A DNA stretch of 64,000 nt, taken from positions 2,418,001 through 2,482,000 of the forward strand of contig NZ_CP033325.1 in NCBI RefSeq assembly GCF_003710105.1, in the 5' to 3' direction. Every line of letters starts with the position of its first letter. The first letter of the stretch is position 1. Position numbers and translations under genes: made by a program. The notes below the pieces were generated by a model. That model did not search any database. It worked only from the letters and a program-made list of their open reading frames with translations, and was not told the DNA's origin. Source of the DNA: Georgenia faecalis. GTDB taxonomy: Bacteria > Actinomycetota > Actinomycetes > Actinomycetales > Actinomycetaceae. Positions 1-64,000 of this stretch are shown piece by piece.

Positions 1-2368
1 GCGCGTCGCGGGCCCGGGCGGTGGCGGCGTCCCGGGCGGTCGTCGCGGCGGCGAGGTCCTCCTCGGCGCGGGCGGGCTCGCGCTGGGCGTGCTCGAGCCG
101 CTCCGCCAGTGCGGCGAGCTCGGCCTCGTGCGCGGCGCCGGCCGCGACGGCCTTCTCGATCGCCGGGCGGATGCGCTCGGCCTCGGCCTCGGCGGCACGG
201 GCCGCGGACCCCAGGCGGCCCAGGCGTTCGGCGACGCCGGCGAGCCGGGCGTCGGAGGCGTGCAGGTCCGCGAGCGTGCGCTCGACCTCCGCGCGCGCCG
301 CCTGCGCCCGCTCCCGCGCGGGGCCGAGGGCGAACCGGGCCTGCTCCGCGCGGGCGACCGCCGCGGTGAGCTCGGCGCCCGCCTCCTCGTAGGCGGCGTG
401 CAGCTCGAGGACGCTGGGGCCTCCCGGGCCGCCGCCCGTGGCGCTCGTGCGGGACAGGACGTCCCCCTCGCGGGTGACGGCGACGACGGCGGCCTCGGTG
501 ACGGCGGCACGGGCGGCGGCCAGGTCGTCGACGACGACGACGTCGGCGAGCATGGCGTCGACGGTGCCGCGCAGGGCGTCGGGCGCGGTGACGAGCTCGC
601 GGGCCCACCGGCCCCCGGCCGGCGCGGCACCCGCCGCTCCCCCGCCGTCGCCGTCCCCGGCCACGACGAGCCGCACCTGGCCGAGGTCGCCGTCGCGGGC
701 CCGGCGGACGGCGTCGACCGCCACGTCCGGGGACTCGACGACGGCCGCGTCCGCGAACGGCCCGAGGACGGCGGCCACGGCGTTCTCGTACCCGGGCTCG
801 ACGGTGAGGGCGTCGGGGAGGGACCCGAGGAGGCCGGCGAGGGCGTCGGCGTCCGCGAGGAGCGCGCCCGTGCCGTCCTTGCGGGTGAGGGAGAGCTCGA
901 GGGTCTCCCGGCGGGCCTGCCACGTGGAGCGCTCCCCATCCGCGGCCCGGACCGTCTCGGTGAGGGTGGCGACGGCGGCCTCGGCGGCGTCGAGCTCGGC
1001 GACGGCTCTCTCGTGCGCCTCGTCGAGGCCCTCCTCGCCCTCCTCGGCCCCGGCGGCCTGCTGCTCGAGCACGGTGAACTCGGCCTGGGCCTCGCGGGCG
1101 CGCCGCTCGGCCCCCTCGAGGTTGACGCGCAGGCGCCCGAGCTCGGCCTCGCCGGCCTCGAGGGCGCTGCGCCGAGCGGCCACCTGGCCGGTGAGCCGGG
1201 CGAGGCCCTCGCGCCGGTCGGCGACGCCGCGGTGGACGGCGGCCAGCGCGCGCTCGCTCTCCCGCTCGGCGTCCTCGGCCGCGGCGCGGGCGGCGACGGC
1301 AGCCTCGAGCGTGCGGCGGGCCGCGGCCTGCGCCTCACCGAGGGCGGCCTCCTCGCCGCGGGCGGCGCGCGCCTGCGCGTCGAGGGCGTCCGGGTCGGCA
1401 CCCGGCCGTTCCGGCGTGGCGGTGCCGAGCAGGCGGCCGCGCTCGGCGGCGAGGCCGGCCAGGCCCCGCAGGCGCTCGCGCAGCCCGCCCAGGGCGTGCC
1501 AGGTCTGGGTGGCGGTGCGCAGCCGGGGCGCGACGGCCGCGGCCTCCTGCTCGAGCGCGGCCAGCCGCGCGCGGGCGGCGTCCTGGGCCGCCTCGACGGC
1601 GGCGCGGCGGTCGCGCAGGGCGGTCTCGTCGGCCACCTCGCGCTCGAGGGTGGAGGTGAGCTGGACCAGGTCGTCGGCGAGCAGCCGGGCGCGGGCGTCC
1701 CGGGCGTCCGCCTGCACCACCTGGGCGCGGCGGGCGACGTCGGCCTGCTTGGCGAGCGGGCCGAGCTGACGCCGGATCTCGGTGGTGAGGTCGGTGACCC
1801 GGGCGACGTTCGCGGCCATCGCCTCGAGCTTGCGCAGCGCCTTCTCCTTGCGGCGGCGGTGCTTGAGGACGCCGGCCGCCTCCTCGATGAACCCGCGCCG
1901 CTCCTCGGGTCCCGCGGCGAGCACGGTGTCGAGGCGCCCCTGCCCGACGATGACGTGCATCTCCCGGCCCATGCCGGTGTCCGAGAGGAGCTCCTGGATG
2001 TCGAGCAGCCGGCACGGCGAGCCGTTGATGGCGTACTCGGACCCGCCCCCGCGGAAGAGCGTGCGGGCGATCGTCACCTCGGAGTAGTCGATGGGCAGGG
2101 CGCCGTCGGTGTTGTCGATGGTGAGCGAGACCTCGGCGCGCCCGAGGGGGGCGCGGGAGGTCGTGCCGGCGAAGATGACGTCCGCCATCGACCCGCCGCG
2201 CAGGGTCTTCGCGCCCTGCTCGCCCATCACCCAGGCGAGGGCGTCGACGACGTTCGACTTGCCGGAGCCGTTGGGGCCGACGACGCAGGTGATCCCCGGC
2301 TCGAGGTGCAGCGTCGTCGCCGAGGCGAAGGACTTGAACCCCCGCAGCGTCAGCGTCTTCAGGTGCAC
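1..2368 (-). CDS. smc: Chromosome segregation ATPase SMC (3' end outside window)
   Basis: Structural maintenance of chromosomes ATPase, which with ScpA/ScpB condenses and segregates the nucleoid. The N-terminal head is clear: the protein begins VHLKTLTLRGFKSFA, with a Walker A motif GPNGSGKSN at about residues 31-39 and the family motif with WVMGEQGAKTLRGG after it. A long Ala/Glu/Arg-rich coiled coil follows from about residue 160, and a hinge-like globular segment lies at about 495-640, with coiled coil returning afterwards. The start is a GTG at 2366-2368. About 789 of the usual roughly 1,190 codons are inside the window, so the C-terminal ABC signature and Walker B are missing here. It is the last gene of a minus-strand run that begins with ileS. 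Confidence 0.95.
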   Translation of the reverse strand, partial: MHLKTLTLRGFKSFASATTLHLEPGITCVVGPNGSGKSNVVDALAWVMGEQGAKTLRGGSMADVIFAGTTSRAPLGRAEVSLTIDNTDGALPIDYSEVTIARTLFRGGGSEYAINGSPCRLLDIQELLSDTGMGREMHVIVGQGRLDTVLAAGPEERRGFIEEAAGVLKHRRRKEKALRKLEAMAANVARVTDLTTEIRRQLGPLAKQADVARRAQVVQADARDARARLLADDLVQLTSTLEREVADETALRDRRAAVEAAQDAARARLAALEQEAAAVAPRLRTATQTWHALGGLRERLRGLAGLAAERGRLLGTATPERPGADPDALDAQARAARGEEAALGEAQAAARRTLEAAVAARAAAEDAERESERALAAVHRGVADRREGLARLTGQVAARRSALEAGEAELGRLRVNLEGAERRAREAQAEFTVLEQQAAGAEEGEEGLDEAHERAVAELDAAEAAVATLTETVRAADGERSTWQARRETLELSLTRKDGTGALLADADALAGLLGSLPDALTVEPGYENAVAAVLGPFADAAVVESPDVAVDAVRRARDGDLGQVRLVVAGDGDGGGAAGAAPAGGRWARELVTAPDALRGTVDAMLADVVVVDDLAAARAAVTEAAVVAVTREGDVLSRTSATGGGPGGPSVLELHAAYEEAGAELTAAVARAEQARFALGPARERAQAARAEVERTLADLHASDARLAGVAERLGRLGSAARAAEAEAERIRPAIEKAVAAGAAHEAELAALAERLEHAQREPARAEEDLAAATTARDAATARARDA

Positions 2369-2417
2369 GCGGGCAGACTATCGGCCGGGACCGACGACGA
2401 CGCCGGTCCCGTGCCGG

Positions 2418-2840
2418 TCAGAGGCTCGGGAACCAGAGAGCGATCTCACGCGCGGCGGACTCGGGCGAGTCCGAGCCGTGGACGAGGTTCTGCACGACGG
2501 CGGTGTCCCAGGTGCGGGCGAGGTCCCCGCGGATGGTGCCGGGGGCGGCGACGGTCGGGTCGGTCGCCCCGGCGAGGGAGCGCACGCCCTCGATGACGCG
2601 GTTGCCCTCGACGACGGCGGCGACCACCGGGCCCGAGCCCATGAACTCCAGGAGCGGGGCGAAGAACGGCTTGCCCTCGTGCTCGGCGTAGTGCGCGGCG
2701 AGGAGGTCGGCGTCAGCGCTGCGCCGCTCGAGCGCGACGACGGTGTAGCCCTTCGCCTCGATGCGCCGGAGGATCTCCCCGGTGAGGGCGCGGCGGACGC
2801 CGTCGGGCTTGACGAGGACGAGGGTGCGCTCGGTAGTCAC
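2418..2840 (-). CDS. ndk: Nucleoside diphosphate kinase
   Basis: Transfers the gamma phosphate of ATP to nucleoside diphosphates through a phosphohistidine. The 140-residue length is normal for bacterial Ndk. The protein starts [17 protein letters not shown], and the active-site His is H121 in NLVHGSDS, with the conserved Lys at position 11 in KPDGV. The GTG at 2838-2840 is chosen because it gives the canonical N-terminus; the open frame continues upstream only as antisense to the neighbouring gene. It sits between smc and a DUF4233 gene. The folC-DUF4233-ndk order is common in actinobacteria; here it is interrupted by a phosphatase and the dha genes. Confidence 0.96.
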
Positions 2841-2851
2841 GCTTCGGAACC

Positions 2852-3238
2852 CTACCGTCCGTCCGGTGCGGCCTGGGCGCGCTCGCGCTCCACCCGCTCG
2901 GCGTCGATCCGCCCGCCCGTGCGCAACGAGACGACCCAGATGAGGGTGAAGACGCCGCCGAGCGCGAACATCGTCGGCAGGACGAGGCCGCAGGCGAGCA
3001 GGAGCACCTGGACCACCCAGCCGAGGACCACCCCGGCGCGGCCGCGGCGCACGAGGCCTGCGGCGACGAGGCACAGCACGGCGAGGACGCCCGCGACGCC
3101 GAACACCACGCCGGGCGCGGCGACGTCGAGGCCGAAGGCGACGAGGGCGGCGAAGAAGACGACGAAGGCCTCGAGTGTGAGGACCGTGGTGGCGAACAGC
3201 GCGCGCGCCGACGAGCGCGGCTTGGCGGGCGCGCTCAC
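2852..3238 (-). CDS. DUF4233 family membrane protein
   Basis: A 128-residue integral membrane protein of unknown function. Four hydrophobic segments are visible, roughly residues 14-34, 38-62, 66-85 and 88-106, followed by a charged tail with DAERVERER. The size, topology and position next to ndk match the actinobacterial DUF4233 family, which is usually found between folC and ndk. The GTG start at 3236-3238 overlaps the stop of the upstream HAD gene by four bases (GTGA), so the two are probably translationally coupled. No catalytic motif is recognisable. Confidence 0.8.
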
Positions 3239-4050
3239 GCGGCGGGCCCCGTGGCCGGTGGGCCGAGCTGAGCGACCGCGGGGACCAGCTCGGCGACGGA
3301 CTCCACCACCCGGGTGGGGCGGTAGGGGAACCGGTCGATCTGGTCCCGGCGGGTGGAGCCGGTGAGCACGAGCACGGTGCGCAGGCCCGCCTCGAGGCCG
3401 CTGACGATGTCGGTGTCCATCCGGTCGCCCACCATGATCGTGGTCTCGGAGTGCGCGTCGAGGCGGTTGAGGGCGCTGCGCATCATCAGCGGGTTGGGCT
3501 TGCCGACGTTGTAGGGCTCCACCCCCGTCGCCCGGGTGATGAGCGCCGCGACGGCCCCCGTGGCCGGGACGGAGCCCTCGGCCGAGGGGCCGGACGGGTC
3601 CGGGTTGGTGGCGATGAACCGCGCACCCGCCTCGATGAGCCGGATCGCCCGCGTGATGGCGTCGAAGGAGTAGGTGCGCGTCTCACCGAGGACCACGTAC
3701 TCCGGCGAGCGGTCGGTCATGACGTAGCCGATCTCGTGGAGCGCGGTCGTCAGCCCCGCCTCGCCCACGACGTAGGCGGTGCCGCCCGGCCGCTGCCCGT
3801 CGAGGAACTGCGCCGTCGCCAGCGCCGAGGTCCAGATCGCGCTCTCGGGCACGTCGATGCCCCCGGCCTGCAGGCGCGCGCGCAGGTCGCGCGGGGTGTA
3901 CATCGAGTTGTTGGTGAGCACGAGGAACGGCCGGCCGCTCGTCGTGAGGGCGGCGATGAAGTCCGCGGCACCGGGCAGGGCCCGCTGCTCGTGCACGAGC
4001 ACGCCGTCCATGTCCGTGAGCCAGCACTCCACGGGCTTGGGATCGCTCAT
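3235..4050 (-). CDS. HAD-IIA family phosphatase (NagD-like)
   Basis: Haloacid dehalogenase superfamily phosphatase of the IIA (NagD/p-nitrophenylphosphatase) subfamily, 271 aa. Motif I is DMDGVL with the nucleophile D13 and acid D15, motif II is LTNNS at about 45-49, the motif III Lys is in the GKPNPL stretch near residue 180, and motif IV is GDRMDTDI near 205. The cap between motifs II and III is the C2 type of this subfamily. The natural substrate cannot be told from sequence; such enzymes dephosphorylate small sugar or glycerol phosphates. Lying directly after dhaM suggests housecleaning of triose or glycerol phosphates, which is inference. The ATG start has 49 bases to dhaM. Confidence 0.88.
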
Positions 4051-4099
4051 GGCTCCATCCTGCCCCAGCGCGCGCGCCGGCCCCGCACGGGGGGAGCGC

Positions 4100-4816
4100 T
4101 CACTCCTCGCCGAACCGGCTCTCGACGACGTCCGCGACGAGGTCGAGCGCGTGCTCGGCCGCCGGCCCGCTGGCCCGCAGGCGCATGGTGTCGCCGTTGC
4201 CCAGGCCCAGGCCCATGAGCGCCAGCACGCTGGCCGCGTCGACGCCCTCGATCTCGACGGTGGCGTCGAACCCGGCGACGAGCCGGGCGATCATCGCCGC
4301 GGGCCGGGCGTGCAGGCCGAGCTCGTTGCGCAGGACGAGCGTGCGCTCCAGCGGCGGGGCCCCCACCGGCCTGTCCCCGTGCGGGACGGGTCCGGTCCGC
4401 TGGGCGGCCGCGAACGCGAGGGCGGCCTCCTCGGCCGCCCGCCGCACCTCACTGACGCCGGCGCCGCCCTGCGCGGCGACCGCCGCCGCCACGGCCCCCT
4501 CGACGAGCGGGCCGTCGGCGAGCTGGATCTGCGGGCCCTCCCCGAAGGACTCGAGGACGGCCTGCGCCGTCATCGTCGCGGACCCGAGGTCGGTGATGAC
4601 GACGACGGGTCGGGAGGGCGCCGCCTCGCGGAGCGCGGCGATGGTCCGTGCGATCCGGTCGAAGCTCGTGCCCAGGCCGTCGTCGTCGCGCCCCCCGGCG
4701 GGTCGCAGCGTGACGTCGGGCGCCATCTGTGCGGCGACCTCGACGACCCCACGGGCGAGCCGGGCGGAGTGGGAGACGACGACGATCGCCGTCGTCGGCG
4801 CCAGGGCCGCTCTCAC
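4100..4816 (-). CDS. dhaM: PTS-dependent dihydroxyacetone kinase, phosphotransferase subunit DhaM
   Basis: Phosphoryl donor for the DhaKL dihydroxyacetone kinase, 238 aa. The N-terminal domain is an EIIA-mannose fold with its phospho-His in [13 protein letters not shown] (H16). The C-terminal domain is HPr-like, with the active His in [11 protein letters not shown] (H169) and the MGLGLGNGD segment near 201-209. It has no EI-like third domain, so it is the two-domain form and needs general EI and HPr. The GTG start at 4814-4816 overlaps the dhaL stop by four bases. The same strand carries dhaK-dhaL-dhaM in that order, so the three are one operon. A PTS permease operon at 14-16 kb supports a working PTS in this organism. 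Confidence 0.93.
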
Positions 4817-5568
4817 GCGGTGCCTGCGGGCGCCGCGTCGTCGGGGCCGTCGTCCGGGGCCGCGGCGTCGTCGGGGACGGAGCCGTCGTCCAGCGCCGCG
4901 CCGTCGCCGCGGACCGCGGCGTCCGCGGCCGCGCGCAGCAGCAGGGCGCTGGAGACGGCACCGGGGTCCCGGTGCCCGGCGCTGCGCGGCCCGAGGTAGC
5001 TGGCGCGGCCCTTGGTGGCGATCATCGGCTCGGTGTCCTGGGCGCCGGTCTCCGCGGCCTCGGCGGCGGCGGCGAGCACGTCGGCCGGCGTGGCCCCGGC
5101 GTCGGCCGCGGCCCGGGCGGCGCGGACGGCCGGCGCCCACGCGTCGACCATGGTCTTCTCCCCCGGCGCCGCCTTGCCCCGGGCGACGATGCCGGCGAGG
5201 CCCGCCTCGAGCACCGTGGCGACCTCGGCGCCGCCGAGCGCATGCCGGGTCTGCCCCTCGCCCGGCAGGCACGCGGCCGCGCCCCGGAGGAAGGCGGTGC
5301 CGTACAGCGGCCCCGCAGCGCCGCCGACGGTGGACATGAGGGTGGTCGCGACGAACCGCAGCACCTCGGACGGCGTGGCCGGGGGCGCGCTCTCCTCGAG
5401 CCGGGCGCCGACCGCGGTGAACCCGCGGTCCATGTTCTCCCCGTGGTCCCCGTCTCCGATCGCCTGGTCGAGCTCCATGAGCTCGATCCGGTGGCGGGAG
5501 ACGGCCTCCTGGGCGAGCAGCGCCCACCGCAGCGCCCACGCGGCGTCGAGGTCCGTCGGTCCACTCAT
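4813..5568 (-). CDS. dhaL: Dihydroxyacetone kinase ADP-binding subunit DhaL
   Basis: The nucleotide-binding subunit that keeps ADP bound, is rephosphorylated by DhaM, and passes phosphate to dihydroxyacetone on DhaK. The Mg-ADP ligand motif is seen as LDQAIGDGDHGENMDRG with Asp at 34, 39 and 41. The all-alpha barrel core ends near residue 215 and is followed by an acidic, Ala/Asp/Pro-rich tail (about 25 residues) that is unusual for DhaL and probably disordered. An open frame extends upstream, but the ATG at 5566-5568 is preceded by GGAGGGTGAG and lies four bases after the dhaK stop, so it is the best start. Length is 251 aa. Confidence 0.93.
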   Translation of the reverse strand: MSGPTDLDAAWALRWALLAQEAVSRHRIELMELDQAIGDGDHGENMDRGFTAVGARLEESAPPATPSEVLRFVATTLMSTVGGAAGPLYGTAFLRGAAACLPGEGQTRHALGGAEVATVLEAGLAGIVARGKAAPGEKTMVDAWAPAVRAARAAADAGATPADVLAAAAEAAETGAQDTEPMIATKGRASYLGPRSAGHRDPGAVSSALLLRAAADAAVRGDGAALDDGSVPDDAAAPDDGPDDAAPAGTA

Positions 5569-5572
5569 GTGC

Positions 5573-6541
5573 TCACCCTCCCCAACGCAGCACCGCGGTA
5601 CGCACAGGAGCGTCCCACAACCGGAGCAGGTCCTCATCCAGGCGCAGCACGCTCACGCTCGCGCCGGCGGTGTCGATCGAGGTGGCGAAGTCCCCGACGA
5701 GGGAGCGCACCACCCGCACGCCGTGGGCCTCGAGCCGGTCGCGGGCCCGGCCGTAGACGATGTACAGCTCGGCCAGCGGCGTGGCTCCGAGCCCGTTGAC
5801 GAGGAGGAGGGCCTCCTCGCCGGCCCGCAGCCCGAGCGCGGCGACGACCGGGTCGAGGAGGAGGTCGGTGAGCCGGTCGGCGCCGGCGTAGGCGACGCGC
5901 TCGCGTCCGGGCTCCCCGTGGATCCCGACCCCGAGCTCGACCTCGTCGTCGCCGAGGGGCCGCGCGTGCGGGGCGGTGCCCGGCCGCAGGGTGGCGCCCA
6001 TGCTCGCCACCGCAGCGGCGGCGCGACGGGCGACGGCGGTGACGGCGTCGAGGTCGTCCCCGCGGGCGGCGGCCGCCCCGGCGATGCGCTCGACGAGCAC
6101 GGTGCCGGCCACGCCGCGGCGCGTCGCCGGGTCGGGGATCGCGACGTCGTCCGCCACGACGACGGTCCGCACGTCGAGCCCGGGCGCCTGCTCCGTCGCC
6201 AGGGCGACGGTGAGGACGTCGCCCGTGTAGTTCGGCACCACGTGGAGCACCCCGGCGCCGCCGTCGACCGCGCGGGTCGCCGCGAGGACCGCGTCCGGCG
6301 GCGGGGCCGAGAACAGGGGCCCCGGCACGGCCGCCGCGAGCATGCCCGGTCCCACGAAGCCGACGTGGAGGGGCTCGTGCCCGCTCCCCCCGCTCGCCAC
6401 CACCGCGACCTGCCCCGCCTCGGCCGGCCGGGCGAGGAAGAGCGGGTCCTCGTGGAGGGTGACGAGGTCGGCGTGCGCCCGGGCGAAGGCCCGGGCGAAC
6501 TGCGCGACGGCGTCCCGCGGGTCGTTGACGAGCTTCTTCAC
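5573..6541 (-). CDS. dhaK: Dihydroxyacetone kinase substrate-binding subunit DhaK
   Basis: Binds dihydroxyacetone covalently as a hemiaminal and presents it to DhaL-ATP for phosphorylation, giving dihydroxyacetone phosphate for glycolysis. The covalent His lies in GVGIHGEPG (H208). The substrate pocket motif SGGSGHEPLHVGFVG is at about 50-64 and the VPNYTGDVL motif at about 102-110. The length, about 322 aa, is slightly short of E. coli DhaK (356 aa). The start is GTG at 6539-6541, seven bases after the folC stop, so the dha operon is probably cotranscribed with ileS-folC. No DhaR or DhaS regulator is nearby. Confidence 0.94.
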   Translation of the reverse strand: MKKLVNDPRDAVAQFARAFARAHADLVTLHEDPLFLARPAEAGQVAVVASGGSGHEPLHVGFVGPGMLAAAVPGPLFSAPPPDAVLAATRAVDGGAGVLHVVPNYTGDVLTVALATEQAPGLDVRTVVVADDVAIPDPATRRGVAGTVLVERIAGAAAARGDDLDAVTAVARRAAAAVASMGATLRPGTAPHARPLGDDEVELGVGIHGEPGRERVAYAGADRLTDLLLDPVVAALGLRAGEEALLLVNGLGATPLAELYIVYGRARDRLEAHGVRVVRSLVGDFATSIDTAGASVSVLRLDEDLLRLWDAPVRTAVLRWGG

Positions 6542-6548
6542 CAGGGCC

Positions 6549-8102
6549 TCAGGGGTGGCCGAGGAGGATCCGTGCCTGGGCGACGAGGACGATGGACCCC
6601 GTGATGAGCACGGCCCCGGCCGCGTCCTCGTCCGCCTCGGCGAGGGTGACGGCGAGGTCCACCGCCTCGTCGAGCCGCTCCGCGACGTGCACCCGGTCGG
6701 GGTCGAAGACCTCGCGGGCGATCTCGGCGAGGTCCTCCACGTCGTGGGCCCGGTCAGTGGGCGCCCGGGTGATGACCACCTCGGCGAGCAGGGGCTCGAG
6801 GCCTGCGAGGATCGTCTCGGCGTCCTTGTCGTTCATCACGCCGACCACGCCGACGATCCGGTCGAGGTCGAACGCCTCCTCGACGGCGGCCCGCAGCGCC
6901 TCCACGCCGGCCGGGTTGTGCGCGGCGTCGACGAGCACCCGCGGGCTGCGCCGGACCACCTCGAGCCGTCCGGGCGAGTCCGCGCTGGCCATCGCCTGCT
7001 CGACGACGCCGGCGTCGAGCGACCCGCCACCGAAGAAGGTCTCGACCGCGACCAGCCCGAGGAGCGCGTTGCGCGCCTGGTGCTCGCCGTGGAGCGGGAG
7101 GTAGACGTCGGTGTAGGTCGCCGCCGGGGTGCGCAGCGTGAGCATCTGCCCACCCACGGCGATCTGCCGGTCGAGGACGGCCAGCTCGGTCCCCTCGGTG
7201 AGCAGCCGGGCGTCGAGGGCGTGGCTGGCGTCGGCGATGACCGGCGTCACCTCCTCGTCCTGCTCGGCGCTGACGACGGTGGACGCGGCGGTGATGATCC
7301 CCGCCTTCTCGGCGGCGATCTCCGGCAGGGAGTGGCCCAGCCAGCGCTCGTGGTCGCGGGAGATCGACGTGATGACCTCGATGCGCCCGTCGACGACGTT
7401 GGTGGCGTCCCAGCGCCCACCCATCCCCACCTCGACGACCGCCACGTCCACGGGCGCGTCGGCGAACGCCGCGAGCGCCATGACGGTGAACACCTCGAAG
7501 AAGCTCAGGCGGGGCCCGCCGGCGGCGACGGAGCGCTCGTCGACGAGGGTGACGTAGGGCTCGACCTCGGCCCACGTCGCCACGAACGCCTCCGGGCTGA
7601 TGGGCTCCCCGTCGATGGCGATCCGCTCGCGGACGGTCGTGAGGTGCGGGGAGGTGAACCGCCCGGTGCGCAGGCCCATCTCGCGCAGCAGGCGCTCGAT
7701 CACCCGCGCGGTCGACGTCTTGCCGTTCGTGCCCGCGACGTGGATGACCGGGTAGGCCCGGTGCGGGTCGCCGAGGAGCTCGAGGACCTGCTCGACCCGC
7801 TCGAGGCTCGGCTGCACGTCGTGCTCCGGGGCGCGCGCGAGGATCTGCGCGTAGATCTGCTGGACGGCGGAGTCCGCCTCGGCGCGGGACGCGGACGCCT
7901 CCGCCTCGTCGACGGTGACCTCGGGGGCGCCGAGCACCTCGTCGACGACGTCGGGGTCCGGTCCGGCGACGAGGGAGGAGGACAGCAGCTCGCGCAGCCC
8001 GGCGGCGTGCTCGTCCGGCTCCTCCTGGGGCGTCTCGTCCTCGAAGTGGCCCTCCGGGTCCGGTGTCCCGGGCCCGATGTCGCCTCGGTCGATGGGGGTC
8101 AT
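6549..8102 (-). CDS. folC: Bifunctional folylpolyglutamate/dihydrofolate synthase
   Basis: Mur-ligase-fold enzyme that adds glutamate to dihydropteroate or tetrahydrofolate. The ATP P-loop [14 protein letters not shown] is at about 121-134, and the conserved TSPHL (about 149-153), [12 protein letters not shown] and DAAHNPAG motifs follow in order. At 517 aa it is longer than usual because of a roughly 75-residue acidic, Pro/Glu/Asp-rich N-terminal extension (positions about 1-75) with no recognisable fold. The ATG at 8100-8102 overlaps the ileS stop by four bases (ATGA), so it is translationally coupled to ileS. The upstream part of the open frame is rejected as shadow coding of ileS. Confidence 0.95.
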
Positions 8103-11100
8103 ACCTGCTCCGTCCGCTCTAGCTCGACCTCGAGGGTCCCGGTGGGGTTGACGTCGACGCGCACGTCGACGGCGAGGGTCTCGGCCGCGATGAGGTCCGC
8201 GTGGGCCTGCGTCCACGCCGCCCGGTCGGCCGGCACGGCCAGCGCCAGCGAGATCCGGTCGCCGATGTGCAGGCCGGCGGCCTTGCGCTCGTCCTGGACA
8301 CGGCGCACGACGTCGCGGGCGTACCCCTCGGCGAGGAGCTCGTCGTCGAGGGCGAGGTCGAGGACGACGAAGCCGCCGCCCGCGAGCACCCCCGCGGCGA
8401 GGGTGTCACCGGCGCGGTCCTCCACCTCGGTGGTGAGGGTGTACTCGCCCTCGGCCAGCTCGATGCCGTCGACGACGACGGCGCCCGACGCGGTCTGCTC
8501 CCAGCCGCCCGCACGGGCGGCCTTGATGACGCGCTGGACGTCGCGGCCCAGGCGCGGTCCCGCGGCCCGGGCGTTGACCGTGAGCTTGGTGTAGACGCCG
8601 TACTCCGCGGCCGCGCCGTCACCGAGCGAGGCGAGCGCCACGTCCTTGACGTTGACCTCGGAGGCGACGAGCGCGGCGAACGGCTCGAGGGAGGTGGGGT
8701 CGTCGACGACGACGCGCAGCCGGCGCAGCGGCTGACGCACCCGCAGGGTGTTCGCCTTGCGCAGGCCGAGCGTCACGGAGACGACGTCGCGCACCTGGTC
8801 CATCGTCGCCACCAGCTCGTCCGCGGCGAAGGCGTCGTCGAGCTCGGGCCAGTCGGTGAGGTGGACGCTGCGCCCGCCGGTGAGCCCCCGCCAGATCTCC
8901 TCCGAGACGAGCGGCGCCAGCGGCGCCATCACCCGGGTGAGCACCTCGAGGGCGGTGTACAGGGTGTTGAACGCGTCGGCGTCCTCCTGCCAGAACCGGT
9001 CCCGGGAGGTGCGCACGTACCAGTTGGTGAGGACGTCGAGGTGCTCCCGCACGCGCTGCGCGGCGCCGGGGATGTCGTAGGCCTCCATGTCCGCCCGGAC
9101 CCGGGTGGCGAGGTCGCGGGTGCGGGCGAGCAGGTAGCGGTCCATCACCGGCAGGCCGGCGGCCTCCTCGGGGCGCACCGCGCGGGCGAGCAGGCCGGCG
9201 CCGCCGTTCGCCGTCCCGGCGTAAAGGCTGAAGAAGTACCAGGTGTTCCACAGCGGCAGGAGCACCTGGCGGACGTTCTCCCGGATGCCCTCCTCGGTGA
9301 CGATGAGGTTCCCACCGCGCAGGATCGGCGAGGCCATGAGGAACCAGCGCATGGCGTCCGAGCCGTCACGGTCGAGGACCTCGGTGACGTCGGGGTAGTT
9401 GCGCAGCGACTTGCTCATCTTCCGGCCGTCCGACCCGAGGACGATGCCGTGGGAGACGGCCGAGCGGAACGCGGGCCGGTCGAAGAGCGCCGTGGCGAGG
9501 ACGTGGAGGGTGTAGAACCACCCGCGGGTCTGCCCGATGTACTCGACGATGAAGTCGCCGGGGTAGTGGTGCTCGAACCAGTCCGCGTTCTCGAACGGGT
9601 AGTGCACCTGCGCGTAGGGCATCGACCCCGAGTCGAACCAGACGTCGAGGATGTCCGGGATGCGGCGCATCGTCGAGGCGCCCGTGGGGTCGTCCGGGTT
9701 CGGCCGGGTGAGCTCGTCGATGTACGGCCGGTGGAGGTCCACCTCACCGTCCGGGTTGGTGGGCAGGCGCCCGAAGTCGCGCTCGAGCTCGGCGAGCGAG
9801 CCGTAGACGTCGGTGCGGGGGTGGGCCGGGTCGTCCGAGACCCACACCGGCAGCGGCGTGCCCCAGTACCGGTTGCGGGAGATCGACCAGTCGCGGGCGC
9901 CGGCGAGCCAGTTGCCGAACTGGCCGTCGCGGATGTGGTCGGGCACCCAGGTGATCTCCTGGTTGAGCTCGACCATCCGGTCGCGGAACTGCGTGACCCG
10001 GACGAACCAGCTCGAGACCGCCCGGTAGATGAGCGGCGTGCGGCAGCGCCAGCAGTGCGGGTAGGAGTGGTCGTAGGTCTCCTGGCGCACGAGCACCGAG
10101 CGGACGGCCTCCGGGCGGCGGGCGAGCGCGCCCGTGCCGGCCTTGAGGTCGGCGATGATCGCCTTGTTGGCGTCGAAGACCTGCTGCCCGGCGTAGTCCG
10201 CCACCTCAGCGGTGAACCGCGCGCCGGCGTCGATGGGGACGACCGTGCCGATGCCCGCCGCCGCGCACACCGCCATGTCCTCCTCGCCGAAGGCCGGGGC
10301 GAGGTGGACGAGACCGGTGCCGTCCTCGGTGGAGACGTAGTCCGCGGCGAGGAGCGTCCAGGCGCGCTCGCCGACGTCGTCGTGGCCGGTGAAGAAGTCG
10401 AAGATCGGCGCGTAGCGGCGCCCGGCCAGCTCGGCGCCGGTGAGCGTCGCGACGACCTCCGGCTCCTCGCCCAGCTCGCGGGCGTAGGCGGCCAGGCGCG
10501 AGCGGGCGAGCAGCACCCGCTCCCCCGCGAGCGCGCCCTCGGCCGGCGTGACGACGACGTACTCGATCTGCGGGCCCACGGCGATGGCGAGGTTGGAGGG
10601 CAGGGTCCACGGCGTCGTCGTCCAGATGAGCGCGAGCTCGCCGGAGTCCAGCCGCACGCCGACGGTGACGGCGGGGTCCTGCCGCATCTGGTAGACGTCG
10701 TCGTCCATCCGCAGCTCGTGGTTGGACAGCGGCGTCTGGTCGTGCCAGCAGTACGGCAGCACGCGGTAGCCCTCGTACGCGAGCCCCTTGTCGTAGAGCT
10801 GCTTGAACGCCCACAGCACCGACTCCATGTAGGTGGGGTCGAGCGTCTTGTAGTCGTGCTCGAAGTCGACCCAGCGCGCCTGGCGGGTGACGTAGTCCTG
10901 CCACTCGGCGGTGTAGCGCAGGACCGAGGACCGGCACTCGTCGTTGAACGCCGCGATGCCCATCTCGTCGATCTGGGACTTGTCGGTGATGCCCAGGATG
11001 CGCTCGGCCTCGAGCTCGGCGGGCAGCCCGTGGGTGTCCCAGCCGAAGCGGCGCTCCACCCGGTGGCCGAGCTGGGTCTGGAAGCGCCCGACGACGTCCT

Positions 11101-11350
11101 TGACGTAGCCGGTGAGCAGGTGCCCGTAGTGGGGCAGGCCGTTGGCGAACGGCGGGCCGTCGTAGAAGACGAACTCGTTGTCGCCGTCCTGCCCTGCCGG
11201 GCGGTTCTCCACGGAGGCGCGGAACGTGTCGTCGGTCGCCCAGTACGCGAGCACCTCGCGCTCCAGCGCCGGGAAGCTCGGGGAGGCGGGGACGGCGTCG
11301 TCGGGGCGGTGGAGCGGGTAGCGCTGGGGATGCTCGGGCGTCGTGGCCAT
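8099..11350 (-). CDS. ileS: Isoleucyl-tRNA synthetase (IleS2-like)
   Basis: Class Ia synthetase charging tRNA-Ile, 1,083 aa. The HIGH-type motif is PHYGH at about 73-77 and the KMSKS motif, preceded by [14 protein letters not shown], is at about 643. The [14 protein letters not shown] stretch, with Thr before HGLP, resembles the eukaryote-like IleS2 group, which tends to be mupirocin-tolerant; that is family knowledge, not seen here. An editing (CP1) domain and a long C-terminal anticodon-binding region are present. The ATG at 11348-11350 is chosen because the in-frame upstream extension runs through a T-box leader. It heads the ileS-folC-dhaKLM-HAD-DUF4233 run. Confidence 0.95.
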
Positions 11351-11434
11351 GGGCGGTGGTGCTCCTCGTCGGTGCGGGTCCTCGTGCACGTCGGTGCGAG
11401 GACGACGTCGGCCAGGTCCCTCACGGGCCTCGCG

Positions 11435-11600
11435 CCGCTGCCGCGGTACCACCTCGCTTGCCATCGGGTCCGCGGCCGGAGCCACGGCCCGGGGCCGCTC
11501 TCGTGCGGGGATGACGGTCCGCCTCCGGCCGGTTCTACTAGGGACCCGAGGGCCCTGTTCTTCCGGCGGCTCGCCGGTGATGGCCGGGTCGACGCCTGTG
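11435..11600 (-). promoter_or_regulatory. T-box riboswitch controlling ileS
   Basis: Minus-strand leader RNA that senses uncharged tRNA-Ile. The T-box core reads GCGAGGTGGTACCGCGG on the minus strand (11441-11457 region). Upstream is a short stem with an AUC (Ile) triplet at 11579-11581 in the context CGGCCATCACCGG, then the CCGGAAGAAC stretch and a linker with CTAGTAGAACCGG. This is the compact, ultrashort stem I architecture known for actinobacterial ileS T-boxes, which act on translation. A possible -10 (TACACT, 11607-11612 on the minus strand) lies just upstream. Boundaries are approximate. Confidence 0.88.
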
Positions 11601-11663
11601 GGTCCCAGTGTAGCCACGCGGTACCGGCGTGCGATCAATGGGGCGCCCTGTTAGGCACAAGCC

Positions 11664-12281
11664 ATGACTACTCCACGCGCAGGTGCCGCCGGCCTGGTGG
11701 CCGCCCTCCTCGTGGTCGCCGCGTGCTCCGACGCGGGCGGCGGGGACTCGCCGGCGACCGAGCCCGCGACCCAGGAGGCACCCACGACCGCGGAGGCCAC
11801 CGCGCGCGAGACCGTCACCGACCTCGAGCCCGACGAGCCGAGCATGTCGTCGGGCGATGACGCCTCACCGGCGCCGTTCGCCCCGGAGGACGCGGCGATC
11901 GGGGCCCTGGCCGCGGCCGAGGCGGTCTCGGAGAACGGCCGTGCCTACGAGCTCGACCGGGACGACGACGAGGGCGCCTGGCAGGTCCACGTCGCCGTCG
12001 ACGACCTGGAGCGCGAGGTCGAGGTGAGCGCCGACGGCAACACCGTGGTCCGCGAGGAGGACGAGGGCCCCGTGGACGCGGACGACCGCGCCCGCCTCGA
12101 TGCGGCGTCGACCTCGGCCAACGAGGCGGCGATGACCGCGCTCACCGACATCCAGGGCAACGTCGAGGAGATCGAGCTCGAGGGACCGGAGGATGCCCCG
12201 GTGTGGCGGGTCGAGGTGCGCACCACGGACGGCGCGAACGTCGAGGTCCGGGTGGACGCCGTCACCGGCGACATCGAGTAG
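11664..12281 (+). CDS. PepSY-domain lipoprotein
   Basis: A 205-residue secreted lipoprotein. The N-terminus has a hydrophobic signal segment ending in a lipobox (LVVAAC, Cys at about 21), followed by a Thr/Ala/Glu/Pro-rich linker of about 45 residues. Two PepSY-like repeats follow, at about 70-125 and 140-205; the second ends with the typical VRVDAVTGDIE motif. PepSY domains are thought to inhibit or regulate extracellular peptidases, or to sense small ligands. The gene is divergent from ileS and followed by a GntR regulator on the same strand. The exact partner is unknown. Confidence 0.82.
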   Translation: MTTPRAGAAGLVAALLVVAACSDAGGGDSPATEPATQEAPTTAEATARETVTDLEPDEPSMSSGDDASPAPFAPEDAAIGALAAAEAVSENGRAYELDRDDDEGAWQVHVAVDDLEREVEVSADGNTVVREEDEGPVDADDRARLDAASTSANEAAMTALTDIQGNVEEIELEGPEDAPVWRVEVRTTDGANVEVRVDAVTGDIE

Positions 12282-12337
12282 CGGCGCCGCCGGCCGCGTG
12301 GCACGGCCGTGCCGCTACCCTCGGGCAGGTGGAGGTG

Positions 12338-13063
12338 ATGACGCTGGCGCCGGGAGCCGACCGTCCCACGGGGATCCCGAAGTACCTCTGGCTCAAGCGG
12401 GTCCTCCTCGACCACATCGACGCCCACCTCACGGTCGGCGACCCGCTCCCGTCGGAGCGTGAGCTCGCCGAGTCGATGGACGTCTCCCGCATGACGGCAC
12501 GACGCGTGCTCACCGATCTCGAGGCGGAGGGGCGGGTCACCCGGGCCGTCGGGAGAGGGACGTTCGTGTCCGCACCGCGGATCGTGCTCCCGATGCGACT
12601 GTCCTCCTTCACCGTGGACATGCGGGCCCGCGGCTTCACGCCCGGGGCCCGCACGCTGCGCTTCACCACGGGGGCGCCGTCCGACGCCGCGGCGCGCGCG
12701 CTCGACCTGCCCGACGGTGGTGAGGTGCTCACCATCCGCCGGCTGCGCACCGCGGACGGCGTCCCGATGGCGATCGAGGAGGTGACGCTCGACGCCGCGC
12801 TCCTGCCCGGCCTGAGCGAGCGCGACCTCGAGGACACCTCGCTCTACACGCTCCTCGCGCAGCGGGCCGACGTGGTCTTCGACGGCGGGACGCAGACGGT
12901 GCGGGCGGCACCGGTGACCGAGGAGGAGTCGGCGCTGCTCGAGGTCCCGCACCACAGCGCAGTGCTGCGCCTGGTGCGGGCCTCGACCTGGCGGGGGCGG
13001 ACCGTCGAGTACACGGTGTCCTCCTACCGGGGCGACCGCTACGAGCTGTCGACGGCGCTCTAG
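12338..13063 (+). CDS. GntR/HutC-family transcriptional regulator (UTRA domain)
   Basis: A 241-aa regulator. An N-terminal winged helix-turn-helix (about residues 12-80, with PLPSERELAESMDVSRMTARR and GRGTFV) is followed by a C-terminal UTRA ligand-binding domain (about 95-240). This is the HutC subfamily, which senses sugar phosphates such as glucosamine-6-phosphate in DasR/NagR. The ATG start lies only two bases behind a GGAGG, so a slightly different start (for instance the nearby GTG) is possible. The gene is convergent with the PTS/SIS operon at 13.1-16.1 kb, and a GntR-type operator lies in front of that operon, so it is the likely repressor. The true ligand is unknown. Confidence 0.88.
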   Translation: MTLAPGADRPTGIPKYLWLKRVLLDHIDAHLTVGDPLPSERELAESMDVSRMTARRVLTDLEAEGRVTRAVGRGTFVSAPRIVLPMRLSSFTVDMRARGFTPGARTLRFTTGAPSDAAARALDLPDGGEVLTIRRLRTADGVPMAIEEVTLDAALLPGLSERDLEDTSLYTLLAQRADVVFDGGTQTVRAAPVTEEESALLEVPHHSAVLRLVRASTWRGRTVEYTVSSYRGDRYELSTAL

Positions 13064-13081
13064 GTCGCCCCGGTAGTGCTG

Positions 13082-13828
13082 CTAGGCGGGCGGCACCGAC
13101 AGCCCGGCCCGCAGCTCCGGCACCTGGGCGGCGTAGCGGTCCGCGACCTCCTCGTTCGAGCCCGCCGGCGCGGCGATGTTGGCGCTGAGCCACAGGGGCA
13201 GGTCCGGGTCGAGCTCGTGGACGAGGACGAGGACCGCGTCCCACATCGCCGCGTTGACGATGGAGGACAGCGGCGCGGTGCGCGGCGCGTCCGTCGGCCA
13301 GCTCGCGTCGCCCGGCGGGACACGGGTGTCGAGGACGACGTCGGCGATCTCGTGCAGCCGGTGCCCCGCGCGCAGCGGGGCCTGGTCGGAGGCGGAGCGG
13401 GAGGTGAGGGCGATGACCGTCGCGCCGGCCTCCGACGCCGTGAGCGCCGCCTCGACGGGGTAGTGGTTGATGCCCGAGCTGGAGAAGATCACCAGCACGT
13501 CGCCCGCGGTGAGCCCGGCCGCCCCCACGACCTCCCGGCCCAGGCCGGGGGTGCGCTCGGCCTCGGTCGAGCGCAGCGCGCCGTTGAGCGGGAGCAGGTC
13601 GGGGTGCCACACCGGCCGGACGAAGGACAGGCCGCCCGCCCGGAAGAAGGTCTCGACCACCCCGGCGAGGGAGTGACCGGCGCCCGTGGTGTGGACCACG
13701 CGGCCGGCTCGGCCGGCCCGGACGACGACCTCGGCGGCGCGGCGCAGCTCGGGCGCCGCCTCCGCGAGCGTGGTCGTGACGTGCTGCGTCACCTGGCGGG
13801 AGAAGTCGGCGAGGACGGCGTCAGACAT
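13082..13828 (-). CDS. SIS-domain sugar-phosphate protein (UPF0309-like)
   Basis: A 248-aa protein with one sugar isomerase (SIS) domain, marked by VVHTTGAGHSLAGVVETFF near residues 44-62 and by the IFSSSGINHYPVEAA phosphosugar-binding loop near 115-130. The overall pattern matches the UPF0309/DUF2529-like single-SIS family often linked to PTS operons. It may isomerise or bind the 6-phosphosugar delivered by the neighbouring permease. Its ATG overlaps the stop of the EIIA gene by eight bases, so it is the last gene of the PTS operon. The substrate cannot be read from the sequence. Confidence 0.82.
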   Translation of the reverse strand: MSDAVLADFSRQVTQHVTTTLAEAAPELRRAAEVVVRAGRAGRVVHTTGAGHSLAGVVETFFRAGGLSFVRPVWHPDLLPLNGALRSTEAERTPGLGREVVGAAGLTAGDVLVIFSSSGINHYPVEAALTASEAGATVIALTSRSASDQAPLRAGHRLHEIADVVLDTRVPPGDASWPTDAPRTAPLSSIVNAAMWDAVLVLVHELDPDLPLWLSANIAAPAGSNEEVADRYAAQVPELRAGLSVPPA

Positions 13829-14261
13829 GCGCGACCACCTCCGCCAGCTGCTGCTCGGCCTGCGCCTCGTCAGCCGCGCCGCGGATGCGGTCGGCCAGGC
13901 CGCCGCCCAGCGCGGTGGCCACGGCCTTGATCATGCCCATGTGGTTCCCGCCGGAGGAGAACGCCAGGAGCACGTCCACCGGGTCGTTCGTGGGGTGGCC
14001 GAACGCGACCGGGGTGCCCAGGCGCACGACGGCGAGCCCCTCGCGGGTCTGCCCCTCCTCGGCCTGGGCGTGCACGAGGGCCACACCCGGGGTGAGGACG
14101 ATGTACGGGCCGTGCTCCTCCACGCTGGCGACGCAGGAGCCGGGGTAGCCCTGGCCCGCCGTGCCGAGCTCGACGAGGCGCTCGGCCGCCGCGCGCGTCC
14201 CCTCGCGCCAGTCGCTGACGGAGTCGGTGAAGCCGGCGGACACCGGGATGCTCGCGCTCAC
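13821..14261 (-). CDS. PTS EIIA component, ascorbate/fructose type
   Basis: Phosphocarrier domain of a sugar PTS, 146 aa. The likely phospho-His is H64 in VLTPGVALVHAQAEEGQ, the usual EIIA (PTS_EIIA type 2) context, and the FSSGGNHMGMIKAVATAL helix follows. It accepts phosphate from HPr and passes it to EIIB. The GTG start at 14259-14261 overlaps the EIIB stop by four bases, supporting one operon in the order EIIC-EIIB-EIIA-SIS. It is closest to the UlaC type because of its pairing with a UlaA-like EIIC, but the sugar is not certain. Confidence 0.88.
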   Translation of the reverse strand: MSASIPVSAGFTDSVSDWREGTRAAAERLVELGTAGQGYPGSCVASVEEHGPYIVLTPGVALVHAQAEEGQTREGLAVVRLGTPVAFGHPTNDPVDVLLAFSSGGNHMGMIKAVATALGGGLADRIRGAADEAQAEQQLAEVVAHV

Positions 14262-14560
14262 AGCCAGCCCACCTCCGCCAGTGCGGGCCGCAGCCGCGCC
14301 TCGAGGGCCGACTCGTCGACGAAGTCGTCGACGGTGACGATGACCGTTGCCGCTCCCTCGAGCTCGGTCATGTGCATGCCCTGGCCGACGATGACGTCGG
14401 CCTCCGTGCTGCGGGCGGTGGACAGGTCGGTGTTGTCGACCTGCGCGGCGATCCCGAGGCGGGTCAGCACCGACTCCGCGGTCATCCGCAGGATCAGGCT
14501 GGTGCCCATGCCCAGGCCGCACACGGCGAGGACCTTCAGCGGGTCGGGACGTTCACTCAT
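14258..14560 (-). CDS. PTS EIIB component, ascorbate/lactose type
   Basis: A 100-aa EIIB domain carrying the phospho-cysteine C14 in VLAVCGLGMGTSLILRM, the hallmark P-loop-like motif of the UlaB/galactitol EIIB fold. It receives phosphate from the EIIA domain and phosphorylates the sugar during transport by EIIC. The ATG at 14558-14560 follows GGAGGAACTC and overlaps the end of the EIIC gene by eight bases. Confidence 0.9.
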   Translation of the reverse strand: MSERPDPLKVLAVCGLGMGTSLILRMTAESVLTRLGIAAQVDNTDLSTARSTEADVIVGQGMHMTELEGAATVIVTVDDFVDESALEARLRPALAEVGWL

Positions 14561-16079
14561 GAGTTCCTCCGGTGGTGGGGGTCGTGGCGGTCGGGGACAC
14601 GGTGGTCGAGGACGCGGTGGTCGAGGACGCAGGGGCGGTCGGGGACGCGGTCGCCGACGTCGTCGCCGCGGTGGTGGCAGGGCTCGTGCCCGTACGCGCG
14701 GCCCGCCGGCCGAGGAGCGCGAGGACGGCGACGGTGACGACGAGGACGGCGCCGGTGACGACCCACACGGCCACGCCACCGAGCGGGGCGAGGAGGTGGG
14801 CCGCGCCGATGAGGAGCCAGCCGACGGCGAACCAGTCGGGGTCGGCGAGGGTGCCGAGCTCGGGGGCGGTGTCCCCGTACAGGCCCCAGGTGATCCACTG
14901 GCCGACGGCGAGGAGCACGCCGTTGACGACGCCGCCGAAGACGGCGCCACGCCAGCCGGCGACGGCGTTGCCGAAGACGCCACCGGCGCCGCCGCCGAAG
15001 AACAGCATGATCATCGGCGGGACGAGGACGAACCACCCGGCGGTCGCGAAGACCGCCATGACGACGAGGAAGACGACCGTCGAGGACAGGAAGCCGATCA
15101 TCACGGCGGTCGGCGCCTTGGGGAAGGCGACGGGGATGTCGAGCGCCGGCTTGGTGCCGGGGAGCACCTTGTCGGAGATGCCCTTGAAGGCGGGGACGAT
15201 CTCGGCGAGGAACATCCGCACGCCGAAGAGCAGGATGGCGATGCCGGCCGCGAAGCGCAGCGCCTGGGTGAGGCCCCACGCCCAGGGCAGGAGGTCGGAG
15301 CCGGCCATCTGCTCCTGGACGATGCCGGAGTCGGCGAACGCGATGGCCACGAGCATGATGACGGTGATGATCACCGCGGTGGAGACGTTGATGTCCTTGA
15401 AGAAGGAGATCTGGCGGGGCAGCTTGAGCTTCTCGGAGTCGTGCTTCACGGGGTCGCCGAGGCGCAGGGCCCGCGAGCCGTAGCCCGCCATGAGGGCCAC
15501 CGTCGAGCTGGTGTGGCCCAGGCCGAACTGGTCGTGGCCGACGACGCGGCGCATGAGCGGGGCGATCCACAGGGGCTGGAGCGTCCAGTAGCAGGCGATG
15601 ATGACAGCGCCCGCGACGATGAGGGTGGTCCGCGGGATGTCGGTGAAGACCTCCACGAGCGAGGCGGCGATGACGATGCTCATCCAGAACATCAGGTGCC
15701 CGGTGAGGTAGACGTACCGCGCCGCGGGGAAGATCCGGACGAGCACGAGGTGGACGGCGAAGCCGAGCGCGATGATCATCGGCACGGCCGACCCGGTGCC
15801 GGCGAGGAAGTCGTTGAGCGTGCTGGTCGCCGTCGGCGGCTCCAGCCCGAAGGCGCTGGAGACGATGGCCTGGAAGGACACAAGCCCGCCCGTGAAGATG
15901 TCGACGCCGAGGGTGAGGATGACGACGCCGACGATGGCGCGCACGGTGCCGGCGACGACGGTCTCGAACGGCTTGCGCTGGAGCAGGAGCCCGGCGAGCG
16001 CGATAAGCCCGATGAGGATCGGCACCTGGCTGAAGACGTTGTTCGCTATGCCGGTGAGGATGTCCTGAAGGAGTTGCAC
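14553..16079 (-). CDS. PTS EIIC permease, UlaA (ascorbate) family
   Basis: Membrane permease of 508 aa with about 11-12 hydrophobic segments from residue 15 to about 440. The signature segments IALAGLLLQRKPFE near the N-terminus, MFGLGHTSSTVALMAGYGS-like loop, PVKHDSEKLKLPR and SFFKDINVSTAVI match UlaA-type EIIC. It ends in a low-complexity Ser/Thr/Ala/Pro tail of about 45 residues that is unusual and probably not part of the transport fold. The GTG at 16077-16079 is chosen over the upstream ATG because of the GGAGGG four bases before it. The transported sugar may be L-ascorbate or another sugar acid; no UlaG lactonase is nearby. Confidence 0.86.
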   Translation of the reverse strand: MQLLQDILTGIANNVFSQVPILIGLIALAGLLLQRKPFETVVAGTVRAIVGVVILTLGVDIFTGGLVSFQAIVSSAFGLEPPTATSTLNDFLAGTGSAVPMIIALGFAVHLVLVRIFPAARYVYLTGHLMFWMSIVIAASLVEVFTDIPRTTLIVAGAVIIACYWTLQPLWIAPLMRRVVGHDQFGLGHTSSTVALMAGYGSRALRLGDPVKHDSEKLKLPRQISFFKDINVSTAVIITVIMLVAIAFADSGIVQEQMAGSDLLPWAWGLTQALRFAAGIAILLFGVRMFLAEIVPAFKGISDKVLPGTKPALDIPVAFPKAPTAVMIGFLSSTVVFLVVMAVFATAGWFVLVPPMIMLFFGGGAGGVFGNAVAGWRGAVFGGVVNGVLLAVGQWITWGLYGDTAPELGTLADPDWFAVGWLLIGAAHLLAPLGGVAVWVVTGAVLVVTVAVLALLGRRAARTGTSPATTAATTSATASPTAPASSTTASSTTVSPTATTPTTGGTHE

Positions 16080-16181
16080 GGGTCCCTCCGCGGTGACGAG
16101 TGAGGCGCTCAGCGGCCGAGGGGGCCGCGCGTCGTCCATGTCCGCGCTCGGCCGGTCCTGATGCCCGAGAGGTTCACCCTA

Positions 16182-16197
16182 ATTGGTATATGCCACT
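16182..16197. promoter_or_regulatory. Candidate GntR/HutC operator upstream of the PTS operon
   Basis: The 16-base element ATTGGTATATGCCACT is a near-perfect inverted repeat (12 of 16 positions are symmetrical), with the TGGT..ACCA-like half sites of HutC-subfamily operators such as the DasR site. It lies about 100 bases upstream of the EIIC start (16079) and on the far side of it from the regulator gene at 12.3 kb. It is the only such palindrome I saw in this operon. Binding is inference. Confidence 0.55.
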
Positions 16198-16277
16198 CGC
16201 AGCGTAGGTCGGGCCCGGGGCCGGGTCAAAACACCTCCGGCTCCCCCGCCAGCCCTCGCCCCGCCGCCCGGTGCGGG

Positions 16278-17039
16278 CTAGTCCCGGGCGACGAGGTGGT
16301 TGGCCGCCTGGGCGCGCGGGCGGATGACGAGGGAGTCGATGTTCACGTGGTGGGGGCGCTCGAGCGTCCACGCGATCGCCTCGGCGACGTCCTCGGCGAC
16401 GAGGGGCTCGGCCACCCCCTGGTAGACGCGGGCGGCGGCCTCGGGGTCGCCGAGGCGGTTGAGCGAGAACTCCTCGGTGCGGACCATGCCCGGCGCGATC
16501 TCGATGACCCGGACCGGCTGGCCCACGAGCTCCTGGCGCAGGGTGGTGGCGATGACCCGCTCGGCGTGCTTGGCGGCGACGTAACCGCCGCCGCCCGGGT
16601 AGGTGTCGTACGCGGCGGTCGAGGTGACGACGAGGACGTCGCCCGCCCCGCTCGCCCGCAGGTCGGGCAGGAGCGCCTGCGTGAGCCGCAGGGTGGCGAG
16701 GACGTTGCGGTCGTACATCGCCTGCCAGTCCTCCCACCGGCCCTGCTCGACGGTGTCGGCCCCCACGGCGCCGCCCGCGTTGTTCACCAGGGAGCGCACG
16801 CCCCCGCTCGCCCGCACGTGGGCGACGAGGGCCTCGGTCTCCTTGGGGGAGGTGAGGTCCGCGGCGTACCACTGGCAGCCCGTCTCGGCGGCGAGCGCCT
16901 CCAGCCGCTCCGCCCGGCGTGCGGTCGCCAGCACGTCCCACCCGCCGGCCCGCAGCCGACGGACCGTGGCGGCGCCGATCCCGCTGGAGGCGCCGGTGAC
17001 CAGGGCGCGGCGGACGGGCGGGCTCGGCAGGGTCGTCAT
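16278..17039 (-). CDS. Short-chain dehydrogenase/reductase
   Basis: Classical SDR of 253 aa. The Rossmann motif TGASSGIG is at 15-22, the NNAGG motif at 86-90, and the catalytic triad is S140, Y153 and K157 (Y-x3-K in GGGYVAAKHAE). This is the NADP-type dinucleotide-fold oxidoreductase that acts on hydroxy or keto groups; the substrate is unknown. It is close to the YdfG/3-hydroxy acid dehydrogenase group. It is divergent from proC with a 191-base gap and is not an obvious part of the PTS operon. Confidence 0.86.
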   Translation of the reverse strand: MTTLPSPPVRRALVTGASSGIGAATVRRLRAGGWDVLATARRAERLEALAAETGCQWYAADLTSPKETEALVAHVRASGGVRSLVNNAGGAVGADTVEQGRWEDWQAMYDRNVLATLRLTQALLPDLRASGAGDVLVVTSTAAYDTYPGGGGYVAAKHAERVIATTLRQELVGQPVRVIEIAPGMVRTEEFSLNRLGDPEAAARVYQGVAEPLVAEDVAEAIAWTLERPHHVNIDSLVIRPRAQAANHLVARD

Positions 17040-17230
17040 GACCCGATCCTGCCGCACGCCCGGCCGCCCCGCGTTGGTGCGCCGCCGCGCCCGACGCGTC
17101 CGCCCCGCCGCCTCACCGGACCGGGGACCGGGGAGCGGGGACCGGGCAGCGGGGCGGCGGACGTTCGCCGCCCCCGCGGCCCCCCGCCCGGGATACTGGC
17201 CGCACACCGTACGAGCGAGGGAGCGCACAC

Positions 17231-18043
17231 ATGTTGGTCGGGTTCATCGGCGCCGGCACCATGGCCGGCGCGATCGTCCGCGGGATCACCGCCGCGGGCG
17301 TCGTCGCGGCCCAGGACGTCGTCGTCACCGACACGCGCCCCGAGGCGGCGACGGCGCTGCGCGAGGCCGTCGGTGTCACCGTCGCCTCCTCCGCCGGCGA
17401 GCTCGTGGCGGCGTGCGACGTCGTCGTCCTCGCGGTCAAGCCCCAGGTCCTGCCGGCGGTCCTCGCGGACGTCGCCGGCGACGTCGGGCGCCGCCGGCCC
17501 CTCGTCGTGTCCATCGCGGCGGGCGTCTCGCTGGCCACCCTCACCGGGGCGCTGCCCACCGGCACCGCCGTCGTCCGGGTGATGCCCAACGTCAACGCCA
17601 TGATCGGGGCCGGCATGGCCGCCGTGTGCGGCAACGACGCCGCGAGCGCGGACGACGTCGAGCTGGTGCGCCGGCTCTTCGCGGCCGTCGGCGACGCCGT
17701 CGTGCTGCCCGAGCGGGACTTCTCCACCTACACCGCGATCGCCGGGTCGGCGCCCGCCTTCGCCTTCGCGTTCATCGACGCGCTCGCCCGCGGGGCCGTG
17801 AAGAACGGGATGCCCAAGGCCCTGGCCACGCAGATCGCCGCGCAGACCGTCCTCGGCAGCGCCCGGATGGTCCTCGAGCGGGCCGACGACGGCGTCACCC
17901 CCGCCGACCTCGTCGACATGGTGAGCTCCCCCGGCGGCACGACGGTGGCCGGCACGGTCGCCATGGACGAGGCCGGGTTCGGGCCGGCGGTCGTCCGGGG
18001 CGTGCAGGCCACCATCGACCGGGACCGCGAGCTCGGCGGCTGA
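17231..18043 (+). CDS. proC: Pyrroline-5-carboxylate reductase
   Basis: Final step of proline synthesis, reducing 1-pyrroline-5-carboxylate with NAD(P)H. The Rossmann motif FIGAGTMAGAIVRG is at about 5-18, and the C-terminal signature region is SAPAFAFAFIDALARGAVKNG and the end motif with SPGGTTVAGTVAMDEAGFG. Length is 270 aa, standard. The ATG is preceded by GAGGGAGC. It is followed by a 176-base gap before the F420-0 uptake genes, with a possible -10 (TAAGAT at 18099-18104) for them. Confidence 0.93.
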   Translation: MLVGFIGAGTMAGAIVRGITAAGVVAAQDVVVTDTRPEAATALREAVGVTVASSAGELVAACDVVVLAVKPQVLPAVLADVAGDVGRRRPLVVSIAAGVSLATLTGALPTGTAVVRVMPNVNAMIGAGMAAVCGNDAASADDVELVRRLFAAVGDAVVLPERDFSTYTAIAGSAPAFAFAFIDALARGAVKNGMPKALATQIAAQTVLGSARMVLERADDGVTPADLVDMVSSPGGTTVAGTVAMDEAGFGPAVVRGVQATIDRDRELGG

Positions 18044-18219
18044 GCACGCAGGCCCGAGCCGGGCCGGCCTCAGCGGGCCGCCGCGCTCCGGTGCGGCGTA
18101 AGATCGGCGGCGGACCTCCGGCGGCACCCCTACCGGCTCCTGGGCCTCGAGCATGGGCCCGCGGTCCCCGCGCGGCGCTGTGACTGCGTACCCCCTCCCG
18201 CCCCCGCCCTGGAGCCCGC

Positions 18220-19224
18220 GTGCCGCGCCGTACCCGTCCCCTGCTCACCGCCGCCCTCGTCGCCGGCGCCCTCGCCGCCTGCGCCGCCCCGCCCGACGGC
18301 GCCGCGCCGGCCACGCCCGAGCCCGGCGCGTCGACGTCCGGCTTCCCGCTGGAGGTGACCACCTGCGGGCTCACCACCACCCTCGAGGCACCGCCGCAGC
18401 GCATCGTCACCATCAAGTCCTCCGCGACCGAGCTCGTGCTCGCCCTCGGGGCGGGCGACCGCCTGGTCGGCACGGCGTTCGCCGACGGCGACCTGCCGCC
18501 CGACCTCGCCGACGCCGCCCCGCCGGTCCTCGCCGAGCAGAACCCCGCCGCCGAGGCGGTGCTCGACCTCGAGCCCGACTTCGTCTACGCCGGCTGGGAG
18601 TCCAACCTCAGCGCGGACGGCGCCGGCGAGCGCGCGATGTACGAGGAGCTCGGCGTGGCCACCTACGTCGCACCCGCCGCGTGCAAGTCCCCCGAGCACC
18701 AGCCCGACCGCCTCACCTTCGAGCACGTCTTCGACGAGGTCACCGAGATGGGCCGGGTGCTCGGGGAGCCCGAGGCGGCCACGGAGCTCGTCGAGCGTCA
18801 GCGGGCGGAGCTCGCCGCCGTCGACCCGGCCGGGGAGGGGCGCACCGCCCTGTGGTACTCCTCCGGCTCGGACACCCCCTACGTCGGTGCGGGCATCGGG
18901 GCGCCGCAGATGCTCATGGACGCCGTGGGGCTGGAGAACATCGCCGCCGACGTCGCGGACACCTGGACATCGCTGTCGTGGGAGGCGGTCGCCGACCGCG
19001 ATCCCGACGTCATCGTCCTCGTCGACTCGGCCTGGAACACCGCCGAGCACAAGCGGGAGATCCTCAGCGCCAACCCCGTCACCGCCGCGCTGCCCGCGGT
19101 GATCGAGGAGCGGTTCGTCGTCGTCGAGTTCCCCGCGGCCGAGGCCGGCGTGCGCAACGTCCCCGCGGCCGCCGACCTCGCCGCGCAGCTCGCGGCGCTC
19201 GACCTGGGCGAGCCCGTGCCGTGA
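18220..19224 (+). CDS. Proposed F420-0 ABC transporter substrate-binding lipoprotein
   Basis: A BtuF/FecB-like periplasmic-binding protein, 334 aa. The signal peptide ends in the lipobox LAAC (C21). The fold has QRIVTIKSSATELVLALG at about 60-77 and the VLDLEPDFVYAGWE segment, and it resembles iron-siderophore/cobalamin binding proteins. Its place ahead of a matching permease and ATPase, with cofE and an F420-dependent enzyme facing it, matches the family proposed to import coenzyme F420-0 in actinobacteria. Heme, siderophore or cobalamin remain possible ligands. The GTG start is used. Confidence 0.72.
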   Translation: MPRRTRPLLTAALVAGALAACAAPPDGAAPATPEPGASTSGFPLEVTTCGLTTTLEAPPQRIVTIKSSATELVLALGAGDRLVGTAFADGDLPPDLADAAPPVLAEQNPAAEAVLDLEPDFVYAGWESNLSADGAGERAMYEELGVATYVAPAACKSPEHQPDRLTFEHVFDEVTEMGRVLGEPEAATELVERQRAELAAVDPAGEGRTALWYSSGSDTPYVGAGIGAPQMLMDAVGLENIAADVADTWTSLSWEAVADRDPDVIVLVDSAWNTAEHKREILSANPVTAALPAVIEERFVVVEFPAAEAGVRNVPAAADLAAQLAALDLGEPVP

Positions 19225-20362
19225 CGGGGACCGCGGCCGGACGCGCCGGCACCCGGCGCGCCACCCGGCGCCCGGGTGCGGCCGGCGGGCGCGGGCCCGA
19301 CGGTGTGAGCGGGACGGGCGGGACGGGCGGGAGGCACGGTGCTCGCACCGGAACCGTCGCCGTCGTCCTCCTGGTCCTGCTCGTCGCGACCGCGACCTGG
19401 GCGGTGACCGTCGGCCCCGCGGGCATCACCCCGGCCCAGGTGTGGACGTCGGCGTGGCACGAGCTGTGCTCGCTCGCCGCCCGCGGCGCCGCCGTGTGCG
19501 GTCCCGACCCCCTGACGACCATCGAGCGGGCCATCGTCTGGGACGGGCGCGCTCCCCGGGTGGTCGGTGCGGCCGTCGTGGGCGCGGGTCTGGCGGTGTG
19601 CGGCGCGGTCATGCAGGCGCTCACCCGCAACCCGCTGGCGGACCCCTACCTCCTCGGTGTCTCCTCCGGCGCCTCCGTCGGCGCCGTCGCCGTGCTCGTC
19701 CTCGGCGTCTCGGTCCTGCTGCCCGTCGCCGCGTTCGTCGGTGCGCTCGGCGCGCTCGTCCTCACCCTGGCGCTCGCCACCGGCCGCGGCGGCGGCCTCT
19801 CGCCGGTGCGGACGGTGCTCGCCGGCGTCGCCGTCGCCCAGGCCTGCTCGGCGGCGGTGAGCATCGTCATCTTCACCTCCGCCACCGGTGACTCCTACCG
19901 GGAGGTGCTCTCCTGGCTGCTGGGGTCCCTCGGCGGGACGACGTGGAACGAGACGCTCCTCGCCCTCGGGGCCCTCGCCGTCGTGGGGACGTTCCTCGTG
20001 GCGCAGGGCCGCGCGCTGGACGCCTTCACCTTCGGTGACGTGTCGGCGGCCGCGCTGGGCGTCGACGTCCGGCGGACCCGCTGGCTGCTCCTCGTCGCCG
20101 TGGCGCTGCTCGCCGGCGTCCTGGTGAGCATCTCCGGCTCGATCGGCTTCGTCGGGCTCGTCCTGCCGCACGCGGTGCGCCTCCTCGTCGGGGCCCGCCA
20201 CCACCGCCTGCTGCCCCTGGCGGCGATCGCCGGCGCCGTCTTCCTCCTCCTCGCCGACACCGCCGCCCGCAGCGTGCTGGCCCCGCAGGAGCTGCCCGTC
20301 GGGGTCCTCACCGCGGCCATCGGGGCGCCCGTGTTCGCCGTCCTCCTGCGCCGGGGCGCGCG

Positions 20363-20366
<4 letters not shown>
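19221..20366 (+). CDS. Proposed F420-0 ABC transporter permease (FecCD family)
   Basis: Integral membrane permease of the BtuC/FecCD type, 381 aa, with nine to ten hydrophobic segments from about residue 47 onward. The conserved loop GAVMQALTRNPLADPYLLGVSSGAS is visible near residues 131-155, and the C-terminal GFVGLVLPHAVRLLVG segment is the ATPase-coupling region. The GTG start at 19221 overlaps the stop of the binding-protein gene by four bases. The N-terminal 45 residues are Gly/Arg-rich and probably cytoplasmic. Substrate is inferred from the neighbours, not from the sequence. Confidence 0.78.
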
Positions 20367-21241
<875 letters not shown>

Positions 21242-21276
21242 GGGCGCCGGCACCTGGCGCCGCGCTGGCGCGAAAC

Positions 21277-21445
21277 AGCGAACTCGGCATCAAACACGCG
21301 AACTCGGCACGCGAGGGGGCGCCGAGTTCGCCATTCCGTGCCCAGTTCGCCATTCCCGGCTAGCGAACTCGGCATCAACTAGCGAACTCGACGGGAGGAC
21401 GGGCGCCGAGTTCGCCATTCCGTGCCCAGTTCGCCACTCCGTGCC
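21277..21445. repeat. Two tandem copies of an inverted repeat built on GCGAACTCGGCA
   Basis: The gap between the ATPase gene (plus) and cofE (minus) holds two near-identical units of about 80-85 bases (21277-21357 and 21362-21445). Each has two forward copies of GCGAACTCGGCA-like sequence, then two inverted copies (GCCGAGTTCGCC and CAGTTCGCC), so each unit can fold into a stem. The same word recurs at 62036-62090, so it is a dispersed repeat placed between convergent genes. It may act as a bidirectional terminator or be a REP/mini-element. No gene is seen here. Confidence 0.8.
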
Positions 21446-21478
21446 ACATCGGACGACGCCGCACGCACACCGGCGGCG

Positions 21479-22240
21479 TCAGTCGTCGGTGACGGCGTGC
21501 CGGAAGAGGTCCTCCTCCGGCGGGCGCACGAGCGAACGCGCGCCCTCGCCGTCCTCGGTGGTGACCAGGTGGCCCATGCCCCGGACGACGGCGACCGGCC
21601 GGCCCGCGACCTTGCCCTTGACCAGCTCGGCGGCGGCGGCGATCTCGTCCGCGGTGGCGATGATGCTCGACTGGAGCGCGCGACCGTACGCGTCCTTCTC
21701 CCCCCGCATGTCGAGCAGGAGCACGACGCCCGCGGCACCGATCGCGAGGTCCGCCACGCCGCGCCGCCACGGGCGCCCCGCGGTGTCCGTGACGAGGACG
21801 CCGGGGCGGGCTCCGAGCCGGGCGTGCAGGCCCCGGCGGAGCCGCCGCGCGGACGCGTCGGGGTCCTCGGGCAGGAGCAGCGCCGTGCCGGGCGGCACGT
21901 CGGAGGTGTCGACGCCGGCAGCCGCCATCACCAGCCCCTGGGGGGTCTCGACGATGCGCAGCACGCCGCCGTCCGGGCGGTCGCGCTCGGCGACGACGCG
22001 CACCGTCTGGGCCGCGATGGCCGCGTCACGCTCGGCGTCGTCGCGGGCGGGCACGAGGCGGCGCTCGGCCTTGGCGACCACCTTGCTCGCGACGACGACG
22101 ACGTCGCCGTCCGCGAGCCCGGTGGAACCGTCGGGCCAGCTCAGGGCGCCGAGCACGGGGGCGAGGACGGCGGCGAGGTCGTCACCGCCGGAGATCATGG
22201 GGACGCCGTCGGGCGCCTGGGCGAGGAGCATCGACGCCAC
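21479..22240 (-). CDS. cofE: Coenzyme F420-0:L-glutamate ligase (CofE type)
   Basis: A 253-aa GTP-dependent ligase that adds gamma-linked glutamates to F420-0. The family motif [23 protein letters not shown] is near residues 150-172, and the region [18 protein letters not shown] matches the metal/GTP-binding start of CofE. It has no C-terminal FMN/nitroreductase domain, so it is the stand-alone form, unlike mycobacterial FbiB. The GTG start lies one base after the upstream gene; an internal ATG at 22229-22231 is an alternative. With the neighbouring uptake transporter it would complete imported F420-0 to F420. CofC, CofD and CofGH are not in this window. Confidence 0.85.
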
Positions 22241-22241
22241 G

Positions 22242-23240
22242 TCAGCGGGAGAGCTGGGGCAGGACGTCGCGGCCGAACACCTCGAGCCACTCGCGCTGGT
22301 TGCGGCCGACGTTGTGGAGGTAGATGCGGTCGAACCCGAGGTCGACGTACTTCTGGATCTCCGCCCGGTGGACGTCGGGGTCGGCGGAGATGACCATCCG
22401 TCCGGCGAAGTCCTCCGCGCGGACGAGCTTGGCCATCGCGGCGAAGTCGAAGGGCGAGCGGATGTCCGCCTTGGGGAACTTCATGCCGCCGTTGGGCCAC
22501 TGGTCCATGGCGTTGGCCAGCGCCTCCTCGTCGGTGGGCGCCCACGACAGGTGGAGCTGGAGCACCTTCGGCATGGTGTCCGGGTCCTTGCCGGCCTCGC
22601 GGGCACCGGCGGCGAACTTCTCGAAGAGCGAGCCGATCTTCTCCAGCGGGGCGCCGACGGTGATGAGGCCGTCGGCGTGCTTGCCCGCCCGCTTGGCGGT
22701 CACCGGTCCCCCGGTGGCCACGAGGATCGGCGGGGCCTCCTCGGGCATGGTCCACAGCCGGGTGGACTCGAGCTTGTAGTACGTGCCCGCGTGCTTGGTG
22801 TCCTTGCCCGCGAGGGAGGCGGTGAAGAGCTTGCGGATGATCTCGATCGCCTCGAACATCCGGTTGATGCGCTCGGGCGCCTCGGGCCAGTAGCCCCCGG
22901 TGATGTGCTCGTTGAGCGCCTCGCCGGACCCCAGCCCGAGCCAGTGGCGGCCCGGGTACATCGCCGCGAGCGTCGCCGACGCCTGGGCGACCATCGCGGG
23001 GTGCCACCGGAACGTCGGCGCGGTCACGCCGGGCCCGAAGTCACCGCGGGTCCGCTCGCCGACGGCGGTGAGCACGTTCCACACGAAGGCCGACTGCCCC
23101 TGGGTGGGCGTCCACGGCTGGAAGTGGTCGGCGGCCATCACCCCGGAGAAGCCGTGGTCCTCGGCGAGGGCGGAGTAGTCGACCGCCTCGGTGGGGTGGA
23201 ACTGCTCGAGCGCGGCCGCATATCCGATCGTCAGCGTCAT
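22242..23240 (-). CDS. F420-dependent LLM-family oxidoreductase (G6PDH-like family)
   Basis: A 332-aa luciferase-like TIM barrel of the F420-dependent family that includes F420-dependent glucose-6-phosphate dehydrogenase. The N-terminal ADHFQPW motif and the [28 protein letters not shown] segment (about 100-127), which bind F420 and the phosphate in this group, are visible. The [20 protein letters not shown] motif is typical. It is followed one base later by cofE, so the two are cotranscribed. The substrate is not certain; the neighbourhood links it to F420 use rather than to any sugar pathway. The ATG start is supported by the operon position. Confidence 0.85.
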
Positions 23241-23341
23241 GGTCCCAGTGTGTCAGGACCACCCCCGTCCCCGTGTGCCAGGAGCGCCACCGAGCGGCTG
23301 GGGTGAGCAGGGCAACAGGGCCATGGCCGAGTCCGGACATG

Positions 23342-23377
23342 GCGGTGGCCCGCGCAGCGTGCTGCGCGGGCCACCGC
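23342..23377. terminator. Strong hairpin downstream of the GH84 gene
   Basis: GCGGTGGCCCGCGCAGC at 23342-23358 pairs perfectly with GCTGCGCGGGCCACCGC at 23361-23377, giving a 17-bp GC stem with a very tight loop. It lies 44 bases downstream of the GH84 stop (23421, minus strand) and ahead of the F420-enzyme start at 23240, so it probably ends the GH84 transcript. There is no good U-tract. Confidence 0.7.
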
Positions 23378-23420
23378 TTCCTGGGCCAGCCCGTTGCCGC
23401 CGGACAGCCCGTCGCCTGGG

Positions 23421-26400
23421 TCAGCCGCGCACGGCCACCCGGCGGCGGGTCACCAGGACGCCGGCCAGACCGGCCAGCAGCAGGCCGACCGCGGCCAGCA
23501 GGCCCGTCGTGGCGCCCGTCGCACCGGTCGAGGGCAGGTCGCCGCCGCCCGGCGCCGTCGGGCGGCCCGAACCGTCACCGGAGGGGTCGACCCCGCCCGT
23601 CGGGCCGGGGTCGGCCGTCGGGTCGGTCCCCCCGCTCGGGGGCTCCGTCGTGGGCGGCTCCGTCGTCGGGGGCTCGGTCGTGGGCGGCTCCGTCGTGGGC
23701 GGCTCCGTCGTCGGCGGCTCCGTCGTCGGGGGCTCCGTCGTCGGGGGCTCCGTGGTCGGGGGCTCCGTGGTCGGGGGCTCCGTGGTCGGGGGCTCCGTGG
23801 TCGGGGGCTCCGTGGGCTCCGGGACGCCGACCGGCCCGCCCTCGCGGGCGACCACCTCGACGATGCGCGGGGCGTCGCTGCCGGCCTCGAGCACGAGGCG
23901 CACGGCCGTCACCGGCCCGTCGACGTCGACCGCGGTCTCGTGGAAGACGTCACCCTCGGTGAGCTCGCCCACCGTGACCCACTCGCCGTCGACCTCGACC
24001 TGGATCTCGCCGACGCCGGTCCCGACCACGGCGACCGACCCGACGGGGCGGGCCTCGGCGAAGTTCCGGGTGATGTGCGAGCCCTCGACGGGCGCCTCGG
24101 CGGCCTGGTAGGCCGTCTCGACGTCACCGTCGAAGGCGCGCTGCACGCCCTCGTTCACGGCGTTGGGCAGGTTGCTCTCGAACTCCGTCGACGGCGCGGA
24201 GACGATGAACTCGCGGATCTTCACCCACTGCCCACCCGGGTTGGACGCCGACGCGGCCAGCCGCACGAACCGCGCCTGGACGGGGACGTCGAACTCGTGC
24301 GTGATGAGTGGGCTGGCGGTGTACTGGCCGACGTCGGTCCAGCTCGTGCCGTCCGTCGAGTAGCGCAGGACGGCGTTGTAGAACATGTCGCCGGTCTGGG
24401 TGTCGCCGTCGGACTGGTGGACCGCGATGCGGCCGATCTCCCGGACCGCGCCGAGGTCCACCTGGACGTGCTGGCCGCTGGTCCCAGCCTGGTTGGACCA
24501 GTACAGGGTGCCGAGGTTGCCGTCGACCATGCGGGCGGTGGAGAAGTCCTGCCAGGTGCCCATCGAGCTCGACGGGGTCGCCGGGTAGCCGGTCCCCGGA
24601 CCCAGCGGCTCGGCGCCGAGCCACTCGACGTAGGCGTCCATGGCCTCCTCCGAGAACGCGTCGAAGACGCCGTCGCCGACGGCCGGGACGATCCGGTCGG
24701 GCTGGGGCACGCCGTCCCCGCCTGCGTCGTCGACGGTCGGGCGCGTCGTCAGCGCGATGTCGTCCTGCGCGGCGAAGAGGGCCTCGGTGGCGGGGTTGCC
24801 GTAGCGGTCCTCGAGGGCGGCGAGCATGTCCGTCTCGTGGAGGAGGGCGTCGGCCCACTGCGCGGCGGCGTCGGCCCACGGCTCGACGTCGACCGCGAAG
24901 CCCGGCTCCGCCATCTGCGGCAGGACCTCCGGCAGCGAGGCGATGAGCGCGAGCCGCTCGCGCAGGGCGGTCCGCCCGGCGTCCTCGCCGGCCTCGTACG
25001 CGTCCCAGAAGGCCTCGACGTCGGCGGACAGCGCCGGCGCGTACACGACGTCCTCGCGGTACGGCCAGCTCTGGTTGAGGTCGGCGAACGCGGTGAGCGC
25101 GGCCTGCACCGCCGGGTCGGGGCCGGCGAGCTCGGCGAGCGCGTGCGCCATCGACGCCTCGGCGTCGTAGGCCAGCGGGTTCCACGAGTAGTCGGCGTAG
25201 TTGCCCAGTGCCGGCAGGGAGGCGTACGGCTGGATGAGCGGGTTCGACGTGATGCCGTCGATGTGCTGGTAGAGCTCGGGCGCGCGCCCGGTCAGCGGGT
25301 TGAGGAAGAGCCGGTTCCGGCGGCCGTCGTTGACCGGGAAGTTGTCCCAGATGTAGAGGTGGTCGGTGCGGTAGGTCGCGGAGGCCCGCTGCACCGACTC
25401 CACGGTGATGGTGTCGGAGAAGACGCCCTCACCGGTCCACTGGATGAGCACGTCCTCGTCGAGACGCTCGCCGAACCGCGCCTTGTAGCCCCACTGGTCC
25501 GGGGCGGAGCCGTCGTAGAGCGTCGGCACCGTCTGCAGCGGCTCAAGGTCCTCGGGCTCGACCCACTCCCGCTGGACGCGGTTGAGGTAGTCGGTCTGCG
25601 CGTCGGCCAGGCCGAGGAGGTTCGTCTGGTTGGGGTACGCCGCCTGGTCGGCGGCGCACCGCAGCTCCCAGGGGATGTCGTCGAGAGCGATGTAGAACGA
25701 GTCGACGCCCAGGTCCCGCAGCTGCTCGAACTTGTTGATCGTCGCCTGGTAGTCCTCCTCGGAGGAGTAGCAGATCGAGTTGCCCGGGGAGAGCGCGAAG
25801 GTGAAGTCGACGTGGTGGCGGTTGGCCTGGTCGATGAGCTCGGCGATCTGGGCAAGCTCGTCGCCCTCGTACAGCTCACGCCAGTTCGCCCGCAGCAGCA
25901 GGTCGTCCTTGGGCGTGTAGATGTACGTGTTCATCTTGTGCTCGCCGGAGTACTCGAGCAGGTCGAGCCGCGCCTGGTGCGACCACGGGATGCCGTAGAA
26001 GCCCTCGATGGCGCCACGCACCGACATGAGCGGCATGTCCCGCACCCGGAACGCCGGGACGGTGCCGTCCTGCACCACCTGGCGCAGCGTCTGCGTGGCG
26101 TAGTAGCTGCCCGTGTCGTCCACGCCGTTGAGGACCAGCACGGGGGCGCCGTCGTGGGTGCCGTTGGCGATGACGTAACCGTCGCCGTTGAGCCCCTCCG
26201 CGTTCGCGACGTCGAAGGCGTCGAGCAGCGTGGCGATCTCCGGGTTGGCCGCCGTGGTACCGAGGTAGACGTCGACGCCGGGTCCGGCCGCGGGCGCCAC
26301 GGTCGCGGCGCCCCCGGCCGCGGCGACGATCTCCTCGAGCGCCTCGACCGCCGACGCGTCGGCCCCCTCGCCGACGACGATGGTCACCGGTCCGGCCAGG

Positions 26401-26594
26401 CTCACCGGGACGCCCTCGGCCGCGATGGCCAGAGGCACGGGGTAGATGTCGGGCACCCCCTCGACGGCCTCCGCCGGTGCGGCGGTGAGGCCCGCAGGGG
26501 TGAGGACGGCACAGGCGACGGCGGCGGCAGCTGCCAGGCCGACCGCCCGCCTCCGTCCTGGGGTGCTGCGCGGTATCGCGACGTTCACGATCAC
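23421..26594 (-). CDS. Sortase-anchored GH84 beta-N-acetylhexosaminidase
   Basis: A secreted enzyme of about 1,057 aa that removes GlcNAc from glycans. The order is: signal peptide (about 1-45), a GH84 N-terminal domain, the GH84 catalytic domain (RGAIEGFYGIPWSHQARLD, then the catalytic Asp pair in FYIALDDIPWELR at about 303-304), a helical linker, an F5/8-type C (discoidin-like) domain (about 665-798) and another beta domain. A stalk of about 12 TEPPT repeats follows (about 926-985), then LPSTG, a transmembrane segment and RRR. The cell wall is the expected location. The GTG start at 26592-26594 is a choice; a second GTG two codons on is possible. Confidence 0.9.
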   Translation of the reverse strand: MIVNVAIPRSTPGRRRAVGLAAAAAVACAVLTPAGLTAAPAEAVEGVPDIYPVPLAIAAEGVPVSLAGPVTIVVGEGADASAVEALEEIVAAAGGAATVAPAAGPGVDVYLGTTAANPEIATLLDAFDVANAEGLNGDGYVIANGTHDGAPVLVLNGVDDTGSYYATQTLRQVVQDGTVPAFRVRDMPLMSVRGAIEGFYGIPWSHQARLDLLEYSGEHKMNTYIYTPKDDLLLRANWRELYEGDELAQIAELIDQANRHHVDFTFALSPGNSICYSSEEDYQATINKFEQLRDLGVDSFYIALDDIPWELRCAADQAAYPNQTNLLGLADAQTDYLNRVQREWVEPEDLEPLQTVPTLYDGSAPDQWGYKARFGERLDEDVLIQWTGEGVFSDTITVESVQRASATYRTDHLYIWDNFPVNDGRRNRLFLNPLTGRAPELYQHIDGITSNPLIQPYASLPALGNYADYSWNPLAYDAEASMAHALAELAGPDPAVQAALTAFADLNQSWPYREDVVYAPALSADVEAFWDAYEAGEDAGRTALRERLALIASLPEVLPQMAEPGFAVDVEPWADAAAQWADALLHETDMLAALEDRYGNPATEALFAAQDDIALTTRPTVDDAGGDGVPQPDRIVPAVGDGVFDAFSEEAMDAYVEWLGAEPLGPGTGYPATPSSSMGTWQDFSTARMVDGNLGTLYWSNQAGTSGQHVQVDLGAVREIGRIAVHQSDGDTQTGDMFYNAVLRYSTDGTSWTDVGQYTASPLITHEFDVPVQARFVRLAASASNPGGQWVKIREFIVSAPSTEFESNLPNAVNEGVQRAFDGDVETAYQAAEAPVEGSHITRNFAEARPVGSVAVVGTGVGEIQVEVDGEWVTVGELTEGDVFHETAVDVDGPVTAVRLVLEAGSDAPRIVEVVAREGGPVGVPEPTEPPTTEPPTTEPPTTEPPTTEPPTTEPPTTEPPTTEPPTTEPPTTEPPTTEPPTTEPPSGGTDPTADPGPTGGVDPSGDGSGRPTAPGGGDLPSTGATGATTGLLAAVGLLLAGLAGVLVTRRRVAVRG
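23641..23815 (-). repeat. Tandem 15-base repeat coding the TEPPT stalk
   Basis: Eleven full copies and one partial copy of a 15-base unit (GGCTCCGTCGTGGGC and close variants) code the Pro/Thr stalk of the GH84 protein. Copy-to-copy changes are mainly synonymous and spread evenly, so the array is under protein-level selection. Length is likely to vary between strains. It is coding DNA, not a CRISPR. Confidence 0.9.
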
Positions 26595-26647
26595 TTCTCT
26601 CGACGTGGGGGCAAGGGGGGCGGACGGTCCCCGTGACGCCGGGCACC

Positions 26648-26657
26648 GAAACGATTC
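26648..26657. promoter_or_regulatory. LacI-like operator candidate upstream of the GH84 gene
   Basis: GAAACGATTC is nearly palindromic with a central CG, as in LacI-family operators. It lies about 55 bases upstream of the GH84 start in the divergent gap with valS. This would fit carbon-source control of a glycan hydrolase. The match is weak on its own, and no LacI gene is in the window. Confidence 0.3.
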
Positions 26658-26701
26658 AGAGTGTGCCACCCGTCACAGGGTCGGAGAAGGGTTTCCGACG
26701 C

Positions 26702-26711
26702 TCGTATACGA
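26702..26711. promoter_or_regulatory. Palindromic operator candidate between GH84 and valS
   Basis: TCGTATACGA is a perfect 10-base palindrome that fits the FadR-subfamily GntR pattern TNGTNNACNA. It lies about 110 bases upstream of the GH84 start and about 135 bases upstream of valS. A GntR-family repressor is one explanation; no binding partner is identified. Confidence 0.3.
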
Positions 26712-26845
26712 AAGTGTGAGAGGCCGGCCGGCGTCGGCTGCATGCCCCGGCTCCCTGGCGCCGTGCGGCAACGAGCCGCACGGCACACCTCGCACGCCCG
26801 GGCCCCCCGCGGGCGCACCGCCCTGACGTGGAAGAATGGTCTGCC

Positions 26846-29575
26846 ATGACCGACGCGCACGCTTCCCGCCCCGCTGCTCCCCTCCTGCCGACGGTCGCCG
26901 TACCGGACAAGGTGAGCGTCGACGGGCTCGAGGAGCGCTGGGACGCCCGCTGGAGCGAGAACGGCGTCTACGCCTTCGACCGCACCGCCGAGCGTGCCGA
27001 GGTCTACTCCATCGACACCCCGCCGCCGTCGGTCTCGGGCTCCCTCCACGTCGGGCATGTCTTCTCCTACACCCACACCGACGTCGTCGCCCGCTTCCAG
27101 CGCATGCGCGGCAAGCACGTCTTCTACCCCATGGGCTGGGACGACAACGGGCTGCCCACCGAGCGCCGCGTGCAGAACTACTACGGGGTCCGCTGCGACC
27201 CGTCGCTGCCCTACGACCCCGACTTCACCCCGCCCCACGCCGGCGGCGAGGGCAAGAGCATCAAGGCCGCGGACCAGGTGGCCGTCTCCCGCAAGAACTT
27301 CGTCGAGCTGTGCGAGCGCCTCACCGCTGAGGACGAGAAGCAGTTCGAGGCCCTGTGGCGCCACGTCGGCCTCAGCGTCGACTGGTCGCACCACTACCAG
27401 ACCATCGGCCGCAGTGCGCAGCAGGTCGCCCAGACCGCGTTCCTGCGCAACCTCGGGCGCGGGGAGGCCTACCAGGCGGCCGCGCCGGGGCTGTGGGACG
27501 TGACGTTCCAGACCGCGGTGGCCCAGGCCGAGCTCGAGGCGCGCGACTACCCGGGCCACTACCACCGCGTCGCGTTCGCCCTCACCGACCCCGACGGCGA
27601 GGCGGCGACGACGGCCAGCCAGCGCACCGACACCGTCCACGACGGCGCCGTCTACATCGAGACGACCCGCCCGGAGCTGCTGCCGGCGGTCGTCGCCCTC
27701 ATCGCCCACCCCGACGACGAGCGTTACGCCTCGCTCATCGGCACCACCGTCCGCTCCCCCCTCTTCGGGGTGGAGGTCCCCGTGGTCGCGCACCCGGCCG
27801 CTGAGCCGGACAAGGGCACCGGCATCGTCATGTGCTGCACGTTCGGCGACCTCACCGACGTCCAGTGGTGGCGCGAGCTCGACCTGCCCATGCGCTCGGT
27901 CATCCGCCGCGACGGCCGCCTGCTCGACGAGTGCCCCGACTGGATCACCAGCGCCGCCGGGCGCGAGCTCTGGGAGACGCAGCTCGCCGGCAAGACGACG
28001 TTCAGCGCGCGCCAGCAGGTCGTCGACGCGCTCCGGGCGAGCGGGGAGCTCGCCGGCGAGCCGGTGGCCACGCAGCGCAAGGCGAACTTCTTCGAGCGGG
28101 GCGAGAAGCCCCTGGAGATCGTCACCTCCCGCCAGTGGTACATCCGCAACGGCGGCCGGCCCGCCACCGACGCCCGGGGCCGGGACCTGCGCGAGGGCCT
28201 GCTCGAGCGCGGCGAGGAGCTCGACTTCCACCCGGACTTCATGAAGGTCCGGTACGAGAACTGGGTCCGCGGCCTCAACGGCGACTGGCTCGTCTCGCGC
28301 CAGCGCTTCTTCGGCGTCCCCATCCCCGTCTGGTACGCCGTCGGCGAGGACGGCGAGGTGGACCACTCCACCGTGCTCACCCCTGACGAGGCGTCGCTTC
28401 CGGTGGACCCCAGCAGCGACACCCCGCCCGGGTACCGCCCCGAGCAGCGCGGCGTGCCCGGCGGCTTCGTCGGCGAGGTCGACGTCATGGACACGTGGGC
28501 GACGTCCTCGCTCACCCCGCAGATCGCGGGCGGCTGGCTGCGCGACGAGGACCTGTTCGCCCGGGTCTACCCCATGGACCTGCGCCCCCAGGGCCAGGAC
28601 ATCATCCGCACCTGGCTCTTCTCCACGGTCCTGCGCGCGCACCTGGAGTTCGACGGCCTCCCCTGGCGGCACGCCGCGATCTCCGGATGGATCCTCGACC
28701 CGGACCGCAAGAAGATGTCGAAGTCCAAGGGCAACGTCGTCACTCCCATGGACCTCCTGCGCGAGCACGGCTCGGACGCGGTGCGCTACTGGGCCGCCTC
28801 GGCCCGCCTCGGCACCGACGCCGCCTTCGAGGTCGGCCAGATGAAGATCGGGCGCCGCCTCGCCATCAAGGTCCTCAACGCCTCGAAGTTCGCCCTCACC
28901 ATGGGCGGGGACGCACCCGCCACCCTGGACCCGTCCGCGGTCACCGAGCCGGTCGACCGCGCGCTGCTCGCCGAGCTGGCCGACGTCGTCGAGCGCGCCA
29001 CGGCCGCCCTCGAGCTCTACGACCACACGCGGGCGCTCGAGGTCACCGAGACGTTCTTCTGGACCTTCTGCGACGACTACCTCGAGCTCGTCAAGGACCG
29101 TGCCTACGACTCCGAGGGGACGTACCCCGCCGCGGCCGTCGCCTCCGCGCGCGCGGCGCTCGCCGTCACCATCGACGTGGTCCTGCGCCTGCTCGCCCCC
29201 GTGCTGCCCTTCGCCACCGAGGAGGTCTGGAGCTGGTGGCGGGAGGGCTCCGTCCACGCGGCCTCGTGGCCCGTGTCGGGCCCGCTGCGCGAGGCCGCCG
29301 GCGACGCCGACCCGGGCGTGCTCACCGTCACCGGCCAGGCGCTCGCCGCGCTCCGCAAGGTGAAGTCCGAGGCCAAGGTCTCCCAGCGGACGACGTTCGC
29401 CCGCGTCCGGCTCGAGCTGCCGGCCGAGGACGTCGCCCGCGTCCAGGCCACGCTCGGCGACCTGCGGTCCGCCGGGCGGGTGCGCGGCGACCTCGAGGTC
29501 ATGGGTGCCCAGACCGCGGAGACCGTCTCGGTCACCGCGCACGAGCTCGACGAGCCGACGCCCCGCAAGGGCTGA
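26846..29575 (+). CDS. valS: Valyl-tRNA synthetase
   Basis: Class Ia synthetase charging tRNA-Val, 909 aa. The HIGH motif is HVGH at 68-71 (GSLHVGHVFSYTHTD) and KMSKS lies in PDRKKMSKSKGN near residue 623. The connective editing domain and the anticodon-binding domain are present. The C-terminal region is relatively short and lacks the long coiled coil seen in E. coli ValS. ATG at 26846 is chosen; the upstream in-frame ATG at 26828 has no better evidence. It is divergent from the GH84 gene and followed 13 bases later by an acyl-CoA ligase. Confidence 0.95.
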   Translation: MTDAHASRPAAPLLPTVAVPDKVSVDGLEERWDARWSENGVYAFDRTAERAEVYSIDTPPPSVSGSLHVGHVFSYTHTDVVARFQRMRGKHVFYPMGWDDNGLPTERRVQNYYGVRCDPSLPYDPDFTPPHAGGEGKSIKAADQVAVSRKNFVELCERLTAEDEKQFEALWRHVGLSVDWSHHYQTIGRSAQQVAQTAFLRNLGRGEAYQAAAPGLWDVTFQTAVAQAELEARDYPGHYHRVAFALTDPDGEAATTASQRTDTVHDGAVYIETTRPELLPAVVALIAHPDDERYASLIGTTVRSPLFGVEVPVVAHPAAEPDKGTGIVMCCTFGDLTDVQWWRELDLPMRSVIRRDGRLLDECPDWITSAAGRELWETQLAGKTTFSARQQVVDALRASGELAGEPVATQRKANFFERGEKPLEIVTSRQWYIRNGGRPATDARGRDLREGLLERGEELDFHPDFMKVRYENWVRGLNGDWLVSRQRFFGVPIPVWYAVGEDGEVDHSTVLTPDEASLPVDPSSDTPPGYRPEQRGVPGGFVGEVDVMDTWATSSLTPQIAGGWLRDEDLFARVYPMDLRPQGQDIIRTWLFSTVLRAHLEFDGLPWRHAAISGWILDPDRKKMSKSKGNVVTPMDLLREHGSDAVRYWAASARLGTDAAFEVGQMKIGRRLAIKVLNASKFALTMGGDAPATLDPSAVTEPVDRALLAELADVVERATAALELYDHTRALEVTETFFWTFCDDYLELVKDRAYDSEGTYPAAAVASARAALAVTIDVVLRLLAPVLPFATEEVWSWWREGSVHAASWPVSGPLREAAGDADPGVLTVTGQALAALRKVKSEAKVSQRTTFARVRLELPAEDVARVQATLGDLRSAGRVRGDLEVMGAQTAETVSVTAHELDEPTPRKG

Positions 29576-29588
29576 GAGAGGCACACCG

Positions 29589-31412
29589 ATGACGGACGCC
29601 ACGACGACCCGCCGCGAGGCCACCACGCCCGGCGTGGGCACCTTCACCCCCGACATGTCCATCCCGTGGATCCTCGCCCGGCGGGTGGAGAAGGCCGGCG
29701 ACTCCCCGCTCTTCGAGCGCAAGTCCGCCCTGGGGGCGGGGTTCGTGCCGGTGACGGCGCGGACGTTCGCCGACGAGGTGGCCGCCGTCGCCAAGGGCTT
29801 CGTGGCGCTCGGCATCGCCCCCGGGGACCGCGTCGCGATCATGAGCCACACGAGCTACGAGTGGACCCTGCTCGACTTCGCCCTGTGGTCCGCGGGCGCC
29901 GTGCCGGTGCCCATCTACGAGACGTCCTCCGCCCAGCAGGTCGCCTGGATCCTCAGCAACTCCGGCGCCCGGCTCGCCATCACCGAGACCCACGCGCTCG
30001 GCGCCCTCGCCGAGCCGCTGGTCGGCACCGGCGCGCTCGAGCGGGTGCTGGTCCTCGCCGAGGGTGCCCTCACGGCGCTCACCGCCGCGGGCGCCGACGT
30101 CGACGCCGCCGAGGTGGCCCGGCGCACCGCCGGCGTGGGGATGGACTCCCTCGCCACGATCATCTACACCTCGGGGACGACGGGGCGTCCCAAGGGCGTC
30201 GAGCTCACCCACGGCAACTTCGTCACCCTCGTCGTCAACGGCGCGGACGACCCGCACTTCAGCCAGGTGGTGAGCGGACCCGACAAGCGCACGCTGGTCT
30301 TCATGCCGCTCGCCCACGTCTTCGCGCGCTTCGTCGAGGTGCTGTGCGTGTACTCCGGCGCCGTCATGGGGCACGTGCCGGACGCGCGCAACCTCGTCGC
30401 GGACCTGGGCGCCTTCCGACCCACGTTCCTCCTCGCCGTCCCCCGGGTCTTCGAGAAGGTGTACAACTCGGCCGACGCCAAGGCCGGCTCCGGCCTCAAG
30501 CAGCGCACGTTCCGCTGGGGCGCGAAGGTCGCCATCACCTACTCCCGCGCCCTGGAGACCGAGGACGGCCCCTCCGCCGCCCTCAAGGCCCAGCACGCCC
30601 TCGCCTCGCGTCTCGTCTACGGCAAGATCCGCGCCGCCATGGGCGGGACGCTGCAGTACGCCGTCTCGGGCGGCGCCCCGCTCGGTGAGCGTCTCGGACA
30701 CTTCTTCCGCGGCATCGGCGTCGTCGTCCTCGAGGGCTACGGGCTCACCGAGTCGGGGGCGCCGACCACGGTCAACCGCCCCGGGCAGGTGAAGATCGGC
30801 ACCGTCGGGCCGCCGTACCCCGGCACGTCGGTCCGGATCGCCGACGACGGCCAGGTCCTCGTCGCCGGGCCCAACGTCTTCCGCGGCTACCACGGCAACC
30901 CCGAGGCGACCGCCGCGGCGTTCGTCGACGGCTGGTTCGCCACCGGCGACCTCGGGACGATGGACGCCGACGGCTACGTGCGCATCACCGGCCGGCAGAA
31001 GGAGATCATCGTCACCGCCGGCGGGAAGAACGTGGCGCCGGCCGTCCTCGAGGACCGCCTGCGCGGCCACCCGCTCGTCTCCCAGGTCGTCGTCGTCGGC
31101 GACGGCAAGCCGTTCATCGGCGCGCTCGTCACCCTCGACGCGGACATGCTGCCGCAGTGGCTGGCCAACCACGGGCTGCCGACGATGACCGTGGCCCAGG
31201 CGACCACGAACCCCGACGTCCTCGCCGCGCTTGACCGGGCGGTCGCGCGGGCCAACGAGGCGGTCTCCCGGGCGGAGTCGATCCGCAAGATCACCGTCCT
31301 GCCGACCGACTTCACCGAGGCGAACGGCTACCTCACGCCGTCGATGAAGGTGAAGCGGGCGGCCGTGCTGCGCGACTTCGCGGGCGAGGTCGAGGCGCTG
31401 TACGGCGGCTGA
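29589..31412 (+). CDS. Long-chain fatty-acid-CoA ligase (FadD15-like AMP-forming)
   Basis: Adenylate-forming enzyme that activates fatty acids to acyl-AMP and acyl-CoA, 607 aa. The ATP signature YTSGTTGRPKGVELTHGN is at about 193-210, and the later motifs GYGLTESGAPTT, GWFATGDLG and ITGRQKEIIVTAGGKNVAPA are in order. This is the FadD15/ACSL-like group typical of actinobacteria. The start ATG is 13 bases after valS and is preceded by GAGAGAGG. Chain length cannot be inferred. Confidence 0.9.
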   Translation: MTDATTTRREATTPGVGTFTPDMSIPWILARRVEKAGDSPLFERKSALGAGFVPVTARTFADEVAAVAKGFVALGIAPGDRVAIMSHTSYEWTLLDFALWSAGAVPVPIYETSSAQQVAWILSNSGARLAITETHALGALAEPLVGTGALERVLVLAEGALTALTAAGADVDAAEVARRTAGVGMDSLATIIYTSGTTGRPKGVELTHGNFVTLVVNGADDPHFSQVVSGPDKRTLVFMPLAHVFARFVEVLCVYSGAVMGHVPDARNLVADLGAFRPTFLLAVPRVFEKVYNSADAKAGSGLKQRTFRWGAKVAITYSRALETEDGPSAALKAQHALASRLVYGKIRAAMGGTLQYAVSGGAPLGERLGHFFRGIGVVVLEGYGLTESGAPTTVNRPGQVKIGTVGPPYPGTSVRIADDGQVLVAGPNVFRGYHGNPEATAAAFVDGWFATGDLGTMDADGYVRITGRQKEIIVTAGGKNVAPAVLEDRLRGHPLVSQVVVVGDGKPFIGALVTLDADMLPQWLANHGLPTMTVAQATTNPDVLAALDRAVARANEAVSRAESIRKITVLPTDFTEANGYLTPSMKVKRAAVLRDFAGEVEALYGG

Positions 31413-31422
31413 GCGGCCGCGG

Positions 31423-31734
31423 CTAGCTGCGCGCCCGGGTCTCGGCCGCCTCGACGTGGTGCCGGATGACCTCCTCGACGATGAACGCGAGGAACTTCTC
31501 GGCGAACACCGGGTCGAGACCCGCCTCCTCCGCCAGCCGGCGCAGGCGGTCGACCTGACGGGCCTCCCGGGCGGGGTCCGAGGCCGGGAGCCCGAGGTCC
31601 GCCTTGAGCACGCCCACCCGCTGCGTGCACTTGAAGCGCTCGGCGAGCAGGTGGACCAGGGCGGCGTCGATGTTGTCGATGGTGCCGCGCGCCTGCGCGA
31701 GCTCGGGCGGGACGACGCCGGGGTTCTCGCTCAT
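31423..31734 (-). CDS. Chorismate mutase (AroQ type)
   Basis: A 103-aa all-helical AroQ-type chorismate mutase, converting chorismate to prephenate for Phe and Tyr. The pattern is ARGTIDNIDAALVHLLAERF with the conserved Arg in the first helix, then Lys in GVLKADLGLP, then REARQVDRLRRLAEEAGLDPVFAEKFLAFIVEEVIRHH. It stands alone and is not fused to prephenate dehydratase, so it is the monofunctional form (about 90-105 aa). It is convergent with the acyl-CoA ligase. Confidence 0.9.
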   Translation of the reverse strand: MSENPGVVPPELAQARGTIDNIDAALVHLLAERFKCTQRVGVLKADLGLPASDPAREARQVDRLRRLAEEAGLDPVFAEKFLAFIVEEVIRHHVEAAETRARS

Positions 31735-31819
31735 GGCCCGATCCTAGGCGCCGCGCGGCCCGTCCCGGCGGGGTGTCCCGCCACGGGCGGCTGGTGCCGA
31801 CGGCCACGGGACAGGCCGA

Positions 31820-31859
31820 CGCCCCGGGGCGCGCGCGGTAGCGCCGTCGCCCCGGGGCG
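31820..31859. terminator. Hairpin downstream of the Rv2629-type gene
   Basis: CGCCCCGGGGCG at 31820-31831 is repeated at 31848-31859, and because each copy is self-complementary they can pair with each other across a 16-base loop. It lies 24 bases downstream of the stop of the gene at 31883, on the minus strand. It is a likely intrinsic terminator without a clear U-tract. Confidence 0.5.
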
Positions 31860-31882
31860 CCGTACGGGCACCCGCCGCACGG

Positions 31883-33076
31883 TCACATCCGGGCGGTGTC
31901 GCCGTCCATCGTCAGGGCGTGGTCGGACGGGGTCGAGGCGTCGTGCCAGCGCAGGATCGCGCCCACGCCGTCGACGAGGTCCAGGCTCGCCTCGTCCACG
32001 AAGGTGACGCCGGCGCCCTGCTCGACGGCCGCCAGGCCCAGGGCGTGGTCGGCGCGCAGCTCACGGGGCTCGTCGACCCCCAGGTCGAGGGCCTCCTGCC
32101 GGCTCATCGCCAGCTGCATGCCGTACTCCCCCACCCACAGGGTCCGGTCGGCCAGGGACGACGGCGGCCCGGCCACGGCCTCGGTGACGAGGAGCTCCGC
32201 GACCTGCCCGCGGCGCAGCACGTCGACGACGGACTCCAGCCCGGTGGTCGCCCCGGCGTCGCGCCCGTGGTCCTGGCGGAACCGGTCGATGACCTCCTCG
32301 CGGCGACGCATGCGGTAGGCGGTGAGCGCCGCGCGGACCTTCTCCCCGAACGCCTCCTGATTGACGCCGTCGGCGCGGGAGCCGCCCTCGATGGTGACCG
32401 CGAGGGGGCGGGCGGCACCGCCGAGGTTGTCGCGGACCAGCGGGACGGCGCGCACGTCGCCGGTGAGGATGAGCAGCTCGGGGCGCCGGCGCGCGACGGA
32501 GCGGTCCAGCTCCGCGGCGACCGCCTCGGCGTTGCGGTCCCAGGAGTCCTCCGCGCGCGCCTGGATGCGACGGGTGGCCGTGCCCGGGGCGCGGACCTTG
32601 TTGAGGACGTCGTGGCCGCCCTCGACCGTCTGCGTGCCCTCGTCGTGGCCGGGGTCGTACGCGGCGTTGTCGTAGAACGTGACGTCAGCACCCGCGCGAT
32701 CGATCTCGGCGACGAGGTAGCGCACCGTCTCGTCCGCCACGCGGGCGAGCGCGAAGGCGCCGGCGCCCCCGCGGCACACGACCGCCTCGTCCGACGCCGG
32801 TGGGCCGGCGAGGGTGCGGTCCACGAGCAGGCCGGCGCGGCTGGCCACGAGTACACGCCCGTGCTCGCCGCTCACGTGCGTGGGCCGCTCCACCCGCTCG
32901 TCGATGGCCGTCAGGGCGTCGGCCGGGGCGCCCTGCGCCTCCAGGGTCCGCCGCAGGTCGCGCCACCGGGTCTGCACCGCCTGGCGCCCGGACTCGCTCT
33001 CGCGGGTGGCGTCGAGGACGACGGTGACGACGTCCTCGTCGGGGGGCAGGAGGCTCGTGAGCCAGTCGATCTGCAT
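31883..33076 (-). CDS. Rv2629-family protein (bacterial eRF1-like fold)
   Basis: A 397-aa soluble protein with the order of domains seen in mycobacterial Rv2629, a family related to archaeal/eukaryotic peptide-release factor eRF1 (baeRF). The start MQIDWLTSLLPPDEDVVTVVLDATRES is characteristic. There is no transmembrane segment. The biochemical role is unknown; proposed roles concern ribosome stress. The ATG at 33074-33076 is preceded by GAGGTG and gives a length like Rv2629 (about 375). It is convergent in position with, but separate from, the clpX-clpP-tig operon. Confidence 0.75.
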   Translation of the reverse strand: MQIDWLTSLLPPDEDVVTVVLDATRESESGRQAVQTRWRDLRRTLEAQGAPADALTAIDERVERPTHVSGEHGRVLVASRAGLLVDRTLAGPPASDEAVVCRGGAGAFALARVADETVRYLVAEIDRAGADVTFYDNAAYDPGHDEGTQTVEGGHDVLNKVRAPGTATRRIQARAEDSWDRNAEAVAAELDRSVARRRPELLILTGDVRAVPLVRDNLGGAARPLAVTIEGGSRADGVNQEAFGEKVRAALTAYRMRRREEVIDRFRQDHGRDAGATTGLESVVDVLRRGQVAELLVTEAVAGPPSSLADRTLWVGEYGMQLAMSRQEALDLGVDEPRELRADHALGLAAVEQGAGVTFVDEASLDLVDGVGAILRWHDASTPSDHALTMDGDTARM

Positions 33077-33185
33077 GTGCGGGAACACCTCGCTCCGGTT
33101 GGGGATAGGTGCACCCCACCTTGCGCCAGTTCGACGGCGCCCGCATCCGATGTCCCGCATGGCGGGCACCGCTGGGCGAGGAGGC

Positions 33186-34457
33186 TCAGGCGCTCTTCTC
33201 GCGCGGCGTGCGGCGCTTGGGCGTCTCGCGCGGCACCAGCGTGGGGTTGACGTTCTCCTCGACGACCTCACGGGTGATGACCACGCGGGCGACGTCGTCC
33301 CGGCTGGGGACGTCGAACATCGCCTCGCGGAGGATCTCCTCCATGATGGCGCGCAGCCCGCGGGCACCGGTGCCCCGCAGGAGCGCGAGGTCCGCGATGG
33401 AGTCGATCGCGTCGTCGGTGAACTCCAGCTCCACGCCGTCGATCTGGAACATCCGCTGGTACTGCCGCACGAGCGCGTTGCGAGGCTCGGTGAGGATGCG
33501 GATGAGCGACTCGCGGTCGAGCGGGGAGACCGTGGCGATGACCGGCAGGCGCCCGACGAACTCGGGGATGAGCCCGAACTTGTGCAGGTCCGCGGGGCGG
33601 ACCTCGCCGAAGACGTCGAGCTCGTCGTCGGCGGAGCGCAGCGGCGCCCCGAAGCCGATCCCCCGGCGCCCGGCGCGGGAGGTGATGATCTCCTCGAGGC
33701 CGGCGAAGGCCCCGGCGACGATGAAGAGCACGTTCGTCGTGTCGATCTGGAGGAACTCCTGGTGCGGGTGCTTGCGGCCGCCCTGCGGCGGCACCGACGC
33801 CTGGGTGCCCTCGATGATCTTCAGGAGCGCCTGCTGCACGCCCTCGCCGGAGACGTCCCGGGTGATCGACGGGTTCTCGCTCTTGCGGGCGATCTTGTCG
33901 ATCTCGTCGATGTAGATGATGCCCTTCTCGGCCTTCTTCACGTCGAAGTCGGCGGCCTGGATGAGCTTGAGGAGGATGTTCTCGACGTCCTCCCCCACGT
34001 ACCCCGCCTCGGTGAGCGCCGTGGCGTCGGCGATCGCGAAGGGGACGTTGAGCATCTTCGCCAGGGTCTGCGCGAGGTAGGTCTTGCCCGTGCCGGTGGG
34101 GCCGATGAGGAGGATGTTGGACTTCGCCATCTCGACGTCGTCCTCGCCGTCGTTCTTCTCGGCGGCCTGCACGCGCTTGTAGTGGTTGTACACGGCGACG
34201 GCGAGGGACCGCTTCGCGGGCTCCTGGCCGATGACGTACTGCTCGAGGAAGTCGAAGATCTGACGGGGCTTGGGCAGCTCGACCAGGCCCAGCTCACTGG
34301 CCTCGGCGAGCTCCTCGTCGATGATCTCGTTGCACAGGTCGATGCACTCGTCGCAGATGTAGACCCCGGGGCCGGCGATGAGCTTCTTCACCTGCTTCTG
34401 GCTCTTGCCGCAGAACGAGCACTTCAGCAGGTCGGCACCCTCAGCGGTACGCGCCAC
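33186..34457 (-). CDS. clpX: ATP-dependent Clp protease ATP-binding subunit ClpX
   Basis: AAA+ unfoldase feeding ClpP, 423 aa. The zinc-binding domain has Cys at 13, 16, 35 and 38. Walker A is [12 protein letters not shown] (119 onward), Walker B is [11 protein letters not shown], and the [23 protein letters not shown] and [15 protein letters not shown] motifs follow. The start is GTG at 34455-34457 with AGGAGGGG before it. The two peptidase genes lie upstream on the same strand, so this is part of a clpP1-clpP2-clpX set of the actinobacterial type. The C-terminus is Arg/Lys-rich. Confidence 0.96.
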
Positions 34458-34553
34458 GCCTACCCCTCCTCACACTCGTGCTGCACAGGTCCATTGCACA
34501 CTACGGCGCACCGCGCGTCATGTGCGACAGGCGGAGCGGGTGTCGCGCCCCGC

Positions 34554-35243
34554 TCAGCCCTTGGGCAGCGTCTCCGGCTTGCGGGAGGCGAGCACCTGGT
34601 CGACGAGGCCGTAGTCGAGCGCCTGGGCGGCCGTGAGGATCTTGTCGCGCTCGATGTCGCGGCGGACCTGCTCGACGTCGACGTTGGAGTGCTTGGCGAT
34701 CGTCTCCTCGAGCCACTCGCGCATCCGCAGGACCTCGTTGGCGTGGATCTCGATGTCCGAGGCCTGGGCGTAACCGCCGCCCTCGAGGGCGGGCTGGTGG
34801 ATGAGGACCCGCGCGTTGGGCAGCGCGAGCCGGCGCCCGGGCGAGCCGGCGGCGAGCAGGACGGCGGCGGCCGAGGCGGCCTGCCCCAGGCACACCGTCT
34901 GGATCTGCGGCTTGATGTACTGCATCGTGTCGTAGATCGCCGTCAGGGCGGTGAAGGAACCACCCGGGGAGTTGATGTACAGGGTGATGAGGCCGTCCGG
35001 GTCGGCGCTCTCGAGGACGAGCAGCTGAGCCATGATGTCGTCGGCCGAGGCATCGTCGATCTGCACGCCGAGGAAGATGATGCGGTCCTCGAAGAGCTTG
35101 GTGTACGGGTCCTGCCGCTTGTACCCGTAGGCCGTGCGCTCCTCGTACTGGGGCAGGACGTAACGGGCGGAGGGCATGGCCGAGGTCGGCAGGGAGAACG
35201 GCCGCTGGCCGGCGCCCGCCTGGGCGAGGAAGTCGGTGCTCAC
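34554..35243 (-). CDS. clpP2: ATP-dependent Clp protease proteolytic subunit ClpP2
   Basis: Serine peptidase of 229 aa forming the mixed ClpP1P2 barrel typical of actinobacteria. The catalytic Ser is S124 in GQAASAAAVLLAAG, the catalytic His is H149 in RVLIHQPALEGG, and the Asp is near 200 in DIERDKIL. The N-terminal 50 residues, including SARYVLPQYEERTAYGYKRQDPYTKLFEDRIIFLG, match the ClpP2 propeptide pattern. The GTG start at 35241-35243 is chosen because it gives MSTDFLAQ; the frame is open further upstream. Confidence 0.95.
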   Translation of the reverse strand: MSTDFLAQAGAGQRPFSLPTSAMPSARYVLPQYEERTAYGYKRQDPYTKLFEDRIIFLGVQIDDASADDIMAQLLVLESADPDGLITLYINSPGGSFTALTAIYDTMQYIKPQIQTVCLGQAASAAAVLLAAGSPGRRLALPNARVLIHQPALEGGGYAQASDIEIHANEVLRMREWLEETIAKHSNVDVEQVRRDIERDKILTAAQALDYGLVDQVLASRKPETLPKG

Positions 35244-35292
35244 AGGTGCTGCTCCTGGTTCGTTCGAGGTCGCGGGGCGAGGGACGGGACGG

Positions 35293-35907
35293 TCAGGACT
35301 CCGTGCCGCCACCACCGGAGACGGACGCCGCGTGCTCGACGACGTGGTCGACGAACCCGTACTCGAGCGCCTCGTGGGCGGTGAACCAGCGGTCGCGGTC
35401 CGCGTCGGCGTTGATCTGCTCGACCGTCTTGCCGGTCTGCTGGGCGGTGATCTCGGCGAGGACGCGCTTCATGTGGAGGATGAGCTCGGCGTTGATGCGG
35501 ATGTCGGTGGCGGTGCCGCCGATGCCGCCCGAGGGCTGGTGCATCATCACGCGGGCGTGGGGCGTGGCGTAGCGCTTGCCCTTCGCTCCCGAGGAGAGCA
35601 GGAACTGCCCCATCGAGGCCGCCATACCCATGCCGACGGTGGCGACGTCAGGGCTGACGTACTGCATGGTGTCGTAGATCGCCATGCCCGCGGTGACCGA
35701 GCCACCCGGGGAGTTGATGTAGAGGAAGATGTCCCGGTCCGGGTCCTCCGCCGCGAGCAGCAGCAGCTGGGCGCAGATGACGTTGGCGTTGTCGTCGCGC
35801 ACCTCGGTGCCGAGCCAGATGATGCGCTCCTTGAGCAGCCGGCTGTAGACGTTGTCGTTGAGGCCGAGGTTGTTTCCCTCGCCCTTGGCAAGTGGCATCT
35901 GGCTCAC
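35293..35907 (-). CDS. clpP1: ATP-dependent Clp protease proteolytic subunit ClpP1
   Basis: The partner peptidase of ClpP2, 204 aa. The catalytic Ser is S98 in [16 protein letters not shown] and the His is H123 in [17 protein letters not shown]; the mature core begins with [25 protein letters not shown]. The start GTG at 35905-35907 is preceded by GAGGAG, giving the expected short propeptide. It lies 49 bases ahead of clpP2. Having two ClpP paralogues in tandem is normal in actinobacteria. Confidence 0.95.
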
Positions 35908-36060
35908 GTACTCGCTCCTCGTCGTCTTCTTCTGCTCGCCGCCGGGGGTTCCCCCACGGGCGTCGGGCCGTCCAGCGACACTAACCCGCGCCATGGCGGG
36001 CGCAGTCCCGGATCCGTTCGTTTTCGCTGTTGGCGCACCGCGCCGCTCGCCATACGGACG

Positions 36061-36099
36061 CGAGCCCGCCCACCGGCGCGATACCGGTGGGCGGGCTCG
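36061..36099. terminator. Perfect 16-bp hairpin after tig
   Basis: CGAGCCCGCCCACCGG at 36061-36076 pairs perfectly with CCGGTGGGCGGGCTCG at 36084-36099 across the loop CGCGATA. It lies six bases downstream of the trigger factor stop (36105, minus strand) and upstream of clpP1. It probably ends or attenuates the tig transcript before the clp genes. There is no U-tract. Confidence 0.75.
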
Positions 36100-36104
36100 T
36101 CACG

Positions 36105-37577
36105 TCAGGAGGCCGACGGGGCCGACGGCGCGCTCTCCGCGCTGTCGGCACTGTCCGCGCTGTCGGCACTGTCCGCGCTGTCCGCGCTGTCGGCGGAGTC
36201 CGCGCTGTCGGCGGAGTCCGCGCTGTCGGAGCTGTCGGCCGGCTCGGCACCCGCGGCACCGGCGGCCTCGGCCGCGTCCTCCTCGTCGGAGCCGATGAAC
36301 TCGACGAGGTCGAGCTCGGCGCCCGTGCTGTCCTTGACCGTGGCCCGGCGCAGGGCGACCGCGAGGGACTTGTTCCGCGCGAGCTCACCGACGAACGCGG
36401 GGATCTGGCCCGCCCGGTCGGCGCTGGTGATGAACTCGTTGGGGTCCATGCCGTACTGCTGGGCGCTGTTGAGCAGGAACTGGATGAGCTCGTTCTGCCC
36501 GACGTTGACCTTGAGCTCCTCGGCAAGGGCGTCGAGGAGGAACTGGTCCTTGAGCATCCGCTCGGTCTCCTCGCGCACCTCCTCGCCGTGGGGGTCGTCC
36601 TCGTCCTTGCCCTCGGCCTGGAGGTGGTTCTTGATCTCCTGGTCGACGACGCGGGTGGGCACGGGGATCTCGATGCCCTTGCGGAGCTCCTCGAGGAGGA
36701 GGTCGCGGGCCTGGACAGCCTGGTCGGCCGCCTTGTCCTTGGCGACCTGCGCGCGCAGGTCCTCGCGGAGCTCGTCGATGGTGTCGAACTCGCTCGCCAG
36801 CTGGGCGAAGTCGTCGTCGACGGCGGGCAGGTCGCGCTCCTTGACGGTGGAGACCGTCACGGTGATCTCCGCGTCCTCGCCGGCGTGCTCGCCACCGGCG
36901 AGCGGCGCCGTGAACGTGGCGGACTCCCCCGCGCTGAGGCCGGTGAGGGCCTCGTCCATGCCCTCGAGCATGTTGCCGACACCGATCTGGTAGGAGATGC
37001 CGGAGACGGAGTCGACCTCCTCCTCGCCGATGGTGGCGGTGAGGTCGATGGTGACGAAGTCGCCGTCCTCGGCAGCGCGCTCGACGCCCACGAGCGAGCC
37101 GAACCGCTCACGCAGCGCCTCGAGGCGCTCCTCGACGTCGGCGTCGGTGACCTCGACGGCGTCGACGGTCAGCTCGAGGCCGTCGAGCTCGGGGAGGGTG
37201 ATCTGGGGACGGATGTCCACCTCGGCCGTGAAGACGAGCTGGCCACCGGGGGTGCCGGACATCGCGGGCACCTCGGTGACGTCGACCTCGGGCTGGCCCA
37301 GGGGGCGGATGTCCGCCTCGGAGACGGCCTGGCGGTACAGCTCGGGCAGCGCCTCGTTCACGGCGTGCTCGATGACCGCGGCGCGCCCCACCCGCTGCTC
37401 GATGATCCGGGCCGGCACGCGGCCCTTGCGGAAGCCGGGCACGGTGATCTGCTCACCGATGTGCGAGTAGGCGTGCTCGAGGCTCGGCTTGAGCTCCTCG
37501 TAGGACACCTCCACGGTCAGCTTGACCCGGGTGGGCTCGAGGTTCTCGACGGCGCTCTTCACTGCGGTGTTCTCCAC
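36105..37577 (-). CDS. tig: Trigger factor (ribosome-associated chaperone) with a Ser/Asp/Ala repeat tail
   Basis: The ribosome-bound chaperone and peptidyl-prolyl isomerase, 490 aa. The N-terminal ribosome-binding domain has the GFRKGRVP signature at about 48-55, the FKBP-like PPIase domain is near 150-245, and the C-terminal helical arms follow to about 440. The last about 45 residues are unusual: a run of Ser-Ala-Asp tripeptides (DSADSADSAD and so on) ending in ESAPSAPSAS. This acidic low-complexity tail is not part of the usual fold. The GTG at 37575-37577 gives the start MENTAVKSAVENL. Confidence 0.95.
   Translation of the reverse strand: MENTAVKSAVENLEPTRVKLTVEVSYEELKPSLEHAYSHIGEQITVPGFRKGRVPARIIEQRVGRAAVIEHAVNEALPELYRQAVSEADIRPLGQPEVDVTEVPAMSGTPGGQLVFTAEVDIRPQITLPELDGLELTVDAVEVTDADVEERLEALRERFGSLVGVERAAEDGDFVTIDLTATIGEEEVDSVSGISYQIGVGNMLEGMDEALTGLSAGESATFTAPLAGGEHAGEDAEITVTVSTVKERDLPAVDDDFAQLASEFDTIDELREDLRAQVAKDKAADQAVQARDLLLEELRKGIEIPVPTRVVDQEIKNHLQAEGKDEDDPHGEEVREETERMLKDQFLLDALAEELKVNVGQNELIQFLLNSAQQYGMDPNEFITSADRAGQIPAFVGELARNKSLAVALRRATVKDSTGAELDLVEFIGSDEEDAAEAAGAAGAEPADSSDSADSADSADSADSADSADSADSADSADSAESAPSAPSAS
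36133..36240 (-). repeat. Tandem 9-base repeat coding the Ser-Ala-Asp tail of trigger factor
   Basis: About a dozen 9-base units (TGTCGGCGC/CTGTCCGCG variants) code Asp-Ser-Ala repeats in the C-terminal tail of the tig product. The units are near-identical, so copy number is likely to change by slippage. It is coding, not a CRISPR or a promoter array. Confidence 0.85.
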
Positions 37578-37784
37578 TCATCGGTTACGGGGGGACGGCC
37601 CTCGCCGCGGCGAGGAAAGGTCGATCAGGCACGCGCACCGAGGGCACGCACAAGCCTCACCATCCTAGGGCACCACGTCGAACCGTCGCGCGGCGAGCTC
37701 GGCGCCCGCGGGCCGTCGGCGCCCGGCGTTCAGCCCCGTGGGCCGTCGGCCGGACGCGGCGCACCGTCGCTAGGCTCACCGGGC

Positions 37785-38996
37785 ATGAGCGCCCTCACGC
37801 CCGCAGTGGTCCACGAGCTCCTGCGCCCGGAGGCCGGGCTGGCGCGTGGCTTCGAGCTCGTCCGGCACCCGGACCCGCCTCACCTGTACCTCATGGTCGT
37901 CGACGTCGGCACCCGGTTCGCGAGCACCACGCACCCGACGGTGCACGACCTCGCGGGAGCCTTCGACCTCCAGGCCGACGGCGCCGTCCGCCGGGGCCTG
38001 GGCGAGGCGGTGGAACGGTGCGCCCTCGCCCCGCGGGAGACCGGTGACCCGGTCCGCGCGACCCTCGCCGACCTCAGGGCGGCGGGGACGGCCGCCGCCG
38101 ATGCCGAGCACTGGCCCGGCCACTGGCCGGTCGCCGAGCGCGAGGACACCACGTGGTACCCGGCCGAGGAGCTCGGCTCGGGGTGCGAGCGGCTCGTACC
38201 GTCGGCGTGGGTCGACTGCCCGGTGACCGGCCCCCTCGCCGCCCGGTGGGAGGGGACCCCCTCGGGGGCAGCGGCCCACACCTCCCTCGATGCGGCCACG
38301 GCGGTGGCCCTGGCGGAGGTCCTCGAGCGGGACGCGCTCATGCGGACGTGGTTCCGCCCGGACCGTGCGGCGGCGGTGGAGGTCGAGCTCGCCGGGGACG
38401 CGCGCCTCGCCCGGCTGGTGAGCGACCAGCCGCAGGTCACCGTGCGGGCGGCGTGCGTGCCCACCGCCCTGCCCGACCGGCACGCGTACGTCGCGTGGGT
38501 GGACGACGGCGTCACCATCGGGACCGGCGCCGTGGCCGCGGCCGCGGAACCGGAGGGTGTGGTGAAGGCGGTGCAGGAGGCGTGGCAGATCTACCTCGCC
38601 CTGCGCAGCCGGGCACGCACGGGCGGGACCGCCGAGGACGGCGCGCGCGCCTTCGTCGCCCACGGCGAGGCCCGTTGCGACTTCTGGACCGACGGGCGAG
38701 GCCGGGAGGCGATGCGGGCGTGGGCGCAGGGCCTCGGCCCGGCGCGCCCGATGCGCACGGACACCCCCGGGGAGCCGGCCCCCGCGGCGGCCGGGCTCGC
38801 CGCACGCGGGTTCCCCGTCCTGCGGGTCGACCTGACGCACCGGTTGCCCGCAGCCGTCCGTGACGCCGGCTTCGTCGCGGTGAAGGTGCTCGTGGGCGGC
38901 CTTCAGCCGCTCGTCCTCGACGAGGCCGCCGACTGGCCCTTCGTCGACACACGGCTGGGCCGGCGTCGTACCGTCGTGTTCCAGCCGTTGATCTAA
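37785..38996 (+). CDS. YcaO-domain protein (possible RiPP azoline/amide-forming enzyme)
   Basis: A 403-aa protein whose core matches YcaO. Its conserved motifs are AHTSLDAATAVALAEVLERDALMRTW (about 164-188, the usual E-x-x-E-R-D ATP-binding region), GTGAVAAAAEPEGVVKAVQEAWQIY (a later Glu ligand) and the C-terminal FVAVKVLVGGLQPL that corresponds to the PGLEP-like segment. YcaO enzymes activate peptide amides with ATP to form thiazoline/oxazoline, thioamide or macroamidine. No E1-like or docking partner protein is adjacent, and the C-terminus is PLI rather than PxPxP. It ends convergently on the methyltransferase (the CTAA holds both stop codons). Membership in the cluster is inferred by location. 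Confidence 0.72.
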   Translation: MSALTPAVVHELLRPEAGLARGFELVRHPDPPHLYLMVVDVGTRFASTTHPTVHDLAGAFDLQADGAVRRGLGEAVERCALAPRETGDPVRATLADLRAAGTAAADAEHWPGHWPVAEREDTTWYPAEELGSGCERLVPSAWVDCPVTGPLAARWEGTPSGAAAHTSLDAATAVALAEVLERDALMRTWFRPDRAAAVEVELAGDARLARLVSDQPQVTVRAACVPTALPDRHAYVAWVDDGVTIGTGAVAAAAEPEGVVKAVQEAWQIYLALRSRARTGGTAEDGARAFVAHGEARCDFWTDGRGREAMRAWAQGLGPARPMRTDTPGEPAPAAAGLAARGFPVLRVDLTHRLPAAVRDAGFVAVKVLVGGLQPLVLDEAADWPFVDTRLGRRRTVVFQPLI

Positions 38997-39808
38997 CGGG
39001 CGCGGGCCAGGGTGACGAGCACCGTGCGGTGAGGCAGGGCTCCCGCCGTCGGCTCGACGCCGACCACCTGCAGGCCCGTCCCCGCCACCTCGTCCTCGAG
39101 GTCGCCGAGGCTGAGGACTTCCACCGTCGACCGGCACACGGGGACCTCCGGCGTCTCGAGGTCGACGGGGACGACCGTGACCTCGCGCTGCCGGGCGCCC
39201 CGGGCGATGTGCTCGATGATCCGGTAGCCCCGGCCGTCGGGTAGGCGGATGTCGTGGCAGGTGTCCTCGCCCTCCTCCCCCGGGCGGCGGTCCTGGGCCA
39301 CGGACAGCACGAAGCGCCCGCCGTCGGTCAGGTGGCGGGCGACGCTTGCGTACAGGCCCTGGCGGCCGGTGGCGTCGAGCAGGGTGACCGACGTCGCGGC
39401 GAGGACCACCACGGCGAACTGCTCGCCGAGGGTGAAGTCACTCATGTCGCCCTGGACCACCCGGGTGCGGGCCCGGAACGCGCGCGGCGCGGCGTCGAGG
39501 GCGCGCTCGAGCGCGGCGAGCATCGGCACCGACAGGTCGAGCGCGGTGACGTGGCGGCCGAGCGCCAGCAGCGGCAGCGTCAGCCGGCCCGCCCCGGCGG
39601 CGAGGTCGAGGACGGGCCCGGGCGTGCGGGCCACCGCCGCGACGAACTCGCGGACCTCGTGCTGGTCCGCCTCGGCGAGCGCGGTGTAGACCGCCGCGCC
39701 CACCTCGCCGTAGAGGTCGTGGAGGACCACGCGGTCCGCGACCGGGGCGAGGATCTCGGCCGCCAGCCCCGGCACCCCGGCCATGCTGAACACCTGGCCG
39801 GCGCTCAT
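38993..39808 (-). CDS. mpaM: Daptide-type SAM-dependent methyltransferase (MpaM-like)
   Basis: Class I methyltransferase of 271 aa. SAM motif I is VLDLAAGAGRLTLPLL at about 66-81, and later motifs (ALDLSVPMLAALERAL, VVQGDMSDFTLG and FAVVVLAATSVTLLD) follow. In daptide pathways the matching enzyme dimethylates the C-terminal amine made by the dehydrogenase and aminotransferase. Assignment to that role rests on operon context (aminotransferase, ADH, Thr-terminated precursors) rather than on a diagnostic residue. The ATG overlaps the LanKC stop by four bases. It is the last gene of the minus-strand operon. Confidence 0.72.
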   Translation of the reverse strand: MSAGQVFSMAGVPGLAAEILAPVADRVVLHDLYGEVGAAVYTALAEADQHEVREFVAAVARTPGPVLDLAAGAGRLTLPLLALGRHVTALDLSVPMLAALERALDAAPRAFRARTRVVQGDMSDFTLGEQFAVVVLAATSVTLLDATGRQGLYASVARHLTDGGRFVLSVAQDRRPGEEGEDTCHDIRLPDGRGYRIIEHIARGARQREVTVVPVDLETPEVPVCRSTVEVLSLGDLEDEVAGTGLQVVGVEPTAGALPHRTVLVTLARAR

Positions 39809-42336
39809 GCCTGCGCCAGCACGCCGGCCGGGCGGACGGCGCAGCCGCCGACGAAGGGAACGCCGACGGCCTCGGCCCGCGCGATCGACTCGAGCCCCAG
39901 CGCCACCCCGACGGAGCCGGTGGCCAGGTCGGTGGACAGTCGCAGCAGCTCCTGCCCGAGGACGCTGACGTGGTCGTCGTCCCCGACGGCGCACACGTCC
40001 AGCGCACGCAGGTGTCGCTGCACCGCTGCGTCGTCCTCACGGCGTCCGGCCTGGCCGAGGACGGTGAGGACGCCCGCGCGGCCGTGCAGCCACCCGGCCT
40101 GGGGCAGGTACGCGTCGGCGCAGGCGCGCACGAGCTCACGCTCGGTCCGTCCCACCCACTCCTCGGCCATGACGGCGCGCATCTGGCCGAGGACGAGGGC
40201 GATACCCCCGGCACCGCGAGCGAGGGACGGGTGCCTGCGCCACTGGCCGCTCTCGCCGCCCCACCCCAGCGCGCCGAGGTCACGCCGGACCGCGTCGCGG
40301 GCCGCGACGAGGTGACGCTCCTCCCCCGTCGCCTCGTGGAGGCGCAGCCGCAGGAGCGCGGTCCCGCTCCACCCGTCCCACCACCCGGTCGGCTCCCGGC
40401 CGTTGGTCGCGGGGACGGCCGCTGCGTCGAGGGTGTCGGCGAGGTCGACGGCCCGGTCGAGAAGCCCCGGGTCGCCGCCGCGCTGGTGGTGCTCGAGCAG
40501 GACGAGGCCGAGACCACCGACGCCGTCCGCGAGCCCGGGCCCGAGAGCGTCGGTGGGGATCCGCAGGAGGTGCTCGACGACCTCGGCGGCGTCGTCGTGG
40601 CGCCCCATGCCGTCGAGCGCGTACACCACGCCCGCCAGCCCGCGGGCCAGCCCCGGACCGAGCCCGCGCGTCCGGTCGACCGCGGCGAGGAGCCAGTCGA
40701 CGTGCGCGGGATCGACTCCGACACCGAGCTGGTGGAGGCCCCAGAGGACGCCAGCCGCCCCGTGGGCGAACGTCACCCCGCCCGACTCGGCGGTGAACTG
40801 GCCGATGTCGCCGGGAAAGAGGCGGTCGGTGCGTTCGGGCGTGGCCGCGGCGAGGACGCCCGCGACCAGCCGTCGCCGACGCTCGTCCGGGCCCAGCTCA
40901 CGCAGCCGGACCCCGGGGCCCGGGTGGGCGCACGTCCCAGCCCCGAGCGCGAGCTCGGCCCGGGCCTTGTCGAGGAAGGGCTGCGGCACCGCCGCGACCT
41001 CGCGCACCTGTTCCAGGAGGTCCTCCCGCTTCCCCTCCTGCCACGGCAGCACCACGGTCGCCGGGAGGAACACGGCCAGGCGGGTGCACCCCAGGGCGTA
41101 GCGGTCGACGTCGGTCCCCCGCACCCCGGCCGGCGCCCGGAACCCCGGGGCCCCGATCCGCTGCTCGAAGCCGGTGGTGTCCGACCCGGCGGTCTCCAGG
41201 TCGATGAAGTACACGAGGTCGTCCTCGGTGATCATGATGTTGTTGGGATGGAGGTCACCGAAGACCACCCCGCGGGCGTGCATCGCCTGGAGCGCCTCCT
41301 CCACCTGGTCGAGGACCCCCAGGACCCAGGAGGTGTACCCGGCCTGCGTCAGCCCGCCGGCCGTGAGAAGCGGGTTGCGCTCGTGCATCGCCTGCGACAG
41401 CGTGACGCCGTCGACGAACTCCCGCGCGAGGAAGTAGTGCTCGTGGCCGCGCCGGTAGTCGATGAGCCGCGGGATCCCGGCGACCCCGGCGAGGGTCTCC
41501 ATCGCCCAGCGCTCGCGCTCGAGGCGGGTGACGGCGTCGGCCCCGGACTCGTCGAGCCCGGCCATCGGACGCGCCTCCTTGAGCAGGACGCGCGCGCCGT
41601 CGCGCCGGTCGACGGCGCGGTAGACGCCACCACCGTTGGAGAAGTGGAGGGCGGCCTCCGGGCGGAAGGGGAAGTCCTCGAGCGTGCCGGCGTTGCGGGC
41701 GGCGAGCGCCTCCTCCAGGAGCTCGGGCAGCTCGACCCACTCGGGCACGTGGAACCCGGGCTTGCGAACGTCGGGCTCGAGCGTCCCGTCGGGCCGGCGC
41801 AGGCACGGGACCGTCGTCCCGTTCGGGCCGGGGCCGGCGAGGTAGGTGAAGCCCCCGTAACGGACGTAGAGCGGGCCCTGACGCCACCGCAGGTCGCTGA
41901 GGACGTACGGGCCCGGCTCGCCGTCGAGGATCTCGCCCAGCTCGAGGAGCACGGCCCGGAGCTCGCCGACGTCCCGAGGGAAGACGGTGATGAACTTCCC
42001 GCTCGCGCCACGGTCGCCGTACTTGCTGTTGCGGAAGAACAGGGCTCGGGGCCCACGCAGGTGCTTGAAGGCGATCCTCCGGTCGGCGCAGTACCGGGCG
42101 ACCGCCGCGAGCACACGCTCGGCATTGTCGGGCGTGGCGGAGACGTGCACCTTCCAGCCCTGCTCGGGCAGCTCTTCGGTATGCAGGGTGCGCACGGTCC
42201 ACTCGTCGTTGACCGTGGTCGACCACTCGGCCGGCAGGTCGGTGGCGAACAGGGTGTCGTCGTCCGCCCGGACGACGTCGTAGTACGGGGTGCCCGCCGG
42301 GCAGAAGAACTGGTACCGCATGTCCACGTCAGCCAC
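39805..42336 (-). CDS. Class III lanthipeptide synthetase LanKC
   Basis: An 843-aa three-domain synthetase. The N-terminal lyase domain has the class III motif PYVLSDLRWRQGPLYVRYGG (about 143-162). The Ser/Thr kinase domain has Lys 253 (VLLKEARP), the catalytic Asp in GVVFGDLHPNNIMI (D361) and the metal-binding Asp in YFIDLETA (D379). The C-terminal LanC-like domain (about 500-843) has FAHGAAGVLWGL and GWLHGRAGVL, where Leu replaces the usual Cys before HG, so the LanC zinc site looks incomplete, as is common for class III. It phosphorylates and eliminates Ser/Thr to dehydroalanine/dehydrobutyrine. Neither precursor in this cluster has Cys for thioether rings. GTG start at 42336. Confidence 0.88.
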   Translation of the reverse strand: MADVDMRYQFFCPAGTPYYDVVRADDDTLFATDLPAEWSTTVNDEWTVRTLHTEELPEQGWKVHVSATPDNAERVLAAVARYCADRRIAFKHLRGPRALFFRNSKYGDRGASGKFITVFPRDVGELRAVLLELGEILDGEPGPYVLSDLRWRQGPLYVRYGGFTYLAGPGPNGTTVPCLRRPDGTLEPDVRKPGFHVPEWVELPELLEEALAARNAGTLEDFPFRPEAALHFSNGGGVYRAVDRRDGARVLLKEARPMAGLDESGADAVTRLERERWAMETLAGVAGIPRLIDYRRGHEHYFLAREFVDGVTLSQAMHERNPLLTAGGLTQAGYTSWVLGVLDQVEEALQAMHARGVVFGDLHPNNIMITEDDLVYFIDLETAGSDTTGFEQRIGAPGFRAPAGVRGTDVDRYALGCTRLAVFLPATVVLPWQEGKREDLLEQVREVAAVPQPFLDKARAELALGAGTCAHPGPGVRLRELGPDERRRRLVAGVLAAATPERTDRLFPGDIGQFTAESGGVTFAHGAAGVLWGLHQLGVGVDPAHVDWLLAAVDRTRGLGPGLARGLAGVVYALDGMGRHDDAAEVVEHLLRIPTDALGPGLADGVGGLGLVLLEHHQRGGDPGLLDRAVDLADTLDAAAVPATNGREPTGWWDGWSGTALLRLRLHEATGEERHLVAARDAVRRDLGALGWGGESGQWRRHPSLARGAGGIALVLGQMRAVMAEEWVGRTERELVRACADAYLPQAGWLHGRAGVLTVLGQAGRREDDAAVQRHLRALDVCAVGDDDHVSVLGQELLRLSTDLATGSVGVALGLESIARAEAVGVPFVGGCAVRPAGVLAQA

Positions 42337-42348
42337 GCCTCCGCTCGG

Positions 42349-43995
42349 TCATTGCGCGCCGCCGATCCCCAGCGGTGCGAGGTAGGTGTCGGTCAGCCAC
42401 CGCCAGCCCGGCACCGTGCCCAGCGCCACCCGGGCTGAGCCCGCGTGCTCGGGCAACGGGCCGTCGATGGTGACGGGGTACCCGGCCGCGGGAAGCGTGA
42501 GGCCTTCCGCGGTGATGGGCAGGAACGCCTCGATCGGTGCCTGGACGGTCACCGGCTCCGTGCCGGCCACGGTGGCCCGGCCGACCTCCGTGCTCGTCAC
42601 CAGGCCCATCCGGTACAGCTCCACCGGGTCCCCGACCGTGACGTCTCCCGCCCGTGACGGCAGGACGACGTAGGCCTGTCCCTCGTGCACGACATAGCCG
42701 CCCTGCACCGACGCGGGGACCGGCACGACGGCGGCCGCCGCGGCGGCGGTGAGGAGGAGCCCGGCGCTCACCGTCCACGTGCGCCACCGGGGCGCGTGCG
42801 CCTGAAGTGCCTCGCGCTGCAGCCGGGCTCCTCCGACGAGGACGTACGCGAGCGCGCCGCCCGCGACGAGCAGGACGGCCGCTGCGCCGGCCGTCCCGAG
42901 CCCGAGGAGCAGGTCGGCAAGGATGAGGAGCAGCGTCACGACGATGTAGACGGGCATGGCCATCGAGGCGAGGCCGAACGGCACGGCCCACCACCATTGC
43001 GGGAGGTCCCGCCGGCGGCGAGCACCGAAGAGCGTCGCACCGAGCCAGGAACGGGCGTCCCCCATCGCCTTCTCCCGCAGGTGGGGCAGGTCCAGGTGGC
43101 TCATGAGCGCCAGGTACCCGTCGAGCTTGATGAACGGGAGGAGATTCATCAAGCAGGCGACGTATGTCGTCGCGGCGAAGACGTACGCCGTGCTCTGCGC
43201 GGTCGGCCCGAGCGGGAGGCTCGCGGCCGCGAGCGCCGCGACGCCGGCGACGACCGACTGGACGCCGATGCCGGCGAGCGCCACGGCCACCCGCTGGTCC
43301 CGCCGGGGCAGGCGCCAGCCGTCCGTGACGTCGCAGAAGAACGCCGGGGTGAAGTAGAAGAGCATGACGCCCATCCGCGTGGGCCGGCCGCCGAACATGG
43401 CGAGCACCGCCCCGTGGGAGAGCTCGTGGACGCAGGTGGTGAGGAGGTAGCCCATCGCCACGGCGAAGTAGGCGGCGAACGGCAGCGGCGTGCCCAGCGC
43501 CCGGGCGACGTCCTCGGCACGCAGCGCCAGCGTTCCCGCACCGAGGACGGACACCGCCAGCCCCACAGCGATGGCCGACCGGCTGCCCAGGACCGCGATG
43601 AGCGGGCGGAGGGCGTCGAAGAGCCGGTCGGGGCGGAGGACGGTGAGCTGGATCCGGTGCGCCCCGAGGAAGCGCACCCGACGCTGGGCCGGCGGGGCAC
43701 TGCCGTCGTCGAGCATGCCCTTGCCGGCGAGCATGCCGACCGCCTCACCGACCAGGTCGGCGCTCCAGCGCGGCCCGAGCGCCTCGGCCAGGCCCGCATG
43801 GTCGGCGCGCCCGTCCATCTCGCGCATGAGATCGGCCAGGTCCGTCGCCAGCCGCAGGTAGGTGTGCGACCCCTTCTGCACGATCCACGGCGTGCCGTCG
43901 GCGCTCGGCGGGTGGAGGACGACGTCCTCGGCGAGCCTCGGGCGCTGCAGGTGGCTGGGGTCGGGCAGGACCGGCGCCGCGGCGGTCCGTCTCAT
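42349..43995 (-). CDS. mpaP: Intramembrane M50-type metalloprotease of the daptide cluster (MpaP-like)
   Basis: A 548-aa membrane protein. A soluble N-terminal part (about 1-120) is followed by transmembrane segments, with the zinc motif HELSHG (H190, E191, H194) and the second motif LDGYL (D292) typical of S2P/M50 intramembrane metalloproteases. More membrane segments and a soluble C-terminal domain follow. In daptide clusters the equivalent protein is thought to remove the leader from the modified precursor. The ATG overlaps the permease stop by four bases. It may also be part of export or immunity. Confidence 0.8.
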   Translation of the reverse strand: MRRTAAAPVLPDPSHLQRPRLAEDVVLHPPSADGTPWIVQKGSHTYLRLATDLADLMREMDGRADHAGLAEALGPRWSADLVGEAVGMLAGKGMLDDGSAPPAQRRVRFLGAHRIQLTVLRPDRLFDALRPLIAVLGSRSAIAVGLAVSVLGAGTLALRAEDVARALGTPLPFAAYFAVAMGYLLTTCVHELSHGAVLAMFGGRPTRMGVMLFYFTPAFFCDVTDGWRLPRRDQRVAVALAGIGVQSVVAGVAALAAASLPLGPTAQSTAYVFAATTYVACLMNLLPFIKLDGYLALMSHLDLPHLREKAMGDARSWLGATLFGARRRRDLPQWWWAVPFGLASMAMPVYIVVTLLLILADLLLGLGTAGAAAVLLVAGGALAYVLVGGARLQREALQAHAPRWRTWTVSAGLLLTAAAAAAVVPVPASVQGGYVVHEGQAYVVLPSRAGDVTVGDPVELYRMGLVTSTEVGRATVAGTEPVTVQAPIEAFLPITAEGLTLPAAGYPVTIDGPLPEHAGSARVALGTVPGWRWLTDTYLAPLGIGGAQ

Positions 43996-44735
43996 GTGAG
44001 GTCACGTCTCGCGACGAGCGCCCGGGCCGCGGCGCCGAGGACGAGGATCCATCCGACAAGCACCGCGTAGGACCCGCCGATGCTCAGCAGCCCCTCCTTG
44101 CCGTCGAGGTTGACACCGGTCATCGCGATGGTGAACAGGTAGCCGGCCACCTCGGGGGCGAACGATTGCACCCCCGGTTCGACAAGAAGCGTGAGCCCGA
44201 CGATGACGAGGATCGCGGCGACCTGGTGCCGCAGGATCCACCCCAGGAGCACTCCCCAGGTCGCCGAGAGCGTCGTCGTGCCGACGATCCCGAGCGCCGT
44301 CATCGTCGCCTCGTGCGACCAGACGACTTCCGCACCGGTGCGCGGCATGGCCACGTGCACGTACCCGACGGCGAGCGCGGCCGCGACGACACCGAGGACC
44401 AGCCCGGCGGCGGTCCCGGTGAGGGCCTTCGCCCCGAAGAGGCGCGACCGGGACCCGGCGACGAGGACGGACCGGGAGATCGTGCCGGAGGCGTACTCGC
44501 GGGTGACGGACAGTGCCCCGAGGATCCCGGAGACGAGGGTCATGGCGAACCACGAGCGGACGATGACGGCGGTCTGGGTGGCAGGGTCGCTGGCGCCGCT
44601 CGAGAGGAGCTCGCGCGCGGCCTGGGTGAAGCCCTCGGTGAACAGCCCGCCGAGCCCGATGCCGATGAGCAGGAGGGACCACGTCCCGCCGCCGGTCAAG
44701 AGCTTGCGGGCCTCGGCCCGGACGAGGTCAGCCAT
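43992..44735 (-). CDS. ABC-2 type transporter permease
   Basis: A 247-aa integral membrane protein with about six hydrophobic segments (near 18-38, 60-80, 105-130, 140-165, 175-200, 220-240). It matches the ABC-2 permease group found with ATPases in bacteriocin export and immunity. It overlaps the ATPase stop by eight bases (ATGGCTGA), and the protease gene starts inside its stop codon, so it is tightly coupled. Substrate is inferred from the neighbours. Confidence 0.82.
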   Translation of the reverse strand: MADLVRAEARKLLTGGGTWSLLLIGIGLGGLFTEGFTQAARELLSSGASDPATQTAVIVRSWFAMTLVSGILGALSVTREYASGTISRSVLVAGSRSRLFGAKALTGTAAGLVLGVVAAALAVGYVHVAMPRTGAEVVWSHEATMTALGIVGTTTLSATWGVLLGWILRHQVAAILVIVGLTLLVEPGVQSFAPEVAGYLFTIAMTGVNLDGKEGLLSIGGSYAVLVGWILVLGAAARALVARRDLT

Positions 44736-45453
44736 GGGAGTACTGCTCCTCTGCGTCGACGAGGCTGAAGAACCGGTCCTCGAGACGCTGCACGCCCCCG
44801 GACGTCAACGACTCCAGCGATCCCGCGTACCGCACGGTGCGGTCGAGGATGACCACGTCGTCCACGGTCTCCTCGACCTCCGCGAGGAGGTGGCTGGAGA
44901 GCAGGACGGTCGTCCCGCGCGCGGCGCGCTCGCGCAGCACCCGGCGCAGCCAGCGGATGCCCGAGGGGTCCAGGCCGGTGGCGGGCTCGTCGAGGATCAC
45001 CAGCTCGGGGTCGGCCACGAACGCGGTAGCCAGAGCGAGCCGCTGCCGCATGCCCTGGGAGAGCTTGGCGACCTTGCGCCCGGCCACGTCGCTGAGGCCG
45101 ACCTCGCCGAGCGCGCGTTCGACGTGGGCACGCGACAGCCCCATCGCCGTCGCCCAGATGCCCAGCTCGCCGGCCACGGTCGCCCCGGGTGTCGACCCGA
45201 TGCCGTCGATCGAGACGCCGACGCGCTGGGGGGTACCGAGGGCGGCGTAGGGGCGGCCGAAGACGAGCGCACGCCCGGACGTGGGGGCGACGAGCCCGAG
45301 GAGAGCCCGCAGCGACGTCGTCTTGCCGGCCCCGTTACGCCCGAGCAGCCCCGTGATGCGCCCCGGGGCGACCTCGAAGGAGACGTCCTCCACCGCGAGG
45401 GTCGCCCCGTAGCGCTTGGTCAGCGACTCGAAGCGGACGGGGGGTGCCGTCAT
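44728..45453 (-). CDS. ABC transporter ATP-binding protein (RiPP export/immunity)
   Basis: ATPase of 241 aa. Walker A is GRNGAGKTTSLRAL (about 38-51), the signature LSQGMRQRLALATAFV is near residue 134, and Walker B is LVILDEPATGLDPSG with H-loop LLSSHLLAEVEE. It resembles BcrA/CcmA-type ATPases for peptide antibiotic export or self-protection. The ATG at 45451-45453 overlaps the stop of the upstream 66-aa gene by four bases. With the permease it forms a two-component ABC exporter for the cluster product. Confidence 0.9.
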   Translation of the reverse strand: MTAPPVRFESLTKRYGATLAVEDVSFEVAPGRITGLLGRNGAGKTTSLRALLGLVAPTSGRALVFGRPYAALGTPQRVGVSIDGIGSTPGATVAGELGIWATAMGLSRAHVERALGEVGLSDVAGRKVAKLSQGMRQRLALATAFVADPELVILDEPATGLDPSGIRWLRRVLRERAARGTTVLLSSHLLAEVEETVDDVVILDRTVRYAGSLESLTSGGVQRLEDRFFSLVDAEEQYSHG

Positions 45454-45650
45454 GGCTGCTTCTTCGCACGGCTCGACAGGGCGATGCCCGCAAGCCCGAC
45501 GATGAGCGAGACGACGATGGCCGTCGACTGCGCCGGCCCTTCGAAGACGAAGAGCGAGAGGGTGATGAGGGCGAGGACGCCGATGAGGACCCACGCGAGC
45601 ATGTCGCCAGAACGATCCGCCGAGCGGGGGCCTGTCGTGTTGTCGTCCAT
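45450..45650 (-). CDS. Small two-segment membrane protein of the RiPP operon
   Basis: A 66-residue protein of unknown function. The first 16 residues are polar, then two hydrophobic stretches follow (about 17-35 and 42-60), and it ends in SRAKKQP. It lies between a hairpin and the ABC ATPase and overlaps the ATPase start by four bases. Its place and size fit a small immunity or transporter-helper protein, but I do not recognise a family. Confidence 0.7.
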   Translation of the reverse strand: MDDNTTGPRSADRSGDMLAWVLIGVLALITLSLFVFEGPAQSTAIVVSLIVGLAGIALSSRAKKQP

Positions 45651-45675
45651 GTGTTCTCTCCAGTTCGTGGTGGTT

Positions 45676-45707
45676 CCGCCGGGGGGACGGCGCCGTCCCC
45701 CCGGCGG
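45676..45707. terminator. Perfect hairpin between the precursor genes and the downstream operon
   Basis: CCGCCGGGGGGACGGC (45676-45691) and GCCGTCCCCCCGGCGG (45692-45707) form a 32-base perfect palindrome that folds into a GC-rich stem. It lies 25 bases downstream of the second precursor stop (45733, minus strand) and upstream of the 66-aa membrane gene (45650). This is a classic place for a partial terminator that makes precursor mRNA more abundant than mRNA for the export genes. A triple GCTGACGTG repeat follows at 45711-45731. Confidence 0.75.
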
Positions 45708-45732
45708 TAGTGCTGACGTGCTGACGTGCTGA

Positions 45733-45876
45733 CTACGTTGCGGCGGTCGCGGCCGAGAAGACGAGCGATGCGATCGAGATCTTCACGCCCTCCTGGAAAC
45801 CCGTCCACCACCCCAGTGCGTCCATCGGCTCGAGCTCCTGCATCCCGAGCTCCACGAGTGGTCCGTGCTCCTGCAT
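45733..45876 (-). CDS. Daptide-type RiPP precursor peptide A2
   Basis: A 47-residue peptide, found by direct reading because it is very short. It starts ATG at 45874-45876 with AAGGAGGTGAC before it. The leader PLVELGMQELEPMDA (residues 6-20) closely matches the one in the companion gene. The core begins near LGWWTGFQ (21-28), holds one Lys, contains no Cys, and ends SAATAAT with C-terminal Thr 47. Daptide precursors end in Thr, which the dehydrogenase, aminotransferase and methyltransferase convert to a dimethylated diamine. The stop is TAG at 45733-45735. Confidence 0.85.
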   Translation of the reverse strand: MQEHGPLVELGMQELEPMDALGWWTGFQEGVKISIASLVFSAATAAT

Positions 45877-45916
45877 GTCACCTCCTTCGGGTCAGTGGTC
45901 GTTCGTTGTCCGAGGA

Positions 45917-46090
45917 TCAGGTCGCGATGATGGTCGCGACGACGAGGGTCTTGTAGACGCTCGCGCCGGCGGCCGTGACGGCGGTCATGCCGCTGACGAC
46001 GCTGACGGCGGTCCCCCAGAACGGGGCGTCCATGGCCTCCAGCTCCTGCATCGCGAGCTCCACCACGGGCGCGTTCTTCTCCATCTCCAT
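45917..46090 (-). CDS. Daptide-type RiPP precursor peptide A1
   Basis: A 57-residue peptide, starting ATG at 46088-46090 after GGAGGTGACACAC, just five bases behind the dehydrogenase stop. The leader PVVELAMQELEAMDA (residues 8-22) repeats the pattern of the second precursor. The core begins near P23-F24-W25-G26, has three Ser and several Thr, one Lys, no Cys, and ends TLVVATIIAT with C-terminal Thr 57. A second ATG at 46082-46084 is possible but removes only two residues. It is not annotated by length-based gene finders. Confidence 0.87.
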   Translation of the reverse strand: MEMEKNAPVVELAMQELEAMDAPFWGTAVSVVSGMTAVTAAGASVYKTLVVATIIAT

Positions 46091-46095
46091 GTGTG

Positions 46096-47334
46096 TCACC
46101 TCCCCTCCGTGCCTCCGTGCGTGACGACCGCCGGGCGGCGGTCGACGTCGGACCCGGTGGGGGCCGGGGCCCCGGCCTCCCGGGTCACGGCAAGAACCAG
46201 GTCGGCGAGCTCCCGCTCGGCGAACCCGGCAAACATCGGTAGACCGGCACCCCAGGCGCGGTGCACGCGCCGGGCGACCGCGTCCACGTCCAGGTGGCGC
46301 ACTGCCGGGTCCCCGTGCAGCCCCAGCCGGCCCAGGAGTGCACGCACGCCCTCCACCGGGTCGGCCGGGAGCGCCACCCCGGTGGCCTCGGCGACGAACG
46401 CCCAGAGCTCCTCCAGCCGCCGGGCGGAGCCCCACCGCGGGTCGCCGACCTGCATCCGTGCGAGCACGACCGGCAGGACGGCGACGAGCACCGGGACCTT
46501 GCGCGCGCCCGTGCACGCGCAGATCTCGTTCGTCAGCGCCCACCACTTGACCGCATAGGGGGAGCGGCCCGAGACGAGGGCGTCCTGGTGGCTCAGCGCC
46601 CCGATGCGCAGCAGGTCGGCGCGCGCTCCGGGGGGAAGCGCGGCCCCCAGCACCGCGGTCTCGGCGACCAGCGGGGCGAGGACACCGAGCAGCGCCCGCG
46701 CGACGGCGTCCTCGACGGTCCGGGGCCGGGGGTCGCCCAGGCACGGCCCGAGGAGGCGGGCGAGGATCTCGACCACCCCCTCCGCCACGAGCGGCGCGGG
46801 CAGCCCGGAGGTCAGCGCCGGGTCGTGGAGGGCGAGGTCGGGCTGCAGCCCCTCCCCCACGACGAGGCGGCGTCGGCCCACGCCCGTGTGCACGGCGGCC
46901 TTGCTCACCTCGCTGCCGGTACCGATCGTCGTGGGCACCGCGGCCAGCGCTCGCGCCGCGCGGGGCAACGGGGGCAGGAGCACCATCGCGCTGCGGTGCG
47001 GCACCGACAGGTGCGGTCCGCAGTCCCCGGCGCCGAGCCGGACCGCGAGCTTTGCACTGTCGAGGACGGACCCGCCGCCGACGGCGACCACCGCGGCGTC
47101 CGCACGCATGCGGGCGCTCAGCTCGTCGGCGCCCTCCGTCGCTGCCTGGGACAGGACCACGGCCTCGGGGACCGACCGCACGACGGCCGCCAGGAGTCCC
47201 TCGACGGCCTCCTGGCCGCGCACGGCCGGGTCCACGACGACGTCGAGCCGGGGGGCGCGCGTGGCCGCCAGCCAGGCGAGGAGGTCGTCGGCGCGCACGA
47301 CGGTCCGCGTGATGCCCGAGGACCGCGCGATCAC
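46096..47334 (-). CDS. mpaC: Iron-ADH-like dehydrogenase of the daptide pathway (MpaC-like)
   Basis: A 412-aa protein with the fold of iron-containing alcohol dehydrogenases; the NAD motif VVAVGGGSVLDSAKLAVRLG is near residues 86-105 and ALAAVPTTIGTGSEVSKAAV follows. It would oxidise the C-terminal Thr to allow decarboxylation. Odd point: in the usual metal-ligand stretch, where a DxxxH appears, I read AEGVVEILARLL, and the later HG-N-like motif is also absent, so the metal site may be lost or rearranged. The GTG start at 47332-47334 overlaps the aminotransferase stop by four bases. It precedes the precursor gene. Confidence 0.75.
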   Translation of the reverse strand: MIARSSGITRTVVRADDLLAWLAATRAPRLDVVVDPAVRGQEAVEGLLAAVVRSVPEAVVLSQAATEGADELSARMRADAAVVAVGGGSVLDSAKLAVRLGAGDCGPHLSVPHRSAMVLLPPLPRAARALAAVPTTIGTGSEVSKAAVHTGVGRRRLVVGEGLQPDLALHDPALTSGLPAPLVAEGVVEILARLLGPCLGDPRPRTVEDAVARALLGVLAPLVAETAVLGAALPPGARADLLRIGALSHQDALVSGRSPYAVKWWALTNEICACTGARKVPVLVAVLPVVLARMQVGDPRWGSARRLEELWAFVAEATGVALPADPVEGVRALLGRLGLHGDPAVRHLDVDAVARRVHRAWGAGLPMFAGFAERELADLVLAVTREAGAPAPTGSDVDRRPAVVTHGGTEGR

Positions 47335-48647
47335 GGGGCCACCGCCACGAGGGCGGGCCGGAGCCCGGCGGGGCCCTCGCGCCGGGTCGCGTCGGCGTAC
47401 CGGTCGAGACCGCGCGCGACGGCGTCGACCAGCTCGTCGAGCTCGTCCTCGGTGTAGACGAGAGCGGGGAGGAGCTGGATGCCCGCGGGGCCCGGGTGGA
47501 CGACGGCGCCCTCGGCCCGCACCGCGCCGACCAGCGCGGGCACCTCGGCGTCGGGCAGCGCCGCCCCCTGCGGGGTGCGCACCCGGAGCGCGCGGAAGAG
47601 CCCGACGCCGGTGGTGCTCTCCAGGAGCGGGTGCGCCTCGACGAGCCGTGCCAGCCGCGCGTCCAGCGACGCCCCGAGGGCGTGGCCCCGGGCGATGGCG
47701 TCGAGGCGGGTGAACTCTGCGAGCGTGGCGAGGATGGCCGCGCACGTCGGGGGCGTGCCGGCCTGCGTCTCCGCGTGGGAGACGACCGCGCCGACGCCCT
47801 CGAGCGCCTCGGCGACCTCGGTCCCGAGCAGCACGGCCGCCGCGGCCATGGTCCCGTTCGTCAGGCCCTTGGACGTCACGAGCAGGTCGGGCTGCTCGCT
47901 CCATGCGGCCGAGGCGAAGAACGGTCCGGTGCGTCCGAACCCGGTGGCGACCTCGTCGGCGACGAGGAGGTATCCGTGGGTGCGCCGGTGCGCGAGCAGG
48001 CGATCGACGAACGCGCGCTCGAGCGGGAGCGCCCCGGTACCGAGCACGGGCTCGACGACGACGGCGGCGATCTGGTCACCCTGCCGCCGCATGAGCTCGT
48101 CGAGCTCGTCGATGCGGTTGGGGGTGACGTGCCGGACGTATCGCTGGTCCACGCGGTAGAGCGCCTGCCCGAGGTCGTCGCCGGTGAGCGCGAAGCTGCC
48201 GAAGGTGAGCCCGTGGTAGCTGGAGCGCAACCCGACCACGACGGCGCGCCGCGGCCTCCCGGCGACGAGCTGGTAGTGCCGCACGATCTTGGTGACCAGG
48301 TCATTGGCGGCACCGCCCGAGGTGGAGAACATGACCCGCTGGTAGTGCGCCGGCCCTGCCACCTCGACGAGGGCGTCGGCGGCGCGCCGGGCGTAGGCGT
48401 TCTCGTAGCGGAACACCCCGAGGTAGGACGCGTCCGTGAGGGCAGCGGCCGCCGCCTGGGTGATCGCCTCGTTGCCGTAGCCGAGCGGGGTGTTCCACAA
48501 CCCGCTGGTGCCGCACAGCCGCTCGGTGCCGTCGTCGTAGCGCACCCGGACACCGCGGGCACCGGTCGCGCAGAGGTCGGACCGGCCGTGGTCTGCGGGC
48601 GCCACGAGCGCGGGCCACAGCGCGGAGCGGCGGGACTGGTCGTTCAT
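47331..48647 (-). CDS. mpaD: Class III aminotransferase of the daptide pathway (MpaD-like)
   Basis: A 438-aa PLP enzyme. The conserved class III features are SYHGLTFGSFALTG near residue 145, the EPVLGTGALPLERAFVDRLLAHRRTHGYLLVADEVATGFGRTG segment, whose Asp binds the cofactor nitrogen, and the PLP lysine in LLVTSKGLTNG near 259. In daptide pathways this enzyme aminates the C-terminal ketone left after decarboxylation. The ATG at 48645-48647 is the first of the frame that gives the family length. It overlaps the ADH start by four bases. Confidence 0.82.
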   Translation of the reverse strand: MNDQSRRSALWPALVAPADHGRSDLCATGARGVRVRYDDGTERLCGTSGLWNTPLGYGNEAITQAAAAALTDASYLGVFRYENAYARRAADALVEVAGPAHYQRVMFSTSGGAANDLVTKIVRHYQLVAGRPRRAVVVGLRSSYHGLTFGSFALTGDDLGQALYRVDQRYVRHVTPNRIDELDELMRRQGDQIAAVVVEPVLGTGALPLERAFVDRLLAHRRTHGYLLVADEVATGFGRTGPFFASAAWSEQPDLLVTSKGLTNGTMAAAAVLLGTEVAEALEGVGAVVSHAETQAGTPPTCAAILATLAEFTRLDAIARGHALGASLDARLARLVEAHPLLESTTGVGLFRALRVRTPQGAALPDAEVPALVGAVRAEGAVVHPGPAGIQLLPALVYTEDELDELVDAVARGLDRYADATRREGPAGLRPALVAVAP

Positions 48648-48651
48648 CGGC

Positions 48652-49674
48652 CTAGCCCGCCACCGGGAGACCGGCCGCGCAGGCCGCGGGGAGCAGCGGG
48701 AAGCCGGCGTCGGCGAAGTACGTCGCGACGCGGTCGAGCTCCGCGGCGCCGAGGAGGTCGGCTGCGCCGTGACCGAGGACGAGGATCCGCTCGACGGTGA
48801 CGGCGAGCGGGTGGGCGATCTGGACGGTGCGCCCCGCGTCGCTGAGGTAGGCGTGGTGGGCGTCCCAGCAGAGCACCGGTGCGGGGGCACCCGGCCCGGC
48901 GGGCACCCCGTCGAGCGCCCCGTCGAGGCGGCCGCCGAATCCGGACGCCCGTGCGCTGTCGACACCGCGCGCCGCCAGCGCGCGCAGCACGCCGAGGGTC
49001 TTCACGTACTGACCGAGCCACGGCCGCTCGGTGAACGCCGCGGCACGCTCGTCGTCACTGACCGCGCGGCTCAGCGCCACCGCGCAGGGGGTCCCGGCGT
49101 CGTTCGCCGCGGCCCACCGCACGACGAGCGCGTCCAGGGGGTCGTCCGCCGTCCCCAGCGGCGCGCCCCACGGGCTCGTGGACACCTCGCCGTCGGCCCG
49201 GACCCAGAGCCGGTCCCCGGGGCCGCCACGGCCGGTCCATCCGCCGAGGGCCGGCTCGTCGGCCAGGAGCGTGGTGGGACCGGCGACGAGACCGGGGAAC
49301 CGCCCGGTGGTGAAGGCCTCGTCGGCGTCGGAGAGGTAGGCCTCGAGATCGGAGGTCTCCGTCACGCGCAGGAGCGTCGGTCCACCGACCGGGATGTACC
49401 GGCCGAGGGCATAGGGGACCACCTGCAGGGAGAACTCCCCGGCGACGAGGACCTCCCCGTAGGGCTCCTCGAGGGAGCCGTCGTAGCCCCAGGTGCCTTC
49501 CTGCCCGTCGGGGGTGTAGACGGTGGTGCCCTCACCGACGAGGCCCGCTGCCCGCAGCGCCTCCACCTGCCCCGGGACGGCGGTGACCACCACCCGGGCA
49601 CCGGTGCCGCCGGCGTCGCCGTGGGCCGTCCCCGACGCCCATCCGGCGAGGGTCTTCTTGTAGCTCTCCATCAT
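48652..49674 (-). CDS. Probable RiPP recognition protein of the daptide cluster (MpaB-like)
   Basis: A 340-aa protein with no recognised enzyme motif, mainly of mixed hydrophobic/polar character. Its position just upstream of the aminotransferase/ADH pair and its size match the daptide recognition protein, but I base this on location, not on homology. The first two codons are both ATG; the second (49669-49671) is better spaced from the GGAG upstream. It is the second gene of the operon, 24 bases after the LLM oxidoreductase. Other roles are possible. Confidence 0.55.
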   Translation of the reverse strand: MMESYKKTLAGWASGTAHGDAGGTGARVVVTAVPGQVEALRAAGLVGEGTTVYTPDGQEGTWGYDGSLEEPYGEVLVAGEFSLQVVPYALGRYIPVGGPTLLRVTETSDLEAYLSDADEAFTTGRFPGLVAGPTTLLADEPALGGWTGRGGPGDRLWVRADGEVSTSPWGAPLGTADDPLDALVVRWAAANDAGTPCAVALSRAVSDDERAAAFTERPWLGQYVKTLGVLRALAARGVDSARASGFGGRLDGALDGVPAGPGAPAPVLCWDAHHAYLSDAGRTVQIAHPLAVTVERILVLGHGAADLLGAAELDRVATYFADAGFPLLPAACAAGLPVAG

Positions 49675-49698
49675 CAGCTCCGTGGGTACTGGGGCGCC

Positions 49699-50709
49699 TC
49701 AGCGGGCGCCGATGGTCTCGGCACGGGTGGACGGCGCGGCGGGGCTCGCCGCGAGGGCCGCGAGGAGCACCTCGAGCTCCTCGACGGCGGCCTCGGCCCC
49801 CTCGACGTTGTAGATACCGGTGACGTTGAGGATGACCTCGTCCACCCCGGCGTCCCAGTACTGCTGCACCATCCCGGCCAGCTCGTCGACGTCCCCGCAG
49901 AGGAAGGCACCGCCCGCGACGATGGCCTTGGCCCCGGCGATGGGGTCGGCAGCGTCGACGGCGATCCCCGCCTTGCCGAGCATGTCGATGTAGTGCGGCG
50001 CCCGGGAGTGCGCGAAGTTGCTCGCCATCGCCAGCTTGAAGGGCTCGTGCTGGGGCCGGCGGCGGGCGATGGGGAGGATGGTGGCCAGCCGCGGCCGCGG
50101 CCGCCCGGCGCTCTGTGCCCCCTCCTCGAGAGCGGGCACGACGGTGTCCCGGAGGTAGGACGCGGGGGTGAGCCAGGTGATGGCCACGTCCGCAGTCTCC
50201 CCCGCGAGACGCGCCATGCGCGGGCGCAGGACGCCGAAGCCGAGCTCCACCGGGGGCGCCGGGCACTGCGCCAGACGCGCGTCACACCGGAAGGTCTCCG
50301 CCTCCGCGTGGACCTCGCCCCCGGCAAGGAGCTGGCGCACCGTGGTGATGTACTCCCGCATCGCGCCGAGCTGGCTGCGGTACGGCTCGCCGCGGACCCC
50401 CGTCTGGAACGACGTCCCCCCAGGGCCGAGCCCGAAGGTGACCGGCTGACCCGTCGCCAGAGCCAGTGACCTCGCCTCCATAGCGGCGTAGTACGGGTGC
50501 CGCAGCGGCGCCAGCGTGACGCCGATGCCGACGGGGACCCGCACGCCCGCACCGGCGAGGTAGGCAAAGCCCTGGTTGGTTTCGAGCAATGTCGACTGGC
50601 CCTGCCACAATGCCGCGCCCGGCACGCTCTGGACGATTGCCCCAAAGGGGAGCAATTGTTCCGGCCGACGCGGGACCAATGGCAGGAAGACGGAGACACG
50701 GCGTTGCAT
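49699..50709 (-). CDS. LLM-class flavin- or F420-dependent oxidoreductase of the RiPP operon
   Basis: A 336-aa luciferase-like monooxygenase fold. The barrel features are RVSVFLPLVPRRPEQLL at the N-terminus, VGIGVTLAPLRHPYYAAMEARSLALATGQPVTFGLGPGG near residues 60-95, and GFGVLRPRMARLAGETADVAITWL near 155. This fold uses FMN or F420. The cofactor cannot be told here. In class V lanthipeptides an LLM-like F420H2-dependent reductase converts dehydroalanine to D-Ala, so that role is plausible beside LanKC. The ATG at 50707-50709 is chosen because AAAGGG precedes it; a GTG at 50748 is an alternative. It is the first gene of the operon. Confidence 0.72.
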   Translation of the reverse strand: MQRRVSVFLPLVPRRPEQLLPFGAIVQSVPGAALWQGQSTLLETNQGFAYLAGAGVRVPVGIGVTLAPLRHPYYAAMEARSLALATGQPVTFGLGPGGTSFQTGVRGEPYRSQLGAMREYITTVRQLLAGGEVHAEAETFRCDARLAQCPAPPVELGFGVLRPRMARLAGETADVAITWLTPASYLRDTVVPALEEGAQSAGRPRPRLATILPIARRRPQHEPFKLAMASNFAHSRAPHYIDMLGKAGIAVDAADPIAGAKAIVAGGAFLCGDVDELAGMVQQYWDAGVDEVILNVTGIYNVEGAEAAVEELEVLLAALAASPAAPSTRAETIGAR

Positions 50710-50782
50710 CGGTGGCCCTTTCCCTGCGTCAGGAGGGGCCCCGCTCACCTGTGCTGGTGAGTTGCTCCGGCGCCTCGCGGCA

Positions 50783-50812
50783 TGTGTAGCGGGACGGCGA
50801 GTTGCTCGTCAA
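50783..50812 (-). promoter_or_regulatory. Probable promoter for the RiPP operon
   Basis: On the minus strand TTGACG (50807-50812) and TACACA (50783-50788), spaced 18 bases, match sigma-70-type -35 and -10 boxes. The predicted start of transcription is near 50776, about 67 bases ahead of the LLM start codon. It is the first promoter-like element upstream of the operon. Confidence 0.5.
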
Positions 50813-50858
50813 CACACGTAGCGCTGAATGCGGCGCTGTTATCCTTTCGGAGACCGTC

Positions 50859-50866
50859 GTCTAGAC
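50859..50866. promoter_or_regulatory. GTCTAGAC palindrome upstream of the RiPP operon
   Basis: GTCTAGAC is an 8-base perfect palindrome in the context CCGTCGTCTAGACAAACG. It matches the core of the DasR/GntR-type operator (TGGTCTAGACCA), about 155 bases upstream of the LLM gene and overlapping another weak -35-like TTGTCT. It may be an operator. No regulator is adjacent. Confidence 0.3.
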
Positions 50867-51202
50867 AAACGTATGCTGGCGGTTGACCGGGCGCCCTGCG
50901 CCCTGATAGCAGTGAGGTTTTGCCTCCGCGCCGGCGGCATTGTTTCAATACCCTTGGCTACGGCGTGCGCACCCTGCTGCCCTGCACCCGGGTGCGCGCA
51001 CGCCGGTCGTCCGTCCGGCGTGGGGGCGTGGGGGCGGGGGGGTCTCGCGGCCGGGTGAGGCGGCGGGCGCCGCCGAGGCATCGCCCGGTGACTGACGGGC
51101 CGGCCGGGGCGGCGGACAGCAGAGGTGGCACGGCCTGGCGAGCCGCTCGGCCGGGCAGCGCGTGACCGGGCGGCGCAGACCAGCGGCGACGGTGCCGCTC
51201 GG
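50867..51202. other. No gene in the gap before tRNA-Gly
   Basis: This GC-rich, 336-base stretch between the operon's control region and tRNA-Gly has no ORF with a plausible start and no recognised RNA. Open frames here are short shadows. It could hold upstream parts of the cluster's control region; I see nothing diagnostic. Confidence 0.6.
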
Positions 51203-51273
51203 AGCGGGTGACCGGGATCGAACCGGCACCATCTGCTTGGAAGGCAGAGGCTCTACCATTGAGCTACACCCGC
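51203..51273 (-). tRNA. tRNA-Gly(TCC)
   Basis: Minus-strand cloverleaf, 71 bases. The acceptor stem GCGGGTG pairs with CACCCGC, the D arm is AGCTCAATGGTAGAGC, the anticodon loop CTTCCAA carries TCC for glycine, and the T arm holds GGTTCGATCCC. The 3' CCA is not encoded. Confidence 0.95.
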
Positions 51274-51366
51274 GCGCACCGGCCACTGGGGCCGGAGCAA
51301 CGCCTCAGTGTAGCGCCCCGCGGGGTGTGAACCGCGCCCGCGACGCTGGCCTAGACTCGCGGGCGA

Positions 51367-51443
51367 CGGGGTGTAGCGCAGCTTGGTAGCGCATCCGCTT
51401 TGGGAGCGGAAGGCCGTGGGTTCGAATCCCGCCACCCCGACCA
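51367..51443 (+). tRNA. tRNA-Pro(TGG)
   Basis: Plus-strand cloverleaf with an encoded CCA end. The acceptor stem CGGGGTG pairs with CACCCCG, the anticodon loop TTTGGGA carries TGG for proline, and the T loop holds GGTTCGAATCC. Confidence 0.95.
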
Positions 51444-51620
51444 CTGTGCCCCTGGGCGCGCGAGCCCACGCAGCGCGCGTGCCCGCACGCAGGCGCGGCC
51501 CGATCGAGGGCCGGCGCAGCACCCGATGACCCTGGGCCGTGGGTCCGCGGGGGCCGCCGAGCGGCGTCAGCGCTTCTGCACGACCACCACGGGCAGGCCA
51601 GGAGCGTGAGGAACGACACA

Positions 51621-51652
51621 ACGGCCGCCCCCTCGGATGAGGTGGCGGCCGT
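51621..51652. terminator. Hairpin downstream of rpmF
   Basis: ACGGCCGCC (51621-51629) pairs with GGCGGCCGT (51644-51652); an inner CCTC/GAGG stem extends it. It lies 24 bases downstream of the rpmF stop (51676, minus strand) and so probably ends that transcript. Confidence 0.7.
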
Positions 51653-51675
51653 TCGTCAGGTGGAGCCGGCGAGGG

Positions 51676-51843
51676 TCAGTCCTCGACGAGCATCCCCTTC
51701 TGGTATGCCTTGGCCAGGCGCCGCGGCACCCGGATCTCACGGCCCTGGACGCGAACGGCGACGAGCTCGGTGAGCTGAGCCTTCCACTGGGACCGGCGAG
51801 AGCGGGTGTTGCTGCGGGACATCTTGCGCTTCGGAACTGCCAT
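51676..51843 (-). CDS. rpmF: 50S ribosomal protein L32
   Basis: A 55-residue ribosomal protein found by reading the minus strand. It begins [19 protein letters not shown], the L32 signature, and ends YQKGMLVED. It has no Cys, so it is the zinc-free form like the mycobacterial protein. The start ATG at 51841-51843 has AAAGGAGG upstream. It is a standalone gene between tRNA-Pro and the IMPACT-family gene. Confidence 0.95.
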
Positions 51844-51982
51844 GTGCCCTCACCCCTCCTTTCGTGGTCGGACGATTGCCGTCCCATATCTTGCCACGAC
51901 CCGGCCCCGGATGACGAACCTGGCCCCGTCCCGCACCTGTGAGATTGCCCGCCCCGCTCCCCCGGCCGGGATACTCGGGCCC

Positions 51983-52618
51983 ATGGCCGACCCGCGCACG
52001 CTCGCCCGCGGCGCCACGCTCACCCACGAGCTGGAGGTGCGCCGGTCCCGGTTCATCACGTGGGTGCGCCGGGCCGACGACGAGCCCGCCGCCCGCGCGC
52101 TCGTCACCGAGGCGCGCGCCGCCTACCCGGACGCGCGCCACCACTGCTCCGCGTTCGTCGTCCGGGTCCCGGGCGCGAACCTCGTCGAGCGCTCCTCCGA
52201 CGACGGCGAGCCGGCCGGTACCGCCGGGATGCCCATGCTCGAGGTGCTCCGGGGCAGCGGCCTCGTCGACGTCGCCGCCGTCGTCACGCGCTACTTCGGC
52301 GGCGTCAAGCTGGGGACCGGCGGGCTCGTGCGCGCCTACTCCGACGCGGTCCGCGAGGCCCTCGCCGCCGCTCCGGTCGTCGTGCTCGAGCGTTACGGGC
52401 TGTGGTCCGTCGACCTGCCGCACGCCGACGCAGGCCGCGTCGAGGCCGAGCTGCGGGGCCAGGGCGTCACCGTCCACCACGTCGCCTACGGCACCCAGGT
52501 GCGCCTCACGCTCGCCGCCGCCGACGGCGCCGCCCTGGGCTCGTCCCTCGCGGCGCTCACGGGCGGTGCCGCGACCGTGACGGAGGCCGGTTCCACGGTC
52601 GTCGAGCGCCCGGCATGA
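51983..52618 (+). CDS. IMPACT/YigZ family protein
   Basis: A 211-aa protein whose N-terminal UPF0029 (Impact) domain is clear: RSRFITWVRRADDEPAARAL, then HHCSAFVVR, the SSDDGEPAGTAGMPMLEVLRG motif and VTRYFGGVKLGTGGLVRAYSDAV. A second, DUF1949-like domain follows. In bacteria the function is unknown; the family is a translation-linked regulator in eukaryotes. The ATG at 51983 gives the usual start. The in-frame upstream extension is not supported. Confidence 0.9.
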   Translation: MADPRTLARGATLTHELEVRRSRFITWVRRADDEPAARALVTEARAAYPDARHHCSAFVVRVPGANLVERSSDDGEPAGTAGMPMLEVLRGSGLVDVAAVVTRYFGGVKLGTGGLVRAYSDAVREALAAAPVVVLERYGLWSVDLPHADAGRVEAELRGQGVTVHHVAYGTQVRLTLAAADGAALGSSLAALTGGAATVTEAGSTVVERPA

Positions 52619-52681
52619 GCCCGGGCGTCGCACGGGGCCGCGTTCGCCAACATCCACACACCGGGAAGTTGCGCTAGTTGC

Positions 52682-52703
52682 ACTAGAACAATAGTGTTGC
52701 CGC
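52682..52703 (+). promoter_or_regulatory. Promoter/operator region of the YtrA-type gene
   Basis: The stretch before the ATG holds ACTAGAACAATAGTG, a near-inverted repeat around AACAAT, and upstream TTGCGC and TTGCAC words. It lies immediately ahead of a GntR/YtrA-type gene with no Shine-Dalgarno, so the mRNA may be leaderless and the repressor may control itself. Confidence 0.4.
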
Positions 52704-53063
52704 ATGCTGCTCCGCGTCGATCCCGCCTCACCCCTGCCGCTCTTCGAGCAGCTCGCCACCCAGGTACGTGCCGGCGTCGTCGCCGGCACCCTCACCAGCG
52801 GCGAGCGCCTGCCGTCGGCGCGCGACCTCGCCGAGTCGCTCGACATCAACCCGCACACCGTCCTGCACGCCTACCAGCTGCTCCGCGACGAAGGGCTGCT
52901 CGAGCTGCGCCGCGGGCGCGGCGCCGTCGTCACCGCGCGGGGCGCCGAGTACTACGCGCCGCTGGTGGGCGCGCTCGAGAACGTCCGACGCGAGGCCGCC
53001 GCCCTCGGGCTCCCGCTGTCCGCGGTCGCCGCCATGCTGAGCTCCACGGAGGAGAACCGATGA
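52704..53063 (+). CDS. YtrA-type GntR regulator
   Basis: A short GntR regulator of 119 aa with an N-terminal winged HTH only: PLPLFEQLATQVRAGVVAGTLTSGERLPSARDLAESLDINPHTVLHAYQLL and RRGRGAVVTARG. A short C-terminal helix completes it, as in the YtrA subfamily, which controls neighbouring membrane-protein genes. The stop overlaps the next gene's ATG by four bases. The small ligand, if any, is unknown. Confidence 0.9.
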   Translation: MLLRVDPASPLPLFEQLATQVRAGVVAGTLTSGERLPSARDLAESLDINPHTVLHAYQLLRDEGLLELRRGRGAVVTARGAEYYAPLVGALENVRREAAALGLPLSAVAAMLSSTEENR

Positions 53064-54058
53064 GCACCACACCCCTTCCCCACCGCCGCCGCGCCTGGCT
53101 GCTCGGCGTCGTCGTCCCCGCCGCCATCACCGCGGCGGCGTGGGCCGCCATCGCCGCTCTCGTGCCACGGCTGCCCGACCCGGTCGCCGTCCACTGGGGC
53201 CTGGACGGCGTCGACCGCACGGGAACCGTCGGCGAGCTCATCGCCCCGATGGCCGTCATCGGCGGGCTCTCCCTCGTCGTCCTGGGCGCGTTCGCGGTGC
53301 TCACCGGGCGCCAGGCCATCAACCGGCGGATGGTCCTCGGCCTCGCGGTCGCTCTCGCGACGCTGTTCGCGGGGATGGCGCTCACCACCGTCCTCGTCCA
53401 GGTCGACGTCCCGACGGCCACCGAGGCCGCCTCCCCCGACACCGGGATGACGCTCACCCTCCTCGCCGCCGTCGCCCTCGGCGCCCTGGCGGGCGCGCTC
53501 GCCGGAAGCGACCCGGCCCAGCCCGCCACCGGCGCGCTGCCCGCCGGAGTCCCGACCGCCGATCTGCCCGAGGGGCAGCGCGCGGTGTGGGTGCGCAGCG
53601 TCTCCGGGATCGGCACGACCACCACCTGGGTGCTCGCCCTCGCCGCGGGCGCGCTCGGCATCGGCGTGTGGCTCCTCACCGACACCGTGCTCCTCGTCGT
53701 CACGCTCGCGCCGGTGGTGGTGCTCATGCTCACGATGACCACCTGGCAGGTCCAGGTCGACGCGCGGGGCCTCACCGCACGCGGCGCCCTCGGCTGGCCG
53801 CGGCATCACGTACCCGCCTCCGAGGTCGAGCGCGCCGACGTCACCCAGGTCCGGCCGTTCGCGGAGTTCGGCGGCTGGGGGCTGCGCACGGCGGTGTCCG
53901 GGACGGTCGGCATCGTCGTCCGCAAGGGCGAGGCGATCGCCGTCGAGCAGACCGGTGGGCGCCGCCTTGTCGTCACGGTGGACGACGCCGCGACCGGCGC
54001 CGCGCTGCTCAACACCTTCGCGGAGCGGACCCGGCAGGAGGCGCACAGCCAGCGCTGA
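53060..54058 (+). CDS. DUF1648 membrane protein
   Basis: A 332-aa membrane protein. The N-terminal DUF1648-like part has VPRLPDPVAVHWGLDGVDRTG between two membrane segments, a signature seen in SdpI-like and related proteins. About six hydrophobic segments are visible, followed by a soluble C-terminal beta-rich domain from about 225. It overlaps the YtrA-type regulator by four bases, so the two are an operon. SdpI members act in immunity or signalling; this one is unassigned. Confidence 0.75.
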   Translation: MSTTPLPHRRRAWLLGVVVPAAITAAAWAAIAALVPRLPDPVAVHWGLDGVDRTGTVGELIAPMAVIGGLSLVVLGAFAVLTGRQAINRRMVLGLAVALATLFAGMALTTVLVQVDVPTATEAASPDTGMTLTLLAAVALGALAGALAGSDPAQPATGALPAGVPTADLPEGQRAVWVRSVSGIGTTTTWVLALAAGALGIGVWLLTDTVLLVVTLAPVVVLMLTMTTWQVQVDARGLTARGALGWPRHHVPASEVERADVTQVRPFAEFGGWGLRTAVSGTVGIVVRKGEAIAVEQTGGRRLVVTVDDAATGAALLNTFAERTRQEAHSQR

Positions 54059-54113
54059 TGATCGAAACGACGTAGTTTAGGCTTCAAGGACTCGTCGAGA
54101 GGAGGGCGCCGCC

Positions 54114-54161
54114 ATGAGCACGTTCGCCGCCTGCGCGTCCTCCTCCCGATCCTGTCCGTAG
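54114..54161 (+). CDS. Cys-containing leader peptide upstream of cysK
   Basis: A 15-codon [18 protein letters not shown], stop. It has a strong Shine-Dalgarno (GAGAGGAGG) six to ten bases before the ATG and ends 104 bases ahead of cysK. It contains two Cys and several Ser codons. Cysteine-rich leader peptides that attenuate sulfur genes are known in actinobacteria. The stop codon's last G starts a hairpin, as expected for ribosome-controlled attenuation. Confidence 0.6.
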
Positions 54162-54205
54162 AGCGCCCGGCACAAGCGTGCGGTCTCACCGCATGCCAGG
54201 CGCTC
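54161..54205 (+). promoter_or_regulatory. Hairpin in the cysK leader
   Basis: GAGCGCC (54161-54167) pairs with GGCGCTC (54199-54205), and an inner stem pairs GCGTGCGG (54176-54183) with CCGCATGC (54189-54196), with one G-U pair, around TCTCA. The outer stem begins at the leader peptide's stop codon, so a ribosome stalled or terminating there would change folding. No alternative anti-stem is proven. Confidence 0.5.
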
Positions 54206-54265
54206 CGGACCTCGGCGCGGCCCGCGCCATCGCCCCCGCGCACCACCGACCCAAGGACGGCAACC

Positions 54266-55201
54266 ATGGCCAGGATCTACGACGACGTCACCCAGCTCAT
54301 CGGGCGCACCCCCCTCGTCCGCCTCAACACCATCACCAAGGACTCGCAGGCGACCGTGCTCGCCAAGCTCGAGTTCTACAACCCCGCGAACTCCGTCAAG
54401 GACCGCATCGGCGTCGCCATCGTCGACGCCGCCGAGGCGTCGGGCGAGCTGCCGCCGGGCGGCACCATCGTCGAGGCCACCTCGGGCAACACCGGTATCG
54501 CCCTGGCCATGGTGGGAGCGGCGCGCGGCTACGACGTCGTCCTCGCCATGCCCGAGACGATGAGCAAGGAGCGCCGCGCGCTGCTGCGGGCCTACGGCGC
54601 CGAGCTCGTCCTCACCCCGGGCGCGGAGGGCATGAAGGGCGCGGTGGCCCAGGCCGAGCAGATCGTCGCCGAGCGCCCGGGCGCCATCCTCGCGCGCCAG
54701 TTCGCCAACGAGGCCAACCCGGCCATCCACCGCCGCACGACGGCGGAGGAGATCTGGGCGGACACCGACGGCGCGGTCGACGTCGTCGTCGCCGGGATCG
54801 GCACCGGTGGCACCATCACCGGCGTGGGCCAGGTGCTCCGCGAGCGCAAGCCCGACATCCGGCTCGTGGCCGTCGAGCCCGCCGAGTCCCCCATCCTCAA
54901 CGGCGGGCAGCCCGGGCCGCACAAGATCCAGGGCATCGGCGCCAACTTCGTCCCCCCGGTGCTCGACACGAGCATCTACGACGAGGTCATCGACATCGAC
55001 GCCGAGACGTCCATGGCGACGGCGCGCGAGCTCGCCACGTCCGAGGGCATCCTCGCCGGGATCTCCTCCGGGGCAGCCGTCGCCGGCGCGCTCCAGGTCG
55101 CGGCCCGTCCGGAGATGGCGGGCAAGACGATCGTCGTCGTCGTCCCCGACTTCGGCGAGCGCTACCTCACCACCCCGCTCTACGCCGAGTTCATGGACTG
55201 A
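54266..55201 (+). CDS. cysK: Cysteine synthase A
   Basis: PLP enzyme that makes cysteine from O-acetylserine and sulfide, 311 aa. The PLP lysine is in [13 protein letters not shown] (about 39-51), the [10 protein letters not shown] loop follows, and the [10 protein letters not shown] phosphate-binding loop is near residue 178. Start and length match CysK. It is followed one base later by the cysE start, so the two make an operon for cysteine synthesis, likely under control of the leader peptide upstream. Confidence 0.96.
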
Positions 55202-55202
55202 C

Positions 55203-55784
55203 GTGCACCACTCCCCGGTCCCCCTGCGTGACCTCCTGCGTGAGGACCTCGAGGCCGCGCGCCGCGGCGACCCCGCGGCGCGCACCAGCCTCGAGGTGGC
55301 GCTCGGCTACCCCGGTGTGCACGCCCTGTGGCTGCACCGGATCGCCCACCGGATGTGGCACGCCGGGCCAGTGCTCAAGCTGCCGGCGCGGCTCCTGTCG
55401 CAGGCCGCCCGGGCGTTCACCGGCGTGGAGATCCACCCGGGCGCGGTGCTGGGGCGCCGGCTGTTCATCGACCACGGGATGGGCGTGGTCATCGGGGAGA
55501 CGGCGGTGGTCGGCGAGGACGTCGTCATGTTCCACGGGACCACGCTCGGCGGGCGGTCGATGACCCACGGCAAGCGGCACCCGACCGTCGGCGACCGGGT
55601 CGTCATCGGGGCGGGGGCGAAGGTGCTCGGACCGGTCGTCATCGGCGACGGCGCCCGCATCGGGGCCAACGCGGTGATCGTCAAGGACGTTCCCGCCGGT
55701 GCGGTCGCCGTGGGCGTGCCGGGTGCCGTGCGCACCCGGGTCTCCGGCATCGACCCCCACGCGGACCCGGCGCTGTACATCTGA
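55203..55784 (+). CDS. cysE: Serine O-acetyltransferase
   Basis: Makes O-acetylserine, the substrate of CysK; 193 aa. The left-handed beta-helix repeats are clear: [43 protein letters not shown], then [39 protein letters not shown]. The catalytic His-Asp pair is in FIDHGMG. The N-terminal helical domain is short, as in the EpsC-like short forms. The GTG start lies directly after the cysK stop. Confidence 0.93.
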
Positions 55785-55799
55785 GGACGCCGGTGAGGG

Positions 55800-55930
55800 C
55801 GGGTCGCCGGCAGCGCCCCGCCGGGCTGGGTGAGCGAGGCCACCGTGGACACCCGGCCGTGCCAGGAGATCACTGACACACGGTCGGCGACCATCTCGGC
55901 GACGTAGATCTTGCCGGGCAGGCCGATCGC
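55800..55930 (-). pseudogene. Possible decayed ScyD/ScyE-like fragment
   Basis: On the minus strand about 40 residues read IGLPGKIYVAEMVADRVSVI and then a VSTVASLTQPG segment, which look like an internal blade of an NHL/ScyD-type beta-propeller protein. There is no proper start or end, and the frame runs into the antisense of cysE. It is most likely a remnant between cysE and the DNA glycosylase gene. It could also be chance. Confidence 0.3.
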
Positions 55931-55997
55931 GTGGTGGTCACCCCGGCGCACTCGCCGGCCGCCAGCCCGAGCGTGGTGCGCTCAGCGGCACGTCCCG

Positions 55998-56972
55998 TCA
56001 GCGGCGCGGCGCGCGCTGGCAGCGCGGGCACCAGTACGCGCGCCTCCCCGCCATCTCGGCGTCGACCACCGTGGCCCCGCAGACCAGGCACGGCAGACCG
56101 GTGCGGTGGTAGACGTACCAGGGCTCCTCGTCCCCGTGCCGGTGCTCGGGCCGGGTGGTGCGGATCCGTCCCACCGCCACGCCGTCGGCCATGAGGGCGG
56201 CGGTGTCCGCCCACATCTCCCGCAGCCGCGCGGCCGGGACGTCCCGGCCCAGGCGCCGGGGGTGCACGCGGGCCCGGTAGAGCACCTCGGCGCGGTAGAT
56301 GTTGCCCACCCCTGCGATGACCGCCTGGTCCATGAGGAGCTCACCCACCGGCCGCCGTCGCGCGCGGACGCCGGCGACGAACGCCTCGACGTCGCCGTCG
56401 GGGCGCAGGGGGTCCGGTCCGAGCCGTGCCTGCACCGCCGCCTTCTCCGCCGCCGTCACCACCTCGCACGCGGTGGGGCCGGTGAGGTCGGCGACGCCGT
56501 GCCGGCCCACGAGCCGCACCCGCACTGCCCCCCGCGGCTCCGGCGGCGACCACTCGTCCGGGTCGACGGCGGCTCCCCCGGGCAGCGCGCGCTCCTCCTC
56601 CGCCACCCGCCGACGGGGCGCGCCGATGGCGTGCGGGCCGGCGAAGGTGGTGTCCCCGGCGAACGTCCAGGAGCCGTACAGGCCCAGGTGCACGCGCAGC
56701 CAGCGCAGCTCGGCGTCCGGGGTGCCCGCGGCGGCGCCGGCCCCGTCGCCCGCGACGCCGGCCCCGTCGCCCGCCTCCCCCGCGGCGCCGGCATCGCCGA
56801 AGCCGAGGAAGAGCTGCTTGCCGTGCGCCTCCGTCCGCACCAGCGGGCGCCCGTCGAGCTGCGCCGCCCCCGCAGCGAACCGCCCCTGGGGCGAGCTCAC
56901 GCCCAGGTGCTGGCCGCCGAAGAGCTCGACGAACGCCAGCGCGAGCCGGTGGACGGTGTGGCCCTCAGGCAT
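55998..56972 (-). CDS. Nei/Fpg-family DNA glycosylase
   Basis: A 324-aa base-excision-repair enzyme. It starts MPEGHTVHRLA, with the catalytic P2 and E3 after removal of Met, as in Nei-type endonuclease VIII. The helix-two-turn-helix region is near GELLMDQAVIAGVGNIYRAEVLYRA, and the C-terminal zinc finger has CLVCG and CPRCQ. An Ala/Gly-rich insert at about 60-85 is unusual. The start overlaps the next gene by eight bases, so it forms a repair operon with the alkyltransferase-like gene. Confidence 0.92.
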   Translation of the reverse strand: MPEGHTVHRLALAFVELFGGQHLGVSSPQGRFAAGAAQLDGRPLVRTEAHGKQLFLGFGDAGAAGEAGDGAGVAGDGAGAAAGTPDAELRWLRVHLGLYGSWTFAGDTTFAGPHAIGAPRRRVAEEERALPGGAAVDPDEWSPPEPRGAVRVRLVGRHGVADLTGPTACEVVTAAEKAAVQARLGPDPLRPDGDVEAFVAGVRARRRPVGELLMDQAVIAGVGNIYRAEVLYRARVHPRRLGRDVPAARLREMWADTAALMADGVAVGRIRTTRPEHRHGDEEPWYVYHRTGLPCLVCGATVVDAEMAGRRAYWCPRCQRAPRR

Positions 56973-57294
56973 GGTCCTCCTCCTCCACGGGGTCCCACAG
57001 CGCGCGGGCCAGGTCGACACGGCTGCCGTCGGCGACGAGCGGCGTGCCCTCGGCGCGGTACCGCGTGGCCGCCCGCTCACGCAGGGCGGGCGGGAGGCTG
57101 CCGTCGGCCCGGACGACGCGCCACCAGGGCACCTCCGCACCCACCCGGGCCATGATCGAACCCACGTGCCGGGCTCCGCCGCGCCCCGTGCTCCCGCGCA
57201 CCGCCTCGGCCACGAGCCCGTAGGTCGTCGCCCGCCCGGGCGGCACGCGGTCGACGACGTCGAGCACGTGCTCGGTGAGGTCGGACGTGGTCAC
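56965..57294 (-). CDS. Alkyltransferase-like (ATL) protein
   Basis: A 109-aa homologue of O6-methylguanine-DNA methyltransferase in which the active-site PCHRV is replaced by PWWRVVRADG, as in ATL proteins. It keeps the helix-turn-helix VPPGRATTYGLVAEAVRG and would bind O6-alkylguanine without removing it, flagging the lesion for nucleotide excision repair. The GTG at 57292-57294 is the best start. It shares an operon with the Nei-type glycosylase. Confidence 0.88.
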   Translation of the reverse strand: MTTSDLTEHVLDVVDRVPPGRATTYGLVAEAVRGSTGRGGARHVGSIMARVGAEVPWWRVVRADGSLPPALRERAATRYRAEGTPLVADGSRVDLARALWDPVEEEDHA

Positions 57295-57373
57295 CGGACC
57301 ATGATCGACGCCGCGGGCGGGCGGCGCCACCGCCGTCGGCCGCCCAGCCGCGGCCCGTAGGATCGGTGCCGAG

Positions 57374-58072
57374 ATGAGCGACCACGTCACGCCCCCCGCC
57401 CCCGCGAGCACCGGAGGCTGCGCCCACTGCGACTCCTCGGTGCCCCACGAGCACACCGACATCCGGGAGCTGGTGGTCGCTGCCCGCGAGCGCGCCGCCC
57501 GCACGGCCTCCATCACCGCTGCCGTCGCCGCGGCGGTCCTCGCTGTCGCGCTCGTCGCCGGGACCCTCACCGCCGGGATCGGCCTGAGCCTGGCCGTGAC
57601 CGGGGCGACCGTGGCGGGCTGGGCCGTCGTCGCCGGCCTCGGCGTCCTCGTCGCGGGTGCCCTGCAGGCCCGCGGCGGTGAGGCCACCGCCGTGGTGACC
57701 GCCTCGCTCACGACCGCGGCCCTGGCGCCCCTCGCGGCCCTCGCGGTCTCCTTCGTCCTGCCCGCCGGCGCCGCCGCGGGGACGCACCTGGCGCTGGCCG
57801 CCGTCGCCGGCGCCTCGTGGCTCGGCTGCACCGCCGTCAGCGAGGTGCTGCGCGCGCGGACCTGGCGTCGCCTCCTCGTCAGCGCCGGGGGCGAGGCCGC
57901 GCGCGCCCAGGTCCTCGCCGGGGAGGAGCCGCTCGGCGGGCACGGGCGCTGGCTCGCCCAGGGCGCCGTCATGGCCCTCGCCGTCGCCGCCCTGGCCGTC
58001 GTGCCCCTGCTCGTCGTCGTCCTCGTCCCCCTCGCGGTGGCCGTCGCGGCCCTCACCGGCCGACGCCGCTGA
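57374..58072 (+). CDS. Hypothetical membrane protein
   Basis: A 232-aa protein of unknown function. It has an N-terminal soluble part with CAHC and an HEHTD stretch (residues about 15-28), which could bind a metal, followed by four to five hydrophobic segments from about 46 to the end. I do not recognise the family. It lies alone between the ATL gene and the Eis-like gene. Confidence 0.7.
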   Translation: MSDHVTPPAPASTGGCAHCDSSVPHEHTDIRELVVAARERAARTASITAAVAAAVLAVALVAGTLTAGIGLSLAVTGATVAGWAVVAGLGVLVAGALQARGGEATAVVTASLTTAALAPLAALAVSFVLPAGAAAGTHLALAAVAGASWLGCTAVSEVLRARTWRRLLVSAGGEAARAQVLAGEEPLGGHGRWLAQGAVMALAVAALAVVPLLVVVLVPLAVAVAALTGRRR

Positions 58073-58128
58073 CGGCGCACCGGTAAAGCGTTGGCCAGGC
58101 ACCGGGCGCGGCTGACATCCTCGTCGGC

Positions 58129-59430
58129 ATGACCTCCCACCCCACCGTCGACGGCGCCGTCGTCACCACGCCCGTGCCCGACGGCTACCGCCTGGCCGAG
58201 CTCGACACCGTCGCCGACCGCGACGCGATCATCGACCTCGACCGTTGGGCGTTCGCCTTCGACATCGCCCCCGAGGACCGCTCGGCGGTCGTGTGGGACC
58301 TGGAGCCCGGGCGGGTCGTCGGCGTGTGGGACGAGCGGGACCCCGGCGCGCGCCGCCTCGCCGCGGTGCACGCCTCCTACGCGTTCGCGCTGCCGGTCCC
58401 CGGCGGTGCGCGGCTGCCCACCGCCGGCCTCACGTGGGTGGGCGTCCACCCCGGGCACCGCCGCCGGGGCCTGGCGCGGGCGATGCTCACCACTCACCTC
58501 GAGCGCTCCATCGCCCGCGGGGAGGTCCTCTCGGCCCTCAACGCCGCGGAGGTGGGCATCTACGGCCGCTACGGGTACGGCATCGCCACGCAGGGCCTCA
58601 AGCTCACCCTCGGCCGCGGCGCCGAGCTGCGCGAGGTCCCGGGCAGCGCCGACCTCGTCGTCGAGCTCGACACCCTCGACCCCGCCCGGCACGGCGACCT
58701 CGTCCAGCGGGTGCACACCGCGGTGGACCGCCCCGGGTGGATCACCCGGGACACCGACGCGCTGCGCGCGTCCCACCTCGTCGACTGGCCGTCCGCGCGC
58801 CGCGACGCCGAGCTCCTGCGCATCGCCGTCGTCCGGACGGCGGACGGCGAGCCGCGCGGCTACGCCCTGTTCCGGCGCAGCGAGAAGTGGTCGCCGACGA
58901 ACGTCGCGGAGGGGACAGTGCGCGTCCGCGAGGCCGTCGCGCTCGACCCCGCCTCGGCGCGGGCGCTGTGGGGCACGCTCACCGACCTCGACCTCATGGC
59001 GAGCGTGGAGACCCCGTGGCTCGCCCCCGACGACGCCCTCGTCCACCAGCTCAGCGACCTGCGCGCCGCGAAGCCCACGATGGTCGACGACGTGTGGATC
59101 CGCGTGCTCGACGTGCCCGCCGCCCTCGCGGCGCGGCGCTACCCGAGCACGGTCGACGTCGTCCTCGCGGTGCAGGACGACCTGCGGGCCGCCAACACCG
59201 GCCACTGGCACCTGCGCGGCGGCCCGGAGGGCGCCGAGGTGGAGCGGACCGACGCGCCGGCGCACCTGGCCCTCGACGTCGCCGACCTCGGCGCCGCGTA
59301 CCTGGGCGGCACGTCGCTCGGAGCGCTCGCCAACGCGGGCCGCGTGCGCGAGCTCGTCCCGGGGGCCCTGGCGCCGGCGTCGGCCGCGTTCGGCTGGACC
59401 GTGGAGCCCGCGACGAGCTGGGGCTTCTAG
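58129..59430 (+). CDS. Eis-like GNAT acetyltransferase
   Basis: A 433-aa acetyltransferase of the Eis type. It has two GNAT lobes and an SCP2-like C-terminal domain. The acetyl-CoA loop is LTWVGVHPGHRRRGLARAML (about 103-122), and the chain ends in Phe, whose carboxylate is the catalytic base in Eis. Family members acetylate amines such as aminoglycosides; the physiological substrate is not known. Length, fold order and the terminal Phe fit the family. Confidence 0.88.
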   Translation: MTSHPTVDGAVVTTPVPDGYRLAELDTVADRDAIIDLDRWAFAFDIAPEDRSAVVWDLEPGRVVGVWDERDPGARRLAAVHASYAFALPVPGGARLPTAGLTWVGVHPGHRRRGLARAMLTTHLERSIARGEVLSALNAAEVGIYGRYGYGIATQGLKLTLGRGAELREVPGSADLVVELDTLDPARHGDLVQRVHTAVDRPGWITRDTDALRASHLVDWPSARRDAELLRIAVVRTADGEPRGYALFRRSEKWSPTNVAEGTVRVREAVALDPASARALWGTLTDLDLMASVETPWLAPDDALVHQLSDLRAAKPTMVDDVWIRVLDVPAALAARRYPSTVDVVLAVQDDLRAANTGHWHLRGGPEGAEVERTDAPAHLALDVADLGAAYLGGTSLGALANAGRVRELVPGALAPASAAFGWTVEPATSWGF

Positions 59431-59448
59431 CCGAGCGGCGGGGGCTCG

Positions 59449-59898
59449 CTAGCGGCCGGCCTCGTACGCCGCCACCTGGTCGATCCGGCGCTGGTGGCGC
59501 GGGTCGCCGCTGAACGGCTCGGCGAGGAACGTCTCCACCAGGGCGATCGCCTCGTCGACCGAGTGCTGGCGCGCCCCGAGCGAGACGACGTTGGCGTCGT
59601 TGTGCGCGCGGGCCAGGCGCGCGGTCTCCTCGTTCCAGGCGAGGGCCGCGCGCACGCCGGGCACCTTGTTCGCGGCGATCTGCTCGCCGTTGCCCGAGCC
59701 GCCGATGACGATCGCCAGCGCGCCCGGGTCCGCGACCACGGCCTCCCCGGCGGCGATGCAGAACGACGGGTAGTCGTCCTGCGCGTCGTAGGTGGCGGCG
59801 CCGTGGTCGACGACGTCGTGCCCCGCGGCCGCGAGGTGCTCGACGAGGGCGGCCTTGAGCTCGAACCCGGCGTGGTCGGCAGCGATGTGGATGCGCAT
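59449..59898 (-). CDS. rpiB: Ribose-5-phosphate isomerase B
   Basis: Interconverts ribose-5-phosphate and ribulose-5-phosphate, 149 aa. The N-terminal MRIHIAADHAGFELKAAL and the IVIGGSGNGEQIAANKVPGVRAAL loop, in which Glu replaces the Cys of E. coli RpiB, match the actinobacterial form. The end HQRRIDQVAAYEAGR is typical. The ATG at 59896-59898 is divergent from the M13 peptidase gene. Confidence 0.94.
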   Translation of the reverse strand: MRIHIAADHAGFELKAALVEHLAAAGHDVVDHGAATYDAQDDYPSFCIAAGEAVVADPGALAIVIGGSGNGEQIAANKVPGVRAALAWNEETARLARAHNDANVVSLGARQHSVDEAIALVETFLAEPFSGDPRHQRRIDQVAAYEAGR

Positions 59899-59974
59899 GC
59901 CCCCATCCTGCCGTGCGAGACCGCTCCCTGCCGAGCGCTGGTTCCTCGCGCGGGCGGGCGCGTATGTTCGGACG

Positions 59975-61981
59975 ATGACCCACGACACCACCACCACGGG
60001 TGCCCCCATGAGCGCCGAGGCCGCGATGGACCGGACGGTCCGGCCCCAGGACGACCTCTACCGCTTCATCAACGGGACGTACATCCGCGAGCACACGATC
60101 CCCGCCGACCGCGCCCGCGACGGGGCCTTCATGGTCCTGCGCGACCTGTCCGAGCAGCGCGTGCGCGACATCATCACCGACGCCGCCGCCGACGACGCCG
60201 TCACTGGTGAGGCCAAGCAGATCGGGGACCTGTACGCCTCCTTCATGGCCGAGGAGCGCATCGAGGCCCTCGGCACGGGCCCCCTCCAGCCGGACCTCGA
60301 GCTCGTCACCGCCGCGCTCGACAAGGACGCCCTGGCGCGCGCCATGGGCTCGCTGTGGACGACCGGCGTGGGCGGTGCGGCCGCCCTGTTCGTCGACAAC
60401 GACTTCAACGACCCGGACCGGTACACGGTCTTCCTCTGGCAGGGCGGGCTCGGCCTGCCCGACGAGTCCTACTACCGCGAGGACGCGCACGCGCAGACGC
60501 GCGTGGCCTACGTCGCGCACGTGGCCGCCATGCTGGCGCTCTCCGGCCTCGTCACGGAGGACGAGGCGATGGGCGCGGCGGAGCGGGTCATGGCGGTCGA
60601 GACCCGGCTGGCCGCGGGCCACTGGGACAAGGTGAAGTCCCGCGAGGCCGACCTCATCAACAACCCCCGCACGTGGGCCGAGGTGGTCGAGTCCGCCCCC
60701 GGGTTCCCCTGGGACCTTTGGCGGGAGTCGATGGACCTGCCCGACGGCGCCGCCGACCAGGCCATCGTCGGCATGCCGTCCTACCTCACCCACCTCGCCG
60801 CGGCGTGGGAGGAGCTCGACGTCGACTCGCTGCGCATGTGGCTGCTGTGGCACGTCGTCTCCGCCCGCGCCCCGTACCTGCCGGCCGCGTTCGTCGAGGA
60901 GCACTTCGACTTCTACGGCCGCACGCTCACCGGTGCGCCCGAGCTGCGGGAGCGCTGGAAGCGCGGAGTCGCGCTCGTCGAGGGCGCGATGGGCGAGGCG
61001 GTCGGGAAGATCTACGTCGAGCGGCACTTCCCGCCCGAGCACAAGGCCCGCATGCGCGAGCTCGTCGACAACCTCATCGAGGCCTACCGGGAGTCCATCA
61101 CCGGGCTGGACTGGATGGGCGAGGAGACGAAGCGGCGGGCGCTGGACAAGCTCGAGGCCTTCACCCCGAAGATCGGCTACCCGGACCGGTGGCGCGACTA
61201 CTCCGCGCTGGAGACCGACCCGGCCGACCTCCTCGGCAACATGCGCCGGGCCGAGAACTTCGAGACCCAGCGCAACCTCGCCAAGCTCGGGGAGCCGGTG
61301 GACCGCGACGAGTGGTTCATGCCCCCGCAGATGGTCAACGCCTACTACAACCCGACGATGAACGAGATCGTCTTCCCGGCGGCGATCCTCCAGCCCCCGT
61401 TCTTCGACGCCGAGGCCGACGACGCCTGGAACTACGGCGGGATCGGCGCGGTCATCGGCCACGAGATCGGTCACGGCTTCGACGACCAGGGCAGCAAGTA
61501 CGACGGCACCGGCCGGCTCCAGGACTGGTGGACCGAGCAGGACCGGGCGGAGTTCGAGTCGCGCACCCGCGCACTCATCGCCCAGTACGACGCGTTCTCG
61601 CCGGCCCAGCTGGACGGGTCGCACCACGTCAACGGGGCGCTCACCATCGGGGAGAACATCGGCGACCTCGGCGGTCTCGCGATCGCCATCACGGCGTACG
61701 AGATCGCCCTGCGCAAGCGGGGACTGTCCGGGCTGGACGAGGCACCCGTCGTCGACGGCCTCACCGGCCTGCAGCGGATCTTCTACTCGTGGGGCCGCGT
61801 CTGGCAGCAGAAGGCCCGCGACGCCGAGGTGATCCGGCTGCTGTCGATCGACCCGCACTCCCCCAACGAGTTCCGCTGCAACGGCGTGGTCCGCAACCTC
61901 GACACGTTCGTCGAGGCATTCGACGTCCAGCCGAGCGACGCGCTGTACCTGCCGCCGGAGGAGCGCGTGCGCATCTGGTGA
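59975..61981 (+). CDS. M13-family zinc metallopeptidase (PepO-like)
   Basis: A 668-aa neprilysin-type endopeptidase. The zinc motif HEIGHGFDDQG is near residue 496, with the third ligand Glu in ENIGDLGG; the substrate-binding NAYYNPTMNEIVFPAAILQPPFF segment precedes it. There is no signal peptide, so it is likely cytoplasmic, like PepO of bacteria. The ATG at 59975 is used; the upstream frame is shadow coding. Confidence 0.94.
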   Translation: MTHDTTTTGAPMSAEAAMDRTVRPQDDLYRFINGTYIREHTIPADRARDGAFMVLRDLSEQRVRDIITDAAADDAVTGEAKQIGDLYASFMAEERIEALGTGPLQPDLELVTAALDKDALARAMGSLWTTGVGGAAALFVDNDFNDPDRYTVFLWQGGLGLPDESYYREDAHAQTRVAYVAHVAAMLALSGLVTEDEAMGAAERVMAVETRLAAGHWDKVKSREADLINNPRTWAEVVESAPGFPWDLWRESMDLPDGAADQAIVGMPSYLTHLAAAWEELDVDSLRMWLLWHVVSARAPYLPAAFVEEHFDFYGRTLTGAPELRERWKRGVALVEGAMGEAVGKIYVERHFPPEHKARMRELVDNLIEAYRESITGLDWMGEETKRRALDKLEAFTPKIGYPDRWRDYSALETDPADLLGNMRRAENFETQRNLAKLGEPVDRDEWFMPPQMVNAYYNPTMNEIVFPAAILQPPFFDAEADDAWNYGGIGAVIGHEIGHGFDDQGSKYDGTGRLQDWWTEQDRAEFESRTRALIAQYDAFSPAQLDGSHHVNGALTIGENIGDLGGLAIAITAYEIALRKRGLSGLDEAPVVDGLTGLQRIFYSWGRVWQQKARDAEVIRLLSIDPHSPNEFRCNGVVRNLDTFVEAFDVQPSDALYLPPEERVRIW

Positions 61982-62035
61982 CCGGGCCGGTGAGCATCAG
62001 CCCTCGGTGATCAGCCCTGCCGAGCTCGCCGGTTC

Positions 62036-62090
62036 GTGCCGAGTTCGCTAGCTCTCACTAGCGAACTCGGCACGGACCAGCGAACTCGGG
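62036..62090. repeat. Second copy of the GCGAACTCGGCA dispersed repeat
   Basis: GTGCCGAGTTCGCTA (62036-62050) pairs perfectly with TAGCGAACTCGGCAC (62059-62073) across the loop GCTCTCAC, and another CAGCGAACTCGG lies at 62078-62089. It is the same word as the repeat at 21277-21445. It sits between two convergent genes, as the other does. It could be a bidirectional terminator or a mobile REP-like element. Confidence 0.8.
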
Positions 62091-62125
62091 GGGTTCGACC
62101 CCGGGCCTGCCCGCAGCGGCCGGGG

Positions 62126-62707
62126 CTAGAAGAGCTCGTACGCCGCGCGGGCGAGCGAGAAGCCCTGGCCGGACTCCTCGTGCTCGCAGGTGACGCCCTC
62201 CCGCGAGCTCGTGCAGGTGTAGCCGTGCGCCTCGCGCGACTCGCCGTAGTCGAGGGCGGGCACGTCCCCCGCGATGGCCAGCGGCTCGCACGGCATGCTC
62301 GCGCCGTCCTCGCCCACGCGCAGGTGCGCCCCGGCCTCGCCCTCGCACGACGCCGCGTCGACGGGGTCGTAGGTGAAGTCGCGGATGAGGCAGTCGGCGC
62401 CGTCCACCGAGATCTGGCAGACGATGTTGCCGCTGGGCATGGCGAAGATCACGGGCTCCCCGGCGTCGGAACCGGCCTCGTCGTCGGCCGTGGGGGCCGG
62501 GGTTGCGGCCGTCGCGGTGCCCGTCGGCGTCGCGGCGCCGTCCGGGTCGACGTCGCCCGTGAGCCGCCCGACGAGGAGGGCGAGGAAGACGCCCACGAGC
62601 GCGACGACCACCACGATGAGCGCGATCTGCCCGCCGGTGAGCCGCCTGCCCGGGCGCGGCGCGCCCGCCGTCTGCTGCCGTTCTGCCACGCCCTGCCGTC
62701 CCGTCAT
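62126..62707 (-). CDS. Secreted or membrane-anchored hypothetical protein
   Basis: A 193-aa protein. One membrane segment (about 26-48) separates a short basic cytoplasmic part from an Ala/Thr-rich linker and a cysteine-containing outer domain (about 85-193; six Cys, possibly three disulfides) with GNIVCQISVDGADCLI. It ends GQGFSLARAAYELF. I do not recognise a family. The ATG is at 62705-62707. Confidence 0.75.
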   Translation of the reverse strand: MTGRQGVAERQQTAGAPRPGRRLTGGQIALIVVVVALVGVFLALLVGRLTGDVDPDGAATPTGTATAATPAPTADDEAGSDAGEPVIFAMPSGNIVCQISVDGADCLIRDFTYDPVDAASCEGEAGAHLRVGEDGASMPCEPLAIAGDVPALDYGESREAHGYTCTSSREGVTCEHEESGQGFSLARAAYELF

Positions 62708-62805
62708 CCCGGTGCTGCCCTCCTGCTCGACCGACGAAACCGTACGCGAGGCGCCCGGAGGAGCAGAACCGGGCGGGACAGGGGCGGGCGACCCGACCCG
62801 GGCGC

Positions 62806-63420
62806 TCAGTCGAAGACGGGGCCGGAGGTCCGGGTCCGCTTGAGCTCGTAGAAGCCGGGGACGCCGGCGACGAGGACGCACCCGTCCCACAGCCGGCCGG
62901 CCTCCTCCCCCTTGGGTGCGGGCGTGATGACCGGGCCGAAGAACGCGGTGCCGTTGAACGCGACGACGGGCGTGCCGACGTCCTCACCGACCCGCTCGAT
63001 GCCCTCGCGGTGCGACGCCCGCAGGGAGTCGTCGAACTCGTCGGACGTGGCGTACCGCGCGAGGTCCGCGGGCAGCCCGACCTCGGCGAGGGCCTCGTCG
63101 ATGACCTGCTCCATCTCCGCGCCGCGCCCGCCCGGGTGGACGCGCGTGCCGATCGCGTCGTAGAGCGGCTTGACGACCTCCTCGCCGTGCAGCTCGCGGG
63201 CGGCGTTGACCACGCGCGCCGGTCCCCACGCCCGGTCCATGGCCTCACGGTAGTCCGCCGGCAGCTCGCGGCCCTCGTTGAGGACGGCGAGGCTCATGAT
63301 GTGCCACCGCACGGTGATGTCGCGGACCTTCTCCACCTCCATCATCCAGCGCGAGGTCATCCACGCCCAGGGGCAGATCGGGTCGAACCAGAAGTCGGCG
63401 GTGCTCGTCGTGTCGCTCAT
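62806..63420 (-). CDS. DsbA-family protein, mycothiol-dependent nitroreductase-like
   Basis: A 204-aa thioredoxin-fold protein of the Rv2466c group. The motif is FDPICPWAW, with only one Cys (C16) where Rv2466c has CPWC, so the resolving Cys is missing. The conserved AWGPARVVNAA and GTPVVAFNGTAFFGPVI segments fit this family, which reduces nitro compounds or disulfides with mycothiol. The ATG is at 63418-63420. Confidence 0.83.
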   Translation of the reverse strand: MSDTTSTADFWFDPICPWAWMTSRWMMEVEKVRDITVRWHIMSLAVLNEGRELPADYREAMDRAWGPARVVNAARELHGEEVVKPLYDAIGTRVHPGGRGAEMEQVIDEALAEVGLPADLARYATSDEFDDSLRASHREGIERVGEDVGTPVVAFNGTAFFGPVITPAPKGEEAGRLWDGCVLVAGVPGFYELKRTRTSGPVFD

Positions 63421-63578
63421 CCCCCCATCTTCACCGACACACGCCGACGACGCCCGCAGAATCAGTGGCGCAGGTCTCCGGGAGGCGCCTGCCTTCCCCG
63501 TCCATACGCCGTCGGTGGGAGGATCACGGGGCACCCTGCACCGCGCGCCCGCGCGCGCCGCTCGACGAAGGAGAACCT

Positions 63579-64000
63579 GTGCCCGGTCAGAACCTCACCC
63601 GCAGCGAGGCCCAGGAACGCGCCCGCATCGTCACCACCCACGCGTACGACGTCGAGCTCGACCTCCTGCGCGGTGACGCGGTGTTCGGTTCCCGCACGAC
63701 CATCCGGTTCGACGCCGTCCCGGGGGCTGGCACGTTCCTCGACCTCATCGCCGACGCCGTCCACGAGATCGAGCTCAACGGCCGCCAGGTCGACGTCGCC
63801 GCGTGGGACGGCTCGCGGATCGCCCTCGACGGCCTCGCCGAGCACAACGAGGTGGTCGTCGTCGCCGACTGCCGGTACATGCACACCGGGGAGGGGCTGC
63901 ACCGCTTCGTCGACCCGGTCGACGACGAGGTCTACCTCTACAGCCAGTTCGAGGTGGCCGACTCCCGCCGCGTCTTCGCGGTGTTCGAGCAGCCCGACCT
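63579..64000 (+). CDS. pepN: Aminopeptidase N (5' end only)
   Basis: The first 140 residues of an M1 zinc aminopeptidase. The N-terminal beta domain is recognisable from SEAQERARIVTTHAYDVELDL and the run LHRFVDPVDDEVYLYSQFEVADSRRVFAVFEQPD. The HEXXH catalytic site is beyond the window. The start is GTG at 63579 with AAGGAG six bases ahead. Confidence 0.9.
   Translation, partial: MPGQNLTRSEAQERARIVTTHAYDVELDLLRGDAVFGSRTTIRFDAVPGAGTFLDLIADAVHEIELNGRQVDVAAWDGSRIALDGLAEHNEVVVVADCRYMHTGEGLHRFVDPVDDEVYLYSQFEVADSRRVFAVFEQPD

Follow-up and report, generated by a model that had tools for sequence, protein, structure and literature searches.

We propose that the window (the whole stretch of 64,000 nucleotides of Georgenia faecalis DNA that was analysed) carries a daptide cluster with three further enzymes, LanKC, a YcaO protein and an LLM oxidoreductase. 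Two hydrophobic, Thr-ending peptides would probably have their Ser replaced by D-Ala and receive a tail of the amine type, the reductase running probably on imported F420. The products are likely short, membrane-active peptides. This enzyme combination is already described; the departures are a divergent YcaO and the absence of a detectable CofH, and the F420 question is the less expected part of the cluster.

Results

By open reading frame and family searches, positions 37785–50709 hold a tight minus-strand operon and a convergent YcaO gene whose end overlaps that of dapM by 4 bases on the opposite strand. On the minus strand the order is LLM oxidoreductase, DapB, DapD, DapC, two precursors, a small membrane protein, an ABC exporter, DapP, LanKC and DapM (Table 1); the first-pass annotation had named these genes, their order and their strand, and family searches with start and stop checks found them so. 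The frames checked are all intact. The same annotation had called the locus a daptide cluster and proposed a search against daptide and LanKC families, and the call held: of the operon enzymes, five (DapB, DapC, DapD, DapM and DapP) exceed the cut-offs of daptide-specific NCBIfam equivalog models and a sixth, LanKC, exceeds that of NF038151, while both precursors end in Thr. DapC clears its model narrowly (307.5 vs 300), and DapP lies under the cut-off of PF02163 (24.2 against 27.2). With homologues of all five Dap enzymes present, the cluster is, on sequence grounds, a predicted member of the daptide family.

Fe-ADHs usually carry a D-x3-H metal-ligand pair. In 20/20 DapC sequences aligned, E-x3-R stands at that site, and DapC as an iron enzyme was rejected on this replacement, which agrees with PMC12338566 and is already known. 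The small membrane protein matched no family above cut-off in Pfam and NCBIfam profile searches; of 12 other clusters inspected by eye, 6 have a small hydrophobic ORF at the corresponding position, and our guess is an accessory or immunity role.

Table 1. Features of the daptide locus and of the putative F420 supply genes in the window (scores in bits, given as score/cut-off)
Feature	Position	Strand	Evidence	Remark
YcaO protein, 403 aa	37785..38996	+	PF02624 94.4/25.7	convergent with dapM
dapM, SAM methyltransferase	38993..39808	-	NF041820 265.6/175	predicted N-methylation of C-terminal amine
LanKC, class III lanthionine synthetase	39805..42336	-	NF038151 847.7/575	predicted Ser/Thr dehydratase
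dapP, M50-type intramembrane protease	42349..43995	-	NF041824 434.3/300	predicted leader removal
dapT2, ABC-2 permease	43992..44735	-	PF12730 27/27	exactly at cut-off
dapT1, ABC ATPase	44728..45453	-	PF00005 96.4/25	longer frame used as query
small membrane protein, 66 aa	45450..45650	-	open frame	
precursor A1, 47 aa	45733..45876	-	NF041808 37.3/25	GGAGG upstream; predicted core GWWTGFQEGVKISIASLVFSAATAAT
precursor A2, 57 aa	45917..46090	-	NF041808 18.9/25, under cut-off	GGAGG upstream; predicted core FWGTAVSVVSGMTAVTAAGASVYKTLVVATIIAT
dapC, Fe-ADH-fold dehydrogenase	46096..47334	-	NF041822 307.5/300	
dapD, class III aminotransferase	47331..48647	-	NF041821 598.3/450	
dapB, RRE-bearing recognition protein	48652..49674	-	NF041823 276.8/150	
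LLM oxidoreductase (dapJ/LanJC-like)	49699..50709	-	PF00296 92.2/27.9	alternative GTG start 50748
putative F420-0 ABC importer, substrate-binding protein	18220..19224	+	TIGR03868 435.4/392.4	
putative F420-0 importer permease	19221..20366	+	PF01032 289.3/26.5 (enclosing frame)	GTG at 19221, exact start uncertain
putative F420-0 importer ATPase	20363..21241	+	TIGR03873 353.5, under 372.4 cut-off	
CofE, F420-0:L-glutamate ligase	21479..22240	-	TIGR01916 216.6/180.65; PF01996 168.6/25	
second LLM enzyme, F420_G6P family	22242..23240	-	TIGR03557 288.7/210.4	

The precursors share a leader of the type MQELE.MDA; A1 passes the daptide_123 model NF041808, whereas A2 falls short (18.9 vs 25) and was one of the sequences used to seed the precursor profile. 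The A1 leader ends in Leu where the normal end is Pro, and a P(-1)A change lowered processing in PMC10036551. Neither precursor has a Cys, and a search for Thr-ending small ORFs found no third, Cys-bearing precursor. Thioether rings are thus not expected, and because the cores lack Cys the cluster is not filed as a class III lanthipeptide system despite its LanKC.

That LanKC, aligned to ThurKC, keeps the lyase residues K62, H64, K91, K105, K114, D148, R159 and R191 and the kinase residues K253, E275 and D379; the eight lyase residues of ThurKC and its kinase Lys, Glu and Asp are discussed in PMC10604976. It sits in one operon with the LLM gene, the pair that defines the LanKC/LanJC subgroup, and the LLM oxidoreductase is a predicted F420H2-dependent dehydroalanine reductase. 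Its best NCBIfam model, under cut-off (105.9 against 234.25 bits), is TIGR03564 (MSMEG_4879), the family named for LxmJ and Cao12 in PMC8068269; a PDB sequence search at E up to 0.001 gave 8 matches, each to an enzyme whose name or known function ties it to F420. In the S. capuensis cluster with LanKC/LanJC, Ser was converted to Ala and D-Ala was found (PMC10036551). The first-pass annotation had predicted losses of 18 Da units; with a working LLM enzyme each Ser should instead lose about 16 Da, and a loss of 18 Da is expected only with an inactive one. LxmJ was unable to reduce Dhb (PMC8068269), and the A1 of Georgenia satyanarayanai has Thr at two of the three Ser positions of the window A1, so a Ser-to-D-Ala logic would not be conserved site by site.

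Supply of the cofactor is less straightforward. The CofH/FbiC model TIGR03551 returned no candidate in the window genome (99.98% complete) and no match in 6/6 genomes of the G. satyanarayanai genus, while it exceeded its cut-off in 8/8 other tested genomes having LanKC and LLM; since weaker matches occur in 11/14 control genomes, the search was not blind. Nor was a CofD found in the window genome, whose sole PF01933 match is YvcK (TIGR01826 282.6/196; CofD model TIGR01819 24.7/257.45). With no detectable gene for a key step of F420 synthesis, the cell would probably have to import the cofactor. About 16 kb from the daptide operon, in the same window, lie a putative importer and CofE, the latter scoring only 50.7/350 against the folate-ligase model TIGR04132. 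Beside them is a second LLM enzyme that might supply F420H2; the FMN-labelled model TIGR03885 gives it a higher score, 313.7, yet one under that model's own cut-off of 398.7. F420-0 import is a putative function taken from the NCBIfam family name, and Selengut and Haft (2010) are said to be the source of the transporter idea. TIGR03868 exceeds its cut-off in 6/19 genomes, one being that of the window and the other five being all those tested from the genus of G. satyanarayanai, against 0/13 others; matches under cut-off occur in 9/13 other genomes and 9/14 controls. Relatives in which no daptide DapD was matched have the importer too, and it was therefore not acquired for the daptide cluster. 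An orphan CofE can have a job other than F420: in chlamydiae, where the rest of the cof genes are absent, FolC could be replaced by a homologue of CofE (PMC1971073). Salvaged F420 is the probable cofactor of the predicted D-Ala step.

A synteny comparison, likewise proposed at first pass, found the block, including the YcaO gene and the small membrane protein, in identical order in G. satyanarayanai at 51–90% protein identity; the grouping is thus not due to chance. The 19 flanking proteins of the window that were tested had no matches around that locus (covered for about 7.7 kb past one end and 9.4 kb past the other) except for an ABC ATPase query, whose matches were generic, one being T1 itself. 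Kept while its neighbours differ, the block behaves as one unit. A scan of genome contigs with DapB alone found no relative and one with the YcaO alignment did, and because the latter was the query the set of loci so obtained is biased towards YcaO-bearing clusters. In the 41-row DapD tree, one clade (support 99/95) unites the 18 rows whose LanKC match is strong, the window included, and the weak-LanKC rows L046 and L047 fall outside it. An LLM gene was seen in 9/18 strong-LanKC rows within the sequence covered; at loci with 10 kb flanks its absence was left uncounted, since it often lies beyond the flank. In the same survey, class V lanthipeptide enzymes adjoin daptide genes in Amycolatopsis.

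Median Ser per residue was 0.153 in 30 LanKC-bearing clusters (three of which, L046, L047 and L118, match LanKC weakly at 199–249 bits) vs 0.030 in 37 without LanKC, 8 of 75 clusters without precursors or without DapD having been left out beforehand and duplicates merged only where recognisable. The window, at 0.10, lies at the low end of the range for LanKC clusters, and 2 Amycolatopsis clusters without LanKC are likewise Ser-rich. We do not count this contrast as independent statistical evidence that LanKC acts: well-supported branches of the DapD tree yield only one independent pair, and the Ser content is therefore description only.

Discussion

In the proposed pathway, DapB would hold the leader while DapC, together with it, is predicted to decarboxylate the last Thr oxidatively; DapD would transaminate the resulting ketone and DapM would methylate the amine. 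LanKC would phosphorylate and dehydrate core Ser, the LLM enzyme would take dehydroalanine to D-Ala, DapP would cut the leader and T1/T2 would export the peptide. The YcaO protein may cyclise the mono-methylated amine with the preceding amide into an imidazoline, as DapY does in Thermobifida fusca.

The LLM superfamily includes FMN users, and in a genome without a CofH match the enzyme could use FMNH2, with D-Ala made by a flavin route, or stand idle, with dehydroalanine kept. We consider this unlikely. Although the importer assignment is putative and the orphan CofE may serve folate, the best family and PDB matches of the LLM enzyme are F420-linked, its homologues in eight CofH-bearing hosts are 48–57% identical to it, and the window itself encodes CofE, an importer of the F420-0 type and another LLM enzyme of the F420 type. 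DapY of T. fusca makes a C-terminal dimethylimidazoline (PMC12338566), and it is quite possible, if not our preference, that the window YcaO is no DapY and either installs a different backbone modification, such as a heterocycle or amidine at another site of the core, or leaves the backbone unchanged, so that the tail stays dimethyl-diaminopropane (Dmp). The protein belongs to a separate lineage, 27–33% identical to 10 aligned daptide YcaOs outside Georgenia, and does not group with the lineage of the T. fusca protein (AU p 0.017, the group having been defined once a first tree was at hand and S. azureus DapY left out of the test). Four rows were removed between the two YcaO trees (the long-branched L077 and L098, and also L081 and L082); L098, from a LanKC cluster, is also outside the T. 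fusca lineage in the larger tree. A protein search that scored the 7,992 candidates with the most shared words returned the YcaO itself and three relatives at 59–62%. Its C-terminus, VVFQPLI, has no PxPxP, and neither has that of G. satyanarayanai (YQPLI, against FQPLI in the window and PHPLP in T. fusca); several other daptide YcaOs, from clusters without LanKC, end in PHPLI and are likewise short of PxPxP. Against the view that it is no DapY, the gene is retained beside the operon in both Georgenia-type clusters despite different neighbourhoods, and the residues invariant over 12 aligned daptide YcaOs are, by definition, kept in it. A thiazoline-forming YcaO is unlikely, given the lack of Cys and a TIGR03604 score of only 66.3/219.25. 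Because of its lineage and the missing PxPxP, imidazoline formation is uncertain, and the analogy with DapY suggests it weakly. For cores starting where predicted, the calculated [M+H]+ of A1 is 2633.46 with Ser turned into Ala and a Dmp tail and 2601.43 with a Diz tail, the dehydro forms being 2627.41 and 2595.39; the values for A2 are 3277.87 (Dmp) and 3245.85 (Diz), and 3271.83 and 3239.80 for its dehydro forms.

The remaining readings carry far less weight. LanKC passes the class III cut-off, as a true lanthipeptide–daptide hybrid with thioether rings would have it, but we reject such a hybrid as contradicted by the Cys-free precursors and by the 0 Cys in 88 cores from the 30 LanKC-bearing daptide clusters. 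A silent or decaying cluster is very improbable. In its favour, a simple scan, covering sigma-70 type promoters only, found no sigma-70-like promoter; against it, the frames checked are intact and both order and protein identity are kept with the G. satyanarayanai cluster.

The daptide reading with imported F420, which we prefer, can be taken further, though tentatively, into a possibility that we would call doubtful: that a scavenged cofactor sets the stereochemistry of the peptide, with a producer unable to make F420, F420-0 coming from neighbouring microbes, CofE finishing it and those neighbours deciding between a dehydro and a D-Ala form, and that a second YcaO, recruited independently and working without PxPxP, closes the tail. 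By itself the cluster is one more daptide; what it offers beyond that is a natural experiment in cofactor supply. LanJC enzymes are regarded as dependent on F420H2, yet neither CofH nor CofD, the two F420 synthesis genes looked for, turned up in this lineage. If salvage feeds the LLM enzyme, the structure of a natural product depends on other microbes; if it does not, LanJC is not strictly F420-dependent. Both outcomes are informative and can be told apart by mass, each Ser accounting for a shift of about 2 Da. A further question, raised by the divergent YcaO, is whether C-terminal imidazoline formation needs PxPxP.

At first pass, LanKC, the LLM enzyme and the YcaO had been placed outside the core daptide set and the locus described as a hybrid RiPP that could not be assigned to a known subclass. 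Published clusters do not bear this out: PMC10036551 reports LanKC/LanJC pairs, and also YcaO proteins, in daptide clusters, and the T. fusca cluster tfDap (PMC12338566), pieces of which were recovered here (L083, and its LLM in L032), shares with the window DapBCDMP, T1T2, LanKC (DapKC), LLM (DapJ) and YcaO (DapY). Its precursors are also Cys-free and Thr-ending, and a small ORF again lies between precursors and T1. However, tfDap has five precursors rather than two, its YcaO, of a different lineage, runs in the same direction as LanKC, and its host has CofH above cut-off.

The sca cluster of Streptomyces capuensis resembles the window by its description, with a daptide core and LanKC/LanJC; L-Ser to D-Ala conversion is shown there, and YcaO goes unmentioned for sca in the available part of PMC10036551. 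The mpa cluster of Microbacterium paraoxydans shares the DapBCDMP chemistry (Thr to Dmp), the window A1 passing NF041808, and was chosen in PMC10036551 as encoding primary modifying enzymes only. LxmJ/LanJC of lexapeptide (PMC8068269, PMC8498797) is likened to the window LLM by family, both being LLM-type and related to TIGR03564, but acts in a Streptomyces class V lanthipeptide pathway. The G. satyanarayanai cluster (NZ_UETB01000010, L059/L069) is complete, has the order, directions and YcaO type of the window, differs in genome neighbourhood and in Ser/Thr swaps in its cores, and stands in a genome that likewise has no CofH match and an F420-0-type importer.

Gene content and conservation of the cluster

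The first-pass annotation had described a minus-strand operon of daptide genes with a YcaO gene nearby, and this arrangement is present as claimed, in a single-contig genome of 3.43 Mb. Homologues of DapB, DapC, DapD, DapM, DapP and LanKC all scored above curated cut-offs; of the two precursors, A1 passed the daptide precursor model and A2 fell below it, and the core cleavage sites of both are predicted, with A1 carrying Leu where Pro is usual. The cluster is flanked on one side by trigger factor and ClpX, together with two ClpP genes named only by reading frames, and on the other by tRNA-Gly and tRNA-Pro. The trigger factor carries about nine SAD repeats as a C-terminal run.

Coordinates of the cluster, its neighbour and the F420-linked block in the window
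Feature	Position	Strand	Remarks
Operon: LLM, dapB, dapD, dapC, A2, A1, 66-residue membrane protein, T1, T2, dapP, lanKC, dapM	50709 down to 38993	minus	compact; genes overlapping or close
Small hydrophobic ORF	45450-45650		the operon's 66-residue membrane protein; between precursors and ABC ATPase
YcaO gene	37785-38996	plus	end overlaps last 4 bases of dapM
Trigger factor	36105-37577		adjoins cluster
Substrate-binding protein of putative F420-0 transporter	within 18220-23240		above family cut-off
FecCD permease	within 18220-23240		beside putative F420-0 binding protein
ATPase of putative F420-0 importer	within 18220-23240		just below cut-off
CofE	within 18220-23240		CofE model passed, folate-ligase model not
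Second F420-type LLM	within 18220-23240		

All parts of the cluster recur in the same order in Georgenia satyanarayanai (G007; 51–90% identity), where none of 19 proteins flanking the window cluster matched around the block, apart from generic matches of the ABC ATPase query, and no tRNA was found. Given the lack of shared flanks, the block, YcaO included, stays together in two different neighbourhoods and thus behaves as a unit. The small hydrophobic ORF recurs at the same position in LanKC-type daptide clusters: visual inspection showed similar ORFs in 6 of the 12 other clusters examined (L083 of T. fusca, L059 of G. satyanarayanai, and L031, L054, L070 and L106). With the window genome counted throughout, DapB scored above its threshold in 17 of the 394 genomes screened at class level; for DapD the figures are 5 of 213 at family level, 12 of 396 at order level and 3 of 396 at phylum level. 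A scan of named genomes with YcaO gave 52 loci, T. fusca among them. At one daptide locus, L030 (G040:C10:116442-117423), the DapB match is broken across two frames (profile positions 2–228 and 228–331), which may reflect a frameshift or sequencing error.

LanKC and precursor serines

The window LanKC keeps counterparts of all eight ThurKC lyase residues discussed in PMC10604976, as well as of the kinase Lys, Glu (residue 275) and Asp. Cys is absent from A1, from A2 and from all 88 cores of the 30 LanKC clusters among the 67 in which Ser and Cys were counted. Median Ser per core residue is 0.153 in these 30 clusters and 0.030 in the 37 without LanKC, a contrast that is descriptive of the lineage and does not amount to independent evidence, since the 18 strong-LanKC clusters form one clade in the DapD tree (support 99/95), with the window DapD inside it, and leave a single independent pair on well-supported branches. 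The window, at 0.10, lies at the low end of the LanKC clusters.

F420 supply

The best model for the window LLM enzyme was TIGR03564, with a score below cut-off; PMC8068269 assigns LxmJ and Cao12 to this family. The window enzyme's eight matches among PDB sequences were F420-linked enzymes. CofH, part of FbiC, had no match in the window genome or in any of six genomes of the G. satyanarayanai genus (one of them 57% complete), and was above cut-off in 8 of 10 tested genomes with both LanKC and LLM, the two without it being the window genome and G. satyanarayanai. The CofD-like match in the window genome proved to be YvcK, not CofD. We regard FMN in place of F420 as cofactor of the window LLM enzyme as unlikely.

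No CofH was detected, yet a putative importer and CofE lie in the same window, which points to salvaged F420-0 as the likely cofactor source, the importer's function itself being putative. The F420-0 binding protein was above cut-off in the window genome, in all five tested genomes of the G. satyanarayanai genus and in none of 13 other genomes, nine of which gave weaker matches. The whole importer, CofE and LLM block is kept in two of three stretches examined from that genus; L154, the remaining one, has the importer but no adjoining CofE or LLM. The literature passages found on F420-0 or on transporters held no description of F420-0 uptake, and none of the papers searched mentions daptide together with F420.

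CofE was present in all 16 genomes searched, F420 makers and non-makers alike. In chlamydiae, according to PMC1971073, an orphan CofE homologue replaced FolC, whereas the window protein passes the CofE model and not that of the folate ligase. The chlamydial case is nonetheless a warning about an orphan CofE: it makes FMN use by the LLM slightly more probable, and it slightly lowers our confidence in the broader proposal on scavenged F420-0 discussed below and in the best explanation as a whole, namely a daptide cluster with LanKC, LLM and YcaO in which the LLM probably works on imported F420; we consider this explanation reasonably probable.

Divergence of the YcaO protein

Aligned with 11 other daptide YcaOs, and 27–33% identical to the ten of them from outside Georgenia, the window YcaO shares 38 columns invariant in all 12. 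It ends in FQPLI (YQPLI in G. satyanarayanai), unlike the PHPLP of T. fusca and its relatives, and trees of 37 and 33 YcaOs place the Georgenia pair apart from the T. fusca lineage. A single group of LanKC-cluster YcaOs, fixed after the first tree was seen, was rejected (p 0.017). In contrast, the window DapD groups with other strong-LanKC clusters. The simplest reading of these sequences is that the cluster comes from the known LanKC lineage and gained its YcaO separately, by recruitment or replacement. The joint proposal that peptide stereochemistry is set by scavenged F420-0 and the tail closed by an independently recruited YcaO without PxPxP is more doubtful, and we think it unlikely.

Four LanKC/LLM daptide clusters have no YcaO in the available stretch (L062, L065, L066 and L054, in G325, G318, G341 and G760, respectively), the absence being unsure in G341 and G325, where the contig ends soon after LanKC.

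Amycolatopsis clusters with possible class V features

Three Amycolatopsis daptide clusters, L113 (2132-5088), L102 and L093, have no LanKC match in the available stretch. L113 (Amycolatopsis sp. WAC 01376) has, next to its daptide genes and a YcaO, LxmK (NF038156, 377/315), a lyase of the HopA1 family (PF17914, 148.5 bits) and an LLM enzyme, and a Thr-ending precursor there contains two Cys (GGNCGGNVDP.ACDASLGG). L113 appears to be a hybrid of class V lanthipeptide and daptide clusters. Similar Cys-containing precursors occur in L102 and L093, and an LLM also in L102. PMC10036551 was the sole match to a full-text search for daptide with class V.

Comparison with known daptide systems

The first-pass annotation had taken the combination for a hybrid RiPP that could not be assigned to a known subclass. 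That view is not supported, as the class is known and daptide clusters with LanKC/LanJC pairs and with YcaO proteins are published. Ren et al. 2023 (PMC10036551) describe both, and report five Ser-to-Ala conversions in the S. capuensis cluster, Marfey analysis having identified D-Ala. For T. fusca, Dommaraju et al. 2025 (PMC12338566) describe a cluster with DapKC, DapJ and DapY, in which DapY was shown to close the C-terminus to a dimethylimidazoline. The latter study counted 1,034 putative daptide clusters, and the window cluster may be among them. Its departures from the known class are a divergent YcaO and a likely dependence on imported F420.
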